Shown here: positions 1 to 64,000 of the stretch, piece by piece
How positions within the stretch are numbered: the stretch's first letter is position 1
Layout: each line of letters starts with the position of its first letter
Assembly: GCA_945875845.1 (NCBI GenBank)
Contig: CAMCMB010000017.1
Span: forward strand, 1-64,000
Length of the DNA stretch: 64,000 nucleotides
Reading direction: 5' to 3'
From: Pirellula staleyi DSM 6068
GTDB lineage: Bacteria > Planctomycetota > Planctomycetia > Pirellulales > Pirellulaceae
Program-made: the position numbers and the translations under genes
Notes under the pieces: generated by a model
Databases searched by the model: none
What the model was told of the DNA's origin: nothing
What the model saw: only the letters and a program-made list of their open reading frames with translations

Positions 1-77
1 CGCACGGTTCTCTGGACGGCATGATAACAGCCAACTTCGTTGGGATCAAAGATATCGCGACGATTCTGCCTAGCCAT
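1..77 (-). CDS. Transposase N-terminus, partial (REP-associated Y1-like)
   Basis: The minus strand opens with ATG at 77 and reads out of the window after 25 codons. The visible peptide starts MARQNRRDIFDPNEVG and continues CYHAVQRTV. This opening resembles the N-termini of planctomycete IS200/REP-associated tyrosine transposases (Y1 family), small proteins that nick single-stranded DNA at hairpin repeats. That would suit a genome full of palindromic repeats. Only the leader is present and no catalytic residue can be checked, so the family call rests on remembered similarity of the first 20 or so residues. Confidence 0.45.
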   Translation of the reverse strand, partial: MARQNRRDIFDPNEVGCYHAVQRTV

Positions 78-252
78 GGCCAGAGCCCCTTTCCGAAAAT
101 GCCTAACGAAAATGCAACGCCACAAAACTAAGCTAAAAATCTAACAAAAGCGAAATCGGTGGACAAGCGTAGATGGGTGGCCTTATGGAATGTAGATGGG
201 TGGCCCCATGGGATGGTGTTATGGAAGTAGATGGGTGGCCCCATGGGATGTG

Positions 253-297
253 ACCCATGGGATGGTGACCCATGGGATGGTGACCCATGGGATGGTG
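253..297. repeat. 15-bp tandem repeat (3 copies)
   Basis: The unit ACCCATGGGATGGTG occurs three times head to tail at 253, 268 and 283. Just upstream (about 170-252) are looser copies of a related phrase, GATGGGTGGCCCCATGGGAT. The unit contains the palindrome CCCATGGG. The whole stretch 78-620 lies between genes; open frames crossing the repeat are low-complexity products of it. The phrase GATGGGTGGCCC also recurs near 8045, 8549 and 8690, so it belongs to a dispersed family. Confidence 0.75.
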
Positions 298-620
298 CGA
301 GAAATCCTCTGACTTGGCCCGCTTATTTGTGCGGAACCCAGCGCTATCTGATGAAGAGCTTTCCGTATTTCATTGTGTTTCGCGTTACCAAATTCGGAAT
401 CGAGATTATTGCAGTAGCACACGAGCGACAAAGGCCGGGTTACTGGACTCAACGCACTGTGTCTTAGCGAGGTATACCACTGCCGTTGCTACACCCACGA
501 CGTTACCTTCAACGTCGCAAATGCTTGGCGTGCTACCTCAACGACTGGCCAGAATGGATGGCGGAGGTTAAGATTGTAAAGTCTCTAATGATGCCAACAA
601 TTTGCCGATTTCCTGCTAGA

Positions 621-738
621 CACAGCCGACAAAAGAAGCAGGCACGCTCCACCGTGCCGTTCGCAGTCAAGCTTTTGCAAGGGTTCCAGGTGGACGGCAC
701 ATGGAATGTGCCTACTACTTTCACTTTTGTCGGCTGTG
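621..738. mobile_element. MITE-like element, copy A, with perfect 15-bp inverted ends
   Basis: The element begins CACAGCCGACAAAAG at 621 and ends CTTTTGTCGGCTGTG at 738, a perfect 15-bp terminal inverted repeat. It is 118 bp long and has no coding capacity. Internally it holds a second palindrome around GGCACATGGAATGTGCC. Three more copies lie at about 21007-21112, 34984-35100 and 63400-63506. No clear target-site duplication is visible. It is probably mobilised in trans by a transposase encoded elsewhere (inference). Confidence 0.75.
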
Positions 739-783
739 ACCTGCGAGAAATCAAAAGTAATTTGAAAGGGAAAGGGAAACCGA

Positions 784-1341
784 TTGAACCCATCCACCAT
801 CCCCAAGGTTCGCTACTCCTACCAGGAGTACCAGTCTTTCCCAGCCGACGGATTTCGGCATGAAATCATCGATGGAGATCATTACATGAGTCCGGCTCCA
901 TCGACCAAGCATCAAACGGTTTCTCGGCATTTGCAGTTTCAACTCTATGCACAGATCGAGATACCAAAGCGAGGCAAAGTATTCAATGCACCCACGGACG
1001 TTGAGCTAACTCCAAATGACATCGTTCAGCCCGATCTGCTCGTTATCATGAACGAGCGAAAACAGATCATTGGCCCCAAACGCATACTTGGCATTCCCAA
1101 TTTGATCGTTGAGATTCTTTCGGAATCAAACCCAGAACACGATCGATTATTAAAATTCGGGATGTACAGTAAGGCGAGCGTACCCGAATATTGGATCGTT
1201 GATCCGCATAGCGAGACGATTGAACAATGGGTTTTGGATTTCCAGTCCAACTATGACAGATTGGGTGTACATCATGAATCTATCTCCATTTCAACCATTC
1301 CGAACGTGAACCTCAATCTAATGGCGATCTGGGATGAGTAA
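784..1341 (+). CDS. Uma2 family putative endonuclease (DUF820)
   Basis: The 185-residue product matches the Uma2/DUF820 family, a PD-(D/E)XK-type nuclease fold common in cyanobacteria and planctomycetes with no settled role. Visible features are the N-terminal SYQEYQSFP segment, EIIDGDHYMSPAPSTKHQ, the acidic motif VQPDLLVI around residue 80 and VEILSESNPEHDR followed by YSKASVPEYWIVDP, which together form the usual catalytic core. The likely start is TTG at 784, preceded by purine-rich AAAGGGAAAGGGAAA; no ATG fits before the conserved N-terminus. Its last 8 bases overlap the next gene, which suggests coupled translation, although the two families are not known to work together. Confidence 0.82.
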   Translation: MNPSTIPKVRYSYQEYQSFPADGFRHEIIDGDHYMSPAPSTKHQTVSRHLQFQLYAQIEIPKRGKVFNAPTDVELTPNDIVQPDLLVIMNERKQIIGPKRILGIPNLIVEILSESNPEHDRLLKFGMYSKASVPEYWIVDPHSETIEQWVLDFQSNYDRLGVHHESISISTIPNVNLNLMAIWDE

Positions 1342-3754
1342 CGCGATGGGTCAAATCAATAAAGCCTCGACGACCTCTAGTTTGTTGTTCCTGGTTGCTG
1401 TTCTCCACGCCGCTTATCACCCCCTCCAAGCGCAGGATGGCACAAATATCAAGAGCCTCGCTGATCCATTTTTAAAAGTGAATTGCATCCGTTGTCATGG
1501 GCCAGCCGCAGCCAAGAGTGACTTGCGAATCGACCAGTTGAGCAGTGACTTGAGCGATCCGTCGACATTTAAAATTTGGCAAAGGATTTTGTCTCGAATC
1601 GAGTCAGGCGAGATGCCTCCGGAAAAGGAACCGCGTCCGGCGTTGAATGATTTGGCCGAAGTTGTCGAACAACTATCGGTCACGCTAAGTGCAGCCGCAG
1701 CGAAGCATAACGAGGAGGGGCGCACAATATTGCGGAGACTCAATCGTGTTGAGTACGAGAACACGGTGCGAGACCTCTTCGATATAAACGTGTCCGTGAA
1801 GGAAATGCTGCCAGAGGATGCTGTCTCGCGGGGCTTTGACAATGTAGGAGCTGCACTCAATGTCTCGCCGGTGCTGATCGAGCGGTATCTCGATGCAGCC
1901 GATGCGGTCCTCGATGCGGCTGTCGCACCGGTTCACAAACTGGAGAGCACGACTCAAAAATTCGACCTCTATGATTCCCTTCCGAAATGGTTCGTTGCGG
2001 GCGTTTGGAAGCGGGAGGATGGCGTAATCCTCTACCGCAATGGTGGCGATTCGGCATCCGATCTGCGTGAGTTCAAAGCACCGGCACCTGGTCGCTATCG
2101 TTTCCGCATCTCAGCCTCGGCACATAACTCGGAGACGCCCCTGCCGATGGCGGTTCTGCTGGGCAACTTTGTCGTAAGCGGCAATCCCACTCGGCATCTT
2201 GGCTACTTTGACGCAACCCCCGGTCAACCGAACCTCATCGAGTTCGAAGAGCGACTCGCTGCACGCAACGACACGGTCAAGGTTACGCCGGTCGCGTTGC
2301 CGTTTGTGTACTTGAAGCACGAAACGATGCCGGACTATCCCGGACCTGGGCTGCAGATTCACTCAATAGAAGTCTCAGGTCCGGCCCCGGAAGCATGGCC
2401 GACCGAAAGTTTCCGCCGCGTGTTTGGTGATGTGGATCCAAAGAACGGGAAATTAGCGGACGCCGAACGGTTGCTGCGTGAATTGCTCCCCAAGGCATTC
2501 CGTCGGCCCATCACGGAGACTCCTCTCGATCAAGACGAGGTGCAGCCGTTTGTGTCGTTGGTTGCGAAGGCGCTGGACATTGGATTGCCATTTGAGGTGG
2601 CGCTTCGAACAGGAATCAAAGCGGTCTTGACTTCGCCCAAGTTCCTTTATTTGCGCGAGCCGACTGGCCCGCTCGACGACTATGCACTTGCTTCACGTCT
2701 GTCTTATTTCTTATGGAGCTCGATGCCGGACGAGACTCTCGTCGCGCTAGCTCAAAGCGGCAACCTGCATCAATCCGAGGTTCTTTATGAACAGGTTGAA
2801 CGCATGCTTTTGCATCCCAAGGCGAAAGCCTTCACCGAGAATTTCACGGGCCAATGGCTAAGCATTAGGGATATCAACGCCACCACGCCGGACAAGACAA
2901 TGTACCCTGAATACGAAGAGTTCCTGCAATGGTCATCGGTTCAGGAAACACATCTTTTCTTCGACGCATTGTTGAAAGAGAACCTCAGTGTTGGCAACTT
3001 TGTCGACTCGGATTTTGCAATGCTCAACGGACGACTGGCTCAGCATTATGGCATCCCAAACGTGCATGGCGTGGCATTCCAAAAAGTTGCTCTCAAACCC
3101 GAGTATCACCGAGGCGGAGTGCTAACCCACGCGAGCATTCTCAAGGTCACCGCCAACGGTTCTACGACGTCGCCGGTCCTGCGTGGCGTGTGGGTGCTCG
3201 ATCGCATTTTAGGCATGACAGTTCCTCCACCACCTCCCAATATTCCCGCCGTGGAACCTGATATTCGTGGGGCGACGACGATTCGCGAGCAACTCGCCAA
3301 GCACCGAACAACCGAAAATTGCGCTGGCTGTCATAGCCGAATCGATCCATTTGGCTTTGCGTTGGAAAACTACGACGTGATTGGTGGCTGGAGAGAACGG
3401 TATCGTGTGGTCGCCGACCGCAAGGACTGGGTAAATAACCGCATCGGACCGCTCGCAAAATACCTCGCTGCGTATCAGTATGGCGAAGGCAAGCAAATCG
3501 AAGCTGGGGACACGCTGCCGGACGGTCGACCGTTCTCGGACTTGGCTGAATTGAAGCGATTGCTGCTTGCTCATCCCGAAGCGATTGCTCGTTGTGTGAC
3601 CGAGAAACTAGTGACATATGCGACTGGGCAACCGGTCGAATTTGCGGACACTCAGGCAGTGAATCGGATTGTGAACCAAGCCAAGGAGGCGAACTATGGA
3701 TTGCGCTCGATCATCCATGCGGTTGTCGCCAGCGAACTTTTTAGGACCAAATAA
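1334..3754 (+). CDS. DUF1592-type planctomycete cytochrome c protein
   Basis: An 806-residue exported protein with the planctomycete domain series PSCyt (haem motif CIRCH, residues 51-55), DUF1587 (around RLNRVEYENTVRDLFD), DUF1595/DUF1592 in the middle, DUF1588 (CAGCHSRIDPFGFALENYD near residue 680) and DUF1585 at the end. A hydrophobic leader (LLFLVAVLHAAYHPLQAQ) predicts secretion. These proteins are thought to be surface or periplasmic redox proteins, and no reaction is established. Start is ATG at 1334 or ATG at 1346; the second puts the leader closer to the start. It lies 6 bp upstream of the DUF1552 gene, its usual partner, and the two probably form one transcript. Confidence 0.88.
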   Translation: MSNAMGQINKASTTSSLLFLVAVLHAAYHPLQAQDGTNIKSLADPFLKVNCIRCHGPAAAKSDLRIDQLSSDLSDPSTFKIWQRILSRIESGEMPPEKEPRPALNDLAEVVEQLSVTLSAAAAKHNEEGRTILRRLNRVEYENTVRDLFDINVSVKEMLPEDAVSRGFDNVGAALNVSPVLIERYLDAADAVLDAAVAPVHKLESTTQKFDLYDSLPKWFVAGVWKREDGVILYRNGGDSASDLREFKAPAPGRYRFRISASAHNSETPLPMAVLLGNFVVSGNPTRHLGYFDATPGQPNLIEFEERLAARNDTVKVTPVALPFVYLKHETMPDYPGPGLQIHSIEVSGPAPEAWPTESFRRVFGDVDPKNGKLADAERLLRELLPKAFRRPITETPLDQDEVQPFVSLVAKALDIGLPFEVALRTGIKAVLTSPKFLYLREPTGPLDDYALASRLSYFLWSSMPDETLVALAQSGNLHQSEVLYEQVERMLLHPKAKAFTENFTGQWLSIRDINATTPDKTMYPEYEEFLQWSSVQETHLFFDALLKENLSVGNFVDSDFAMLNGRLAQHYGIPNVHGVAFQKVALKPEYHRGGVLTHASILKVTANGSTTSPVLRGVWVLDRILGMTVPPPPPNIPAVEPDIRGATTIREQLAKHRTTENCAGCHSRIDPFGFALENYDVIGGWRERYRVVADRKDWVNNRIGPLAKYLAAYQYGEGKQIEAGDTLPDGRPFSDLAELKRLLLAHPEAIARCVTEKLVTYATGQPVEFADTQAVNRIVNQAKEANYGLRSIIHAVVASELFRTK

Positions 3755-3760
3755 AGAAAC

Positions 3761-5038
3761 ATGAACACTCTCAAACGATTTTCCCGCCGTGCATTGTTGC
3801 GGAGCGCTGGCGTCACGCTGACTTTGCCGCTTTTGGAAGCGATGGGTGCATCGCCATCGCGAGGTGCAACCGTCATGGAACCGCCGCGACGGATGATCTG
3901 TATCAATACAACCCTCGGCTTGCATACCCCCAACTTGTTTCCAACTCAGGCGGGGCGCGAGTATGAGTTAACGCCTTACCTCGAGCCGATCCAAGAATTT
4001 CGAGACGAATTCACCGTCTTCTCCGGACTTTCCCATCCCGACGTCGATGGTGGACATCCAGCCGAGTTGTGTTACCTGACCTCCGCTCCCCATCCTCGTG
4101 CCGATAACTTCAAGAACACCATCTCGCTGGATCAGTACGCCATTGAACAACTGGTGCCCGACACGCGGTTCGGTTCGCTGGTGCTGGCATCGTCGTCAAG
4201 CCGCGGGCTGTCGTTCACGCGTAGTGGCGTGCCAATTCCGGCCGAAGAACGGCCGTCTCGCGTCTTCAAAAATATGTTTGTGAACGGCACGCCCAAAGAG
4301 ATCGACATGCAGATGCAAAGACTCAAACAAGGGCAGAGTATCATGGACTCTGTCTTGGGCGAGGCCAAGGATTTTCAAAAAGGTCTTGGCACCAAGGACC
4401 GGCAAAAGCTTGATGAGTACTTCAATTCGGTACGCGACGTTGAGCAAAGGATGGTTAAGTCCCAGGACTGGGCGCTTCGTCCCAAGCCACAAATCGATGC
4501 CAAGCCGCCAGTCGATATCGCAAGTTCGGTCGAAGTTCCGGCGCGTGTGCAGTTAATGATCGACCTTATGCACCTTGCCTTTCAGACCGATTCGACACGG
4601 TTTATCACGTTTGCCTTGAACGGACTCAACGCCGTACCAACGATTCCTGGCGTTACGCAGGATTGGCACAATCTCTCGCATCACGGACAGGATCCCGTCA
4701 AGCTTGCGGAATTGCGTGTTGTCGAAATCGCGCAGATGAAGCTGTTGGGAGAACTGCTGACCAAGCTCAAGAGCACGAATGAGGAGGGCGAGACACTGCT
4801 CGATCGAACGATCGTGATGTTCGGCAGCAATTTGGGGAACGCGAACAGCCACGACAACAAGAATTTGCCCATTCTCGTCGCCGGTGGCGGATTTCGGCAT
4901 GGCCAGCATATGGCCTTTGATCCAATGAAATCCCCTCCGCTTTGCAATCTTTACGTACAGTTTTTGCGCCGATTGGGTGCGGACGTTCACGCCTTCGGTT
5001 CTAGCACTGGAACCATTCCCGGTTTCGAGTTAGCGTAA
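3761..5038 (+). CDS. DUF1552 domain-containing protein, Tat-exported
   Basis: A 425-residue protein of the DUF1552 family, found almost only in Planctomycetes and Verrucomicrobia and nearly always paired with a DUF1592-type cytochrome, as here. The N-terminus FSRRALLRSAGVTLTLPLL is a twin-arginine-like leader. The fold is probably related to DUF1501/alkaline phosphatase-like proteins; HNLSHHGQD near residue 307 and NLGNANSHDNKNLPILVAGG near residue 355 are typical family segments. It starts 6 bp after the preceding stop. Enzymatic activity is unknown. Confidence 0.88.
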   Translation: MNTLKRFSRRALLRSAGVTLTLPLLEAMGASPSRGATVMEPPRRMICINTTLGLHTPNLFPTQAGREYELTPYLEPIQEFRDEFTVFSGLSHPDVDGGHPAELCYLTSAPHPRADNFKNTISLDQYAIEQLVPDTRFGSLVLASSSSRGLSFTRSGVPIPAEERPSRVFKNMFVNGTPKEIDMQMQRLKQGQSIMDSVLGEAKDFQKGLGTKDRQKLDEYFNSVRDVEQRMVKSQDWALRPKPQIDAKPPVDIASSVEVPARVQLMIDLMHLAFQTDSTRFITFALNGLNAVPTIPGVTQDWHNLSHHGQDPVKLAELRVVEIAQMKLLGELLTKLKSTNEEGETLLDRTIVMFGSNLGNANSHDNKNLPILVAGGGFRHGQHMAFDPMKSPPLCNLYVQFLRRLGADVHAFGSSTGTIPGFELA

Positions 5039-5401
5039 CGGACGCTCCTTGGTGCAAGAAGATACTGCGACACGGAAGGGATAACGGAAGGGATAACTGT
5101 GCCGATGGGAAGTCATCGCAAGCGTTTTGAGCCTCAGCGCAAAACGCTCATTTTGTTTGCCAATATTGGTTTGATTTGAGCAGAAAGTTTAGGATGGCTA
5201 GGAGAGATCCAATTGGTCTTTGGAAACATCTTCGGGTTTAAAATGAGCGTCTTGTCCGAAGGCAAGCGTCAGGTTCAACTGTTTCCAATCGACCAGCACC
5301 CGCTCGCGCACTCGACAAGTTTTGACTTATCGGCGACTGAGCTATCCTCACTTACGTTCCGGGTTGTGATGTTACCTTTTGCCATGTCGAACCAAATGAA
5401 A

Positions 5402-5453
5402 TCAACAAGCCGGTGAGCGAGGGGCAGACCGTCCCTCGCTTACCGGCTTGTTG
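5402..5453. repeat. Long palindrome (22-bp arms, one mismatch)
   Basis: The left arm TCAACAAGCCGGTGAGCGA.. (from 5402) pairs with the right arm ending at 5453 over 22 bp with one mismatch, around a loop of about 8 bases. It could fold into a strong hairpin and may end transcription, but there is no T-tract. The right arm (CTCGCTTACCGGCTTGTTGA) recurs at about 33711-33733, and weaker relatives lie near 56400 and 61590, so it belongs to a dispersed family. The remainder of 5039-5687 holds no gene that I can support. Confidence 0.75.
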
Positions 5454-5484
5454 ATTTAGTGAAATCGTTATTGGTTAAGGGCGG

Positions 5485-5542
5485 TACGACGGACTTCCAA
5501 GTCCGTCAATGGGGAATTCGACGGACTTGGAAGTCCGTCGTA
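5485..5542. repeat. Perfect 23-bp inverted repeat, dispersed palindrome family
   Basis: Positions 5485-5507 and 5520-5542 are perfect reverse complements separated by 12 bases, and each arm contains the inner palindrome GGACTTCCAAGTCC or its complement. A close copy lies at about 33767-33820, and a single arm at about 40008-40030. The bases just upstream (GAAATCGTTATTGG) also occur at 33740 and inside the 3' end of the RND gene at 13187. This is a REP-like element; its role is unknown. Confidence 0.78.
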
Positions 5543-5687
5543 CTATGAAATCAACAGCCTGCTAGCGCCCCGCGGCTGATTGTACAGACTGATCAGCCGG
5601 TACGCGTTAACCCGCAAAATTGCGTCCCGACAAGGGGATCTTCACCCATAGTCCCCAATTGCAAATTATTTGAGTTATCATATTGAT

Positions 5688-7895
5688 ATGAACGCCTTGA
5701 AGCAATCGTTTACGTTTTCTACCGAACCTTGGATTGTTGGTTTGTCGATCGTCATTTGTGCATTGACGATTGCGATGGCCTACTTTGCTTGGCGTCGTAG
5801 CGGCTATTCCAAACCTGTTTTTTGGCTTGAGATACTCAGATGCGGTATTGTCATCGCGGGAGCCTTTCTCCTCAATCAGCCAGAATGGGTTCAAGAGTTT
5901 CGGTCTAACGAAAAACCAGCGTTGATCATTTTGTCGGATTCGTCGGAAAGCATGCAGACCAAGGATGTTCTGGTAAAAAGAGAATCTGGCCAAAGCGAAG
6001 TTCAGTCTAGGGCTGATGCGATTTCTCCCCTTCTCCAGGCCGACGCATGGAAGTCGTTAGCATCTCGAATGGACGTGAAGTTTGATGCGTTTCCCAACGG
6101 TGGTACCAAGGATGGAACGGACCTGTTTGCCGCACTGAGCAACACCATCGAATCTTCGCAGCGAATTTTGGGAGTTGTCTTGATTTCCGATGGAGATTGG
6201 AATTCAGGCCAGTCGCCTGTGAATGCGGCGATGCGTTATCGAGCCCAAGGCATACCGATCATTTCGATTCCCACGGGAGCTTCAACGCGGTTGCCGGATA
6301 TTGAGTTGCTCAGCGTCGATACGCCGACATTTGGCATCACAAACAAAGCGGTTCGGATTCCTTTCACAATTGAATCGGCGCTCCCTCGCGATTACGTCGC
6401 GAATGTTGTGGTGACGAGTTCGGATGGAGAACGCATCAACAAGGAAGTTCGAATCACAGCCATGTCCAGAACCAGCGATTCGGTCGTATGGACCCCCAAA
6501 AGCGATGGTGACTTTACCTTGACGGTAGACGTTCCTCAGCATCCGGACGAACTCATTGCTATTAACAATTCGATATCGACGCCGATCGCGATTCGGGCGG
6601 AGCGACTCAAGGTTTTAGTGATTGATAGTTTCCCTCGATGGGAGTATCGCTATTTGCGAAATGCGCTTTCTCGCGATCCTGGGGTTGATGTCTCGTGTTT
6701 GTTGTTCCATCCAAATCTCGATAAGGTTGGGGGTGGAAACAAAGACTACATTAAAGAGTTTCCAACGGAGATCGAGGAACTCGCCAAGTACGACGTTGTC
6801 TTTTTGGGGGACGTTGGTTTAGATCAAGGGCACTTGACCTTGGAGCAATGCACATTACTGCGGGGTTTAGTGGAGTATCAAGCTAGCGGCTTGGTCTTCA
6901 TGCCAGGGTGGCAAGGGCGTGAGCATTCCCTTGTCGACACGCCGCTCGATGCATTGATGCCAGTCACGCTAGATCCTTCGCAACCCTATGGATTCGGTTC
7001 GAAAACGCCGATGCGATTTGAGTTGACCGAAGCGGGGCGACGAAGTCTGTTAACGAAGTTGGCGGATACTCAAGATGAGAACTTGGACGCCTGGAACACA
7101 CTGCCAGGATTTCAATGGTACGCACCCGTCATTCGAGCCAAGGCGGGAACCGAGGTCCTTTGCGTTCATCAAGAAATGAGCAACGAGTATGGACGAGTGC
7201 CGTTGCTTGTGACAAAAACATTTGGAGCTGGCAAAGTGCTGTTCATGGGCACCGATGGGGCATGGCGTTGGCGACGAGGCGTCGAGGACAAGTTTCATTA
7301 TCGTTTTTGGGGACAAGTCGTTCGATGGATGGCTTATCAACGCAACATGGCCAAAGGGGAATCGATGCGATTCTATTTTTCGCCAGATCAGCCCGTATTG
7401 GGGCAGACGCTTGCTCTGCGAGCCAACGTGATGGAAAACAATGGGGAACCCTTAGGGAGCGGGGATGTAACTGCTAGGATTGAGGCACCGTCGGGCAAGT
7501 TCAAAGCGATCCGTCTCAAAAGCGGCGGCGTGGAAAGTTGGGGATCCTTTGAAGGGCGATACGAAATCGAGGAGGCGGGTTCGCATTCGGTGCTCCTCGC
7601 TTGCAAGCAGACGGGAGCCACGCTGGAAACCTCCTTTTTTGTGCAAGGAACTACCAAAGAACGCGTTGGGCTGGCGGCACGCCCCCAAGTCCTTGAAGAG
7701 TTATCCAAAGTGACCAACGGCAAAGTGATACAGCTGACCGATAACGACATGCTACAAGCGTTTTTAGGAAATATTCCAGACCCACCGTCTATTTTGCGAA
7801 GACTGCAGTTGTGGTCTCATCCCTTGACGATTTTCTCAATGGTGACAGCGCTTTCGATCTTCTGGATAGGTCGAAAATGGGCTGGAATGATTTAG
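5688..7895 (+). CDS. vWA-like membrane protein with glutamine-amidotransferase-like domain
   Basis: A large membrane-anchored protein. Two N-terminal membrane segments (WIVGLSIVICALTIAMAYFA and LEILRCGIVIAGAFLL) precede a von Willebrand A-like domain whose LSDSSESM carries the DxSxS metal-site pattern. The middle (about residues 300-560) resembles the GATase1-like fold seen in planctomycete 'glutamine amidotransferase' membrane proteins, and a final membrane segment (PLTIFSMVTALSIFWIG) closes the protein. Homologues often sit with BatA/MoxR-type complexes, but no such partner is visible here. ATG at 5688 is preferred over in-frame TTG at 5670; neither has a clear ribosome site. Function is unknown. 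Confidence 0.72.
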   Translation: MNALKQSFTFSTEPWIVGLSIVICALTIAMAYFAWRRSGYSKPVFWLEILRCGIVIAGAFLLNQPEWVQEFRSNEKPALIILSDSSESMQTKDVLVKRESGQSEVQSRADAISPLLQADAWKSLASRMDVKFDAFPNGGTKDGTDLFAALSNTIESSQRILGVVLISDGDWNSGQSPVNAAMRYRAQGIPIISIPTGASTRLPDIELLSVDTPTFGITNKAVRIPFTIESALPRDYVANVVVTSSDGERINKEVRITAMSRTSDSVVWTPKSDGDFTLTVDVPQHPDELIAINNSISTPIAIRAERLKVLVIDSFPRWEYRYLRNALSRDPGVDVSCLLFHPNLDKVGGGNKDYIKEFPTEIEELAKYDVVFLGDVGLDQGHLTLEQCTLLRGLVEYQASGLVFMPGWQGREHSLVDTPLDALMPVTLDPSQPYGFGSKTPMRFELTEAGRRSLLTKLADTQDENLDAWNTLPGFQWYAPVIRAKAGTEVLCVHQEMSNEYGRVPLLVTKTFGAGKVLFMGTDGAWRWRRGVEDKFHYRFWGQVVRWMAYQRNMAKGESMRFYFSPDQPVLGQTLALRANVMENNGEPLGSGDVTARIEAPSGKFKAIRLKSGGVESWGSFEGRYEIEEAGSHSVLLACKQTGATLETSFFVQGTTKERVGLAARPQVLEELSKVTNGKVIQLTDNDMLQAFLGNIPDPPSILRRLQLWSHPLTIFSMVTALSIFWIGRKWAGMI

Positions 7896-8431
7896 TTTTT
7901 TTTGCTGCTTGGCGGTGGGGAGATGCTTGGGTCGTCACCGGAGGGCTTGCGCCCTACCGCTATGATTTTTGGTAGCGGAACAACGCGAGCCGTCCGGTGA
8001 GCGGGGGCCAACTGGGGCCACCTCCCACTTGGTCGACAAGCCTAAATGGGTGGCCCACGGGAAGGGCCCGCAACTGTCAATCCGATTCAACAGATACGAA
8101 GGCCTCACGCAAAGACGCCAAGACGCAAAGGATACAAGCCTGATCTTTGCGTCTTAGCGTCGCTCGCGTGCATTCGATTTCCTATTTGCGCACGTTTCGC
8201 ATTGACCCATGCCGCCGGACACCATGTAGCAAAAAGACATGAAAGCACCGCCGGCGACTTCCAACAGGGAATGGGTCCGCTTGGCGAATCATCCAGAGAA
8301 GGTTACCGCGCGTAGCGTTATGGTGAACCCTAGTCACGTCCTCTTACGCAACCGGCCAGATGGCGTTGCCACAGTTTTGCCCCTTCAGGGCGGAGTCGCG
8401 TTGTCGGACATTTGACCCAGGGCGGCGCTGC

Positions 8432-8711
8432 GCTCTGCCCTGGGCTAAGCTGTGGCTGCCCCATTCGGGGCGAAATGCAAAAGCCAGACCGAATTGAATT
8501 CGGAGTCGGAAAAAGTGTTGATCCATTGAGAAGACCCTAAGAATAAAGATGGGTGGCCCCATTAGGTTCTCCGCTCTGCCCTGGGCTAAGCTGTGGCTGC
8601 CCCATTCGGGGCGGAAGGCAAAAGCCAGACCGAATTGAATTCGGAGTCGGAAAAAGTGTTGATCCATTGAGAAAGACCCTAAGAATAAAGATGGGTGGCC
8701 CCATTAGGTTC
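8432..8711. repeat. Tandem duplication of a ~140-bp block
   Basis: About 138 bp starting GCTCTGCCCTGGGCTAAGCT and ending CCCCATTAGGTTC occurs twice in direct order, at 8432-8569 and 8573-8711, nearly identical. It includes the phrase CCCCATTCGGGGCG and the GATGGGTGGCCCC phrase seen near 200. Its first part also recurs in the repeat field at 52.5-53.5 kb. The gap 7896-8842 otherwise holds only similar low-value intergenic sequence, including AAGACGCCAAGACGCAAAG near 8113, and no convincing gene. Confidence 0.75.
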
Positions 8712-8842
8712 CAATTCCCGGACCTCGATTTGAGACATTGTCCGCATCGATGGGCTCAATTTGGCGTGGACGTGTTACTATACTCTCTGGTAACTGCACT
8801 CGTCCGCCTTGAAATTTCTAGTTGTTTGCATTGAGTTTACCG

Positions 8843-10849
8843 ATGGTCAAAGTCCTTTTTCGTGTGCTCAGCTGCGTGGTCCTCCTTATTTTGTTCGTCA
8901 AATCGTCCGCTCATCCCCTCTGCCTTGCGTCGGAGGTGACGAAAATCGAATCGTTCCGAGCCACCGCTGTGGACGGTCGCAAAGTCGAATGGGACAATTC
9001 TGCGTCGATCCATGTCTACTTTTTTCTTGGTACCGAATGCCCTGTCGCTCGATTGTACGCAAACCGCATTCAATCTTTGGCTGAAAAACTCAAGCCTCAA
9101 GGGGTTCGATTTATAGGACTCAGCAGTAATTCTCAAGATTCCGAATCAGATCTTCTCCAATTTGCGAAAGAGCTCGAAATCCAATTCCCGCTCATCCAAG
9201 ATCGGGGCCAATCGCTAGCTCGCTTCTTTCACGCCACCCGCACCGCCGAAGTGATCGTAGTCGATCGTTCGGGAACCATTCGGTATCGTGGCCGAGTCGA
9301 TGATCAATACGCGCCGGGAGTCAAACGTTCCGCTCCTACCTCGAACGAACTGACACTTGCCATCGACGAAATACTTGATCAAAAAACGGTTACCATCCCA
9401 ACAACGCCATCCGTTGGATGTTTGATTTCGTTCGAACGCTTGGAACAAAAAGATGCCCCTGTGACATTCACCAAAACGATCGCTCCCATTCTTTATCGGC
9501 ATTGCTTGGAATGCCATCGAACGGGTGAGATTGGGCCTTTTGACATTTCGGAGTATTCCGAACTACGCGGTTGGGCTGACATGATCGTTGAGGTGATCGA
9601 CCAAAAACGCATGCCGCCGTGGCATGCAAATCCAGAACATGGGGCATTCAAAAACGCACGCCACATGACCACCGCAGAGATCGACGCGATCAAGCAATGG
9701 GTTGCCGCTGGCACTCCCTACGGCAATGAGGACGAATTGCCGGAGATGCCGAAAAAGGTGGAAGGCTGGCGACTCGCCAAAGCACCTGACAAAGTCGTGG
9801 CGATGCGGGAACAACCCTATCTCGTTCCAGCCAATGGGACTGTCGACTATCAGTACTTCGTCGTCGATCCCAAACTAACCGAAGATTGTTGGGTTTCGGC
9901 AGCCCAAGTTATCCCAGGCAACGCTGCGATCGTCCACCATGCGATTGTTTTCATCCGCCCGCCGGAAGACCGGGACTTGAATGGCATCGGATGGTTGACC
10001 GCCTATGTTCCTGGTCAGCGCGCCACGCAATTCCCACCTGGATATGCGAGACGCGTGCCGGCTGGCTCCAAGCTCGTTTTTCAAATGCACTACACTCCGA
10101 ACGGGCGTGAGCAATTCGACCTTACGCAGTTAGGCATGAATTTTATCGATGCCACAGAGGTTACCGACGAAGTCTTTACGTTGGTCGGCATCGATCAAGA
10201 GTTTGAGATTCCGCCCAAATCGGCCAACCATCCGGTGCATGCGAGTGTCCCTTGGTTTCCAAAAGATGGCGAGTTGATCGCAATCATGCCTCACATGCAT
10301 TTGAGAGGCAAAGCATTTCAGCTTCGTTCGAAAGCGGGCAACAACGAGTCTATTCTGCTGGACGTGGCTCGCTACGATTTCAATTGGCAACACACTTACG
10401 AGTTAACTCAACCACTGCCGTTTCGAGACGTGACGGCCCTTGATTTTACAGCCACTTTTGACAACTCAACCGACAATCCATTTAATCCCAACCCGGATGA
10501 ATACGTGATGTGGGGTGATCAGACATGGGAGGAGATGGCCGTCGCCTTCTTCGAAGTGGCCCGACCGAGAAAGCGGAGTGCTACCGATGAGACCACCGGT
10601 GAGACGTCGGCCGACGCGGCTAGTAAAAGCGTGGCAAAGGCGAAGGACGACATGCCCAGCACTGCTCAGCTTGCCTTTGCGGACGCCTATCTGAAACGAT
10701 TCGATACCAACAAGGACTCGATGGTTTCTTTCCTGGAGGTACCACGGATTGTACAGGATTACTCTTTTTATCGAATGGATAAAGACGGCGACCGGTTGCT
10801 CACACGTGACGAATTGATCGCTGCGGCAAAGGGACGACGTGCAAGATAG
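8843..10849 (+). CDS. Secreted redoxin/haem-c/Cu-monooxygenase-like/EF-hand fusion
   Basis: A multidomain exported protein. After a hydrophobic leader (VLFRVLSCVVLLILFVKSSAHP) comes an AhpC/TSA-type thioredoxin fold (residues ~40-190; LGTECPVARLY carries one cysteine instead of a CxxC pair), a haem-binding segment CLECHRTGEIGPFDI, then a region like the C-terminal half of copper type II ascorbate-dependent monooxygenases (MPHMHLRGKAF, with likely copper histidines). The C-terminus has two canonical calcium loops, DTNKDSMVSFLE and DKDGDRLLTRDE. The leader starts cleanly at ATG 8843; TTG at 8822 is possible. It overlaps the RND gene by 11 bp, so the two are probably made together. Its substrate is unknown. 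Confidence 0.82.
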   Translation: MVKVLFRVLSCVVLLILFVKSSAHPLCLASEVTKIESFRATAVDGRKVEWDNSASIHVYFFLGTECPVARLYANRIQSLAEKLKPQGVRFIGLSSNSQDSESDLLQFAKELEIQFPLIQDRGQSLARFFHATRTAEVIVVDRSGTIRYRGRVDDQYAPGVKRSAPTSNELTLAIDEILDQKTVTIPTTPSVGCLISFERLEQKDAPVTFTKTIAPILYRHCLECHRTGEIGPFDISEYSELRGWADMIVEVIDQKRMPPWHANPEHGAFKNARHMTTAEIDAIKQWVAAGTPYGNEDELPEMPKKVEGWRLAKAPDKVVAMREQPYLVPANGTVDYQYFVVDPKLTEDCWVSAAQVIPGNAAIVHHAIVFIRPPEDRDLNGIGWLTAYVPGQRATQFPPGYARRVPAGSKLVFQMHYTPNGREQFDLTQLGMNFIDATEVTDEVFTLVGIDQEFEIPPKSANHPVHASVPWFPKDGELIAIMPHMHLRGKAFQLRSKAGNNESILLDVARYDFNWQHTYELTQPLPFRDVTALDFTATFDNSTDNPFNPNPDEYVMWGDQTWEEMAVAFFEVARPRKRSATDETTGETSADAASKSVAKAKDDMPSTAQLAFADAYLKRFDTNKDSMVSFLEVPRIVQDYSFYRMDKDGDRLLTRDELIAAAKGRRAR

Positions 10850-13223
10850 TTTGAATTGGAATCCGCCCATAACGGCCAGGATTTTCTCGTCGATCATTGA
10901 TTATCCCCGATCTTGTTTGGCGATCTTGTTCGTCCTAACGATGATCGCGCTAGGTGGCTATACTCGACCCACCTGGCCGACGGAGCTATGGAAATGGGGG
11001 GTCGGTTCGAGCGACGAATCCGTATCGATGGATGTAGACGAACCCAAACCGGGCGAGTCACGCGGTCCGAAACGGCGTTCGCGATCGAGCAACAACTCAA
11101 AAGCATCCCTTGGTCGAGCCGATGCGTTTCTCGTGGTTCAATCGCCGCAAATATTCACGGCGCAAGGTGCTACCGCCCTCAGGCATGTTATTGCGAGATT
11201 GGAATCGCTCGAAACGGTGGCGAGCATTCGCTCGCTTGACCAAGCTCCGCCGCTCAATATCTTTGGACTGCCTGAACCGATCCTGCCGCGTGGGCAAGCG
11301 TCCGAACAGCGGTTTGCGATGGCCAAGGAGCGGGCGATCAAGCATCCATTGGTGGTAGGCCAATTGCTTTCCCCCGATGCGGAAACGTTGCTCATTGAAA
11401 TTCAATTCGATTGGATCTTTGTCAATGAGGACGCGGACTGCACGACGCGACTGCTTGAGACCGCTCGCCAGGCTGCGGCGGAGCATCCCCAAGTGAAGAT
11501 GCAGATTGATTTGACCGGTCCGATTCCGTTTCGATTGATGCTTCTCCAGAATGAAAAGGCCAACGAATTGAAGTACCAGGTCATTGGGTATGGAATGATC
11601 CTTTTGATGGCCATGTTACTTTTCCGTGGCTTAAGTGTCGTATTGGTGGTAGCGTCTGCTCCCGTCATCGGTGTCTTTTGGACACTCGGATTCCTGCGTT
11701 ATTTTGGTTTGCAATACAACCCATTCAGCAGTGTGATCTTGCCTGTATTGTTAAGCCTGGTCGGATTTGCCGATGGCGTCCACATGATGGTGCATATTCG
11801 GGCTGAGCTCAACCAAGGGAGATCGCCGCGTGAAGCTTGCCGAAATACATTGCGGATGGTCGGACTCGCTTGCTTCCTGACATCGTTAACGACAGCGATT
11901 GGTATGGGCTCGTTGGTCGTTGCCCACCATTCGATCGTGCGTGAATTTGGCTGGTCTTGTGTACTCGGTGTGACGGCGACTTGGGTCTCGGTGATGCTCG
12001 TTATTCCGTTGATCTGTTGTACGCAATGGAGTCGTCGACTGGCCAAGGGGGCTGACCGAGGCTTCATTGATCAAAATTTAAATCGGATTGGCCCATTCAT
12101 TTCGAAGACCATTCGTCACTCACGTCTGATCAGCTATGTGGCGATTCTCATGCTGGTAGTGATGGGCGCCTGTGCGTTGACCTTGAAACCGGATGATCGC
12201 AAATCCAATGCATTGCCCAGTGGCAGCGATACTCAGCGCGCGTTGGCCCATTTGGACAAATCCATGGGCGGTCTCGACATGTGTGAAGTGCTGTTGTCGT
12301 GGAAAGATGGGACTCAGTCCGACGAACAAGTCGCAAGCCTCATCTCCCAGATCGATGCAATTTTAAGAAAAGAGCCATTGGTCGGCCATCCGCTTTCCTT
12401 GTGCCGATTAATCGAAGCTATGCCTGGTGAGGGTACGGCGGTCGAGAAGATTTCCATGGCGGAGTTGTTGCCGCCGCCACTCAAAAAAGCCTTGTATTCC
12501 GCGGAGGAAAAAACGGCGAAAATCGTGTTTCGTTGCCAAGACTTGGGAACAGCCGCGTACAAACCGACTTTCGAACGAATTGAAAATGCTTTTAAGAGTA
12601 TGGAGGCAGAAAACGGCGAGGCGATACGTATCACGATGTCAGGTGAACCGATATGGCGTTGGCGGGACCTTTTTCAGATCGTGACGGACTTGGTGGCAAG
12701 TCTGGGATCTGCGGCACTTGTGATTTTTGCGGTAATGGGAATTGCCTACCGTTCCTTGCGACTTGGGCTGATTTCGATCATTCCGAATCTCATACCCCTT
12801 GCAGCGTCGGCATCTTGGATGGCCATCACAGGGCAACCGCTTGAGATCGTCGGGGTGTGCGCTTTTACCGTATGTCTGGGAATTGCCGTGGATGACACGA
12901 TCCATTTCCTGTCGCGTTATCGGGAGGAGCTTCGCCTCACGACGGATCACCATTTAGCCATCGAGAGAGCCTTTCAAGGTGTGGGCACGGGGATGATCAT
13001 GACCACGGTTGTTTTGGTAGCTGGGTTCAGTTCGGTGCTGACGAGCGACACCCGCGACCATCGGATTTTTGCGTCTTTAGGGATTATCACCTTGGTTTCC
13101 GCGTTAGTATGCGATTTGTTCATGTTGCCCGCGTTGTTGGCGCATTTCGATCGCCCCAAGAAAAACGACTTCGCTGTCGATTTAATGAAGTCGTTATTGG
13201 GTAAGGGCGGAAAGTCCAAATAG
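10839..13223 (+). CDS. RND/MMPL family transporter
   Basis: A 794-residue RND-superfamily (MMPL/hopanoid-type) membrane protein with the usual duplicated layout: one membrane helix, a large periplasmic loop, then a block of helices containing GFADGVHMMVHI in the first half and the equivalent GIAVDDTIHFLSRY in the second. These GxxxD segments belong to the proton-relay helix of the family. It is likely a lipid, hopanoid or drug exporter; the cargo cannot be read from sequence. Start is GTG at 10839, inside the preceding gene, which indicates translational coupling. The last 12 or so codons (LMKSLLGKGGKSK) are encoded by part of a dispersed intergenic repeat. Confidence 0.88.
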   Translation: MQDSLNWNPPITARIFSSIIDYPRSCLAILFVLTMIALGGYTRPTWPTELWKWGVGSSDESVSMDVDEPKPGESRGPKRRSRSSNNSKASLGRADAFLVVQSPQIFTAQGATALRHVIARLESLETVASIRSLDQAPPLNIFGLPEPILPRGQASEQRFAMAKERAIKHPLVVGQLLSPDAETLLIEIQFDWIFVNEDADCTTRLLETARQAAAEHPQVKMQIDLTGPIPFRLMLLQNEKANELKYQVIGYGMILLMAMLLFRGLSVVLVVASAPVIGVFWTLGFLRYFGLQYNPFSSVILPVLLSLVGFADGVHMMVHIRAELNQGRSPREACRNTLRMVGLACFLTSLTTAIGMGSLVVAHHSIVREFGWSCVLGVTATWVSVMLVIPLICCTQWSRRLAKGADRGFIDQNLNRIGPFISKTIRHSRLISYVAILMLVVMGACALTLKPDDRKSNALPSGSDTQRALAHLDKSMGGLDMCEVLLSWKDGTQSDEQVASLISQIDAILRKEPLVGHPLSLCRLIEAMPGEGTAVEKISMAELLPPPLKKALYSAEEKTAKIVFRCQDLGTAAYKPTFERIENAFKSMEAENGEAIRITMSGEPIWRWRDLFQIVTDLVASLGSAALVIFAVMGIAYRSLRLGLISIIPNLIPLAASASWMAITGQPLEIVGVCAFTVCLGIAVDDTIHFLSRYREELRLTTDHHLAIERAFQGVGTGMIMTTVVLVAGFSSVLTSDTRDHRIFASLGIITLVSALVCDLFMLPALLAHFDRPKKNDFAVDLMKSLLGKGGKSK

Positions 13224-13376
13224 AGCCCAGTTTCGTCACGAATATGCCTTTCTATGAGCTTTAGCGAGCGTTTGTTATGGTCCAGATGGCCTTCGGTGTT
13301 GTTGGTTACCGCTCGTTGTGGTAGCCTCAAGGGCAGGAGTTTGTTTGTTTGTTCTCGAAAGCGGATTTTTGAGGCT

Positions 13377-13796
13377 ATGAGGTTTCGTTCCAAAGGTATT
13401 CTTGATCGATTAGCGTTGCGAGCTTTGCTCTTCGCGATCTGCGTTTCGATTGCCTTTGGTAGCGTCGCACACGTCCTACTTCCCTCGCTGTCGCTTGCTC
13501 GCGATGCAGTGGCAAACGAGGTTTCACCTAAGCATCCATTTTCGGTCCCGGAGGAGGAAACACCATCGGAAACACCGGAGACAAGTGAACCGATCAAAGA
13601 AAGCGAAGTATTCTCTTTCTCCCAGCGACGAAAGAGACACAAGGCGGCCAGGCATCAAATGCGTTGGGCCCATCTGGACCGTTTCTCTAGCTGGTACGTG
13701 CCATCAGCACAGGTTTTGCTGGTCGGTAGTCAAACGCCCTCTTTGCAGTTTGAGAACTGCTATCGCAACGGTTGCGGTGCGCATTTGCGCTGTTGA
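13377..13796 (+). CDS. Small secreted planctomycete protein, unrecognised
   Basis: A product of about 139 residues from ATG 13377, starting MRFRSKGILDRLALRALLFAICVSIAFGSVAHV, a clear signal peptide. A Pro/Glu/Thr-rich spacer (VPEEETPSETPETSEPI) follows, then a compact end with SWYVPSAQVLLVGSQTPSLQ and two late cysteines in NGCGAHLRC. I cannot assign a family. An upstream in-frame ATG at 13254 exists, but its 41 extra residues look non-coding and would bury the leader. It is a single gene between the RND gene and the SulP cluster; 13797-14043 holds no supported gene. Confidence 0.55.
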   Translation: MRFRSKGILDRLALRALLFAICVSIAFGSVAHVLLPSLSLARDAVANEVSPKHPFSVPEEETPSETPETSEPIKESEVFSFSQRRKRHKAARHQMRWAHLDRFSSWYVPSAQVLLVGSQTPSLQFENCYRNGCGAHLRC

Positions 13797-14043
13797 GATT
13801 AACTCGCTGTTGCATTTCGAGTTAGTGCAATCGCCATTTTTCAGTCGTCGGTTGATAGTCGGTTTCCGAAAAGCATCGATGGCATCTGCAGAGAGTCCTT
13901 GGAGGGAGACAGAGTTGCATTTCACCTCCAGATCCGCTCTCGCAATCAAACCGTCGCAAGTCCGGCTGCTGTTGGCAGCGTTCGCGACAGCCGATTGATC
14001 GCTTCGTGGCTCAAATATCCTAACATTAAAGGCTCGATTCCAC

Positions 14044-15402
14044 ATGAATATAATTTGGCAACGTTTTTTGCGCTTCAATAAATTCTTCGACGAACGATTC
14101 GAAGACCTGAACCGCGAAAACTGGAAGGTAACAGTCTATCGCGATTTTAGCGCTGGACTGATCGTTGCATTGACTGCTATTCCTATGGCAATGGGGTTTG
14201 CCATTGCTTCTGGACTTAGACCTGAGCAGGGAATTATCGCTGGTGCATTGGCTTGTATCGTAGGCAGGACTTTTGGCGGATCTAAGTATCAGGTGTATGG
14301 CCCAACGGCGGCGTTCATTCCAGTCATTGCTGGGTTAATGGCGAAGTATGGTGAGGCTGGGAGCGGGACTTTCGATCAAGGGCACGGCTTTCTCGTGCTG
14401 GTCAGCCTCATCGCTGGTGTCGTGCTGATGATCATGGGACTGCTGGGGTTAGGCAAGTATGCCAAGTTGGTTCCCGATTCAATCGTTGTCGGCTTTACCG
14501 TTGGAATTGCCATCGTGATTGCGATGTCGAATTTTGGTGAAGCGGTAGGAGTGCAACTCCCCTTGAAGGGCGGATTGTTCGAGAAGGTCAGTAGTCTGAT
14601 CAGCCAAGCCCAGAGCTTTAATTACTATGCACTGTTCATAGCGTTGCTGACTTTGGTGTTGACTCGCGTTTTGCTGAAAATTTCGATTTTCATGCCGGCG
14701 CCCTTGATCGCATTGGCGGTGGGTACTGTACTCGGAGTCTTTGTGTTTAAGGGACAAGGTGTGCTGCTGATCAAGGATCGCTATCCCGAGGGGATTCCCA
14801 CCGACTTTTTTGTGATCACCCCACCCTATTTCCCAGGCTGGACCGCTTCGGTGTTGTTTGACATTGCCTACTTTGCCTTCGCTATTGTCTTTGTGTCGGC
14901 CGTGGAAAGCGTGCTGTGTTCTACGATGGCCGATCGCTTGGCTGACAATCGCAAAACCAAATTCAATGCCGAAAAAGAGCTCTGGGGGCAAGGCATCGTG
15001 CAAGTAATCACTCCGCTCATCAATGGTTTTCCATGCACAGGTGCCTTGGCTCGGACAGCGACTAGTATTAAAGCGGGCGCGGTCACACCATTGGCGGGCT
15101 ATTTCAAGGGTGTGTTGAAGTTACTAATTGTCCTGTTTCTCGCTAGTTACTTAGAATATGTACCGATGGCTTGTATCGCAGGGATTTTACTTTGGGTTGC
15201 CACCAACATGGTCAAGCCTAAGGAAATCAAGGAAGTGTGGAAGCATAATAAGTTCCATGCGAGCCTGATGGTCTATACAGCCGTTATGGTCCCATTCACG
15301 GACTTCTTGACCGGAGTTCTGTCAGCGCTAATCATCTATGCGGTTCTCGTGAAGTTCCTCGACAAACCAACAGCACCTACAAGCGTTGATCCTGTCGTGT
15401 AG
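14044..15402 (+). CDS. SulP family anion (probably bicarbonate) transporter
   Basis: A 452-residue SulP-family permease with 10-14 predicted membrane helices and the family signature segments GLIVALTAIPMAMGFAIASG near the N-terminus and YQVYGPTAAFIPVIAGL near residue 90. It stops soon after the last helix and lacks the C-terminal STAS domain usual in SulP proteins. Compact SulP proteins of this kind include the cyanobacterial sodium/bicarbonate symporter BicA. A bicarbonate role here is inferred from the carbonic anhydrase fused to the second SulP gene 1 kb downstream. Sulfate or another anion cannot be excluded. Confidence 0.85.
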   Translation: MNIIWQRFLRFNKFFDERFEDLNRENWKVTVYRDFSAGLIVALTAIPMAMGFAIASGLRPEQGIIAGALACIVGRTFGGSKYQVYGPTAAFIPVIAGLMAKYGEAGSGTFDQGHGFLVLVSLIAGVVLMIMGLLGLGKYAKLVPDSIVVGFTVGIAIVIAMSNFGEAVGVQLPLKGGLFEKVSSLISQAQSFNYYALFIALLTLVLTRVLLKISIFMPAPLIALAVGTVLGVFVFKGQGVLLIKDRYPEGIPTDFFVITPPYFPGWTASVLFDIAYFAFAIVFVSAVESVLCSTMADRLADNRKTKFNAEKELWGQGIVQVITPLINGFPCTGALARTATSIKAGAVTPLAGYFKGVLKLLIVLFLASYLEYVPMACIAGILLWVATNMVKPKEIKEVWKHNKFHASLMVYTAVMVPFTDFLTGVLSALIIYAVLVKFLDKPTAPTSVDPVV

Positions 15403-15439
15403 TACGTAATAAAACAAGTAACACTAAAAAGGATAAATC

Positions 15440-16345
15440 ATGCATCGCAACCAGCGCACTTTGATTGCCATTTCGGGATCAATCGTCGATCGCAACCTTG
15501 TGGAATATGCGGCTCGGCTTGCGGAACTTGAATTCGCCAGGCACTATCATCTGGTTCATGTTCGTACTGCATCCCGAGCGGGGGACATGGCTCGACAGAA
15601 GCAGGAGCTTTTGGAATATATGGAGGAGTTGCTCAATAATCATTTCAAGTGCGATCGGTCAAAAATCTCAGCCAGTTGTCATGTTATGGAAGGAGACCGA
15701 TTGGACAAGCTAATCGAATTCAGTGTCGATCAACGCTGCGATTTAACGATACTAGGGCATCGCACCGAACAAACCGGGGAACGACGAATGGCGAGGCGTT
15801 TAGCATTGGTTGGTCCCGGCTCGGTGTTGATGCTGCCGGAATTAGCATCACCGACGATTTCCAACGTTATGGCACCGGTTGACTTCTCGGAACATTCCGC
15901 GGACAGTGCACAAGTTGCAGCGTCGATTGCCAAGGCTGCCGGATTAACGGAGTGCATCCTGACCCACATTTATTCCGACACATCTTCCATCCGCTTTGAC
16001 GAACACAAAATAGAACTCGAACGAGATGAACGCAACCATTTCTCCGAGTTCATATCTAAGCTTGATAATCATGGTGTCAAGCTGACGCCGTACTTGCTGG
16101 AAGGCAACAAAATTGCTGAGAGCATTGTCTATGCGGCCAAGGAGCACAAGAGTGACCTGATCGTTGTCAACACGCGTGGACGGAGTACAGCCGCGTCTAT
16201 TCTCCTCGGAAGCGTTGCCAGCCAAGTGCTAATTCAGTCTCCAGTGGCCGTTTTAGCGGTCAAACATTTTGGCTCGATGTTGAACCTTTTTCAAGTGCTG
16301 CGAGAAAACCAGTTTTGGACAAGTCGTGGTCCAAAGACTAATTAA
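15440..16345 (+). CDS. Universal stress protein, tandem Usp domains
   Basis: A 301-residue cytoplasmic protein made of two UspA-like domains. The first opens with RTLIAISGSIVDRNLVEYAARL and the second with SNVMAPVDFSEHSADSAQVAA. The second keeps the late nucleotide-binding pattern NTRGRSTAASILLGSVASQVL, so it may bind ATP; the first (HRTEQTGERRMARRLALVGPGSVLM) is degenerate. It starts with ATG 37 bp after the SulP gene, behind an AAAAAGGA ribosome site. Its position between two SulP genes suggests regulation of anion transport, as Usp proteins often neighbour or fuse to transporters. Confidence 0.88.
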   Translation: MHRNQRTLIAISGSIVDRNLVEYAARLAELEFARHYHLVHVRTASRAGDMARQKQELLEYMEELLNNHFKCDRSKISASCHVMEGDRLDKLIEFSVDQRCDLTILGHRTEQTGERRMARRLALVGPGSVLMLPELASPTISNVMAPVDFSEHSADSAQVAASIAKAAGLTECILTHIYSDTSSIRFDEHKIELERDERNHFSEFISKLDNHGVKLTPYLLEGNKIAESIVYAAKEHKSDLIVVNTRGRSTAASILLGSVASQVLIQSPVAVLAVKHFGSMLNLFQVLRENQFWTSRGPKTN

Positions 16346-16450
16346 TTTCGGTTGTCGGTTTGCTGAGTTCTTCAGCCCTTGCCTGTAATTGCTAAAGTTG
16401 AGCGAGCGGGATCAACCCGCACACACTCTTTCGATAATCTGAAAGTTTTT

Positions 16451-18784
16451 ATGAAATCCGAAAATCCAACACAATTGGCCGATGACCAGGCAGCATTCGA
16501 CACTGCGTTACGGCCAGACGCGACGCTTCCACTCACAACGGGGGTGTTAACTGAATTGGGTGCAGCGTTTGTGGTTGCCTGTGTAGCCATACCGATGGGC
16601 ATGGGCATCGCTGCAATTTCTGGGGCACCACCGATGGCAGGTATTCTTGCCGGAATTATCGGTGGTTTGGTGGTAGGCTTGCTGAGCGGCTCTCCGACGA
16701 GCATTTCAGGACCGTCGGCAGGTCTGACTTTGGCGATTGCATCGCTCATGGGCATGATGAATTCGTTCGAGACATTCCTGTTAGCAGTTACTATTGCGGG
16801 TCTGATGCAAATTGTCTTTGGACTTCTAAGACTGGGTTGGCTAGCAAGCTTTTTCCCGACTAGCGTTCTCGATGCTCTGCTGGCGGCAATCGGCATCATT
16901 CTAATTCTCAAACAGGTCCCTCACCTCCTGGGACACGACACCGACCCTGAAGGTGACATGGCTTTCCTGCAGCCTGATCGGCGCACGACGTTCACCGAGT
17001 TGACATCACTCTTCGAAGGCGACGTCCATTTAGGAGCGGCAACCGTCGGACTCTTAACTCTGGTTGTCATAATCGGCTTGCAGTATTGGAGCCGGTCGAA
17101 GAAGCTCCAGTTGCCTGCGGTGTTGATTGGCGTGTTCGTCGGCTTGCTCTCTAGTTTCGTAATCACGCGGCTTGGTCCATCATGGCTCATCGATGGCAAG
17201 CACTTGATTTCATTGCCAGTCTGGGACAGCGAGTTAGGCTGGCACTCTATGCTTCGCTTTCCCGACTGGATGCAATGGGACAACCCAATCGTTTACTTTG
17301 CGGCAGGTGCGATCGCCGTTGTTTCGTCGCTAGAGACTCTGTTGAATCTCTCTGCGACCGATCGTATCGATCAGTCGGACCGTCCGAGTCCTCCCAATCG
17401 CGAGTTGATTGCGGTGGGAATAGGCAATACGCTGTGCGGCTTAATCGGAGGGATTCCTATGAGCGCTGCGATCGAGCGTAGCGCGGTTTGTTTGCAAGCT
17501 GGCTCGCGAACGAAACTGTGCTCGATTCTATATGGGGTGGTGTTGCTGGTTGCTGTCCTGATGCTTCCGCTTGTATTCAACGCCATCCCAATATCGGTAT
17601 TGGCAGCCGTCTTGATCGTAACTGGCGCCTGGTTGGCTCGGCCCGCAGTCTTTATTCGCATTTGGGAAGGTGGAAGATATCAACTGGTTCCCTTCCTCGT
17701 CACGATCGGGGCGATCCTGCTAACCGAACTATTGATTGGAGTCTTAGTGGGTTTGGTTTTCGCGATTGGCTTTATTCTCAATAGCAATCTGCGTCGTCCA
17801 TTGCGACAGGTGATGGAGAAGCACGCGGGTGGGGATGTATTGCACATCGAATTGGCGGAACAAGTAAGTTTTTTGAACCGACCAGTGATTGAACGCGCGC
17901 TTCGTGAGGCTACACCCGGGACTCAAATTCTTTTGGACGCGAGCAACTCCGACTATATCGATCCCGATATATTAGCGTTGATCCGCGATTTCGTGAAGAA
18001 GTCTTCCATTCGCAACGTCAGCGTCAGCTTGAAGGGCTTTCGCGAAAAGTACGCCATCGATAACTCCATTCAGTTTGTTGACTACACCAGTCGCGAGATC
18101 CAGGAGAAGATGACTTCCCAGGAGGCACTCAAAATCCTGCAAGATGGCAATGAGCGATTTTGTACAAACCGTCGGTTGTCGCGAGACCTGGGACGTCAAG
18201 TGCAAGCCACTTCCGCCGGGCAGCACCCCTTTGCTGCGATTCTCAGTTGCATTGACTCACGCGCGCCGGTCGAGACCATTCTTGATTTGGGAGTGGGGGA
18301 CGCATTTACCGCCCGCGTAGCTGGCCACGTCGTTAGCCGAAAAGTATTGGGCAGTCTTGAGTATGCGACCGCCGTGGTCGGTTCAAAACTGCTCGTGGTA
18401 TTAGGTCACACCAAATGCGGTGCCGTGTATGCCGCCGTGAAACTGGCCGACGCCGGTCAGACAGGTGCAGAGGCTACGGGCTGTCAACATCTCGATTCGA
18501 TCTTAGAGGAAATTCGCCCCTCTATCGACTTGCCCAAGTTAAAACGAATCGATGAGTCCAATGAGTCCGCTCGCAACGCATTTGCCGAAGAGGTAGCCCG
18601 CCGCAATGTTGTCCAGACCGTTCGGAATATCGTCGAGATGAGCCAGACGATAAGAAAATTGGTTGACGAGGGTAGATTAGTCGTTGTTGGAGCAATCTAC
18701 GACGTCACCTCGGGTAAAGTCGAGTTCCTGATCAACGACGCTGTCGGTTTGTCAAAGGTTGCAACCCTTGTTGTGGATAGCTAA
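16451..18784 (+). CDS. SulP-STAS-carbonic anhydrase fusion (bicarbonate transporter)
   Basis: About 777 residues. The N-terminal ~440 form a SulP permease (AAFVVACVAIPMGMGIAAISG; SISGPSAGLTLAIASL). A STAS-like domain follows (HIELAEQVSFLNRPVIERAL; ILLDASNSDYIDPD), then a complete beta-carbonic anhydrase of about 200 residues. The anhydrase keeps the zinc site: Cys-Asp-Arg in LSCIDSRAPVE and His/Cys in LGHTKCGAVYAAV. SulP-anhydrase fusions are a known family proposed to couple bicarbonate transport with CO2/HCO3- interconversion. ATG 16451 fits the start of the family better than TTG 16379. It is probably cotranscribed with the two genes before it. Confidence 0.9.
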   Translation: MKSENPTQLADDQAAFDTALRPDATLPLTTGVLTELGAAFVVACVAIPMGMGIAAISGAPPMAGILAGIIGGLVVGLLSGSPTSISGPSAGLTLAIASLMGMMNSFETFLLAVTIAGLMQIVFGLLRLGWLASFFPTSVLDALLAAIGIILILKQVPHLLGHDTDPEGDMAFLQPDRRTTFTELTSLFEGDVHLGAATVGLLTLVVIIGLQYWSRSKKLQLPAVLIGVFVGLLSSFVITRLGPSWLIDGKHLISLPVWDSELGWHSMLRFPDWMQWDNPIVYFAAGAIAVVSSLETLLNLSATDRIDQSDRPSPPNRELIAVGIGNTLCGLIGGIPMSAAIERSAVCLQAGSRTKLCSILYGVVLLVAVLMLPLVFNAIPISVLAAVLIVTGAWLARPAVFIRIWEGGRYQLVPFLVTIGAILLTELLIGVLVGLVFAIGFILNSNLRRPLRQVMEKHAGGDVLHIELAEQVSFLNRPVIERALREATPGTQILLDASNSDYIDPDILALIRDFVKKSSIRNVSVSLKGFREKYAIDNSIQFVDYTSREIQEKMTSQEALKILQDGNERFCTNRRLSRDLGRQVQATSAGQHPFAAILSCIDSRAPVETILDLGVGDAFTARVAGHVVSRKVLGSLEYATAVVGSKLLVVLGHTKCGAVYAAVKLADAGQTGAEATGCQHLDSILEEIRPSIDLPKLKRIDESNESARNAFAEEVARRNVVQTVRNIVEMSQTIRKLVDEGRLVVVGAIYDVTSGKVEFLINDAVGLSKVATLVVDS

Positions 18785-18929
18785 CAAAGCGCAGGAAGGG
18801 ATTTGAGTTCGGGCAGGAACAAAAACAGGCTAAGAACTCGTTGGTGCGCGGTCCAGATCTGATCTTGACCTGTGACGGGAGGATTTTGTATTGCTTGCAA
18901 TCGAACCTCCTTTACCATGAGACCAGCGT

Positions 18930-21005
18930 ATGACTTTTTCGAGAACGAATCGAATCGATCGACGGCGCCGAGTCATGCTCGATGCGGTTGCATCCGATGC
19001 CGACTACGCTGTGGAAGCCGTTCGAGCCAAGAGGCGCGCGCGGGCTCGCGAGCTTGAGAATCATTCCGAGGAGCAAGGTTATACCACCGCTTATCGGGAT
19101 CCAGGATACAGCCAAGCTGTTCGGCAAACGTGCCAACAACGCATGGTGCAACTCATACCGGTGCGACGAGGGACATTGACAATTGTCCTCGCGTGTATGT
19201 GGATTCTGTGGTGCGGTTTGCTCGCTTCCCATTACTGGATTCATGTTCGCATTCCTACGACCTCTGCGGCTGCGGCAACTACGAACGCGGGGTTCGCTTC
19301 GTTGCCAGTTTCGCAACTCTTTCATCTGCGATCTTCTCACAGTATCGCGCATTGGCTTACCTGTCAGCTTTGGATGCTCACCGCTTTGGCAGCCTGGATG
19401 ATTTTTCGTTTGAGGCGGCACAAACTGGATGACTACCGAGCCAAGTATCGGATCTGGGCTGTTTTGGCGATCGTCGCCCTCTTTTCCAGTTTCGACGCGT
19501 CCAGCTCTGGACTTTATCTGCTGGGAATAAGTATCGATGGCTGGGCTCGCAAAGAAATCGGATACGGTGGCTGGCCATTGGTGATGGCAACGTTCGCATC
19601 GCTGGTCGGAGTGCTCGGGATTCGACTTTGCAGTGAGCTCAAATCCGCACCGACGAGTGTCGCCTTTTGGCTCATCGGGCTTTTGTCATGGGCAATTTCC
19701 TCTTTGCTCGGTACAGGACTGATCAAAACGTCTTGGTCTCAGTCAAGCATTGACTTGGTGGTAGGTGGCTGTTGGTTGGGAGGTACGTTGGCAGTCTTTC
19801 AGGCGTCCGGAATCTATCTCCGTCAAACCTACATTCATGCACAAAAACGATTCCTGCAGCGGCAAGGCGCAAACCTGAATCCGATACAGTGGAAAATGCC
19901 GAAGATTTCATTGAAGCTAACTCGCAGTGAAAAAGGTGTTGAAGAAACAGACACGCCCGACAGTGAAGCATCCGACGTCGATGAACGTCGCAAATGGAAG
20001 CTACCCTGGCCCCGCAGAAGTGAAAAGTCACTGGATGCAGAGGATGCACGCGAGCAATGGACTCAAAGCACCAGCTCGCAAGCAAACAAGCAGCAAGCAC
20101 GAAACACACAGCATGGTCCATCGACCGTTCGTATCAACGAAAAAAACATGGACAAAACGGCCGACAAATCGGCCAACAAAGCCACTCAAGTAGAACAGAT
20201 TGATGATGAATTTGGTTCGCCCAAGAAGCCGCCGGGCCGACTGTTTGGAATCTTTCCGCATAGGCTCGAGCGAAATGAACGTCTCGAAGGCGAACCTATT
20301 CGCGAAGATGATGGGCCAATCCTAGACGCGGGCCTGACCAAGAAAAAGGGTTGGTTTGGAATAGGCGGCAGTCGCAATGCAGATGATCCTCAAAAGCAAA
20401 CAAAGAGAATAAAAGGGCATACAAATGGTTCGAAAATAACCGAACCGAACGGCACAAGCGTTCTCGAATCATCCGCCGATGCACCAAAAGACAAAGGATG
20501 GTTGCGGTCCATAAAGCGAACTGCTCCGCCACAACCCATCGTAGACTCAAAGTCCGATTCGGAAGCGTTGATGGTCAAACGAACTTGGATACCCAAGTTT
20601 GGTAAGAAAACCATTTCCAGCGAATCGGATCCGATTTCTGGTACCAAGCCAGCTAAGGCTCCAACCGCAACACCCAAAAAATCAGATTCAAAGTCCCCGA
20701 CTAGCGAACCTAGCACCGAAAAATCCGGTAAACGATCGTGGATGTCGTTTCCCTCTTTCAGACCAAAACTTTTCGGAATGTTGGATGGTTTTAAACTCAA
20801 ACCTCCGACAGACCAGACGGTTTCTGATGTCTCCAACCATTCCAGCAAGCCTGTGTCGATACAACAAGGACAAGTGCTTCCATCGACCAGATCTGCGGAG
20901 AGTGAAGAGGAAGACTCGGATGACAACGATTCAGGAAGACCGATGAGCAAAGCGGAACGCAAAAAACTACGTCGAACTCAGCAAGAGGATCGACGAGCCG
21001 CGTGA
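18930..21005 (+). CDS. Unrecognised membrane protein with long charged tail
   Basis: A 691-residue protein with no family that I recognise. The first ~75 residues are basic and cytoplasmic-looking (RAKRRARARELEN). Six hydrophobic segments follow between about 70 and 300, for example LTIVLACMWILWCGLLASHY, LWMLTALAAWMIFRL and VAFWLIGLLSWAISSLLGTG. The remaining ~380 residues are low-complexity, rich in Lys, Ser, Asp and Pro, and end SKAERKKLRRTQQEDRRAA; they are probably disordered. Short motifs such as KKGWFGIG, DKGWLRSI and KRTWIPKFG repeat along the tail. Start is ATG 18930. A MITE-like copy follows the stop directly. Confidence 0.6.
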   Translation: MTFSRTNRIDRRRRVMLDAVASDADYAVEAVRAKRRARARELENHSEEQGYTTAYRDPGYSQAVRQTCQQRMVQLIPVRRGTLTIVLACMWILWCGLLASHYWIHVRIPTTSAAAATTNAGFASLPVSQLFHLRSSHSIAHWLTCQLWMLTALAAWMIFRLRRHKLDDYRAKYRIWAVLAIVALFSSFDASSSGLYLLGISIDGWARKEIGYGGWPLVMATFASLVGVLGIRLCSELKSAPTSVAFWLIGLLSWAISSLLGTGLIKTSWSQSSIDLVVGGCWLGGTLAVFQASGIYLRQTYIHAQKRFLQRQGANLNPIQWKMPKISLKLTRSEKGVEETDTPDSEASDVDERRKWKLPWPRRSEKSLDAEDAREQWTQSTSSQANKQQARNTQHGPSTVRINEKNMDKTADKSANKATQVEQIDDEFGSPKKPPGRLFGIFPHRLERNERLEGEPIREDDGPILDAGLTKKKGWFGIGGSRNADDPQKQTKRIKGHTNGSKITEPNGTSVLESSADAPKDKGWLRSIKRTAPPQPIVDSKSDSEALMVKRTWIPKFGKKTISSESDPISGTKPAKAPTATPKKSDSKSPTSEPSTEKSGKRSWMSFPSFRPKLFGMLDGFKLKPPTDQTVSDVSNHSSKPVSIQQGQVLPSTRSAESEEEDSDDNDSGRPMSKAERKKLRRTQQEDRRAA

Positions 21006-21006
21006 C

Positions 21007-21112
21007 GCAAGTCAAAGTAGTAGGCACATTCCATGTGCCGTCCACCTAGAACCCTGGCAAAAGCTCGACTGCGAACAACACAGCAGAGCGTGCCTGCACC
21101 ATTTATTGACTT
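21007..21112. mobile_element. MITE-like element, copy B
   Basis: A reverse-orientation copy of the element at 621-738. Shared phrases are AAAGTAGTAGGCACATTCC, GTGCCGTCCACCT and AGCGTGCCTGC. The inverted ends are worn compared with copy A. It begins within a few bases of the stop codon of the preceding gene. Confidence 0.65.
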
Positions 21113-21253
21113 TGATCATACCAGTCTGCACGCCACTCCCAGGCAGGAAATGGGTCGAGAACAGGAACGTAGATGAATGGAATTCTTTTTATCATGACGC
21201 TCAGATGGTAAAATGGGTGAGGCGAAGGATTGATGGATTTTAGGGAGAAGAGA

Positions 21254-21499
21254 ATGTCGACGAGAAGACTATCACGAGACGAAATCGGCATGCGTCGTTC
21301 GGAAATCTACGAGTGTCAACTGCGTTCTACACTTGAGGCAACTGCCCTCGATCAGTTTGTTGCAATTGATGTTGAGACGGCTGAATACGAAGTTGCTGAC
21401 GAGGCGCACCTCGCGGGCGATCGCTTGCGAAAGCTTTTGCCAAACGCCCAGATTTTTATTGCTCGCATCGGTCATCGAGCTGCTTTCTTCGCACGTTAG
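21254..21499 (+). CDS. Small conserved-looking protein, unrecognised
   Basis: An 81-residue product from ATG 21254 starting MSTRRLSRDEIGMRRSEIYE. The core FVAIDVETAEYEVAD, ending with IFIARIGHRAAFFAR, resembles small cyanobacterial/planctomycete proteins in which a short beta segment (FVAI-D-E-G-Y) is followed by a late GHR motif. These are sometimes annotated next to aspartyl-protease or toxin-like genes. No partner is visible here. A purine-rich GGGAGAAGAGA directly precedes the ATG. It lies alone between copy B of the MITE-like element and the DGR locus; 21500-21880 has no gene and contains the region downstream of VR1. Confidence 0.5.
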   Translation: MSTRRLSRDEIGMRRSEIYECQLRSTLEATALDQFVAIDVETAEYEVADEAHLAGDRLRKLLPNAQIFIARIGHRAAFFAR

Positions 21500-21880
21500 C
21501 CGATTGGGTTCGCGACGGAACATTCCAAGTAGAACAACTTCGCTTGTAATCTAATGGCAACTCGACTTGTTTTAAGTTAGCGGAGAAGCGGAGATCTTTG
21601 GGACGGAACACTGGCGTCGACTTCTTAATCGCTTGAAAAACAACGGGAGAGCGAGGCTCCTGCCAAGCTGGGACCGCAATGGTTCGGCAGGAGCCTGAAC
21701 CTCCCGAGTAATGAATTGGTTTGAGAAAATCGTTGAAGACATGTTTACTTGGGTGGCCTCACCCCGCCGAGTAACGAAATGATGTGCAAAGGATTGTACT
21801 CTGGACTGCGGCTGCGCCATCCGCTACGGCCTCTTCGGTTGCGGCTAAGCACGCTCCTACCGGCCTACGCTCCAACTCCG

Positions 21881-24800
21881 CTACGTCCTGGGCTGCGCCG
21901 ATCCTGGACTCGACACTTGACCAGACGAACTCAAGGCGACACGAAAGCCCAGGTCGTAGTCCCGGTCCGACGGGAAGTACCTGAGACGGTACGCGGACCG
22001 ACAATTCCCGGCGGAGCCGCTCCAGCACCCGCCCCGGAACACCCGGAGCGAGCCTTCCTCCACATTATTGGGGTCGTACACTGAGTAGTACCAGTCTTCG
22101 CACCATTCCCACACGTTTCCAAGCATATCTTGCAAACCCCAGGGGTTGGCATGCGAAGCTACGGGCGGTGTCGTATGTCCGACCTCGTTTTCCGCATTGC
22201 ACTTCGTCGCATCAAATTCGTCACCCCACCAGTAGTTCTGGTCCCACGGAGTTCCAGCTTTGGCCGCGTATTCCCATTCGTACTCGTAAGGCAAGCGGCA
22301 CTGGCCCTCCCCCCAGCGGGCCCACTGGGCAAAGGCCCAGGAGTCGTACCAATTGACAAAGATCACCGGACAGTCCGGCGCGGGACTCGCACCTCCATAC
22401 TTATCGCGATAGCTGGAGTCCGATTCCCCGTGCCCAGGCGAGAACAAGCGATACCACTTATTCAATACCGGGGTGCTGCACATCCGGAATGCAGCGACTG
22501 TATGCACGCGCGTGGCGGGTGTCTCGTTTTGAGGAAACAATTGGTTCTCCAGTCGCTGTAGATTCTTATCTCGGAACAATTCGGTGTACCATTCAAGCCA
22601 GTACTCTCGTTCCTGTTGCCCCCGTTTGCCAGGTGTGAAACTCACGTTCGCAATGTGCTTCTTCGCCCGTTCAACGGGATCTCCGTCCTGCTCGATATAC
22701 GCTCGCCAGCGGTCCCGCAATTCTTCACCCATGCCTTGTTTCTCGGGCGGCGACCCCATCTGGAACTCACCGGCGGGAATGTCGATGAAGCTGTCGCAGA
22801 ACTGCCTTGCGACTTGCTCCGTCTCCCTGCCGCGACTCCCCGAGAGGACCTCGTTCGCGAACTCACCGACGAAGCGATTATGCAAGGCAATGGCCGCTGG
22901 CTCTGCCTGCTTGACAAGCGTCATCAGCGGTTTCCAGGCGCGATAAATGAATTCGCTCGAACGTCGTGTACCCGCAACCGTGCCGTCCCCAGGGCGATAG
23001 ATCGGTTCGATGGCACGAAGCCAGGACTTAGGATCCCGGCTATTGGAGTGCATCTCGCAGACAAAACGCCAGACCCAATAATACTCTTCGGTCTCGGGAC
23101 GGTCAGGCAGGTGCAGCCAGTCCCAAAGTTGTTTTACGTCGTCGTCGGTGCAGTATTGCGACAGCCACAGGGCCGTAAAGAATTCCTGCAGGGTGCGGTT
23201 CCGCCAGTAGACTTCCTGCAAGCCCTCTACTGTCGTGTAGAAGAAGCCCTGTGAGATGAACTCATTCAATGCCGCCAAGCCGTCCAGATCCCGGTCCAAC
23301 GAGGCATGGGCCGAGAGCCTTTTTTGGAGTTGTATTCGGAAATGCGGAAAACGGCCGCTCGGAACGCCGTCGAAATTAGGTATCGAAGGTGTCTTGGCAA
23401 GTCCGCCGTCGCCACCAGGGATCGGCGTCGAAGTCATCTCGAACGCGAGCCCAGCCAGGAGTTCCAGCGCACGCCGTTTGGAACGTGCCTGCACCTTCTC
23501 CGGCGCGCGTTCGCTGCTGTCGAGGCCGATCTTTCTTGCTGCTTCACTCCCCTGCATGCCCTCAACCAACAGGTGCTGGACCGAATGCCAATAGACATTG
23601 CCAGTCGTGCGGATATTTCTAAGATCGGCGTCCGGCAGCTCGCGCAGGTACGAGAGCACGCGCGGGGTGGAGAGGATTTCGCGGGCCTCTTGCGGAATCA
23701 ATTCCAGACGATTCTTTCCGCGCTGGTCAACGCGCAGGAATTGCCGCTGCTGATCGGGCGTGAACTCGTCGACCTGCACGAACCGCCAACCCCAACCGAG
23801 CTGACTGGCAAACAGCGCCCGCCAATGCCGCTGCAAGGCGTGAGGCCGTCCGCTGATCACGATGCGGCAACGATTCCAAGAGGAATCTTTGAGTAGCTCG
23901 CCAACCAGTATCGCCGCCGAACCGTCGGCGGGTTCCTGGTCCAAGGCATCCAGTATCAGGACCAAACGCCCTTCGTCTCGCAGCGACTCGATGATGCGAA
24001 CGGCGTCGTCTTGCCTTAGCAAATTCACGCTCTCGTCATCGCGTTGTTGTTTCTGCAGTATGCGTCGGGCGAGTTCGCAAAGCAATTCATCCACGTGGGC
24101 CGGAACATGGCTAAAGGTCAAATGGAAGGCAACCGTTGCCGCGCCAGGTCGATTCAATTCGGCTTCCAACCACTGCATGGTCGTCGTCTTGCCGACGCCG
24201 GCGTCGGTCGTAATGACCAATCGCGATAGGTCCACTCGCGACTCGTTCGCAACCGTCAGCTCGTTTGCGGCCAAATCAGCACGATCCACCTCAACCCAGT
24301 CACCGAGATCTTGCTCGGCCATGGACGATCGCGTTCCACGCCCGACGCGAAAATAAGCCGGATGCAAGTATTGCTCAGGCCGGTCCGTTTCCAGCAGCAG
24401 CCGCAACCCTTGCGTGTCGATGAAAGGAGGTTTGTCGCTGGTGCCGTCGCCGGACCACAGTTCTCGCCATCGCTGCTGGATCGCAAGCTGGTAGGACGAG
24501 ATAAGCTGTTCCGCTTGGCGTGCCCGGTCGACATTCTGGCCGGAATCGACTTGCTGCGCAAGGGCGGTTAGGTCCTTTGATTTCAAGAGACTCACCAGAG
24601 CGTTGAAATCGGTATCCCAGTCCCCGGTGCGCAGTTTCGCTACCTGGTAACTCGCCAGTTTCACCAGGTTGGGAAGGTCGACCAACGCGGCGGCTGGCAC
24701 GGGTGACGCTTTGTCGACGAGCACTGGAACGACCCGGCCTTCGATGGTGAGAGCCTCTTCGACTTCACGTCGAACCCAGTCGATCTCATTGTCGATCCGT

Positions 24801-26179
24801 CGGCGGCCGTATTCATCCTGTACCGTCAGCCATTGTTTGCCGATCAAAACGAGCACCACCTTGGCTCTCTTCACAGCATCCTCGATTCGGCCGGGCCATG
24901 TCTCTCCAGGCTCAATCGTTCGCCGATCAAAGAAGACCTGGTCCTGGCCGAAGACTCTCCGCAGCTCCACAGCAAGCCGATCGGCGGCTTGCAGCGTGTC
25001 CTTGATGCGATAGCTGACGAAGATCGATGCTGCTTGTCCCTTGGATATGCCGCTCACGAATGGGCCCTGGATATTCAGATACTCCCACCTCGTCGGCAGG
25101 AGCCGTATCTCCGGCTTAGAATCCCACGCCGTTGAACGCTCGTCCAACTGCAATCGTGCCCAGACCCAGTTTGCAAAAACTCGCTCGTAGATACGATTGC
25201 GATAAAGTACCTTCCTCTCGAACCCAATGAGGCCCGTAATGCCGAGGCGATCCCATTGAAGTTCGCTAAGTGATTCTCCTTCGACAGCCTGTCGCCAAAG
25301 TCGAAGTGTCTCGGGATCGCGTTCCACCATCTCTGCAATGTTGAGGAAGTGAATATCGGCAGCCGCACCATCAACAATCTTGTCCGTCAGCGAATCTACA
25401 CAGGCCAGAATAACTTCGAGCAAAGGCCTTTTACCAGTATTATCGGCTAGCCAGTCCCAGAGCTGTTCAAGGATGAGTTGAGTAAGATAGGGAGAACCGT
25501 TTGTGTGATAGTGCAGCCGTGCTGGAAGTTCACCCGAGAGCGGCAAGCCAAGCTGCTCAATGGGGCCACAGAGGTGGTGGAGTTCATCAAGAGAGAAGTC
25601 GTCGAGGCGGATGAATTTGCCAACATTGAATGGGGAGTGGGCATTAACGGTGATAAGTTCCGTGGCCCGCGCGGCGCCTGCTAGGACGAACTGCAAGCGT
25701 TTCAACTCCGGCATTGTGGCACGTTCATTAAACAGACTCCGGACATAACTGAAGAAAGTGTTCTTGATGCGGCTGGTGCGGAGAGCATCCACTTCGTCGA
25801 TGATGAGCACGACGCGCGGAAAGGAAATGGCGGCCAACAGCGTGAGGAGATCCTTTTTTGGGAGGCCCTGTACAGTCTGTGCAGGGATGTTTAGTGACTC
25901 GGCGAGGTCGACAAAAAAACGCTTGAGAAAGCGGTCGTAATCGTCGAATTCTTCGGGTCGAAAGACAGACAGATCGACGAACCCTACGCCGAAGTGAACC
26001 TTATCGAGTCCACTCCGAACATGATTGAGGAGACTCGACTTTCCGCTTTGCCGTGGGGCAAGTATATAGGGATATCGTTGATTTAGCTCGATGGCTTTCC
26101 GGAGATCGCGATCTGCTTCGCGTTCAGTGTAAACCGCCCCGGAAAATGTTCCAGCCGCGCGATAGGGGTTGGTGCTCAT
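21881..26179 (-). CDS. DGR target 1: AAA-TIR-NACHT-FGE/lectin protein
   Basis: 1432 residues. Domains in order: AAA-like ATPase (~1-260; Walker A APRQSGKSS at 41, Walker B VVLIIDEVDAL at 123), TIR (~383-500; SIFVSYRIKD, then WVRREVEEA holding the likely catalytic Glu), NACHT/STAND NTPase (~650-800; TTDAGVGKTTTMQW at 657, LVLILDALDQ at 739), a helical linker, and a formylglycine-enzyme-like/C-type lectin domain (~1131-1416; FIDIPAGEFQMGSPPE, CRLPYEYEWEYAAKAGT, DMLGNVWEWCEDW). Residues ~1376-1411 form the variable repeat. The start ATG overlaps the upstream TIR-ATPase stop by 4 bp. TIR domains of this sort commonly consume NAD+ in defence; the ligand of the FGE part is unknown. Confidence 0.88.
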   Translation of the reverse strand: MSTNPYRAAGTFSGAVYTEREADRDLRKAIELNQRYPYILAPRQSGKSSLLNHVRSGLDKVHFGVGFVDLSVFRPEEFDDYDRFLKRFFVDLAESLNIPAQTVQGLPKKDLLTLLAAISFPRVVLIIDEVDALRTSRIKNTFFSYVRSLFNERATMPELKRLQFVLAGAARATELITVNAHSPFNVGKFIRLDDFSLDELHHLCGPIEQLGLPLSGELPARLHYHTNGSPYLTQLILEQLWDWLADNTGKRPLLEVILACVDSLTDKIVDGAAADIHFLNIAEMVERDPETLRLWRQAVEGESLSELQWDRLGITGLIGFERKVLYRNRIYERVFANWVWARLQLDERSTAWDSKPEIRLLPTRWEYLNIQGPFVSGISKGQAASIFVSYRIKDTLQAADRLAVELRRVFGQDQVFFDRRTIEPGETWPGRIEDAVKRAKVVLVLIGKQWLTVQDEYGRRRIDNEIDWVRREVEEALTIEGRVVPVLVDKASPVPAAALVDLPNLVKLASYQVAKLRTGDWDTDFNALVSLLKSKDLTALAQQVDSGQNVDRARQAEQLISSYQLAIQQRWRELWSGDGTSDKPPFIDTQGLRLLLETDRPEQYLHPAYFRVGRGTRSSMAEQDLGDWVEVDRADLAANELTVANESRVDLSRLVITTDAGVGKTTTMQWLEAELNRPGAATVAFHLTFSHVPAHVDELLCELARRILQKQQRDDESVNLLRQDDAVRIIESLRDEGRLVLILDALDQEPADGSAAILVGELLKDSSWNRCRIVISGRPHALQRHWRALFASQLGWGWRFVQVDEFTPDQQRQFLRVDQRGKNRLELIPQEAREILSTPRVLSYLRELPDADLRNIRTTGNVYWHSVQHLLVEGMQGSEAARKIGLDSSERAPEKVQARSKRRALELLAGLAFEMTSTPIPGGDGGLAKTPSIPNFDGVPSGRFPHFRIQLQKRLSAHASLDRDLDGLAALNEFISQGFFYTTVEGLQEVYWRNRTLQEFFTALWLSQYCTDDDVKQLWDWLHLPDRPETEEYYWVWRFVCEMHSNSRDPKSWLRAIEPIYRPGDGTVAGTRRSSEFIYRAWKPLMTLVKQAEPAAIALHNRFVGEFANEVLSGSRGRETEQVARQFCDSFIDIPAGEFQMGSPPEKQGMGEELRDRWRAYIEQDGDPVERAKKHIANVSFTPGKRGQQEREYWLEWYTELFRDKNLQRLENQLFPQNETPATRVHTVAAFRMCSTPVLNKWYRLFSPGHGESDSSYRDKYGGASPAPDCPVIFVNWYDSWAFAQWARWGEGQCRLPYEYEWEYAAKAGTPWDQNYWWGDEFDATKCNAENEVGHTTPPVASHANPWGLQDMLGNVWEWCEDWYYSVYDPNNVEEGSLRVFRGGCWSGSAGNCRSAYRLRYFPSDRDYDLGFRVALSSSGQVSSPGSAQPRT
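21918..22056 (-). repeat. DGR variable repeat VR1 (3' end of target 1)
   Basis: It aligns without gaps to the template repeat 28138-28276 (offset 6220). Positions 21918-21953 (coding LGFRVALSSSGQ) are identical to the TR and form the IMH-like anchor; 21954-22048 is the variable core. In the TR-5' half of the core, VR1 has 10 differences: 9 at template adenines (AAC to CTC, TTC, AGC and GGC; AGC to TGC; AGG to GGG) and one silent C to T. In the other half it has 12, only 3 at template adenines. Most changes alter amino acids. Confidence 0.85.
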
Positions 26180-27504
26180 GAATCGTGATAGCTGTCCACG
26201 TTAGAGATAATTGCGGCAAGTTTCACTTCTTCGGCCCCATCACGGTATGCATGCCAGAGCCGGTCCGCGACGAACTGAAGCTTGCGAGGTTTTAGTTCTG
26301 AATGACGCTGAATTTCGTCGAACAGTCCGTCGGCGACTACCCAAACAGATTCAGGTAGCAATGCCAGGAGTCGCTTAGCCTCAGCTTCGTTGAACCACTT
26401 CATTGTAATTGTCTTCCACAAACGAAGGTGTTCGCCACGGTTTACGCCACATTCGTTGAGGATTACATCGAATCCCGTGATAAGAGTTACAACTACACGT
26501 AATCTTCCACTCGAATCGCGGACCTGATTCATTAGTTGCGGAAGCAGCACTTTAGCACCGGGTCCAGCCATTGTCGCGAACTCATCTATTACGACGAGGG
26601 TAGGCGTTTTCTTGACACGTTTACCGAGTTCGGGAAGCGAATTGAGATCTCCAAAAGCGTGTGAGAAAAAGGCGAGAAAGCGATCAACACAGTTTTCCAC
26701 CTTATCGGCGCGTAGGTCGGATAGTGAAATAGAAACAACCGTCCACGCGGGGTCAAGGAATTGAGAAGCTCGATTCATAAGACTCGTTTTTCCGGTTTCG
26801 GATTCCCCGATGAACGCAATGCAAGGCCTTCTAGGGTCGTGGAGCAGCGCCTTAAAAGTTCTGTCAAATTCGCGAGTAACATAGCTTGGTTCATCGGGTG
26901 ACATACTCGTCGCCGTGTAAAACGGAGAGACATCCTCGGATAGCTTTTTTGGCGATTCCTCTTGTGACGCAAAATGACGCTCCCCTCGCGCCCCCCCGTC
27001 CCCTGCTGCGGTTCGGTGATCACGAGTATTTAGTTGAGCATGTAAGCGCTGGACGTAGTAGTCCCTCGGTTTGTCTTCATTGAGAGCGAGTCGTTCTAAA
27101 ATCAGCTTCGCTGTTTCGACAGGCGATTTATCGTCGAGTTCAATGAAGCCAGCGGTAGGCGCGAGGCCATCGGCTTGTGCGTAGTCGAATCGACTCGGCA
27201 TGACGCGACGGCCGTCCGCATTGGTAAGCAGACCGTAGATATGGATCCACTCCCAGCCGGTCCAACGCTTCACATCGTAGTGTGGGCAGAGCACAGGGAC
27301 GATGAGTTCACAGTTTTCACTGTAGAGCTTGGGCAAGTATATGCCGAGATCAAAGCGTGCAAGTTCCGCTTCATGGAACTTGTCGTAAAGGATCGCCTCT
27401 TCGCCAAAGCAATCGGCGAGAATGCGAGCAACCTTTTCGACAAAGTCTCGCTTCTCCCCGGCAAAGGAGAAAGCGATTCGGAAGCGTTTGTCAGTAGTGG
27501 ACAT
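26176..27504 (-). CDS. TIR domain-ATPase protein, partner of target 1
   Basis: 442 residues. The N-terminal ~150 form a bacterial TIR domain (RIAFSFAGEKRDFVEKVA; ELIVPVLCPHY; KRWTGWEWIHI). After a charged linker comes a STAND/AAA-type ATPase with Walker A IGESETGKTS at 232 and Walker B TLVVIDEFAT at 302. The C-terminus is helical. Its stop overlaps the start of target 1 by 4 bp (ATGA), so the two are translated together and probably act as one complex. The likely role is effector or signal relay in a conflict system, inferred from TIR plus ATPase architecture. It has no VR of its own. The start is ATG 27504. Confidence 0.82.
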   Translation of the reverse strand: MSTTDKRFRIAFSFAGEKRDFVEKVARILADCFGEEAILYDKFHEAELARFDLGIYLPKLYSENCELIVPVLCPHYDVKRWTGWEWIHIYGLLTNADGRRVMPSRFDYAQADGLAPTAGFIELDDKSPVETAKLILERLALNEDKPRDYYVQRLHAQLNTRDHRTAAGDGGARGERHFASQEESPKKLSEDVSPFYTATSMSPDEPSYVTREFDRTFKALLHDPRRPCIAFIGESETGKTSLMNRASQFLDPAWTVVSISLSDLRADKVENCVDRFLAFFSHAFGDLNSLPELGKRVKKTPTLVVIDEFATMAGPGAKVLLPQLMNQVRDSSGRLRVVVTLITGFDVILNECGVNRGEHLRLWKTITMKWFNEAEAKRLLALLPESVWVVADGLFDEIQRHSELKPRKLQFVADRLWHAYRDGAEEVKLAAIISNVDSYHDS

Positions 27505-27589
27505 GCTAGTTACTAAAAGTCGCGAGCGAAAAGTAGAAGCTGGAGCATCAAAGGGGGGCTTAGTCGAGCCGCAAGGGGTTGATACTTCG

Positions 27590-27731
27590 CTCCTTGCCCG
27601 GTCAACATTCTAGCTGGAATCGGCTTGCGCGAGGACCAGCAAGCCGTTTGACGTCAAGAGATTCACCAGAGCGTAGAAGTCGGAGTCCCGGTCTTGGGTG
27701 CGCAGTTTCGCTGCTTGGCAATTCGCCAGTC
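27590..27731 (-). pseudogene. Remnant of a third TIR-NACHT-FGE target gene
   Basis: About 140 bp closely match the TIR-to-NACHT linker of targets 1 and 2 (24510-24660 and 32575-32670). The minus strand reads AKLRTQDRDSDFYALVNLL, where target 1 has AKLRTGDWDTDFNALVSLL. Further on it reads DSS-stop-NVDRAR, where target 1 has DSGQNVDRAR, so a TAG stop replaces the glutamine. Nothing else of the gene survives on either side. Confidence 0.8.
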
Positions 27732-27952
27732 AACCGCAAAAGAAGCGGCCATCATACTTTAGCAATACAAAACTGCGGCTCTTCGTCAGACCAAGGGAAC
27801 TGCTGAAAAGAAAAATGTTCAATGCCAATTTGCACCATCCAGCCGTATGGGGCGCACGTTGTTCATTCAAAATCTGCACATATTGTGCGACTGAAGAAAC
27901 GAGTTCAATTCCTGTTGCAAAGTAACGGGATCGCTTGTCGGCACAGTGAAAA

Positions 27953-28137
27953 TTCGGAATGCCATGGAAAACGTCCCACATCAGTGATTTTTTTGACGTT
28001 ATTTTCCACCGATCTGTTCACTGAAAACCGGCTCCGCCTTTCACTCCGGCACCTACGGAGCGGCTACGCACGCTCCTACGGGCCTACGTTACAGGCTCCG
28101 CTATTTCCTGGGCTTCGCCGGCCCCGGACTCGACTCC
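27953..28137. repeat. Conserved TR-downstream segment
   Basis: The part nearest the TR (28030-28137) matches the sequence after VR2 (29870-29973) and, more weakly, after VR1. The outer part (27953-28095) matches 33195-33331. It contains the inverted pair GGAGCG/CGCTCC around CTACGCA, able to form a hairpin. Such conserved sequence downstream of the IMH is expected to support target recognition in a DGR. The gap 27732-27952 shows no gene. Confidence 0.65.
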
Positions 28138-28276
28138 TGACCAGACGAACTCAAGGCGACACGAAAGCCCAGGAAGTCGTACCGGTTCGACGGGATGAGC
28201 CCGTCACGGAACGCGGACCGGCAATTCCTGGCGGAGTTGTTCCAGCTCCCGCCCCGGTTCACCCGGTTCGAGCCTT
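28138..28276 (-). repeat. DGR template repeat (TR), with a VR-like 3' half
   Basis: In the target reading frame the TR reads GSNRVNRGGSWNNSARNCRSA, an Asn-rich run of AAC codons typical of templates, but then FRDGLIPSNRYDFLGF, where a template would also be Asn-rich. In 28212-28268 the TR has 12 coding-strand adenines, and 15 of 16 differences from the two VRs fall on them. In 28173-28211 only 5 of 18 do. The first 73 bases of the repeat (28204-28276) are also the last codons of the reverse transcriptase. No better template is visible in the window. Confidence 0.8.
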
Positions 28277-29286
28277 TCGACCGCCGCCGCCAAACGTTCT
28301 AACACCTTTCGACGGAAATTCCAACTGGCCAGTCCACCCGCTTGAGTGAATTCGACCAAAGAAGTGGCCCGCTGCTGCATTTCAAGTTCGCCGATTTCGC
28401 CGCGCGAATGCTCAAGCTCTATTGAGTGCAGCTTGCGACGAAATCGGACCCGGCTTCGCCGATTCAATACCATGCGGCTCGGGAAAACCCGCGCGCCCAA
28501 GAAATCGACCCCGTGTACCGAGCGATTCCAATAGGGAGTCGGTTTGAGCGTCAGCCCCAAATTGTCGAACAAGAATTCGGAAATCCTAGCAAGTGCCTGG
28601 CGCAGTTCGCCTCTGGTTGCGCCCCAAATCAATATGTCGTCCATATACCGAACATATCCCGCCGCCCGCAATTGTTCCTTGGCGAAACGGTCGAACCATC
28701 CGAGATAGAAGTTGGCGAAGTGCTGAGAGGTAAGACTGCCAATGGGTAGCCCAACTCCGACCGTCGCGCGATGTGAACGGACGATTCGTTCCAGAAGTTC
28801 AAGCAGTTGCCGGTCTTTGAACAGTCGCTGCAGGCGACTGTTCAACGCTTCATGCGGCACGCTGTCGAAGTAGTGTCTAATGTCGAGTTTTAAGAACCAG
28901 TGAAATCGCTGCGAGAATGTCTGGGCGCGAGCCAGCGCCTTAAGACGCCCCTTGCCGACGCGGCAGGCATACGTGTCGTAAATCAGCCATCGCTCAAACA
29001 CCGGCTCGCAGACGTTCATGATCGCGTGATGCATGACGCGCTCCTCGAAACAGGGCGCTGTAATGATACGTCGCTTGGGGTCGTGAATGACGAATTGTCT
29101 CGACCGGCCAACCGGAAATGTGCCCTCGCATACTTGCTCTGCCATCGTTTCAAGACGGGTGTGCAACGCAACAGCGAACTCGCGAGTTTCGGCCCGGACA
29201 CGCTTACCACGGCTAGCGCGGAAAAACGCTCGCAGCAGATTGTCAGGTTCGATGATCCTATCAAACAGTTGGCCCGCTCGACGCAT
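28204..29286 (-). CDS. DGR reverse transcriptase
   Basis: 360 residues, the usual size for a DGR RT with fingers/palm and a short thumb and no maturase or endonuclease domain. Palm motifs: FLKLDIRHYFDSVPH (Asp135), LPIGSLTSQHFANFYL (residues 181-196), VRYMDDILIW (YMDD 214-217), then GLTLKPT and VDFLGARV. The IGxxxSQ form of motif 4, in place of QGxxxSP, marks the DGR clade. It would copy TR RNA with adenine-specific errors. ATG 29286 lies inside the end of the HRDC gene (26-bp overlap), which indicates coupling. The C-terminal ~24 residues (ERLEPGEPGRELEQLRQ..) are encoded within the TR. Confidence 0.92.
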   Translation of the reverse strand: MRRAGQLFDRIIEPDNLLRAFFRASRGKRVRAETREFAVALHTRLETMAEQVCEGTFPVGRSRQFVIHDPKRRIITAPCFEERVMHHAIMNVCEPVFERWLIYDTYACRVGKGRLKALARAQTFSQRFHWFLKLDIRHYFDSVPHEALNSRLQRLFKDRQLLELLERIVRSHRATVGVGLPIGSLTSQHFANFYLGWFDRFAKEQLRAAGYVRYMDDILIWGATRGELRQALARISEFLFDNLGLTLKPTPYWNRSVHGVDFLGARVFPSRMVLNRRSRVRFRRKLHSIELEHSRGEIGELEMQQRATSLVEFTQAGGLASWNFRRKVLERLAAAVERLEPGEPGRELEQLRQELPVRVP

Positions 29287-29749
29287 TGGGCTCGGCTCCG
29301 TTTTTAGAAATTACCGCAAGAACCTGCTCACCGAACTTCTCGATGCGGGCATCGCCGACGCCGTCGATCTTCTCCAAGTCGGCTTTCGTCGCGGCGCGCA
29401 GTTCGACCATCTTTGCAAGTTGTTCGTTCGTAAACACCATGTAGGGTGGAATAGCCTGTGCAGCCGCGAGATCGCGTCGCCAGTCCTTGAGCAAACAATA
29501 AAGACGAAAATCACTGGGGGACAACCGTTCTCGATAGTCGATTCGGTCACGCGCGGCAGCGGCCACGGGCGCAGTCGCGGATTTTCGACGCTCAAGGTAT
29601 TCGATGCAAAAGCACCACGAGCTATGTTCTCCCTGGTCTGACCAGCGCCGCTCAATCTCAACGATCTGATGCGCCGCCAGAAAGGCGTTTAGTTCGGCCT
29701 CGGCTTCACGCGGCCAATGAACAGGAATAAAAAATGTTCGATATGGCAT
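29261..29749 (-). CDS. HRDC-domain DGR accessory protein
   Basis: 162 residues from ATG 29749, which has a strong ribosome site (GCGGTGAG about 6 bases upstream); a longer frame from 29860 would run through the VR2-downstream region and is less likely. The N-terminal half (RTFFIPVHWPREAEAELNAF) is a small alpha/beta segment. The C-terminal half is an HRDC domain (VFTNEQLAKMVELRAATKAD, then IDGVGDARIEKFG), a helical nucleic-acid-binding module. HRDC proteins replace the Avd protein in a subset of DGRs, where the accessory binds the RT and template RNA. It sits directly before, and overlaps, the RT. Confidence 0.85.
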   Translation of the reverse strand: MPYRTFFIPVHWPREAEAELNAFLAAHQIVEIERRWSDQGEHSSWCFCIEYLERRKSATAPVAAAARDRIDYRERLSPSDFRLYCLLKDWRRDLAAAQAIPPYMVFTNEQLAKMVELRAATKADLEKIDGVGDARIEKFGEQVLAVISKNGAEPNASSGPTV

Positions 29750-29832
29750 CAACTCACCGCTAATTTTCGTGGATCTGAGCGCAAGAAAACTACGCAAATA
29801 CCCTAAATTAACACACTGTAAACACAAACGCG

Positions 29833-29849
29833 CCAGGGCTTCGCCCTGG
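29833..29849. promoter_or_regulatory. Hairpin downstream of VR2 (possible DGR cruciform)
   Basis: CCAGGGC-TTC-GCCCTGG forms a perfect 7-bp stem with a 3-base loop, about 125 bp beyond the invariant anchor of VR2 and about 90 bp beyond the target 2 stop. In well-studied DGRs a short GC-rich stem-loop after the IMH raises retrohoming efficiency. It is not present at the matching place after VR1 or the TR. It could equally be a simple terminator of target 2, although it has no T-tract. Confidence 0.5.
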
Positions 29850-29936
29850 ACCCAATTCATTGCACCGCTCCGCCTTGCACTCCGGCACCTACGGAGCGGC
29901 TACGCACGCTCCTACGGGCCTACGTTCCAGGCTCCG

Positions 29937-32900
29937 CTACTTCCTGGGCTGCGCCGACCCCGGACTTGACACCTGACCAGACGAACTCAAGGCGACACGA
30001 AAGCCCAGGAAGTTGAACCGGTTCGACGGGTAGAACCCGTAACGGAACGCGGACCGGCAAAACCCGGCGGAGTTGATCCAGCTCCCGCCCCGGATCACCC
30101 GGTCCGAGCCTTCCTCCACATCATTGCGGTCGTACACTGCCTGGTACCAATCCTCGCACCATTCCCACACGTTTCCAAGACTATCTTGCAAACCCCAGGG
30201 GTTGGCATGCGCAGCTACGGGCGGAGTCGTACGTCCGACGTTCCTATCCGCATTGCTCTTCGTCGCATCGAATTCGTCGCCCCACCAGTAATTCTGGTCC
30301 CACGGAGTGCCAGCTTTGGCCGCGTATTCCCATTCGTACTCGTGAGGCAAGCGGCACTGGCCCTCCTCCCAGCGAGCCCACTGGGCAAAGGCCCAGGCGT
30401 CGTACCAATTGACAAAGATCACCGGACAGTCCGGCGCGGGACTCGCACCTCCATACTTATCGCGATAGCTGGAGTCCAATTCCCCGTGCCCCGGAGAGAA
30501 CAATCGAAACCAATCGTTCAATACTGGGGTGCGGCACAGCCGAAATGCAGCGACCGTCTGCACACGCGTGGAGGGTGTCTCGTTTTGAGGAAACAATTGG
30601 TTCTCCAGTCGCTGTAGATCCTTATTTCTAAATATTTCAGTGAACCATTCAAGCAAGTCCTCGCGTTCCTGCTGACCCCGTTTGCCAGGTGTGAAACTCC
30701 AATCGGCGATGTGCTGCTTCGCCCGCTCCTCGGGATCTCCGTCCTGCTCGATATACGCTCGCCAGCGGTCCCGCAATTCTTCACCCATGCCTTGTTTCTC
30801 GGGCGGCGACCCCATCTGGAACTCACCGGCGGGAATGTCGATGAAGCTGTCGCAGAACTGCCTTGCGACTTGCTGTGTCTCGGTGCCGCGAACGCCCGAG
30901 AGAAGCTCGTTGGCGAACTCACCGACGAAGCGATCGCGCAACGCGATCGCTGCTGGCTCTGCCTGGTCGACAAAGGTCATCAGCGGTATCCAGGCGCGAT
31001 AAATGAATTCGCTCGACCGCCGCGTGCCCGCAACCGTGCCGTCCCCAGGGCGATAGATCGGCTCGACGGCACGAAGCCATGACTCAGGATCCCGTTTATC
31101 GGAGTGCATCTCGCAGACAAAACGCCAGACCCAGTAATACTCTTCGGACTCCGGACGGTCAGGCAGGTGCAGCCAGTCCCAAAGTTGTTTTGCGTCGTCG
31201 TCGGTGCAGTATTGCGACAGCCACATGGCCGTAAAGAATTCCTGCAGGGTGCGGTTCCGCCAGTAGACTTCCTGCAAGCCCGCTACTGTCGTGTCGAAGA
31301 AGCCCTGTGAGATGAACTCATTCAGTGCCGCCAAGTTGTCCAGATCCCGGTCCAACGAGTCATCCGTCGAGAGCCTCTTTTGCAGTTGTTTTCGGAACCG
31401 GGGAAAACGGCCGCTCGGAACGCCGTCGAAATTAGGTATCCGAGGTGTCTTTGCAAGTTCGCCGTCGCCGCCAGGGATCGGCGTCGAAGTCATCTCGAAC
31501 GCGAGCCCAGCCAGCAGCTCCAGTGCGCGCCATTTGGAACGTGCCTGCACTTTTTCCGGTGTCGGTTCGCCGCTCTTTAGCCCAATTCGTCTTGCTGCTT
31601 CGCTCCCCTGCATGCCCGCAACCAGCAGGTGCTGAACCGAATGCCAATAGACGTCGCCAGCCGTGCGGATTTTTCTAAGATCGGCGTCCGGCAGCTCGCG
31701 CAGGTACGAGAGCACACGTGGGGTGGAGAGGATTTCGCGGGCCTCTTGCGGAATCAATTCCAGACGATTCTTTCCGCGCTGGTCAACGCCCAAGAATTGC
31801 CGCTGCTGGTCGGGCGTGAACTCATCGACCTGCACAAACCGCCAACCCCAACCGAGGTGACTGGCAAACAGCGCCTGCCAATGCCGCTGCAAGGCGTGTG
31901 GCCGACCGCTGATCACGATGCGGCAACGTTTCCAAGAGGAGTCTTGAAGGAGCTCGCCAACCAGTATCGCCGCCGAACCGTCGGCGGGTTCCTGGTCCAA
32001 GGCATCCAGTATCAGGACCAAACGACCCTCGTCTCGCAGCGACTCGATGATGCGAACGGCGTCGTCTTGCGTCAGCCAATTCACCCTCCCGTCATCGCGT
32101 TGTTGTTTCTGCAGTAGCCGTCGGGCAAGTTCGCAAAGCAATTCATGAACGTGGGCCGGAACATGGCTGAAGGTCAGATGGAAGGCGACCGTTGCCGCGC
32201 CGGGTCGATTCAATTCGGCTTCCAGCCACTGCATGGTCGTTGTCTTGCCGAGGCCAGCGTCGGTCGTTATGACCAATCGCGACAGGTCCACTCGCGACTC
32301 GCCATCAACCGCCAGCTCGTTTGCGGCCAATTCAGTACGATCCACCTCAACCCAGTCACCGAGATCTTGCTCGGCCATGGACGCTCGCGTTCCGCGCCCG
32401 ACTCGAAAATACGCCGGATGCAAGTATTGCTCAGGCCGATTTGTGTCCAGTAGCAGCCGCAATCCTTGCGTGTCGATGAAAGGAGGTTTGTTGCTGTTTC
32501 CGTCGCCGGACCACAGTTCTTGCCATCGATGCTGGATCGCGAGTTGGTAGGAAGTGAGAAGCTGGTCCTTGAGGACGATTAGGACCTTTGACTTCAGAAG
32601 ATTCACCAGAGCGTTGAAGTCGGAGTCCCAGTCCTCGGTTCGCAGTTTCGCTGCCTGGTAACTCGCCAGTTTCACCATGTTGGGAAGGTCAACCAACGCG
32701 GCGGCTGGCACGGGTGACGCTTTGTCGACGAGCACTGGAACGACCCGGCCTTCGATGGTGAGAGCCTCTTCGACCTCACGTCGAACCCAGTCGGTCTTGT
32801 TGTCAATCCGTCGACGGCCGTAGTCATCCTGTACCGTCAGCCATTGTTTGCCGATCAACACGAGCACCACCTTGGCTTCCTTCACCGCACCCTCGATACG

Positions 32901-33068
32901 TTCGTCCCATGTCTCTCCGGGCTCGATCGTTCGCCAATCAAAGAAGACCTGGTCCTTGCCAAAGGCACTCCGCAGCTCCACAGCAAGCCGATCGGCGGCT
33001 TGCTGTGTGTCCTTGATGCGATAGCTGACGAAGATCGATGCTGCTTGTCCCTTGGATATGCCGCTCAC
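29937..33068 (-). CDS. DGR target 2: TIR-NACHT-FGE/lectin protein
   Basis: 1043 residues, a close paralogue of target 1 from its residue 375 onward, with a 15-residue deletion in the linker after the TIR. Order: TIR (~10-130; SIFVSYRIKD, WVRREVEEA), NACHT (Walker A TTDAGLGKTTTMQW at ~268; LVLILDALDQ), helical linker, FGE/C-type lectin domain (~742-1027; CRLPHEYEWEYAAKAGT, DSLGNVWEWCEDW), with the variable repeat at ~987-1022. The N-terminal AAA module of target 1 is missing: similarity stops about 12 bp upstream of the GTG start at 33068. It is the first gene of the HRDC-RT run. Probable role: TIR effector with a diversified sensor. Confidence 0.88.
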   Translation of the reverse strand: MSGISKGQAASIFVSYRIKDTQQAADRLAVELRSAFGKDQVFFDWRTIEPGETWDERIEGAVKEAKVVLVLIGKQWLTVQDDYGRRRIDNKTDWVRREVEEALTIEGRVVPVLVDKASPVPAAALVDLPNMVKLASYQAAKLRTEDWDSDFNALVNLLKSKVLIVLKDQLLTSYQLAIQHRWQELWSGDGNSNKPPFIDTQGLRLLLDTNRPEQYLHPAYFRVGRGTRASMAEQDLGDWVEVDRTELAANELAVDGESRVDLSRLVITTDAGLGKTTTMQWLEAELNRPGAATVAFHLTFSHVPAHVHELLCELARRLLQKQQRDDGRVNWLTQDDAVRIIESLRDEGRLVLILDALDQEPADGSAAILVGELLQDSSWKRCRIVISGRPHALQRHWQALFASHLGWGWRFVQVDEFTPDQQRQFLGVDQRGKNRLELIPQEAREILSTPRVLSYLRELPDADLRKIRTAGDVYWHSVQHLLVAGMQGSEAARRIGLKSGEPTPEKVQARSKWRALELLAGLAFEMTSTPIPGGDGELAKTPRIPNFDGVPSGRFPRFRKQLQKRLSTDDSLDRDLDNLAALNEFISQGFFDTTVAGLQEVYWRNRTLQEFFTAMWLSQYCTDDDAKQLWDWLHLPDRPESEEYYWVWRFVCEMHSDKRDPESWLRAVEPIYRPGDGTVAGTRRSSEFIYRAWIPLMTFVDQAEPAAIALRDRFVGEFANELLSGVRGTETQQVARQFCDSFIDIPAGEFQMGSPPEKQGMGEELRDRWRAYIEQDGDPEERAKQHIADWSFTPGKRGQQEREDLLEWFTEIFRNKDLQRLENQLFPQNETPSTRVQTVAAFRLCRTPVLNDWFRLFSPGHGELDSSYRDKYGGASPAPDCPVIFVNWYDAWAFAQWARWEEGQCRLPHEYEWEYAAKAGTPWDQNYWWGDEFDATKSNADRNVGRTTPPVAAHANPWGLQDSLGNVWEWCEDWYQAVYDRNDVEEGSDRVIRGGSWINSAGFCRSAFRYGFYPSNRFNFLGFRVALSSSGQVSSPGSAQPRK
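29974..30112 (-). repeat. DGR variable repeat VR2 (3' end of target 2)
   Basis: It aligns without gaps to the TR (offset 1836). 29974-30009 is the invariant anchor and 30010-30104 the variable core. In the TR-5' half all 6 differences lie at template adenines (AAC to GAC, AAC to ATC twice, AGG to GGG, AAT to TTT with two changes). In the other half 6 more occur, 2 at adenines. VR2 is closer to the TR than VR1, as expected for the nearer, perhaps more recently overwritten, target. Confidence 0.85.
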
Positions 33069-33194
33069 GAATGGGCCACTTCTTTGTTCAGGTTAGAGTC
33101 CGACGTACACACCTTGCGAGATAGATTAACATAAATCGCGGTTACGATATCGACGCTGAGGATCGAAACGGGGGGCTCGAATCCGCACTATAAA

Positions 33195-33331
33195 ATTCCG
33201 AATGCCATGGAGAACGTCCGATCAGTGATCTTTTGTCGTTGTTTTCAGCGGATGTGTAAACTGAAAACCAGCTACGCCTTTCACTCCGGCAACTACGGAA
33301 AAGCTACGCACGCTCCTAAGGGCCTACGTTC
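33195..33331. repeat. Partial copy of the TR/VR-downstream region ahead of target 2
   Basis: It matches 27953-28095: GAATGCCATGGA, ATCAGTGAT, CTGAAAACC, CCTTTCACTCCGGCA, CTACGCACGCTCCTA and GGGCCTACGTT occur in the same order. The copy breaks off at about 33331, before any VR or IMH sequence. It looks like the 3' flank of a lost upstream module. The following 33332-33997 holds no gene; it contains a GC-rich palindrome (CCCTCGCCCCGC/GGGGAGAGGG near 33408-33433) and a dispersed repeat. Confidence 0.7.
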
Positions 33332-33710
33332 TCTTCTTTACCCACATTTCAGAACACGCTCGGCTCGAAATCCCAATGGATTTGCGTGATCTCCGTGCGT
33401 TTTCTCCCCCTCGCCCCGCTTCGGGGAGAGGGGGTCGGGGGGTGAGGGGTAGAGCCCTGACATCGAAGCCTCAGGTGCAGCGCTTTGTTTACGCTTCTGG
33501 AACGAGGCTAGACATTGAATTCAAGATCAAAATCCAAATCAAAACACAGTGTAATTTCCTCACCCCCGCCCCTCTCCCCGAGACCAGGGCGAGGGGAGCA
33601 AGATCAAAAGAATTGGGTAAAGATGAGGCGTCTCGCCCATGGATTCACGAGCGACCGCGCTCGTGCCACGCAAGGGTAACCCGTGCCCGTGAGCGAGGAG
33701 CCAACTGCAA

Positions 33711-33824
33711 TCCCTCGCTTACCGGCTTGTTGATTTAATGAAGTCGTTATTGGGAAAGGGCGGTAAGACGGACTTCCAAGTCCGTCAATGGAGAATTCGA
33801 CGGACTAGGAAGTCCGTCGTACCA
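33711..33824. repeat. Dispersed palindromic repeat, second copy
   Basis: It repeats the 5433-5545 block in the same order: CTCGCTTACCGGCTTGTTGA, then a GAAGTCGTTATTGG phrase, then the inverted pair around GGACTTCCAAGTCC and GGACTAGGAAGTCC. One arm has a single base change compared with the first copy. A single right arm is found again at about 40003-40036. Confidence 0.72.
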
Positions 33825-33997
33825 TTAAAGCAACAAGCCGTTACGCTTCGGGTTGGGATACTGCAATCTGCCTCTCGCCTTGCAACTTGCCGGAATCGGA
33901 CAGACCGACGGATTTCCTCCCCATCCGCCAGTAGGTTGAGTTTGCTACAATGGCGAATTCCCATTTTGAAAACAACCATCTCTTGGAGACGATTCGG

Positions 33998-34963
33998 ATG
34001 ACCTCTCAGAAAACACCTCTTGACCGTAGAACGTTTTTATCCGCTAGTGCGATTGCGGCCGCTGCCGTTACCGGAGCAACGCAAGCATCCGCCACTGAAA
34101 AGGCCGCCGAAAATCAGAGCCTACCTGTGCCGCCCTCCGGAAAAAAGATCTTGATCTCTTGCAAACTTGGAATGATCACCAAAGAGGTGGGTGGCAAGAA
34201 GCTGTCGTTAACCGAACGACTCAAACTGGCTGGCGAAGCAGGTTTCGATGGCGTCGATTTCGATGAAGCTGGAATGTTCACGGTGGAGCAAGCGAGGGCC
34301 GCGGTTCAGGAATCGGGCGTGTTTTGTCACAATGCGATCAACCATGCACATTGGGATATGCGATTGACTAGCCCCAAGGAAGCGGATCGTGCGAAAGGCG
34401 TTGCCAACATCGAACATTGCTTGCGCGTATCGCATGCAATCGGCGGAAGCGGTGTGTTGATCGTGATCGGACGGGGAGACGATGGTACAGCCGAAGAAAT
34501 AGACGCTAGGGCTCAGCAGGAAATCAAGAAAATGATCCCTTTAGCAGCATCGATAGGTCAATCGATTCTATTCGAAAATGTTTGGAACAAGATGCATTAC
34601 GATCACGATGCTCCGCCTGAGCAGAATCCCGATCGATTCATTCGATTTGTCGATAGTTTCAATAGTCCATGGGTCGGCATGTATTATGACATCGGCAACC
34701 ACTGGAAGTATGGGCAGCCACGTGCATGGCTCAAGGCATTTGGTCGGCGCGCCGTGAAACTGGATATCAAGGGTTTTAGCAGAGCCAAGAACAAGTTTGT
34801 GGATATCACTTCGGAGGATGATGATTTGCCTTGGGGCGATGTGCAAAAGGGGCTCGACGAAATCGGCTTCACAGGCTGGGCGACGGCTGAGGTTGGCGGC
34901 GGCGGCTTGGAACGTTTAACCCTCGTCCGCAAGCAAATGCAAAAAGCGTTGGGTCTCTCTTGA
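33998..34963 (+). CDS. Sugar phosphate isomerase/epimerase-like protein, Tat-exported
   Basis: A xylose-isomerase-like TIM-barrel protein (AP endonuclease family 2 fold) of about 321 residues. ATG 33998 gives a twin-arginine leader (LDRRTFLSASAIAAAAVTG); a longer start at 33950 would push the leader inward. Barrel landmarks include LAGEAGFDGVDFDEAG, HNAINHAHWDM, the likely metal ligand in ILFENVWNKM, and MYYDIGNHWKYGQPRAWL. Many planctomycetes carry large sets of such secreted isomerase-like proteins; the substrate cannot be read here. It is monocistronic. Confidence 0.83.
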   Translation: MTSQKTPLDRRTFLSASAIAAAAVTGATQASATEKAAENQSLPVPPSGKKILISCKLGMITKEVGGKKLSLTERLKLAGEAGFDGVDFDEAGMFTVEQARAAVQESGVFCHNAINHAHWDMRLTSPKEADRAKGVANIEHCLRVSHAIGGSGVLIVIGRGDDGTAEEIDARAQQEIKKMIPLAASIGQSILFENVWNKMHYDHDAPPEQNPDRFIRFVDSFNSPWVGMYYDIGNHWKYGQPRAWLKAFGRRAVKLDIKGFSRAKNKFVDITSEDDDLPWGDVQKGLDEIGFTGWATAEVGGGGLERLTLVRKQMQKALGLS

Positions 34964-34983
34964 TTCGACACCTAATTGATACG

Positions 34984-35100
34984 CAGCCGACATAAGTCAA
35001 AGTAGTAGGCACATTCCATGTGCCGTCCACCTGGAATCCTGGCTAAAGTTTGACTGCGGACGGCACGACGGAGCGTGCCTGCTACTTTTGCGGCTATGTC
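34984..35100. mobile_element. MITE-like element, copy C
   Basis: Reverse orientation relative to copy A. It opens with CAGCCGACATAAG and closes near CTTTTGCGGCTATG, an imperfect version of the 15-bp ends. The inner phrases AAAGTAGTAGGCACATTCC and GTGCCGTCCACCT match copies A, B and D. It lies in the gap between the isomerase-like gene and the convergent acyl carrier protein gene. Confidence 0.68.
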
Positions 35101-35117
35101 TTATCTACCTCACCTAA

Positions 35118-35366
35118 TTACTTCGTCTTAGCCATTTTCCGGTGGGTTACATATTGGATCAGTTCATCCACGGTATCGACGTCCAAAATGTCGTCGTCTA
35201 TTTTGATCGCAAATCGCTTTTCCAGCTCGAACGTAAGTTCCGCCATGGCGACCGAATCGATACCGATCATGGCCAGGGAATCGTTACCGCGCGGGGAACC
35301 TCCACATACCTTCTTTAGGTACTCAAAAATTTGCACTCGTATTGATTGGTGCTCGGTGCTATCCAT
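35118..35366 (-). CDS. Acyl carrier protein
   Basis: An 82-residue acidic helical protein with the 4'-phosphopantetheine attachment motif GIDSVAM (Ser near residue 38) and the typical helix EKRFAIKIDDDILDVDTVDELI. It is shorter and less canonical than housekeeping AcpP (DSL-type motif), so it is likely a specialised carrier for a secondary acyl pathway. It starts 18 bp after the DsbD stop on the same strand and is probably cotranscribed with it; no synthase is adjacent. Confidence 0.88.
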   Translation of the reverse strand: MDSTEHQSIRVQIFEYLKKVCGGSPRGNDSLAMIGIDSVAMAELTFELEKRFAIKIDDDILDVDTVDELIQYVTHRKMAKTK

Positions 35367-35384
35367 GCTGAAGGATCCTAGTTG

Positions 35385-37802
35385 TTATTGTACAACGGGT
35401 AAGGAAGTGGAATTGGCAGATGTTGGTAAGCTCTCCATTTTCTTACTCGGCCCTGCTAACTTAAGCGCTTCAATGACTTGAGTTTCGGTGAGTAGGTCCC
35501 TTAAGACGATAGGATTGTCTGGAGCAGAAGCAGAATATATTGCCAAAATTGGAATAGACAAGCTATTGAGCTCGTTTAGTTTTGCCCGAATATTCGGCGG
35601 GTAGTTGGTCATGTCGGCAACCATGGGAACAATCCCTTCGGACTCAAGGAATTCTTTCACTTTCTTGGTTTCCAGAGCAACACGTAGATTGAGTTTGCAG
35701 TTTTGGCACCAATTGGCGGTAAAATCGATCATGACGGTTTTGCCGTTTGCAACGAGTGCGTCAAGCTTGGATTCTTCATATTCTTGCCACGCAATTTGAT
35801 AGCGCGATGGCTGCAAGAGGTAAAACGAACCATACGTTCCCAGCAAAGCGACCATCGCAGCCACCCCCCACGCTTTGACCTTGGTATTGGTCTCGGCCCA
35901 AGCAGGGACCCGTCCAATCAACCAACACGAAAACCAAACGAACATCAGGGCAGAAAGCATGGCCATTCGGTCTTGATCCAAGAACCCGCTGACCAGGAAA
36001 ACGACGGAAAGCAACATCGGAAACGCCATGAGTTCCTTGAACGTTTCCATCCAGGGACCAGGCTTGGGCAAAAAGGAAAGCATGGAAGGCTGTGCGGCCA
36101 CGACCAAGTAGGGAAGTGCCATTCCTAGCCCAACGCCAAAGAAAATCAACAGCACCACCCAGGCGGGTTGGCTCAAGGCAACGATAAACACTCCCCCCAA
36201 AAACGGTGCACTGCAGGGCGTCGCCAAGATCGTCGTAATCAAGCCTTTAAAAAAGGCGCCCAGGTAGCCTTCCCGATTGGAAAGCTCAGTACTTGTTTTG
36301 CTCATCGCAAAACCGGGAATGGGAATCTCCCAAACACCCAGAAAACTCAACGCCAGGGAAAACATGAAGGCTGTAATAATAATTCGAAACCCGATCGCAC
36401 CGAATTGCTCGCCCCAACCGTAAGCTGTCCCAGTATTGTACCGAATCAAAATACTGATTAGACCGAGCCCTAAGACGAGCGAGATGATGCCCGCAGCATA
36501 GGTCAATGTGAGCATGGAGGCCGTCTTGCGATCACCCCCCGATTCGCTTACGAATCCAAGTACTTTGAGGCCGATGACTGGTAAAACGCATGGCATGAAG
36601 TTGAGGATGAACCCCCCGAGCATCGCCAGGCAAAACTTGGTCCAGATCTCGAACGAACTCAGTGTCAACTTGATCGTCGGTCCATCGATCCATTTCACTA
36701 AATTAGGATTCTTGGCTACATCGTTAAACGAAACGGCTGTCATGGCAGCGTTAAGTACTTCCGTTTTCGATTCGGAGCCGACAGTGACATCCAACTGGAA
36801 TCGAATCCCCCGAGGTTCATCGCATGAACCATCGGTGCAGCCCTGGTAGCCGATCAACCCCTCCACGGGATAAATGCCATCGATCGCTTGCTTTGGGACT
36901 TGAAGAGGGACTCGCCACGTCACGTCCCCCTGGTAATATTCGACATCGATTCCGCCACCGAGATCTTTGGTAATGACCTTACTGCTAGTCTTGGGATCTC
37001 CGGCGACCAAGCCAGCTTTTTGTGTCATCGCAATGAGGGTTCGCGACTGGGTGTTGCTATCGTTCGGATCGTATTTATAGATGTGATAGTTCGCATCCGG
37101 TTTCGCAACGAGAACCAGTTCGAAGGAATCCCCTGCTTTAACAACAGATTTGGTTTGTGAAATGGTCCATTCGACAGGGCTATTGGGTGCTCGGAATGGA
37201 CCGTTACTCGCCTGTGTTTTTGCAGATGCGTAGAACCCCTTGAATTTCGCTTGAAGTTCAAGTCCGCGAACGGGAATGCAAGATTTCTCACATACCTGCG
37301 AGTCCACTTTGATTTTTAAAGGAGGAGCCCCGCCGGCGATTGGCGTCTGGAAGGTGACGGGTGCGGTCCACAAAACGGAGTCGTGGTGCACCTCGACGCG
37401 CACGCCCTCGAAACCTTCTTCTTTGAGCGATATCTCAAAGGAGCTGTCCGGCGAGAATGGGCCCGCAAGCTTCACCCCGGGGGCATTCACTTCGATGACC
37501 GTCGGGGCGGGACCTCCAGGGGGCTGAGTTGTCGAAAATGTGTGATAGCCGGTATTGAGTGTGACTTGAACTTGGACCCGCCCGCGAAGTCCACCCTCCT
37601 CAGCTTCGTAACTCGCTTCGTACTCGTAGGGCGTTCCTAGCAAGTTGTCGCTGAAACCGTCGCCCAGACCGCTTCCAAGTCCAAAGTCCACGCCCTTGGA
37701 TTTGGACTTTTGAAAGCCGTAGACGTCGGCCGAGAGCAAAGGCAACGACAAAACCAGGCAAATCGCCGGGACAAGACGTGTTAAAAATGACGGCATTGGC
37801 AT
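35385..37802 (-). CDS. dsbD: Thiol:disulfide interchange protein DsbD-like
   Basis: 805 residues. A signal peptide (LTRLVPAICLVLSLPLLSADVYG) leads into a periplasmic DsbD-alpha-like region that seems duplicated (CEKSCIPV; QGCTDGSCDEP). The eight-helix DsbD/CcdA membrane domain follows with its paired cysteines (LNFMPCVLPVIGLKVLGF; ILATPCSAPFLGG), then a C-terminal thioredoxin domain with active site WCQNC. It carries electrons from cytoplasmic thioredoxin to exported thiol proteins and cytochrome c maturation, which fits a genome rich in secreted haem proteins. The start ATG is at 37802. The gap 37803-38183 shows no gene. Confidence 0.9.
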   Translation of the reverse strand: MPMPSFLTRLVPAICLVLSLPLLSADVYGFQKSKSKGVDFGLGSGLGDGFSDNLLGTPYEYEASYEAEEGGLRGRVQVQVTLNTGYHTFSTTQPPGGPAPTVIEVNAPGVKLAGPFSPDSSFEISLKEEGFEGVRVEVHHDSVLWTAPVTFQTPIAGGAPPLKIKVDSQVCEKSCIPVRGLELQAKFKGFYASAKTQASNGPFRAPNSPVEWTISQTKSVVKAGDSFELVLVAKPDANYHIYKYDPNDSNTQSRTLIAMTQKAGLVAGDPKTSSKVITKDLGGGIDVEYYQGDVTWRVPLQVPKQAIDGIYPVEGLIGYQGCTDGSCDEPRGIRFQLDVTVGSESKTEVLNAAMTAVSFNDVAKNPNLVKWIDGPTIKLTLSSFEIWTKFCLAMLGGFILNFMPCVLPVIGLKVLGFVSESGGDRKTASMLTLTYAAGIISLVLGLGLISILIRYNTGTAYGWGEQFGAIGFRIIITAFMFSLALSFLGVWEIPIPGFAMSKTSTELSNREGYLGAFFKGLITTILATPCSAPFLGGVFIVALSQPAWVVLLIFFGVGLGMALPYLVVAAQPSMLSFLPKPGPWMETFKELMAFPMLLSVVFLVSGFLDQDRMAMLSALMFVWFSCWLIGRVPAWAETNTKVKAWGVAAMVALLGTYGSFYLLQPSRYQIAWQEYEESKLDALVANGKTVMIDFTANWCQNCKLNLRVALETKKVKEFLESEGIVPMVADMTNYPPNIRAKLNELNSLSIPILAIYSASAPDNPIVLRDLLTETQVIEALKLAGPSKKMESLPTSANSTSLPVVQ

Positions 37803-38183
37803 GATCTCGCTTGAAAGAGTGAATAGTCAGTTTACAAGCTTGGTAGTCGTTTGGTCAACCTATTGAAGTTCCCGACGGTTTGCCGGGTGTTTAGTCGACC
37901 GCCCCATGTCTTTCACGCTAGCAACCAAGGGAACTCACTTTCGATTGAATTTTTTGTAGCTACAGGGCGCAAGCCAAATGGTACTCACTTTGCGGAATGG
38001 TTCGAATTCGTAGTGGAAGTCGCCAAGACTTCCCTTGACTTAAGCGCGAAACAAGGAACTCTGGCGAGTTCCACTACCAAAGTGAGTGCCGTTGGGCGCG
38101 AGCCCTCAGGTTTCGCCGCATTTGTCTAGCACTCACCGGACGGCTTGCGCCGTTCCGCTTACAAAGTGAGTGCAGTAGGGCGT

Positions 38184-39929
38184 TTAAACCCGGTGTTTGA
38201 GCCTATTGGCGAGTCTCGTCAGCGTGCTGCTTGCATCCCCCTCAACCATTTTTGCGTGAATCAGATGAAGTTGAGATCGATCCGACCATGCGGCACTGAG
38301 CGCCAGGTCAAACTCCGATTCCGTCGCGACAAGGTAGCCCTTGCCTCCGCCATACACTTCCGGCAGTTTGGAGTAATTCCAAACGGCAATTTCGTTGTAT
38401 TTCCAAATTCCTTCTTGCAGAAACCGCTCGGTTCCATAGCCGTGATTATCGAGCACAATGATCACAGGATTGTGGCCGAGTCGAATGAGCGATGACATCT
38501 CTTGGCCTGTCATTTGAAATGCACCGTCGCCCACGATAACCAACACCCGATCGTTGGGTTTGGCAACACAAGCTCCCAATGCAGCAGGTACCGAAAACCC
38601 CATCGAGGTGTAGTAGGCTGGCGACAGAAAGTCCGTTTTCTCATGGATCACCAATTCCGACGAGGCAAAGAGTGCATCGCCTATGTCGGCAATCACAATC
38701 GTTTGTGCGTCGATCTGAGCATTGATGCGTGCCATCATGCGACTTACCTCCAACGGGCGGTCTGGCTCGATCTGGATTCCCACAGGTTTTTTGACATGGA
38801 GAGTGTCAGGGATGACTCGATGCGCTGGTTGCGGACTTGCTTCGATGAGACGGTCTAGGAAATCGGCCAGGGGTACCTGCGGATAATGATGGTAGGAAAT
38901 CTGAAGATGCTCGCTCGTGGCGTAAATGCAATTTCTCACTTCCAGTTGGGCGGTATAGATCCCCAAGTTGATGTCGGTCATAAATGCGCCGAGCAGCAAA
39001 ATGCAATCGCTCTCCTCGACGTACTTCGTGACATCGTCGCGTCCCATGGCTCCCTCGTATAGTCCGCAGTACAACGGGTGAGTCTCATCGACAACACTTT
39101 TCCCAAGAATCGTAGCAGCGATGGGGATCTTCGCCCTTTCCGCTAGTTTTATCAACTGATCCTGCAAGCCGAATCTGTGGATTTCAACGCCCGCAATAAT
39201 CATGGGCTTCTTCGCTTGGTTGATTCGTTCGATTGCTTCCCGAACGGCCTCCTCCAACGCGAGCGAATCGTACTCCACCGAAGGGCGTCGATATGCGTGC
39301 GTTATCGAGGGGACGACATTGACCATGTCGCGAGGTAATTCGATATACACCGGACGCTTGAATCGATAGCAAGCGTCCAACACGCGGTCGATTTCGCTAA
39401 ACGCCACGAGCGGATCCACCAATTCCGTTGATGCGATGCAGAGTTTCTCGAACACTTCGCGTTGTGTGCTGAAGTCGCGAACCTTGTGGTGAAGCAAAGG
39501 ATTGTTGATGCGTTCATTCAATCCAGGCGAACCCGTGATCAATACAACCGGCGATTTTTCGGCAAAAGCCCCTGCAACACTGTTGCAAACGGAAAGCCCT
39601 CCGACACAATAAGTCACGCACAAGGCACCCATTCCTCGAATCCTCGCATAAGCATCTGCTGCAAACCCTGCGCAGTCCTCACGGGTACAGCCAACCATGT
39701 TGATTGGGCTTTTCTCCAACATGCTATAAAAATTCAGGACGTAGTCCCCTGGGATTCCAAAGCAATCTTGTATCCCGTAATCTTGCATGCGATTGATGAT
39801 GTACTGCCCGATCGACAAATCCATCTGCCCGGGTCGTTGGCTTATGGTCGTTTTATTCTCCGTGCGTTTCCCGATGGAACTAAGCGCGTTGGTCATTTGA
39901 TTTCCAGCTGATTGATAAGTGAATGGCAT
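38184..39929 (-). CDS. Thiamine-diphosphate 2-oxoacid (pyruvate/indolepyruvate) decarboxylase
   Basis: About 581 residues of the pyruvate/indolepyruvate decarboxylase family. The N-terminal PYR domain includes IQDCFGIPGDYVLNFY and the cofactor-activating Glu in CTREDCAGFAADAYARIRG. A central nucleotide-fold domain follows, then the C-terminal PP domain with the ThDP motif GDGAFQMTGQE...LDNHGYGTE. It should remove CO2 from a 2-oxoacid to give an aldehyde; the exact substrate is open. ATG 39929 is preferred over TTG 39935. MDLSIGQYII about 37 residues in is where homologues often begin, so the true start may be later. Confidence 0.85.
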   Translation of the reverse strand: MPFTYQSAGNQMTNALSSIGKRTENKTTISQRPGQMDLSIGQYIINRMQDYGIQDCFGIPGDYVLNFYSMLEKSPINMVGCTREDCAGFAADAYARIRGMGALCVTYCVGGLSVCNSVAGAFAEKSPVVLITGSPGLNERINNPLLHHKVRDFSTQREVFEKLCIASTELVDPLVAFSEIDRVLDACYRFKRPVYIELPRDMVNVVPSITHAYRRPSVEYDSLALEEAVREAIERINQAKKPMIIAGVEIHRFGLQDQLIKLAERAKIPIAATILGKSVVDETHPLYCGLYEGAMGRDDVTKYVEESDCILLLGAFMTDINLGIYTAQLEVRNCIYATSEHLQISYHHYPQVPLADFLDRLIEASPQPAHRVIPDTLHVKKPVGIQIEPDRPLEVSRMMARINAQIDAQTIVIADIGDALFASSELVIHEKTDFLSPAYYTSMGFSVPAALGACVAKPNDRVLVIVGDGAFQMTGQEMSSLIRLGHNPVIIVLDNHGYGTERFLQEGIWKYNEIAVWNYSKLPEVYGGGKGYLVATESEFDLALSAAWSDRSQLHLIHAKMVEGDASSTLTRLANRLKHRV

Positions 39930-40002
39930 GGACAAAGCGATGACAGGACGGACTCATTGTAAGGAAGTTCAACCGTTCGTGGAAATCCCTTTCGCTACAT
40001 CG

Positions 40003-40036
40003 CAATTCGACGGACTAGGAAGTCCGTCGTACCATT
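40003..40036. repeat. Single arm of the dispersed palindromic repeat
   Basis: AATTCGACGGACTAGGAAGT and the bases after it match the right arm of the 33711-33824 copy, with the same CCATTAAA(G/A)CAACA tail. The left arm is missing, so this copy cannot form the long hairpin. Confidence 0.65.
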
Positions 40037-40078
40037 AAAACAACAGCCCGCTAGTGTGTTCTGGCGGATCAGGGCAGC

Positions 40079-40114
40079 ATAAAAAAAGGGCCAATCTTTC
40101 GATTGACCCTTTTC
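40079..40114 (-). terminator. Intrinsic terminator after rpsA
   Basis: On the minus strand AAGGGTCAATC-GAAA-GATTGGCCCTT forms an 11-bp stem (one G-T pair) with a GAAA tetraloop, followed by a run of seven T. It lies about 70 bp downstream of the S1 stop codon and is the clearest factor-independent terminator in the window. Confidence 0.88.
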
Positions 40115-40178
40115 TCCATTCTTTTTCCATTCTTTTTCCGTTCATGGCATTCGCTCGAAGAGCAAAAGACATGTCGGT

Positions 40179-41978
<1,800 letters not shown>

Positions 41979-42347
41979 GCGTAGAAGTCCTTGGGAGAGC
42001 TAGCGGGAGATTCGGCTAGACGCATGAGAAAGAGTTAAGAACCGACTTAAAGATCGATTTACGTGATTCCTTCTTGGCGATAAAGTTGGGGACCGACTCT
42101 CGACGCAGCGTTAAAGAAAGAGGTTTCGATTGGCTGAGCGTGTGGTAACTTTACCAGCACAGTTAAAAACTCATACAACCATGGGTTACGGAGTGTAACA
42201 ACGTTTCGACGGGACGGCAACAGCGTATCGGCTCTCGGCCTAACGGAATCCCTTGATGTTTTGAAGAAAACAGACCGTAAGCCGAGCCAAAGCTGGTCGC
42301 TTGAAACCAACCTTCCCTATCCCTTTTTCCATGCAAGAAATCGTTTC

Positions 42348-42848
42348 ATGACTAACTCCGCTCCTCTCCGCTACGCAATCGGCGGCGATCACGCTGGATT
42401 CACACTCAAGTATGACGTCCTCAAGCTCGTTCAAACGCAGGCAATCGATGTCATCGATTGTGGTACCCATACGGCAGAACCATGCGATTTCCCCGATTTC
42501 GCGGAAATAGTAGCAAAGAAAATCCTGGTGGGTGAAGTCGATCGCGCAATCCTCGTCTGCGGTTCAGGAGTTGGCGTGAGCGTGGCGGCGAACAAGTTCC
42601 CCGGTATTCGCGCAAGTGTCTGCCACGACACTTACTCGGCTAGGCAAGGCGTCGAGCATGATGACATGAACATTTTGTGCATCGGTGCTCGCGTTATCGG
42701 CACGGAGCTCGCTTTCGAAGTCGTGCGAGCTTTTCTGAATGCTCGATACAGCCCGTCTCCCAGACACGCCGACCGGCTCGCAAAAATCGCGGATATTGAG
42801 CGACGCGTTTTGTCGGGTGAGTTTTCGAGTGGCGAGCACCAGAGCTAA
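42348..42848 (+). CDS. rpiB: Ribose-5-phosphate isomerase B (RpiB/LacA family)
   Basis: 166 residues from ATG 42348. Hallmarks are IGGDHAGF at the N-terminus, the active-site cysteine loop CGSGVGVSVAANK, and HDTYSARQGVEHDDMN followed by NILCIGARVIG. It interconverts ribose-5-phosphate and ribulose-5-phosphate in the pentose phosphate pathway. In-frame codons back to 42261 exist but precede the conserved start. The last 285 bp overlap, on the opposite strand, the 3' end of the convergent MFS gene. Confidence 0.92.
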   Translation: MTNSAPLRYAIGGDHAGFTLKYDVLKLVQTQAIDVIDCGTHTAEPCDFPDFAEIVAKKILVGEVDRAILVCGSGVGVSVAANKFPGIRASVCHDTYSARQGVEHDDMNILCIGARVIGTELAFEVVRAFLNARYSPSPRHADRLAKIADIERRVLSGEFSSGEHQS

Positions 42849-44036
42849 AACGGCCAGCGGCAAAACGGTCATCCAAAGCAACCCTGGTCCGGTTCCGTAT
42901 CTGGATACAACCGAGGAGATCAGTGTCGCTGTCACATATCCAAGCGATTGGGCGAGCGTCATCGAGGCGATTCCCATCACGCTGGGATTCATCTGATGGG
43001 CATGCTCGTTTGTCGATATTTGGAATGGGCAGTTCAAGGCGAGGGCAAGTCCAAAAAGCCCAAAGAATGTCATCCCCTGCGTCGCCAACAAACACCCAGC
43101 AAACAACAAGATCCAGCCTGTAGGCCCAACGAAGAGAAGCTTTCTCTTTAAGCCTGGAAAAAAGGGCATGGAAATAAGCAACGCGATTTCGATCGCCACT
43201 GCGAAAGCAAACACAAAGTAGCCATAGTTACCATAGGTACTTGTCAAAAACTCATGTGCATAGAGTCCATACGACATTTCACAAATCCCCACCATCCAGA
43301 CCAGTAGCAAAAGTCCATACCAGTCCCAATTGCTCCCGATTCCTAGTTTTTCACTTCGCGAGGGCCCCCTTTCGTGCACTTTGTGATTCGGAACAAATCC
43401 GGCTTGGTTTTCAAGTTGTCGACTTTCCGATGGCAGCATCAGCCATGCTAGAAACGCAATCGAAGCGTGGCAAACGCTGATCGTGGCGCCAATAAACAAA
43501 TGATAGGTTTCGACCTGTTTCTCGGTCGCACTGGATGCGCCCATGATGAGTAATGCGGCCATGTAGCCCGCCGAACCTGCAGCCCGAACCGTGTAGGCAT
43601 AATCACCCATCGTCGAAACCCCAATGTGGTTCAGCAATGTCATCACGCTCGACTGCACACATCCTAGCATCAGCAGACAAAGCGACACATCGACAAACGG
43701 TCCCACCAGAAAATTCCCCATGGAAGCATTTTGCATTCGCCAGCCGAGAAGCAATTGAATACAACCCAAAACGACAGCAGTGCAGAACAACATCCATTGT
43801 GGCGATCGAGTCCAACCACGCGATTCCGCAAAGCGAAAAAGAAAATACGTCATGCAAGCAGCAATCGGAACAATGCTGGCGATCAGACTTGCCGTGGAGG
43901 GCGTCAGAACGCGGCGCAGGTGCGTTTGCAAGGGAAACGAACTGAATCCCAATGCCAAAAAGTGTACGAAATACGTTGTGCCTGAAAAGAAAATCGCGGA
44001 AGTCGTTCGTTCCGTCGATTGGGAGCGAGTGTTCAA
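42564..44036 (-). CDS. MFS transporter, nucleoside/sugar-type
   Basis: 490 residues with about 12 membrane helices, for example LASIVPIAACMTYFLFRF, YGLLLLVWMVGICEMSYGLY and LLWMTVLPLAVLALVLATR. The overall plan resembles the nucleoside-H+ symporter/LacY-like branch of the major facilitator superfamily; the substrate is unknown. The start appears to be TTG 44036, since no ATG lies before the first helix. The helical domain ends near residue 410; the last ~80 residues (42564-42800) are polar, lie antisense to rpiB and look like read-through until a stop happens to occur. Confidence 0.78.
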   Translation of the reverse strand: MNTRSQSTERTTSAIFFSGTTYFVHFLALGFSSFPLQTHLRRVLTPSTASLIASIVPIAACMTYFLFRFAESRGWTRSPQWMLFCTAVVLGCIQLLLGWRMQNASMGNFLVGPFVDVSLCLLMLGCVQSSVMTLLNHIGVSTMGDYAYTVRAAGSAGYMAALLIMGASSATEKQVETYHLFIGATISVCHASIAFLAWLMLPSESRQLENQAGFVPNHKVHERGPSRSEKLGIGSNWDWYGLLLLVWMVGICEMSYGLYAHEFLTSTYGNYGYFVFAFAVAIEIALLISMPFFPGLKRKLLFVGPTGWILLFAGCLLATQGMTFFGLFGLALALNCPFQISTNEHAHQMNPSVMGIASMTLAQSLGYVTATLISSVVSRYGTGPGLLWMTVLPLAVLALVLATRKLTRQNASLNIRDFCEPVGVSGRRAVSSIQKSSHDFESELRADNASTDAQNVHVIMLDALPSRVSVVADTCANTGELVRRHAHANS

Positions 44037-44146
44037 GGGGTGTCCAGTTTTTGTAAAGCTTGCTCGATACCATCCGTGCCGAACTATATTGCCTCAAAAG
44101 GCAAACCATGTCCAGACACAAAAATTGTGAGACGGTTCAGAGGCTG

Positions 44147-44197
44147 TGATTTCATAGTACCCGTGATTTCATAGTACCCGTGATTTCATAGTACCCG
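44147..44197. repeat. 17-bp tandem repeat, three copies
   Basis: TGATTTCATAGTACCCG is repeated exactly three times head to tail. It lies in the 467-bp gap between the divergent MFS and LysR genes. The rest of the gap holds a short inverted phrase (CACGCTCCGTCGTGACG and ATCACACGGAGTGTGAT, 44198-44262) and no gene. Confidence 0.85.
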
Positions 44198-44491
44198 TCA
44201 CGCTCCGTCGTGACGTCCCTTGTCCAAAACCTTCGGTTTTTGAGGCAACATCACACGGAGTGTGATGGGCACTTTCATCGGAGTCAAAAAATAGCAACTC
44301 AGAGCCTAGCAATGGGCGCGGGAAGCTTGACAAATAGTTCTGGCGAATGACACGCCCTTCGCGCCTCAAAGCGTGCCAACCAATTTACAGGTACTTTCCA
44401 AGCTGCCTCCCTCGGCTTACATAAAGTTTTGGCTCTGATCCTTGACTCCACGCGATTAAAAGGCTATCTTTCGAATCGACAAAGTTAATAC

Positions 44492-44496
44492 AGGAG
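44492..44496 (+). promoter_or_regulatory. Shine-Dalgarno site that decides a non-ATG start
   Basis: AGGAG lies 7 bases before an in-frame ATT at 44504, in an otherwise A/T-rich stretch. No ATG, GTG or TTG occurs in that frame between the preceding in-frame stop (44501) and the middle of the LysR DNA-binding helix. This makes ATT the best-placed initiation codon. Confidence 0.45.
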
Positions 44497-44503
44497 TCAT
44501 TAA

Positions 44504-45562
44504 ATTAATAAAAATAATAAAAGAGTCGCCAGTTCGCACGGTGCTGTTCATATCCGTTCCTTAAAAGTTTTCTACGACGTGGTTCGACGCCGGAGCTTCT
44601 CCATGGCGGCGAGCGACCACGGAATGACGCAAAGTGCCGCCAGCCAAAGTGTGCAACACCTCGAAGATTTCCTCTCGGTCCAATTGATCGATCGCACCAA
44701 GCGACCGTTTGTATTGACCGCCGAAGGGCAAAAATTCTACGACGGGTTGTCGGGCGTTCTTCGTCAGTTCGATTCGCTGGTCGACGAAGTCCGATTGGGT
44801 GGGATTGCCTCGGGCGAGAATGTTGCCGGCCAGGTTGTGGCTGCATCCATTTATTCGATGGGACTAAGCTACATCCCAGTCCTACAGGAAAAATTCCAAA
44901 AGCATTATCCTTCGGCCACGTTCGCGTATCAGCTTGCGCATCCGCACGAGGTGTATCGAATGGTTGAGCAAGGGTCCGTCGACTTCGGTATGGTGAGTTA
45001 TCCCGATCAGAATCATTCGGCTTTGCAGACGACACTTTGGCGTCATGAGCCGATGATTTTGGTCGCATCACCTCGTCATCGACTTTCGTCTCTCGGCCGA
45101 ATCTCCCCGGATGCGCTCTCTCAAGTTGGCTTGGTTGCGTTTGCCGGCAATCTGCGTATTCGGCAAGAAATCGACAAAGAGCTTCGCAACCTTGGCGTGA
45201 CCATGCGCGTCGTGGTTGAGCTCGATAACATCGACTCGGTCAAGCATGCGGCCATCGTCAATAGTGGCGTTGCCTTTCTGCCGATGTTGACCGCCCGAAA
45301 CGAGCTGGCCGCGGGCTCATTAAAATGGATTCCCTGCGATGGACTTGAGTTAACTCGACCTCTGGGAATTATTCAACGCAGAGATGTGACACTAAGCCGG
45401 GCGGCACGTAGCTTCGTGGATTTGATGATGAAAAATCGAATCTGGGATCAAGAGCGAATTCAACCGACCGACTCTGAAAATCCCGACGATGGCCCTTCTT
45501 CGGAACCTTATGTCGCTTCCAATGCAGCGGAAGAAGCTGCTTCGACGCTGGCAGCTGGTTAG
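44504..45562 (+). CDS. LysR family transcriptional regulator
   Basis: About 352 residues. The helix-turn-helix (IRSLKVFYDVVRRRSFSMAA, then TQSAASQSVQHLE) needs codons upstream of the first usual start (GTG 44579), which would delete the first helix; the frame stays open to an ATT codon at 44504 behind AGGAG. The effector domain (VAASIYSMGLSYIPVLQEKF; DFGMVSYP; IVNSGVAFLPM) is standard LysR. It lies 115 bp upstream of gltB in the same direction, so control of nitrogen assimilation genes is plausible, like GltC of Bacillus (inference). Confidence 0.85.
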   Translation: MNKNNKRVASSHGAVHIRSLKVFYDVVRRRSFSMAASDHGMTQSAASQSVQHLEDFLSVQLIDRTKRPFVLTAEGQKFYDGLSGVLRQFDSLVDEVRLGGIASGENVAGQVVAASIYSMGLSYIPVLQEKFQKHYPSATFAYQLAHPHEVYRMVEQGSVDFGMVSYPDQNHSALQTTLWRHEPMILVASPRHRLSSLGRISPDALSQVGLVAFAGNLRIRQEIDKELRNLGVTMRVVVELDNIDSVKHAAIVNSGVAFLPMLTARNELAAGSLKWIPCDGLELTRPLGIIQRRDVTLSRAARSFVDLMMKNRIWDQERIQPTDSENPDDGPSSEPYVASNAAEEAASTLAAG

Positions 45563-45677
45563 ACAGTTGTTATCCGATCCATTTCAAAACGGTGATCGAG
45601 AACACGCGGTCTTGCCACTTCTCAACCCAAATTACCAACACGCAACGCCCAAGTAGTAAGTTAAGGATTTCGATACG

Positions 45678-48600
45678 ATGAACGCACCATTTGGTTTCCC
45701 CGAAAAGCAGGGGCTGTACGACCCTTCGTTAGAAAAAGATTCTTGTGGCGTAGGCTTCGTGGCGCACATCAAGGGCAAGCCGAGCCATCAAATCGTGATG
45801 GACGCGTACACCATTCTCAAAAATATGGACCATCGTGGTGCGTGCGGTTGCGAAACAAACACGGGTGACGGAGCCGGTATCTTGGTCGGTATGCCGGACA
45901 AATTCTTGCGACGAGTTGCCTTGAGCGAGCTTGGAATCAATTTGCCAAAACCTGGTATGTATTCGGTAGGGAATATTTTTTTGCCAAAGGACTCGGTGGA
46001 AAGAGATCATTGCAAACAAGTTTTGAATCGACTCATTGCGGCTGAGGGTCAGAAACTCTTGGGCTGGCGTGCAGTGCCCCAAGAGCCGGTGGCTGCCGAT
46101 ATTGGACCAACCTCTCTCAAAGCAGAACCGGTGATCGAGCAAGTCTTCATTGCCGCGAAAGAAGGGCTGTCGCAACAGGAATTCGAACGGCAACTCTACC
46201 TCATCCGCAAGCAGGCAAGTCATACGCTGCGGACCGACAAAAATCTGAAGCAAGCTATCCTTTTCTATGTTTGTTCTTTGTCAACGAAGACGCTTATTTA
46301 CAAAGGGATGCTAACTCCTGAGCAAGTTGTTCCCTATTATCCCGATTTGAGCGATCCGGAATTCGAAACGCACTTGGCGATGGTCCATTCGAGGTTCTCA
46401 ACCAACACCTTTCCGAGTTGGGACCGGGCACAGCCGCTTCGATTCATGAGCCACAATGGCGAAATCAATACCTTGCGTGGGAACGTCAATTGGATGCGGG
46501 CGCGTCAAGGAATGGCAAAAAGCGAATTGTTTGGCGATGACCTCAAGAAATTGTTCCCGGTCGTCGAGCCGCTTTGCAGTGACTCTGGAACGTTTGACAA
46601 TGTTCTTGAGTTCTTGCTCCTCAACGGACGAACACTTCAAGAAGCCGTCATGATGATGGTGCCAGAGGCTTGGCAAAAGCATGAAACAATGTCGCCTGGC
46701 AAACGTGCTTTTTACGAATTCTTTAGCTGCATGATGGAACCCTGGGACGGCCCAGCTTCGATCGTTTTCACCGACGGTCACTACATTGGCGCCACGTTGG
46801 ATCGAAATGGTTTGAGACCCAGCCGATACTATCTGACCACGGACGACCGTGTCATTATGGCCAGTGAAGTAGGCGTTTTGCCAGTCGATCCGGCTATCGT
46901 GAAATCCAAGGGGCGCTTGCAACCCGGCCGCATGTTTTTGATCGACTTCGAAGCCGGACGACTTATTCCGGATGAAGAATTGAAAGAGACGTTCGCAGCC
47001 ATTCGACCTTATCAGGACTGGCTCAAAGCAGAGCGCATTACGCTCGACGAACTATCGACAGAAAAAGAATCGCACGGGTTCTACCCAGACACGCTCCTGG
47101 CTCGGATGCAAGCGTTTGGCTACACCTTGGAAACCATGCAGTTCATGCTGTTGCCGATGATCACCACTCAAGTGGATCCGATCGGTTCGATGGGAAATGA
47201 CTCGGCGCTGGCTTGCCTAAGCGACCAGCCACGCTTGGTGTACGACTACTTCAAGCAGTTGTTCGCACAAGTTACCAACCCAGCCATCGATTCGATTCGC
47301 GAAGACGTCATTATGTCGTTGGAATGCTACGTTGGTCCCGAACAGAATCTGCTCGAGGCGACGCCGGCGCACTGCCACCGACTGTTGATTCCTCATCCTA
47401 TTTTGACCAACGAAGAGCTCGCGGCCATTCAGCATATGACCAACCGCGGCTGGAAGACGAAAACCATCGATATCACCTTCGATCGCTCGCTAGGAAAAGC
47501 TGGCATCGAGCAAATGCTTGAACTCATCTGCAAAGAAGCCGAACAGGCGATCGACGACAAGTACACGATGATCGTTTTGAGCGACCGCCAGATCGGCCAA
47601 GATCGTGTGGCGATCAGCAGCCTGCTCGCATGCGGAGCCGTCCATCATCACTTGATCCGTGCCGCCAAAAGAACCCAGATCGGAATCGTGCTGGAAACCG
47701 GTGAAGCTCGGGAAGTGCATCATCATTGCTTGCTCGTCGGTTACGGCGCCGACGCAATCAATCCCTATCTTGCGTTTGAATCGTTGTGGCAAGCGAGCCG
47801 CGATGGATTGCTCGAAGGCATGGATGACAGCAAGATCGTGGCCGGCTACCGCAAGGCAGTTGCCAAGGGGATGCTCAAGGTCATGGCCAAAATGGGTATC
47901 AGTACCTTGGCGAGTTATAAGGGCGCTCAAATCTTCGAAGCCCTCGGACTTCAAGACGAAGTTATCGCACGTTGCTTCACTGGTACCAACAGCCGTATTC
48001 AAGGCTGCAGTTTCGATATTTTGGCGGAAGAGACCTTTCGTCGTCACTCGCTCGGTTACCCAATCGACAAAGCCGACGCTTCGACGATGCTCGCAAACGT
48101 CGGAGAGTTTCATTGGCGCGCTGAGGGTGAAAGGCACGGATGGGACCCAGCCGCTATCGCAGATATTCAAATCGCTGCGCGAGCTGGAGACAAAAATGCC
48201 TATCGTCGTTTTGCGGATCACATTAACAATGATGCAAAGATGCGCTATGCGTTGAGAGGCTTGCTTGATTTGAATGAGGGAGTAGCCGGTCCTGCATTAA
48301 GTATTGATGAAGTCGAGCCAGCCTCGAATATCGTCAAGCGATTTTGCACAGGTGCGATGAGCCTTGGTTCCATCAGCGCCGAAGCCCACGAAACCGTCGC
48401 TATCGCAATGAATCGCCTAGGAGGCAAAAGCAATACGGGCGAAGGGGGCGAGGACCCTGTTCGATTCAATCGGTTGCCCAACGGAGACAGCAAGCGGTCG
48501 GCAATCAAGCAGGTCGCATCGGGTCGCTTTGGCGTTACGATTGAGTACTTGGCTAATGCAGACGAAATTCAAATCAAGATATCGCAAGGCGCGAAACCGG

Positions 48601-50240
48601 GCGAAGGTGGCGAGTTGCCAGGCAAGAAGGTTGACAAGTACATCGCGAGAATTCGCTACAGTACCCCAGGTGTCGGGCTCATCAGTCCGCCGCCTCACCA
48701 CGACATCTACTCGATCGAAGATCTTGCCCAGTTGATTCACGATTTGAAGAATAGCAATCCGAGCGCTCGAGTCAGCGTCAAACTCGTGAGCGAAGTCGGC
48801 GTGGGTGTCGTTGCATCCGGGGTTGCAAAGGCCCACGCAGATCACATTCTCATCAGTGGCGACACGGGTGGCACAGGAGCTTCGCCTTTGACGAGCATCA
48901 AGCATGCTGGACTTCCATGGGAGTTGGGCATCGCGGAGGCTCACCAAACGCTCGTTTTGAACAACTTGCGATCACGCGTCACGCTACAAACCGACGGTGG
49001 ACTCAAAACCGGACGCGATGTTGTGATGGCCGCATTGCTGGGGGCTGAGGAGTTCGGCTTCGCAACAGCTCCCTTGATCACTTTGGGCTGCATCATGATG
49101 CGGAAATGCCACCTGAACACTTGCCCCGTTGGCATCGCCACTCAAGATCCGGAACTCAGGGCCAAGTTTGCAGGCAAACCAGAACACGTGGTCAACTATT
49201 TGTTCATGGTGGCAGAGGACGCCCGTGAAATCATGGCCAAGTTGGGCTTCAAATGCATCGACGATATGATTGGTCGAACCGATTGTTTGACCGCAGATCA
49301 CGCCATCTCGCACTGGAAAGCTGACGGTCTTGACCTGACACCCATCCTGCGTCCCGCCAAGAAGTCGAGCCCGGGCGTTCAAGTCCGATGCACCGAAAAA
49401 CAAGATCACGAGCTTGAAAAGTCACTCGACATGACGGAACTCGTACCGCGATGCATGTCGACACTTGAAACTCAAAAACCGATCCGTCTCGATCTGAAAA
49501 TCATCAACATCAACCGAACGGTTGGCACGATTCTCAGTCACGAAGTAGCAAAACGATACGGACAAAGCGGCTTGCCAATCGACACCATTCATATCCGTTT
49601 CACGGGCGCTGCTGGTCAGAGCTTTGGAGCCTTTCTAGCACATGGTATCACGCTTGAGCTCGAAGGAGACTCCAATGACTACGTAGGCAAGGGACTCTCA
49701 GGAGGAAGAATCATTGTTTATCCGGATCGGAACTCCAAGTTCTGTCCAGAAGACAATATTATCGTCGGAAACGTGTGCTTGTACGGTGCCACTATGGGAG
49801 AAGCGTTCTTTCGTGGACGAGCGGCAGAACGATTCGCGGTTCGCAATTCAGGCTGCTCGGCAGTCGTCGAGGGCGTTGGCGACCATGGCTGCGAATACAT
49901 GACCGGTGGACGGGTCGTGATTTTGGGCGAAACAGGTCGAAATTTTGCCGCAGGCATGAGCGGTGGAGTTGCCTATGTGTTGGCAGACGTGGATGCATTC
50001 CGAATCCAATGCAACCTTGGTACCGTAGAATTAGAAACGGTTCACGAGGACGAAGACATTGCAGAACTGCATGGACTCATTTCAAAACATGCGGAAGTAA
50101 CGAATTCAACCGTGGCCCAATCTCTGCTTGACGATTGGCCAAACAGCGTTAGCCGCTTTGTCAAAGTCATGCCATCGGACTACAAGCGAGTCTTACTCGA
50201 GACAAAGCGGGACGAAAAGTTACAGTTGGCTTTGGGGTAA
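45678..50240 (+). CDS. gltB: Glutamate synthase large subunit (GOGAT alpha)
   Basis: 1520 residues, full length. A short propeptide precedes the N-terminal nucleophile cysteine (Cys23 in EKDSCGVGFVAHIKG) of the class II glutamine amidotransferase domain. The central domain, the FMN-binding synthase domain and the C-terminal GXGXG helix domain follow. The 3Fe-4S ligands are visible in CIMMRKCHLNTCPVGIATQ near residue 1140, and LISGDTGGTGASPLTS is the synthase loop. With GltD it makes two glutamates from glutamine and 2-oxoglutarate. ATG 45678; gltD follows after 65 bp. Confidence 0.96.
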   Translation: MNAPFGFPEKQGLYDPSLEKDSCGVGFVAHIKGKPSHQIVMDAYTILKNMDHRGACGCETNTGDGAGILVGMPDKFLRRVALSELGINLPKPGMYSVGNIFLPKDSVERDHCKQVLNRLIAAEGQKLLGWRAVPQEPVAADIGPTSLKAEPVIEQVFIAAKEGLSQQEFERQLYLIRKQASHTLRTDKNLKQAILFYVCSLSTKTLIYKGMLTPEQVVPYYPDLSDPEFETHLAMVHSRFSTNTFPSWDRAQPLRFMSHNGEINTLRGNVNWMRARQGMAKSELFGDDLKKLFPVVEPLCSDSGTFDNVLEFLLLNGRTLQEAVMMMVPEAWQKHETMSPGKRAFYEFFSCMMEPWDGPASIVFTDGHYIGATLDRNGLRPSRYYLTTDDRVIMASEVGVLPVDPAIVKSKGRLQPGRMFLIDFEAGRLIPDEELKETFAAIRPYQDWLKAERITLDELSTEKESHGFYPDTLLARMQAFGYTLETMQFMLLPMITTQVDPIGSMGNDSALACLSDQPRLVYDYFKQLFAQVTNPAIDSIREDVIMSLECYVGPEQNLLEATPAHCHRLLIPHPILTNEELAAIQHMTNRGWKTKTIDITFDRSLGKAGIEQMLELICKEAEQAIDDKYTMIVLSDRQIGQDRVAISSLLACGAVHHHLIRAAKRTQIGIVLETGEAREVHHHCLLVGYGADAINPYLAFESLWQASRDGLLEGMDDSKIVAGYRKAVAKGMLKVMAKMGISTLASYKGAQIFEALGLQDEVIARCFTGTNSRIQGCSFDILAEETFRRHSLGYPIDKADASTMLANVGEFHWRAEGERHGWDPAAIADIQIAARAGDKNAYRRFADHINNDAKMRYALRGLLDLNEGVAGPALSIDEVEPASNIVKRFCTGAMSLGSISAEAHETVAIAMNRLGGKSNTGEGGEDPVRFNRLPNGDSKRSAIKQVASGRFGVTIEYLANADEIQIKISQGAKPGEGGELPGKKVDKYIARIRYSTPGVGLISPPPHHDIYSIEDLAQLIHDLKNSNPSARVSVKLVSEVGVGVVASGVAKAHADHILISGDTGGTGASPLTSIKHAGLPWELGIAEAHQTLVLNNLRSRVTLQTDGGLKTGRDVVMAALLGAEEFGFATAPLITLGCIMMRKCHLNTCPVGIATQDPELRAKFAGKPEHVVNYLFMVAEDAREIMAKLGFKCIDDMIGRTDCLTADHAISHWKADGLDLTPILRPAKKSSPGVQVRCTEKQDHELEKSLDMTELVPRCMSTLETQKPIRLDLKIININRTVGTILSHEVAKRYGQSGLPIDTIHIRFTGAAGQSFGAFLAHGITLELEGDSNDYVGKGLSGGRIIVYPDRNSKFCPEDNIIVGNVCLYGATMGEAFFRGRAAERFAVRNSGCSAVVEGVGDHGCEYMTGGRVVILGETGRNFAAGMSGGVAYVLADVDAFRIQCNLGTVELETVHEDEDIAELHGLISKHAEVTNSTVAQSLLDDWPNSVSRFVKVMPSDYKRVLLETKRDEKLQLALG

Positions 50241-50305
50241 TCCATCGCCCGCCTCGCTCATCACACTCACAATCAGCCTAACACCTCACAAACGCAAGTA
50301 AGACA

Positions 50306-51817
50306 ATGGGAAAGCCAACAGGATTTAAAGAGTTCGATCGAAAGAAGGTCGAATGGCGATTGCCTATCGTTCGCCTCAACGACTACCAAGAGATTTACAC
50401 GAGTCCCAAGGAAGAACAGTTGAAGGAACAGGGAGCTCGCTGCATGGACTGCGGAGTTCCGTTTTGCCAATCGGCCACAGGTTGCCCGATCGACAACTTG
50501 ATTCCAGAGTGGAACGATCTTGTTTATCACGGGCGATGGCGGGAAGCAGTCGATCGACTTCACAAGACAAACAACTTCCCAGAGTTTACTGGCCGAGTTT
50601 GCCCTGCACCTTGCGAGGGTGCTTGCGTTTTGGGCATCACCAACCCACCGGTCACCATCAAAAACATTGAATCGGCCATCATTGACCGAGCGTTCGAGGA
50701 GGGATGGGTTACGCCCCATCCACCCCAAACGCGAACGGGTAAAAGCGTAGCCATCATCGGAGGCGGTCCTGCGGGGTTAGCTGCTGCCGATCAGCTCAAC
50801 AAGGTCGGGCACTCGGTCACCGTTTATGAACGAGCCGACCGTATAGGCGGACTGCTCACCTACGGTATTCCGAACATGAAACTGGACAAGGGGGACGTTC
50901 AACGCCGATTGGACTTGATGGCTGCCGAAGGGGTCAAGTTCGTGACCGGCGCGGATGTTGGTCGAAATGTCGATCCAAAGCAGTTGATGGCTGAGAACCA
51001 TGCAGTCCTTCTGTCCACCGGTGCAACTAAGCCCCGAGACTTGCCGATTCCGGGACGACAACTCAAGGGCGTCCATTTTGCGATGGAGTTTTTGAGCGCA
51101 AACACAGCTAGCTTGCTGAATAGCCAACACGCGGACGGAAAGTTCATATCGGCGAAGGGGAAACGGGTAGTTGTCATCGGAGGCGGCGATACCGGCTGCG
51201 ACTGTATCGGTACTAGCATGCGGCATGGCTGCACCGAACTGGTGAATTTCGAATTGTTGGACAAGCCGCCTCATGAGCGTGCGGCAGACAATCCTTGGCC
51301 TCAATGGCCTCGCGTTTTCCGAGTGGATTATGGGCACGAAGAAGCAGAACAAAAATTTGGTCATGACCCTCGGGAGTACTGTATCCTCAGCAAAGAATTC
51401 ATCGATGACGGAAATGGAAACGTAACGGGGATCAAGACCGTACGCGTGCAATGGGTCAAGAAAGATGGCCGAATGGTAATGGAGGAAATCGCCGGAAGCG
51501 AGCAGGTCATCGGTGCGGATCTCGTGCTCCTCGCAATGGGTTTCCTCGGTCCGGAGCATTACGTTTCCGAGATCCTCGGAATCGAAACCGATCCGCGCAG
51601 CAATTACAAAGCCGAGCATGGCAAGTTCCAAACGAGCGTTCCAGGAGTCTTTGCTGCCGGAGATTGCCGTCGAGGTCAGTCGCTGGTCGTCTGGGCCATC
51701 AATGAAGGCAGAGGGGCCGCACGTACGATCGACATCTACCTTCGCGGGCACAGCACTCTGCCAGCACCGGGCGTCACCATGGGTTCTGCGCTGCTGACCT
51801 CCGGTAGTTGGACTTAA
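50306..51817 (+). CDS. gltD: Glutamate synthase small subunit (GOGAT beta)
   Basis: 503 residues. The N-terminal cysteine clusters ([37 protein letters not shown]) bind iron-sulfur clusters. The FAD site ([15 protein letters not shown]) and NAD(P)H site ([18 protein letters not shown]) follow, and [20 protein letters not shown] closes the second FAD contact. It feeds electrons from NAD(P)H to GltB and forms an operon with it. A hairpin at 51871 probably ends the transcript. Confidence 0.96.
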
Positions 51818-51870
51818 CGACTGGCTCGCATGAATAACGCCGGCTCCATCGCCCCGCGACACTTCAGATA

Positions 51871-51889
51871 AACGATTGGGACAATCGTT
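51871..51889 (+). terminator. Terminator-like hairpin after gltD, site of intron insertion
   Basis: AACGATTG-GGA-CAATCGTT forms a perfect 8-bp stem with a 3-base loop, about 54 bp after the gltD stop. The expected T-tract is only TTCTA before the group II intron sequence starts at 51893. Intron insertion has probably removed or displaced the rest. Confidence 0.6.
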
Positions 51890-51892
51890 CTA

Positions 51893-52337
51893 GTGCGCCT
51901 TTGAAGGCGTTTTATCGGTAGGTTGAAAGTCCTGACCAGGGCAACGTTACCACCCTGAATCCAACATGCTAACTGCGTTTCAGCGATGAAAGGTGGAGAG
52001 CAACCTGTGGAGACTAACCAGTCCGTAGCGAAAGCGAACTCGATTCGGCTGGATGAATTACTTCGCCATTCCCGGCAACATGCGGCGGATACGCGAGTTT
52101 ATCGATGAAGCCTCCAAACTGTGATACCGTCAAGTGCAACGTCGTAGCCAGCGTTCCCGCTGGACTTGGCCACGTATGCGGCGGCTCATTCGAACCTATC
52201 TTCCCCGTCCGAAGATAGTCCACCCTTCTCCGGAACTCCGTTTTCTTGATCGACTTGCGGCAAGAGCCGTATGAGGTAACTCTTCACGTACGGATCTGTG
52301 CGGGGGATGGCCAGCAATGGCCATTCCTACCGCTATC
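51893..52337 (+). mobile_element. Decayed group II intron, internally deleted (probably class C)
   Basis: It begins GTGCGCC, the 5' consensus of bacterial group II introns. A domain V-like hairpin lies at about 52264-52297 (GAGCCGTATGAGG...CTTCACGTACGG), and a domain VI-like hairpin ATGGCC...GGCCAT with a 3' end near CCTACCGCTAT at 52337. Only about 445 bp remain, against roughly 1.9 kb for an intact copy; most of the maturase is missing. The position just after a terminator hairpin is the known target preference of class C introns. Confidence 0.8.
52047..52274 (+). pseudogene. C-terminal remnant of the intron-encoded maturase
   Basis: In frame it reads GWMNYFAIPGNMRRIREFI, then, after KL, an in-frame TGA in place of the expected Trp, followed by YRQVQRRSQRSRWTWPRM and LPRPKIVHPSPELRF. 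This is the conserved maturase (X) tail of group II intron proteins. The reverse transcriptase part is entirely absent, so the fragment is non-functional. Confidence 0.85.
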
Positions 52338-52529
52338 ATGTTTTCGCACACAGAGAGTCGCACACAGCACACTTTGACCTCGAGTTGTACGCCGATGGCG
52401 GTAACGTCATGGGTGTAGCCACAACAGAGGGTTACGCAGGCAAGCTATTGAGCTCCGTTCCTCACCCATACCGAGTGCCGACACTATCTGTGTTGCGGGA
52501 AGTGTTTCAGTTGGTGTACGGGGGGAATC

Positions 52530-53530
52530 TGGCTTTTTTCATATCTGGTCGAAAAGGCTCGAGGATCAATTTGGTTTGGCTTTTGCATTTCGCCCCGAAT
52601 GGGGCAGCCACAGCTTAGCCCAGGGCAGAGCGAAGCGCCGCCCTGGGCTAGGTTGTGTAAGCCCGTTGGGCTATTAAGACATTAGCCCTGCGGGCTACCG
52701 AATACATGGCCCTGCGGGCGCGAGGATCAATTTGGTTTGGCTTTTGCATTTCGCCCCGAATGGGGCAGCCACAGCTTAGCCCAGGGCAGAGCGACGCGCC
52801 GCCCTGGGTAAACGCCGCCTACGTGTCGTCGCCCTGAAGGGGCAAAACGAACCGATGGTGCATTTGGGATGGATCGGTCCGTTTAGCCCCTTCAGGGCAA
52901 TTCGCACCTTTTTTCATGATGACCCAGGGCGGCGCTGCGCTCTGCCCTGGGCTAGGCTGTGTAAGCCCGTTGGGCTATCCAACCCATTCGCCCCACCGGG
53001 CTGCCGAACACCTAGCCCACCGGGCTGCCGAACACCTAGCCTACCGGGCTGCCGAACACCTAACCCGGCGGCTTGGCGAATCATTTGGTTTGGCTTTTGC
53101 ATTTCGCCCCGAATGGGGCAGCCACAGCTTAGCCCAGGGCAGAGCGAAGCGCCGCCCTGGGTAAACGCCGCCTAGTGTCGTCGCCCTGAAGGGGCAAAAC
53201 GAACCGATGGTGCGTTGGGTTGGATCGGTCCGTTTGGCCCCTTCAGGGCAAATCGCATCTTTTTTTCATGATGACCCAGGGCGGCGCTGCGCTCTGCCCT
53301 GGGCTAGGTTGTGTAAGCCCGTTGGGCTATCCAACCCATTCGCCCTGCGGGCTACCGAACAACGAACCCACCGCGCTGCCGAACAGCTAGCCCACCGGGC
53401 TGCCGAACAGCTAGCCCGGGCGCGGGCTAGGGGTACCATCGGGTTTGGGTATTGCATTTCGCCCCGAATGGGGCAGCCACAGCTTAGCCCAGGGCAGAGC
53501 GAAGCGCCGCCCTGGGTAAACTTCGGTTCT
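52530..53530. repeat. Repeat field of dispersed palindromic blocks
   Basis: About 1 kb between the intron remnant and the dehydrogenase gene, made of recurring blocks: ATTTCGCCCCGAATGGGGCA with GCCACAGCTTAGCCCAGGGC (at about 52588, 52748, 53099 and 53455), CGCCCTGAAGGGGCAAAACG, and ACCCAGGGCGGCGCTGCGCT (52921, 53275). Each contains a short palindrome such as CCCAGGGC/GCCCTGGG. The same blocks occur at 8414-8620. Open frames here are proline/arginine-rich by-products of the repeats, and I see no real gene. Confidence 0.8.
52990..53066. repeat. 24-bp tandem repeat
   Basis: The unit ACCGGGCTGCCGAACACCTA (plus GCCC or GCCT) repeats at a 24-bp step at 52995, 53019 and 53043. A diverged version (GCTGCCGAACAGCTAGCCC) lies at about 53345-53420. 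Each unit contains the inverted phrase GGGCT/AGCCC. Confidence 0.75.
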
Positions 53531-56347
53531 CTATTTGCGGAACTCGATTGAGTCGATGTTCATCAGTCCACCGCCTCCATTCGCATTCTTGAACACGAAA
53601 AACAAATCGTGCTTTCCTTCTTGTCCGGCGAGCGACATCGCCAGCTCTGAGAACGCTTCCCAGTCGCCGTTGACAGCCACGTCGACTCGACCGATCCATT
53701 CGCCATCTTCCTTGTCTCGATGCACTTCGATGAAACCACCTTGGCCCGCGCTTGCGACCCGAAGCACGATCTGCCCTACCTGGGTCAGTGTGATTCCATT
53801 GAGCCGCAGGATTGCCCCGCTTTCAATGGCTCCGACGAAAGCCTTTCCTTGCGCTCGATCGGAATTGAGCACCGTTGCTTTGCGTATCGAGTCAACTTGC
53901 TCGGCTTGCACCACACGGCTTCGCAGTCGAATCGCCTGCGAACCCGTTAAGGCAGGTATTTCGCCCTGTGCCAAGTCCGTGTAGAAGGCCTCGAGCTGAA
54001 CGCCACTCGAATCGGCTTTCACCTCGATCGAGTTGTTCAATCCGCCAACCGTCTTCGAATTCGAATCGGCTTGGATGGAATAGACATACCGCACCATTTC
54101 GCTGACTTGCTCGGGTGTATGCTGAGCATGTGGCAGCATTGCGACCTTGCCCCATACGCCCGTGGAACCTTCCATGACTCGCTTGACAGACACTTCCAAC
54201 GCGTTGGGAACATCGCGATACTTTTTGGCGACGTCCGTAAACATAGGCCCGACAATTGCGCGATCGACCGCATGGCAATTGAAGCAATCGCTTTTGCGCA
54301 TTAAGTCCAAGCCGACAGGAATCGGCTTGTTGTTCGCGTCCCCTAAAGTCAGCGGACTTGCTTGAACAAAGGTCCTGCTCGGGGCGGAGAGCTCGATCGT
54401 TTCGAGATTCCTCGCATCCGCGTTATCAAAGTCGCTGGTGCCGTCCTCGATGTCATCGATTTGCAGACGGTACGTGATTTTTTCGCCGGGTGTAAAGAAA
54501 TCGCCATCCTTGGGCAACAAGAACTTCACTTCGGGGCGAGCATTTCCAACGATGACCGGATAGGTGGCCACGTCCGATGCTCCCGTGGGATCCTTCACTT
54601 CGAGGGACACGGTGTAGGAACCTGGCTCTTCGATGGTCGCTACGGCGTTCGCAGATTCGGACAGAACTCTTTCGATACGTTCATCACCCGTGGTGCGCGT
54701 TAGCTTCCATCGGTAGGAGAGCGTGTCACCGTCCTTGTCGGTCGAGCCGTCAGCCTTCATTTGGAGCTTGAGCGGTTGCTTGCCGATATTGTTTTCGACG
54801 AGGGCTTTTGCCACAGGCGTTCGATTGCCACGTGCGTAGTCAATTCGATGCAAAGCTGCGTCCGCATTGACTCCCCAAGTCTCTCCGTATTCGATAACGT
54901 ACAAACGACCTAGCTTGTCAAACTCGAGGTGGATGGGCCGTGTGATTTTGACTCCAGGCAGGAACCGTTCAAGTTTCTTCAGGTTGGAATCTTGATCCAT
55001 ATGAACCGCCATAATCCAGTTGCGAGACCACTCGAATGCAAAGAGCGTTGAGTTGTAATTGTCCGGGAATTTGGTGTCGGAATTCAAGTTGGGGTCGAAG
55101 TAGTAGATCGGACCGGCGCATGCGGTTCGACCGCCAGTACCAACCTCAGGGAATTCTTTGGATTCGCCCGCTGGATAATAAAGAAAGGGAGGTTGCAAGG
55201 GAGGCAAGTCTTTCGCACCGGTGTTGTTGACCGAATGATTGTACGGATGGGCTGGATCTTGCGGGTCACCGATCTTGCCTGTGGCAAAGTCGACCATGTT
55301 ATACGGACGATTGGGACCGATGAAACATGGCCAGCCAAAGTTGCCTGCCCTGCGAGCTTGATTGACTTCGTCGTAGCCTTTCGGACCGCGTGGCCCATCT
55401 CCACCAGCATCCGGGCCGACATCGCCCCAGTACAAGAAACCCGTCTTCGGATCCACGCTGATGCGCCAGGGGTTGCGGCACCCCATCACATAGATCTCAG
55501 GATGTCCGATCGATCCATCCTTTGGAAAAAGATTGCCGTCAGGAATCGAATAACCTTCGGTTGGATTCGGGCGGATGCGAAGCACTTTGCCGTTATAGCT
55601 TTTGGTGTTGCCTGCGGTTCGAAGTCCATCCCAGGGTTCACGGTTGGGCCGTTGATCGATCGGTGCATACCCCTGGGAATCATTGAAGGGATTTGTATTG
55701 TCTCCTGTTCCAACGTAGAGGCAGCCATCTGGGCCAAAGGTCATGGAGCCTGCATGATGGCAGCACTCGCGGCGTTGCTCTTCGAACCGAAAAATCTTCT
55801 GTTCGGATGCGATATCTAGAGTGTCTTCCTTAAAACGAAAACGACTGAGTTGCTGACCTGGGAAACTGGGTGGCGAGTATTGGAGATAGACCCAACCATT
55901 TTCCGAAAAATTAGGATCGAGGCAAATTCCGATCAGCCCGTTTTCTTGTTCGGTCGTAACCTCGATCTTAGCAATGACCTTGTTCGTTTTGGTTACCGGG
56001 TCAATCAATTTGATGTTGCCCGCCAGCTCGATCAAAAAGATGCGTCCATCGGGTGCATTGGCCATCTGCATCGGCTGGACCAAGCCTGTTGCAATGGTCG
56101 TCTTTTCGAACCGAGTCGGATCAACGTCCTCGGCGGAACAGTGAGCGGTGCAAAACCCCAAAGTGGCGACAAGACCAACGGCAGAATGAAAACAACCTAC
56201 CCATGATTGGAATGGGAGTGCGAGGCTCCTGCCGAGCTTGGTTTTTGGTTGGTAGGAATCACTCCCGCCCGGTACAAACCACTTTGATGCTTGCCGTAGA
56301 GCAAAGGGAGCGAGGAGTGGAAGTGACTTTGGGTAGAACCGAACCAT
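53531..56347 (-). CDS. PQQ-type sugar dehydrogenase fused to PKD, cytochrome c and CBM-like domains
   Basis: 938 residues. A probable leader (VGCFHSAVGLVATLGFCTAHCSA, residues ~49-71) precedes a six-bladed glucose/sorbosone dehydrogenase propeller (GLIGICLDPNFSENGWVYLQY; HHAGSMTFGPDGCLYVGTGD; MGCRNPWRISVDP). A PKD-like fold follows (ADGSTDKDGDTLSYRWK), then a haem domain (CFNCHAVDRAIVGPMF) and a C-terminal carbohydrate-binding-like module. It likely oxidises a sugar outside the cell and passes electrons to its own haem. The leader is oddly far from ATG 56347, and the first ~45 codons lie in sequence resembling the intergenic repeat near 21650, so the real start may be internal. Confidence 0.83.
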   Translation of the reverse strand: MVRFYPKSLPLLAPFALRQASKWFVPGGSDSYQPKTKLGRSLALPFQSWVGCFHSAVGLVATLGFCTAHCSAEDVDPTRFEKTTIATGLVQPMQMANAPDGRIFLIELAGNIKLIDPVTKTNKVIAKIEVTTEQENGLIGICLDPNFSENGWVYLQYSPPSFPGQQLSRFRFKEDTLDIASEQKIFRFEEQRRECCHHAGSMTFGPDGCLYVGTGDNTNPFNDSQGYAPIDQRPNREPWDGLRTAGNTKSYNGKVLRIRPNPTEGYSIPDGNLFPKDGSIGHPEIYVMGCRNPWRISVDPKTGFLYWGDVGPDAGGDGPRGPKGYDEVNQARRAGNFGWPCFIGPNRPYNMVDFATGKIGDPQDPAHPYNHSVNNTGAKDLPPLQPPFLYYPAGESKEFPEVGTGGRTACAGPIYYFDPNLNSDTKFPDNYNSTLFAFEWSRNWIMAVHMDQDSNLKKLERFLPGVKITRPIHLEFDKLGRLYVIEYGETWGVNADAALHRIDYARGNRTPVAKALVENNIGKQPLKLQMKADGSTDKDGDTLSYRWKLTRTTGDERIERVLSESANAVATIEEPGSYTVSLEVKDPTGASDVATYPVIVGNARPEVKFLLPKDGDFFTPGEKITYRLQIDDIEDGTSDFDNADARNLETIELSAPSRTFVQASPLTLGDANNKPIPVGLDLMRKSDCFNCHAVDRAIVGPMFTDVAKKYRDVPNALEVSVKRVMEGSTGVWGKVAMLPHAQHTPEQVSEMVRYVYSIQADSNSKTVGGLNNSIEVKADSSGVQLEAFYTDLAQGEIPALTGSQAIRLRSRVVQAEQVDSIRKATVLNSDRAQGKAFVGAIESGAILRLNGITLTQVGQIVLRVASAGQGGFIEVHRDKEDGEWIGRVDVAVNGDWEAFSELAMSLAGQEGKHDLFFVFKNANGGGGLMNIDSIEFRK

Positions 56348-56621
56348 AGTGTCTTTCTAAAAGTTAAGGGGGGGGCGCTGAGGCAATCATTTCTTGAACC
56401 TCGCTCACCGGCTCGTTGCTTTAATGGACTGTGACACGGGGTATCCAAAAGTGGCATGGGCGTCTCGCCCATGGATTCACGAGCGCGCTCGTGCCACGCA
56501 ATGGTAACCCGTACCCGTAAGCAAGGAGCCGACTGCAATCCCTCGCTCACGGGCGCGGGTTATCATAACCTATCCACTTAATATAGTTGAACTCTGTCCG
56601 AAATGCACAAAACACCTCTGT

Positions 56622-56849
56622 GAAACGGGCTTAGTGGACCATGACCTGCGTCATCTCGCTGGCATGACGCAGTTGCGTTGGCTTTATCTTGATCGGAATC
56701 CAATCTCCGTTACAGGCTCAGCACATCTTAAGGATATGGTCAACTTGGAATTGCTGTCGCTGAATGAGACGGATATCGACGAGCAGGCGGTGCTTGAATT
56801 TCAAGTTTCGCATCCCAAATGCAAAGAGATACTTTTCACGAAACGTTAG
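56622..56849 (+). pseudogene. 3' fragment of a leucine-rich repeat protein
   Basis: The frame reads LRHLAGMTQLRWLYLDRNPI, then LKDMVNLELLSLNETDIDE and a final HPKCKEILFTKR, two to three LRR units of the type common in planctomycete LRR proteins, with their typical xxPxC ending. The frame continues open upstream without a good start (GTG 56634 is possible), so this is probably the tail of a lost gene. It converges on the DUF1501 gene with a 4-bp overlap. Confidence 0.5.
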
Positions 56850-58285
56850 GCAATGATTTCTTGGACGACGCGAGCCGGTCGTTTATTCGTGATGATTTGC
56901 TCCTGGCCGCTATGGATGTACAACGTCTCGTCATGCTTCAAACCAAATTGATTTAAGATTGTCGCTTGGAAATCGTTGGGGGTCACGATGTTTTCGACGG
57001 CTCTGTGCCCAAACTCATCCGTCTTACCAAAAGCCATTCCGGGTTTGAATCCGCCGCCAGCCATCCAAATGCTGAAGCCTTGGCCGTTGTGATCGCGACC
57101 CGCTTTTTCGGGCGAGCCGTGTTCTTGTGTGACTGGGAGTCGTCCGATCTCGCCCCCCCAATGCACGATGGTTGATTCGAGCATTCCGCGTTGCTTGAGA
57201 TCCTTGACCAAGGCCGCTGCTGGTTTGTCGGTTTTTTTGCATATCGACTTGAGCCCACCGACGATTCCGCTGTGATTGTCCCAGGGTTGTCCGCTATGAA
57301 ACAATTGAACAAAGCGAACGCCTCGCTCGACCAAACGTCGGGCAATCAAGCAGCGAGTGCCGTACTCTTTGGTCTCTGGATGATCCAGCCCGTACATTTG
57401 GTGTGTTGCGGCCGTTTCTTTTTCGATGTCGAGTGCTTCGGCGGCCGCAGTCTGCATGCGGGCAGCCAATTCGTAACTTGCGATCCGTGCCTCCAACTCG
57501 GATTCACCAGGATGCGATTCGAGATGTCGGCGATTCAAATCCTGTAGAAACGCAAGATTCTGTTCTTGGAATTTGCCTCGAATATGCGGAGGCGGCACTA
57601 GATTGAGAATACGAGGCTCCTGAGGACGTAGTACCGTCCCTTGAAACATCGCAGGCATAAAGCCGTTGGCCCAATTCGTAACACCGTCTACCGGAAGCCC
57701 GCCTGGATCGGTTAGCACCATGTAGGCAGGCAAGTTTTGCGACTCGGTGCCCAAGGCATAAACGAGCCAAGAGCCCAGAGTAGGTCGCCCCAACACACCT
57801 GGGATCCCGCCATGAAAATACCGAATGGAAACCTCATGTCCATTCGCACCGGTATGCATACTGCGGATCAAGCAAATATCGTCCACGATCTCCGCAGTAT
57901 GAGGCAGCAGTTCGGATAGCTCTGTCCCGCATTGCCCATGCGCCTTGAACTGAAAGGGGCTTCCGAAGAGTTTCTTGCTAGCCTCGTTCACAAAACTAAA
58001 GTGGATATCCTCTTTGTAGTCGGTACCGCTGTACTTCGTGAGCTCGGGCTTTGGATCGGTAAGGTCCATGTGTGAAGGACCACCGTGTTGGAACAAGGAG
58101 ATCATCGCCTTGGCCTTGGGATCGAAATGCGTCTTGCGCGGGAGCACGTCATTGTGCGGTTTTGCAAGCGCGATGGCTTTCGGTTGCTTGCCTTGTTCTT
58201 GCTGCAGCAGCCAAGTCAAAGCGATAGAGCCCAATCCCATTGCGTTCTCGGCCAAAAATTGTCGGCGACTAAAGAGTCCCATCAT
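56846..58285 (-). CDS. DUF1501 domain-containing protein, Tat-exported
   Basis: 479 residues of the DUF1501 family, an alkaline-phosphatase-like/sulfatase-like fold. The N-terminus LFSRRQFLAENAMGLGSIAL is a twin-arginine leader. Family landmarks are MISLFQHGGPSHMDLTDPKP, HTGANGHEVSIRYFHGG, FVQLFHSGQPWDNHSGI and GRDHNGQGFSIWMAGGGFK. Catalysis is not established. It starts 10 bp after the PSD1 cytochrome stop, the standard planctomycete pairing, so both are probably translated from one mRNA and act on the same exported substrate. Confidence 0.92.
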   Translation of the reverse strand: MMGLFSRRQFLAENAMGLGSIALTWLLQQEQGKQPKAIALAKPHNDVLPRKTHFDPKAKAMISLFQHGGPSHMDLTDPKPELTKYSGTDYKEDIHFSFVNEASKKLFGSPFQFKAHGQCGTELSELLPHTAEIVDDICLIRSMHTGANGHEVSIRYFHGGIPGVLGRPTLGSWLVYALGTESQNLPAYMVLTDPGGLPVDGVTNWANGFMPAMFQGTVLRPQEPRILNLVPPPHIRGKFQEQNLAFLQDLNRRHLESHPGESELEARIASYELAARMQTAAAEALDIEKETAATHQMYGLDHPETKEYGTRCLIARRLVERGVRFVQLFHSGQPWDNHSGIVGGLKSICKKTDKPAAALVKDLKQRGMLESTIVHWGGEIGRLPVTQEHGSPEKAGRDHNGQGFSIWMAGGGFKPGMAFGKTDEFGHRAVENIVTPNDFQATILNQFGLKHDETLYIHSGQEQIITNKRPARVVQEIIA

Positions 58286-58295
58286 TGATCTACTC

Positions 58296-61200
58296 CTAAT
58301 CGACGTAAACGAATTCGCTTGAGTTTAGTAAAGCATGGCAATAATTGACCAACACTTGTTTCGTAATGTTCGAGCCAGTGGCAATGCCGCGAGCGTCTTT
58401 CTGGATGGCTCGAAGTTGTTCAACCACATGTGCCATCGAAAGGTTGAACTCAGCTTGAGTTGGCGGACGGCAATAAGCAATCCGCCAAGCGATATGCAAC
58501 TGCGCCGGCAGCTCGACGAAGCTATCTGCAGAAACGGGGCCATGAAAATCTGCCACGCTATCGCGCACGCGTTCTTGCGGAATTCCTTCGGCAGTCGGAA
58601 AGATAATCTTGGATTTCCATGTAAAGGAATCGGAACTTTCGTTGGTAATGCAGTCCGTGACGAAATCGATCGATTCTCCTGCTTCGATAGCAAATGCATC
58701 GACATTGGTTTGGGCCATGTTGTTCAGCACTTGCCACTGACCCAAAAGTCCGCGTCGATCCGAAACAATTCTCCCACGGACGCCGTCGCCATTGGGCGAT
58801 CCATGTTGCATTGCTCCATCGATGCGAATGCGCCCGCTACTAGGTGACGTCCATCGGCGAATCGATGCATAGCGAGCCCCGGTGTGCCCACCATCCTGAT
58901 TGGCGATGACCCAGCCTAGCGTTGGATCGGGTCGTTGAGCGCCCCCTTGCCATTCGGTTCCTGTCCAGTGGGGCAAATCGGTAAAGCCAGTGACTCGCTG
59001 CGATGGCTCATCGAATTCACCATAACCGTATCGCCACTCAGGTGTGAGCGGAGTAGGCATCTGGGGCTGATTGGGAAATTGCTCGGACGACAGCGGCACC
59101 GCTTCACGCACTGCACGCGCCGCCAGCAACTCCGCTTGTTGCCAAGCGAACTCGCCGTTCATCAAGATCAAGGACTGAGTGGCCACCGTGGAAACGGGTC
59201 GACGTTCGCAATTCACGTCCATGACGGGAGCATCAAAACTTTGGAGCATTGCCACAGGTTGCGATCGTCGCACTTGAAGATAGAGGCTGCGTCGCTTTTG
59301 TTGACCATCGACGATGATCTGTCCCGCGTCGTCCGCCTTGATGGCGATCGGCTTACCGAACAGATTCGGTTCCAGTGTTCCTGACGCAACCAACATTCGG
59401 TCTCGAATCACCTCTGCGTCCAAGCGTTGAATCGATTTGCGCCAATAGAAGGTGTTCTCCGCATCGATAGCCGATTTCGAATCATCGCGAACCGCATTCT
59501 GTCGCCACGCTGTGGACTTCATGATCGTCCGATGAAGCTGCTTGAGATCCCAGCCGCTTTGCATGAATTCGTCGGCCAGCCAGTCCAACAGCGCGGGATT
59601 GCTCGGTGGCATTCCAAGCTTGCCAAACTCGGACGGGGTAGGAACAATCGCTTGACCAAAGTGATGCAGCCAAACTCGGTTGACCAGGACACGGGCTACC
59701 AAAGGGTGCTTGCCGCTCGTCAGCCAACGCGCGTACGCGAGTCGTCGTCCGCTGGTCTTCAGGTTGGCTGCCCGCTCGGGTATCAACGGCAGCGCTCCTT
59801 CGTCGGCAGCGATGGTCAAGTCGGCGGGGAGGACTTTTTGTTTGGGCTGTTGATGGTCGCCGCGATGGAACAGTTGCGTATCCGGAATTCGATCCGGGAG
59901 CTCCATCATCGCTCGAATGAATTCCTCGACGGGCTTGCGAGCTCGCGTTTCGGCAATCTTCGTGTCAAACGTTTTGAGTTCTTCGGCAGCTTTCGGCAGG
60001 TACTGATACAGGACGCCGGGTGTGATGTTGACGCTCGGGTTCTTTTTGAGAAGCATCACTTGATCTTCGGAGCGTTCCTTTTCCGGCTTTTCGTATGCGG
60101 TGCGCAGTTCTGTCCTAAGCGGCTCGTCGTACTTGAGCAATTCCTTATCAAGTGCCTCGGCCATATAAAGCTTTTGTTTTGCGGCCCGCTCTTCGGCTAT
60201 CTTTTGGGCTTCTTGTTCGATCGCGGCGGCTTGCTCACGGTTCTCGGTTGTGTAAAGCGAAATCCGGCGAGCGTCTGGCACTCGCCACTGTTGCCAATCG
60301 AAGGCGGGCTCAAAGACCGCTCGCATTGCAAAGTAGTCCACCTGTGAAATCGGATCGTAACGATGGTCATGGCACTGAGCGCATCCAACACTGACGCCTA
60401 GCAAAGACGAGCTGACAATCTTCAGTGTGTCCGCGATGACTTTATTACGAGCTTCGGGGCTATTGTCTCCTGCTCCCGTACCGTCCGCAGCCATCGTGAG
60501 AAAACCGGTCGCGGTCAGCAATTCGATTTGCTCCATAGTCCAATCTCCATTGCGCGGGCCCGCCAGTTCGTCACCGGCCAGCTGCTCTACAATGAAGCGG
60601 TCGATCCGTTTATTTGAGTTGAACGACCGAATCACATAATCGCGATACTTCCATGCCCAAGGTCGAACGGCGTCGGCGGTAGTCTGCCCTTCCGAATCCG
60701 CATAGCCAGCCACATCGAGCCAATGCCTCGACCAACGCTCGCCGTACTGAGGAGACTCGAGCAACGTATCGATCATTTGCGCAAACCAGTTTTCATAAGT
60801 CGATTTGCTCCATCGCTCCATGTCTTGCAAGCTGGGAGGTAGACCGATCAAATCAAAGTAGGCGCGGCGAATCAAGGTCTCGTGATCCGCATCCGGGGAA
60901 AAGGATAGGCCCGCAGGCATGGCCTGTTTCAGCAGTGCATCGATGGGGGTCCGAATGCGGTCTGCAGGACTGCCAACCTCGGGGACGATTGGGCGAACGA
61001 TAGGTCGAAACGCCCAGTAGTCCCGATCCTCTGCGGTGATCGGTACACCCGGGCCGATCTGCTCTGGCTCGGGGCGATCCGTTTTTGCACCGGCCTCGAT
61101 CCATTTTTTCAGGGTCTCGAATTGCTCCGCGGGCACGTGCGCTTCGCCGGGAGGCATTTCGCCACTTAGGACGCGCTGAATCAATAAGCTGTCGCTTGGT

Positions 61201-61433
61201 TTCTCGGAGTTGATTGCGGTACCGGAATCTCCGCCCAATTTCATGAACCGGACCAATCTGAGGTCTAAATTGCCCTCCTTCTTGTCCGTCGCTCCATGGC
61301 AATCGAAGCAATACTGCCTTAATATCGGACGAATATGCCGCTCAAACGTGGGCTCTTGCGCATTGGCACAGGAAGCAAGGCAAAAAAGACTTGCAATGTG
61401 CGCAACCAAGAAGACGAGTTTGCGTAGGGACAT
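58296..61433 (-). CDS. PSD1 and planctomycete cytochrome c domain protein (DUF1549/DUF1553)
   Basis: 1045 residues. A signal peptide (LVFLVAHIASLFCLASCANA) is followed by a haem motif (YCFDCHGATDKKEGNLDLR), DUF1549 (residues ~170-380; FDLIGLPPSLQDMERW; ERWSRHWLDVAGYADS), a coiled Glu/Lys-rich insert, DUF1553 (~560-820; RRLAYARWLTSGKHPLVARVLVNRVW) and a C-terminal extension. CAQCHDHRYDPISQVDYF supplies a second CxxCH. It is first in the operon with the DUF1501 gene. These proteins are abundant in planctomycetes and probably take part in extracellular polysaccharide or sulfatase metabolism (inference). Confidence 0.92.
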   Translation of the reverse strand: MSLRKLVFLVAHIASLFCLASCANAQEPTFERHIRPILRQYCFDCHGATDKKEGNLDLRLVRFMKLGGDSGTAINSEKPSDSLLIQRVLSGEMPPGEAHVPAEQFETLKKWIEAGAKTDRPEPEQIGPGVPITAEDRDYWAFRPIVRPIVPEVGSPADRIRTPIDALLKQAMPAGLSFSPDADHETLIRRAYFDLIGLPPSLQDMERWSKSTYENWFAQMIDTLLESPQYGERWSRHWLDVAGYADSEGQTTADAVRPWAWKYRDYVIRSFNSNKRIDRFIVEQLAGDELAGPRNGDWTMEQIELLTATGFLTMAADGTGAGDNSPEARNKVIADTLKIVSSSLLGVSVGCAQCHDHRYDPISQVDYFAMRAVFEPAFDWQQWRVPDARRISLYTTENREQAAAIEQEAQKIAEERAAKQKLYMAEALDKELLKYDEPLRTELRTAYEKPEKERSEDQVMLLKKNPSVNITPGVLYQYLPKAAEELKTFDTKIAETRARKPVEEFIRAMMELPDRIPDTQLFHRGDHQQPKQKVLPADLTIAADEGALPLIPERAANLKTSGRRLAYARWLTSGKHPLVARVLVNRVWLHHFGQAIVPTPSEFGKLGMPPSNPALLDWLADEFMQSGWDLKQLHRTIMKSTAWRQNAVRDDSKSAIDAENTFYWRKSIQRLDAEVIRDRMLVASGTLEPNLFGKPIAIKADDAGQIIVDGQQKRRSLYLQVRRSQPVAMLQSFDAPVMDVNCERRPVSTVATQSLILMNGEFAWQQAELLAARAVREAVPLSSEQFPNQPQMPTPLTPEWRYGYGEFDEPSQRVTGFTDLPHWTGTEWQGGAQRPDPTLGWVIANQDGGHTGARYASIRRWTSPSSGRIRIDGAMQHGSPNGDGVRGRIVSDRRGLLGQWQVLNNMAQTNVDAFAIEAGESIDFVTDCITNESSDSFTWKSKIIFPTAEGIPQERVRDSVADFHGPVSADSFVELPAQLHIAWRIAYCRPPTQAEFNLSMAHVVEQLRAIQKDARGIATGSNITKQVLVNYCHALLNSSEFVYVD

Positions 61434-61916
61434 AGGAACGGCGGGACCTGTAGCAGGCGGGTGGGGTGGGAGATGACTCGGATAAGCCTAATTTATCATA
61501 GTTGGAATAAGAGGGAAATGCACAAAGCGGGGTTATGTTTCGTCGTCTTTCGCTCGAGTAAGGGGCAAAGAGTCCCTCGTTTACACTTCGGGTTGTGATT
61601 AAATCAACAAGCCGTCACGCGTCGGGTTACCAAACTGCCGCCAAAAGTGGTCTAGCTATAAATTCACAGCTACTCCGTGAAAGGTCGCGGCGATCACGCA
61701 GCTTTTGCGGAGCAAAAGGCGACTATGTTTTGAAAGGTGCGCCTCGCTCAGGTGGTCAAGATTCCCGAAAAGTCGATAATCGATTACGATCTCGTCCCAA
61801 TGCACCCCGATGCATCTGAGAGAGATCCTATTCGGATTTCTCGATGAGGCCATGGACGAGTCGCTCTTTTAGAATACGAGCGAGAGATACAGTAACTTCA
61901 GTCAGGAAAAAGCAAA
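61434..61916. other. Intergenic region without a supported gene
   Basis: A 483-bp gap between the divergent PSD1 and HdeD-like genes. It contains a weak relative of the palindromic repeat tail (AAATCAACAAGCCGTCACGC near 61600). Short frames on both strands have no recognisable content. Promoters for both neighbours probably lie here, but I cannot identify them with confidence. Confidence 0.5.
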
Positions 61917-62522
61917 ATGGAAACACATCCAGCATCTCAGCTTCTATCTCGTTTTTGGTGGATGATCTTGCTCCGAGGAGTATTCGCAATACTATTTGGG
62001 ATCAGCGCGTTTGCATGGCCAGGTTTAACGCTTCTCACGATGACCATGTTGTTCGCTGCCTACGCGTTTGTCGACGGCATCTTCCAAGTCACTCATGCGA
62101 TAGGGCACCGCAAGGAGATTGAATATTGGGGCCTTCTGCTCATCGAAGGACTTTTCGGCATCGCCTTTGGGATACTTGCTTTGCAATCACCCGAGTTGAC
62201 CACAGTCATCGGCGGCGTGATCGTTGTGTTTTATATTGCGACCTGGGCCATTGTCACGGGAGCGTTGCGAATTGCGATGGCGATTAGGCTTCGCAAGGAG
62301 ATGGAGGGGGAATGGTTACTGGTCCTGAGCGGCGCCGTTTCTATCCTTTTCGGCGTCGCAATTATGGCGAGGCCGACCGGCGGAGTACTAGCCTTGCTCT
62401 ACATCATCGCGGCTTGGGCAATATTGCTCGGCGTGATCCTCATCGCGTTTGCATTCAAGGCTCGTAAATTCGGTACTCGGATCCGAGAAGTTGTTTCCAA
62501 CGTCAAAGAATTGAGGTCGTAA
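61917..62522 (+). CDS. HdeD family membrane protein (DUF308)
   Basis: 201 residues with six membrane helices in three pairs, starting with FWWMILLRGVFAILFGISAF and including the DUF308 pattern GLLLIEGLFGIAFGILAL and LLVLSGAVSILFGVAIM. HdeD proteins are linked to acid resistance in enteric bacteria; in planctomycetes the role is unknown. The start is ATG 61917 in GAAAAAGCAAAATGG. It is monocistronic and lies beside transposon debris. Confidence 0.9.
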   Translation: METHPASQLLSRFWWMILLRGVFAILFGISAFAWPGLTLLTMTMLFAAYAFVDGIFQVTHAIGHRKEIEYWGLLLIEGLFGIAFGILALQSPELTTVIGGVIVVFYIATWAIVTGALRIAMAIRLRKEMEGEWLLVLSGAVSILFGVAIMARPTGGVLALLYIIAAWAILLGVILIAFAFKARKFGTRIREVVSNVKELRS

Positions 62523-62564
62523 TCGCGTGGGTCTCAGCACACTTCGGTAACAGAATAATTCTCT

Positions 62565-63402
62565 CAAGCTCTCGAAGAGAAGGACCACAAGATCGCGTTG
62601 CTTGAGTCGAAGATCAAACGCCTGCTCAGCACGGTTCGCGGCTCACGACAAGAACGCATCAATCCTGATCAATTGCTCTTGTTCTCCCAAGATGAGTTGC
62701 AACAACTGGCTCAGGAACTTGAGAAGAGTGCCGACGACAACGCAAACCAACCAGAGCAAGGCCAAGAAGCCGATCAACCGCCGGATCCTGCCTCTCCGGA
62801 AGAACCGTCTAAGAGGGGAAGCGGAAGTCGACGCTTCCATCAAATTGGCCGAAGGAAACCCGCCGACACGAACTGAGCGAAGAAGAAAGTAAGTGCCCAT
62901 GCTGCGGAGAGGTCCGTTGCGAGATGGGAGTCGAAACCAGCCAACAGATTGAGTTTATTCCCGCTGTATTCAAAGTCATCGAGCATCAACGAGTCCAATA
63001 CGCTTGCAAGAGTTGCCAAGAGAACGTGGCAATCGCTCCTAAGCCTCCGCAGCCGATCGAAAAAGGGCTTCCAGGTCCAGGGCTATGCTCGTACGTCGTC
63101 TTGTCGAAGTTCGGTGACCATCTTCCTCTCTATCGCGAAGAAGACTTGTTTAGTCGCATTGGGTGGTTGATTCGCCGAAGCACGATCTGCGATTGGCTCT
63201 ACGAACTTGGAATGCTTGTCCAGCCTCTGGTGATGCGCATGAAACACTTGGTCTTGCAGTCCTCGGTGATCCATACCGATGACACCAAGATCAAGATGCT
63301 TGACATCGGGATCTGCCGCGAAGCGCAGTTCTGGCTGTACCAAGGAGACTGGTTACATCCTTATGTCGTGTTCGACTTCACTTTGGATCGAACTTTGGGT
63401 AA
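62565..63402 (+). pseudogene. IS66 family transposase, frameshifted and truncated
   Basis: The first part (ALLESKIKRLLSTVRGSRQE; LLLFSQDELQQL) is the IS66 leader and leucine-zipper region. The frame then shifts near 62815-62840, and the protein continues as LSEEESKCPCCGEVRCEMGV, QYACKSCQENV (zinc finger), GLCSYVVLSKFGDHLPLYR and VIHTDDTKIKMLD with the catalytic Asp region. It stops at LDRTLGK where MITE-like copy D begins, so about half the transposase is missing. No start codon or terminal inverted repeat of IS66 is visible upstream. Confidence 0.85.
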
Positions 63403-63506
63403 GTAGCAGGCACGCTCCGCCGTGCCGTTCGCAGTCTCACTTTTGCCAGGATTCTAGGTGGACGGCACATAGAATGTGCCTACTACTTTGACTTTGGTCG
63501 GCTGTG
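63400..63506. mobile_element. MITE-like element, copy D, ending the IS66 transposase
   Basis: Same orientation as copy A. It keeps AGCAGGCACGCTCC, GCCGTGCCGTTCGCAGTC and GGTGGACGGCACAT, and closes with CTTTGGTCGGCTGTG, one change from the perfect right end. The left inverted end is missing. The transposase frame ends within the first bases of the element, and no transposase continues after it. Confidence 0.7.
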
Positions 63507-63692
63507 TTGAGTATTTGATTTCAGTAACTGCCAACCAACCGTTGAATAGCAACGGAATAGCTTGCCCAATCCGATCAAAAGGTATTTAAGGATTCGATAT
63601 TCACAAACACGATGCCGGCAATCGATCTAACCAGCATGCGATGCCTATTCGTTAAAATGCTAGCTTAAAGATTTTTGGTAAAGTTGACTCAA

Positions 63693-64000
63693 ATGGTTTG
63701 GTCGGAGTCGTGGAATACAAAGCGAATCGCAACCAGCTTAGTCTCCTGGTGTATCGGCTCGTTTTGTATTCTGAACGGCAACATGCATGCGGTGAGTAGG
63801 CTTTTCGCACAAGAAGCTAGGCCGAGTGCATTCCTCGTCAGTTCTTCGGTTCCGTATAAGATTCCGAATACGGAGAGTCCCAATGAAGAGATTTCCAATG
63901 CTGAGAGTCCCTATCGCAAATCTTTGTCAAGCGTCGAGATCGCTTGGTTGGCATCCATGCGTTCGGCAGCCTCGAAGCTGGTGTATTCCGACTTACGTTC
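63693..64000 (+). CDS. Secreted protein, N-terminal part, runs off the window
   Basis: An open frame from ATG 63693 continues without a stop to the window end (102 codons). The leader NTKRIATSLVSWCIGSFCILNG, ending in HAVSRLFAQEA, looks like a signal peptide. A Ser/Asn/Glu-rich segment (PYKIPNTESPNEEISNAESP) follows, then VEIAWLASMRSAASKLVYSD. No family is recognised from this part. The gap 63507-63692 shows nothing else. Confidence 0.5.
   Translation, partial: MVWSESWNTKRIATSLVSWCIGSFCILNGNMHAVSRLFAQEARPSAFLVSSSVPYKIPNTESPNEEISNAESPYRKSLSSVEIAWLASMRSAASKLVYSDLR

What the first reader, a model, noticed from the sequence alone, without database searches (positions are those of the whole stretch)
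28138..28276. Template repeat is a chimera: adenine-limited 5' half, already diversified 3' half
In 28212-28268, 15 of 16 TR/VR differences fall on the 12 template adenines. In 28173-28211 only 5 of 18 do, and the template has TTC, GAC, CTC, ATC, TAC, GAC and TTC at codons where a template should carry AAC-like codons. The differing columns are the same codon positions that would be diversified. The TR seems to have been overwritten by VR sequence, by gene conversion or by a retrohoming event back into the template. This would freeze diversity in half of the binding face.
Basis: seen in the sequence. Interest (0 to 1): 0.88.

Follow-up and report, generated by a model that had tools for sequence, protein, structure and literature searches.

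The report
Mutation template fused to its target
In a Pirellula-like bacterium, the master copy of a system that deliberately mutates sensor-like genes has been fused to one of its own mutated targets and has lost the stretch that normally follows it, so the system is probably switched off.

Summary
The template repeat (TR, minus strand, 28277-28152) of a diversity-generating retroelement (DGR) is a chimera: a normal adenine-rich 5' half and a variable-repeat (VR) 3' half. A relative, Pirellula sp. Tobar2m-G36 (L014; reverse transcriptase 98% identical), keeps the ancestral form with an AAC-rich 3' half; all 11 window differences there lie on its adenines. That 39-nt half has 12-19 adenines in each of 26 TRs collected, 6 in the window.

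VR sequence runs on past the TR through the VR tail and hairpin, and the relative's TR flank was not found in this genome. A crossover between TR and a VR explains that; retrohoming into the TR or a short conversion tract does not. The lost flank held a stem-loop that is clear beside 15 of 26 TRs, possibly the RNA part that loads the enzyme. Neither VR was copied from the chimera. The likely outcome is a silent DGR, not a half-frozen one. The HRDC-RT core is far closer to the relative's (pS 0.03-0.05) than six nearby genes are (0.23-0.38), and the near-identical stretch is bounded by VR and TR, suggesting arrival by recombination at its own repeats.

The parts
28212..28277 (-). TR, retained template (5') half, adenine-rich
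   Evidence: In 28212-28268 it differs from the L014 TR at 1 position; 15 of 16 VR1+VR2 differences lie on its adenines
28211..28229 (-). Interval that holds the TR/VR junction: last template-type base 28229 (A here, G in the VRs of both genomes that were compared), first VR-type base 28211
   Evidence: Alignments; C269 VR sequence; 28212-28223 is the same in TR and VR2
28152..28211 (-). TR 3' half, VR-derived; ends in the 21-nt invariant IMH-like stretch 28152-28172
   Evidence: 11 of 11 differences from the L014 TR lie on its adenines
28027..28151 (-). VR-type tail and hairpin in place of the TR's own flank
   Evidence: 28031-28151: 7 of 121 positions differ from the VR2 flank, 6 of 121 from the L014 VR2 flank, 75 of 121 from the L014 TR flank
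28057..28076 (-). Target-type hairpin now next to the TR
   Evidence: Same predicted hairpin as beside VR2 (DNA parameters, z about -2, 9 of 200 shuffles fold as well, so weak on its own)
27949..28090 (-). Hairpin and intergenic stretch homologous to that upstream of target 2 (33192-33330)
   Evidence: 84.5% identity over 142 columns
27595..27730 (-). Remnant of a target gene
   Evidence: 83-87% identical to target 2 and 78% to target 1
28204..29286 (-). Reverse transcriptase, 360 aa, YMDD and IGSLTSQ, end overlaps the TR
   Evidence: Pfam RVT_1 E 5.8e-17; motifs
29261..29860 (-). HRDC-domain accessory protein overlapping the RT gene
   Evidence: Pfam HRDC E 1.4e-18
29937..33068 (-). Target 2, TIR-NACHT-FGE, 1043 aa
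   Evidence: Pfam
29988..30112 (-). VR2, followed by a hairpin at 29893-29912
21881..26179 (-). Target 1, AAA-TIR-NACHT-FGE, 1432 aa
   Evidence: Pfam
21932..22056 (-). VR1

Best explanation
A homologous crossover between the template repeat and a variable repeat joined the template's 5' half to a VR's 3' half and all that follows that VR (tail, hairpin, intergenic sequence). Shown by sequence: the junction between 28229 and 28211, the VR nature of what follows to about 28027, the intact form in a close relative, and the lack of a clear match to the relative's TR flank in this assembly. Inferred: that flank held the RNA element that loads the reverse transcriptase, so the template is now silent; RT and HRDC remain open but idle and the two target VRs keep their last variants. 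Also inferred, with less certainty: the crossover came with the arrival of the DGR core (VR end-hairpin-HRDC-RT-TR) from a relative by recombination at its own repeats; a later deletion between TR and a downstream VR is the alternative history.
For: Relative L014 has the adenine-rich 3' half; 11 of 11 window differences lie on its adenines, and 21 of 21 for VR1+VR2. 26 of 26 collected TRs have 12-19 adenines in that half, the window 6. Past 28152 the window follows VR tail and hairpin (7 of 121 differ from the VR2 flank) and not the L014 TR flank (75 of 121). Of the query L014 3180-3800 the window locus matches only positions 1-162, and no flank part has a hit longer than 36 bases in the assembly. 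Stem-loop in TR flanks: 15 of 26 score as high as at most 1 of 200 shuffles, the window 29 of 200. VR1 and VR2 3' halves do not derive from the chimera: 5 of 18 differences on its adenines. Core pS 7/244 (RT) and 6/131 (HRDC) against 0.23-0.38 in six nearby genes.
Against: No reads: a mis-join or a mixed population is not excluded. The stem-loop test does not cleanly separate: 11 of 26 TR flanks are not at 0-1 of 200 shuffles (L042 has no site; L031, L038, L045 score worse than or about as badly as the window). The role of the flank in an HRDC-type DGR is inferred from BPP-1. The donor VR is not identified. RT and HRDC show no decay (pN/pS 0.27 and 0.10), which fits a recent event but also a system still in use.
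Confidence: 0.72

Rival explanations
1. Later deletion: the locus once read RT-TR-flank-target-VR-hairpin, as in L014, and recombination between the direct repeats TR and that VR looped out the flank and a target gene of about 3 kb. This is a sub-case of the best explanation with another history; its probability is counted within it.
For: In L014 a target with VR3 follows the TR in direct orientation, 3175 bp start to start. Target remnants lie beside the chimera. The chimera's flank is further from VR2's flank (7 of 121) than the core divergence predicts (22 of 1583, P = 0.003), as if the donor were another VR.
Against: L014's VR3 flank is not the closest relative of the chimera's flank. A second event is then needed for the left edge of the young stretch, which starts at the first base of VR2.
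Confidence: 0.35
2. Gene conversion or mutagenic retrohoming overwrote the 3' part of the TR in place; the DGR still works with half of the positions frozen.
For: The 3' polarity of the replaced half fits entry of cDNA at the 3' end. RT and HRDC frames are open.
Against: VR tail and hairpin came along and the TR flank did not return; cDNA from a TR would not carry them. Neither VR derives from the chimera.
Confidence: 0.07
3. Assembly artefact: a mis-join from the true TR into a VR in a metagenome-type assembly.
For: 149 contigs, 3.55% contamination; TR and VR are near-identical repeats.
Against: The halves that a mis-join would orphan were not found: no L014-type TR flank, no further TR or VR copy of this type, no further copy of the target 2 body at E 1e-10 (an unrelated target body would escape). 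Sequence shared at the junction is only about 12-18 nt, and the joined flank is not a copy of VR1's or VR2's.
Confidence: 0.1
4. The window form is ancestral, or the TR was always poor in adenine in that half.
For: None found; L014's TR itself lacks one adenine (ATC) where the window TR and the C38 TR have AAC.
Against: 26 of 26 collected TRs are adenine-rich there, and the window's VRs themselves differ from the L014 TR only at adenines in that half (21 of 21).
Confidence: 0.02

Closest known systems
HRDC-type DGR of Treponema denticola (PMC4891356, passages read)
   Same: RT with an overlapping HRDC accessory gene, FGE/C-lectin targets, several target genes for one TR
   Different: There the accessory gene lies between TR and RT; here the order is HRDC-RT-TR and the TR is a TR/VR chimera without its flank
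Bordetella phage BPP-1 DGR (PMC3240598 and PMC12875486, passages read)
   Same: Adenine-directed TR-to-VR transfer, invariant 3' end (IMH-like), hairpin after the VR, structured RNA 3' of an intact TR
   Different: Avd instead of HRDC, TR before RT, and a TR whose 3' end differs from the VR's; here the TR has taken on the VR's end and hairpin
Degenerate DGR loci of Thiohalocapsa PB-PSB1 (PMC10907252, passages read)
   Same: DGR loci with damaged parts beside conflict-system-like targets; at DGR 7 the TR is lost while intact variants persist in the population
   Different: There the loss is by transposon and MITE-like repeats; here by recombination of the TR with a VR

Membership tests
Diversity-generating retroelement (locus) | RT of DGR type | tested here: met
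   Pfam RVT_1, YMDD and IGSLTSQ (that the SQ motif marks DGR RTs is recalled). NCBIfam gives only sub-cutoff matches to other RT families
Diversity-generating retroelement (locus) | TR/VR repeats with differences confined to template adenines | tested here: inconclusive
   Met in the 5' half (15 of 16), not met in the 3' half (5 of 18) with the present TR; met there with the L014 TR as template (21 of 21)
Diversity-generating retroelement (locus) | Accessory protein | tested here: met
   HRDC-domain protein overlapping the RT gene; HRDC as DGR accessory in PMC4891356 (passages)
Diversity-generating retroelement (locus) | VR at the 3' end of a C-lectin-type (FGE) target, followed by a hairpin | tested here: met
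   the hairpin is weak by shuffles (9 of 200)
Functional DGR template | TR-specific 3' flank with the stem-loop seen beside other TRs | tested here: not met
   Flank replaced by VR sequence; stem score 29 of 200 shuffles; clear in 15 of 26 other TR flanks
Functional DGR template | 3' end that differs from the VR's (IMH* against IMH) and gives direction | tested here: not met
   The last 21 nt are the same in the window TR, VR1, VR2 and also in the L014 TR, and the flank beyond is VR-type; so in this family direction would have to lie in the flank
Functional DGR template | Active mutagenic retrohoming | not testable with these tools
   Needs reads or an assay; the sequence speaks against copying from the present template

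The most novel reading that the evidence does not exclude
DGR cores move between species by homologous recombination at their own repeats: the block VR end-hairpin-HRDC-RT-TR enters a resident VR, so that the resident target gene supplies both ends. When the right-hand crossover falls inside the TR, the newcomer keeps its enzyme but loses its template flank, and the template becomes target-like (invariant end plus hairpin): dead on arrival.
Probability: 0.38. Interest if true: 0.72.

Novelty: new variant of a known kind. Interest (0 to 1): 0.55.

Why it matters
A DGR must keep its template clean although near-identical copies lie in its targets. This locus is a natural case, with the intact form in a near relative, of how that can fail: recombination between TR and VR. 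The pair (intact and broken template with almost the same enzyme) makes it testable which RNA parts an HRDC-type DGR needs. It also suggests a route by which DGR cores move between genomes and change target genes, and it warns that a locus with RT, TR and VR need not be active.

Tried and rejected
Retrohoming into the TR and a short conversion tract: disfavoured because VR tail and hairpin came along and the TR flank was not found. A second matching template elsewhere: other TRs in the genome (C38, C129 and a C129-type copy on C1) are adenine-rich but less similar (C38 78% to the window TR; C38 85%, C129 71%, C1 72% to the L014 TR). VR2 as donor of the 3' half: disfavoured, 7 of 121 flank differences against 22 of 1583 in the core. 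Rfam for the TR flank: no match at gathering score in window 21000-34000 or in six of the loci; the other TR loci were not scanned. A covariance model of the TR-flank stem-loop was planned but not built: the MAFFT alignments A1-A3 did not align the 3' arms. A stem score against shuffles was used instead; its anchor GTA[GAC] is loose and also occurs in the window and VR flanks, so only the stem score tells them apart. An exact scan of viral contigs for the junction gave 0 matches. An earlier count said 16 of 26 flanks at 0-1 of 200 shuffles; the count is 15.

Rows dropped: of the TR-like hits I kept 26 AAC-rich rows. L019, L020 and L023 (AAC-rich, 3' part only), VR-like hits and repeated copies of one place were left out. 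Kept rows are not all independent (L012 and L052 are copies in one genome; L038 and L039 are near-identical). L022, L025, L026, L027, L040 and L043 gave no TR hit at that threshold. In one search only gapless gene pairs above 60% identity over at least half the gene were kept (6 genes); most of their counterparts in G016 lie on other contigs than the DGR.

Literature: in the listings of searches I saw no paper about a TR fused to a VR. Of PMC12875486, PMC10907252, PMC3240598, PMC8144416, PMC4891356 and PMC7159879 I read passages only. Most subscription papers are not held; Wu et al. 2018 (PMC5758913) is not held, nor did I see Doulatov et al. 2004.

A first attempt to hand in this report was malformed and sent back; figures were then checked against the calls. 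Odds changed: overall confidence is given here as 0.72 and the novel case as 0.38 instead of 0.4, since the stem-loop test separates the window from only part of the TR flanks.

Full report
What was checked. The finding says that the template repeat (TR) of a diversity-generating retroelement (DGR) on the minus strand is a chimera. The counts reproduce: with the window TR as template and VR1 (21932-22056) plus VR2 (29988-30112) pooled, 15 of 16 differences in 28212-28268 fall on adenines, and 5 of 18 in 28173-28211 (Fisher P = 1e-4).

The locus. On the minus strand it reads: target 2 (TIR-NACHT-FGE, 33068-29937, VR2 near its end), a hairpin, an HRDC protein (29860-29261), the reverse transcriptase (29286-28204, open, YMDD), the TR overlapping the RT gene's end, VR-type tail and hairpin, a target remnant, a TIR-AAA gene (27504-26176) and target 1 (AAA-TIR-NACHT-FGE, 26179-21881, VR1). 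HRDC as DGR accessory overlapping the RT gene is reported for Treponema denticola (PMC4891356, passages).

The ancestral state. The closest relative found is Pirellula sp. Tobar2m-G36 (L014, the same contig as G016:C180), RT 98% identical. Its TR has AAC CGT AAC AGG AAC AAC CCG TCG AAC CGG AAC AAC AAC where the window has TTC CGT GAC GGG CTC ATC CCG TCG AAC CGG TAC GAC TTC. All 11 differences lie on L014's adenines (17 adenines in 39 nt, P = 7e-6). The two window VRs differ from L014's TR there at 21 positions, 21 on adenines. The 39-nt half holds 12-19 adenines in each of 26 collected TRs (L014 included), 6 in the window TR, and 6, 7 and 11 in three VRs. The window state is therefore derived and its 3' half is a piece of VR. 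L014's own TR has ATC at one codon in the 5' half where the window and C38 TRs have AAC; three of the other TRs (L033, L035, L044) also show ATC there, so I make nothing of it.

Where the replaced stretch ends. It does not end with the TR. From 28151 to 28031 the window differs from L014's TR flank at 75 of 121 positions but from VR2's flank at 7 and from L014's VR2 flank at 6 (VR1's flank: 48 without gaps, but 6 in the first 46). Similarity to VR2's flank ends near 28027, and 28090-27949 is 84.5% identical to the hairpin and intergenic stretch upstream of target 2. Of a query covering L014 3180-3800, the window locus matches positions 1-162 only, and the flank part has no hit longer than 36 bases (best E 0.08) in the 7.0 Mb assembly (99.95% complete). 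cDNA made from a TR carries no VR tail, and a conversion tract would return to the TR's flank; a crossover does neither.

Which VR was the donor is open. The chimera's flank is further from VR2's (7 of 121) than the core divergence between the two genomes (22 of 1583; P = 0.003), while the two genomes' VR2 flanks are not (3 of 121; P = 0.4). Relaxed evolution of the flank would also give this. In this genome the target 2 query finds itself, target 1, the chimera and the remnant.

What was lost. Past the TR end of relatives lies a stem-loop whose loop begins with a GTAG-like word. By a fixed rule (anchor GTA[GAC], best adjacent stem), 15 of 26 TR flanks score as high as at most 1 of 200 dinucleotide shuffles (scores 25.5-37). 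The other 11 are weaker: L012 and L024 5, L034 6, L018 9, L039 10, L017 14, L052 26, L045 37, L038 68 and L031 125 of 200, and L042 has no site. The window chimera scores 17.5 (29 of 200) and four VR flanks 14-17.5 (55-144 of 200). So the element is clear beside L014, C38 and 13 more TRs and is not seen in the window, but the test does not separate the window from the weakest TR flanks. L014's element folds with z = -4.2 (DNA parameters). No Rfam family matched in the stretches scanned. In BPP-1 the spacer 3' of the TR folds, recruits the enzyme complex and primes cDNA synthesis (PMC12875486, introduction passage). That the element here has this role is inference.

Consequences. In the BPP-1 model information enters at the 3' end of the VR (PMC3240598, passages), so copying from the chimera should have planted its 3' half in VR1 or VR2. 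It has not: only 5 of 18 differences lie on the chimera's adenines. Either the system has been silent since, or the event is very recent. RT (pN/pS 0.27) and HRDC (0.10) show no decay against L014, which fits a recent event. The template now carries a target-type hairpin as well as the invariant end, the marks of a recipient.

History. The HRDC-RT core differs from L014 at 22 of 1583 sites, with synonymous differences of 7/244 and 6/131. Six protein genes near the locus differ from G016 counterparts at pS 0.23-0.38; target bodies of the two genomes at 0.18-0.19; the syntenic stretch downstream (20154-18857) is 87.6% identical. The core is thus much younger between the two genomes than what surrounds it, which points to recent exchange. 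The near-identical stretch starts at the first base of VR2 (30112) and ends at the last base of the TR (28152), and the target body to its left is unrelated at DNA level. Both edges lie in the repeats, which suggests that the core entered by recombination at its own VR and TR. A later deletion between the TR and a downstream VR, laid out as in L014 (3175 bp, direct), is the main alternative. I give arrival a little more weight because one event explains both edges.

Artefact. The assembly has 149 contigs. Against a mis-join: the halves that it would orphan were not found elsewhere, the sequence shared at the junction is about 12-18 nt, and the joined flank is no copy of VR1's or VR2's. Without reads I keep 10% for it.

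Novelty. Degenerate DGR loci are known; in Thiohalocapsa MITE-like repeats replaced one TR, and an intact variant was seen in long reads (PMC10907252, passages). TR-VR recombination is called rare in an E. coli reporter (PMC12875486). In the listings of searches I saw no paper on a template fused to its target, but many papers are not held. I rate it a new variant of a known kind.

Noticed in passing
window 28152-30112 against L014 1363-3323: DGR core 98.6% identical between two genomes whose nearby genes are 86-95% identical in DNA; recent exchange of the core with both edges in the repeats.
   Followed up: partly
L064 (G016:C269) 45-2888: The relative keeps a TIR-NACHT-FGE target with a VR of the same type on another contig, so this DGR type has remote targets.
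   Followed up: partly
G000:C1:223620-223883 (L052, L056): A copy (95% identical) of the C129-type TR with its 3' flank; the RT search listed no RT on contig C1. An orphan template, or the trace of a lost DGR.
   Followed up: no
26 TR flanks, such as L014 3324-3474 and L011 7018-7169: A stem-loop with a GTAG-like loop word about 75-155 nt past the TR end, often followed by a T run, across HRDC-type DGRs of several phyla; no Rfam match in the loci scanned. Could be the end of the template RNA.
   Followed up: partly
window 26176-27504: TIR-AAA protein gene overlapping the start of target 1; TIR and STAND-like targets together resemble conflict systems.
   Followed up: no
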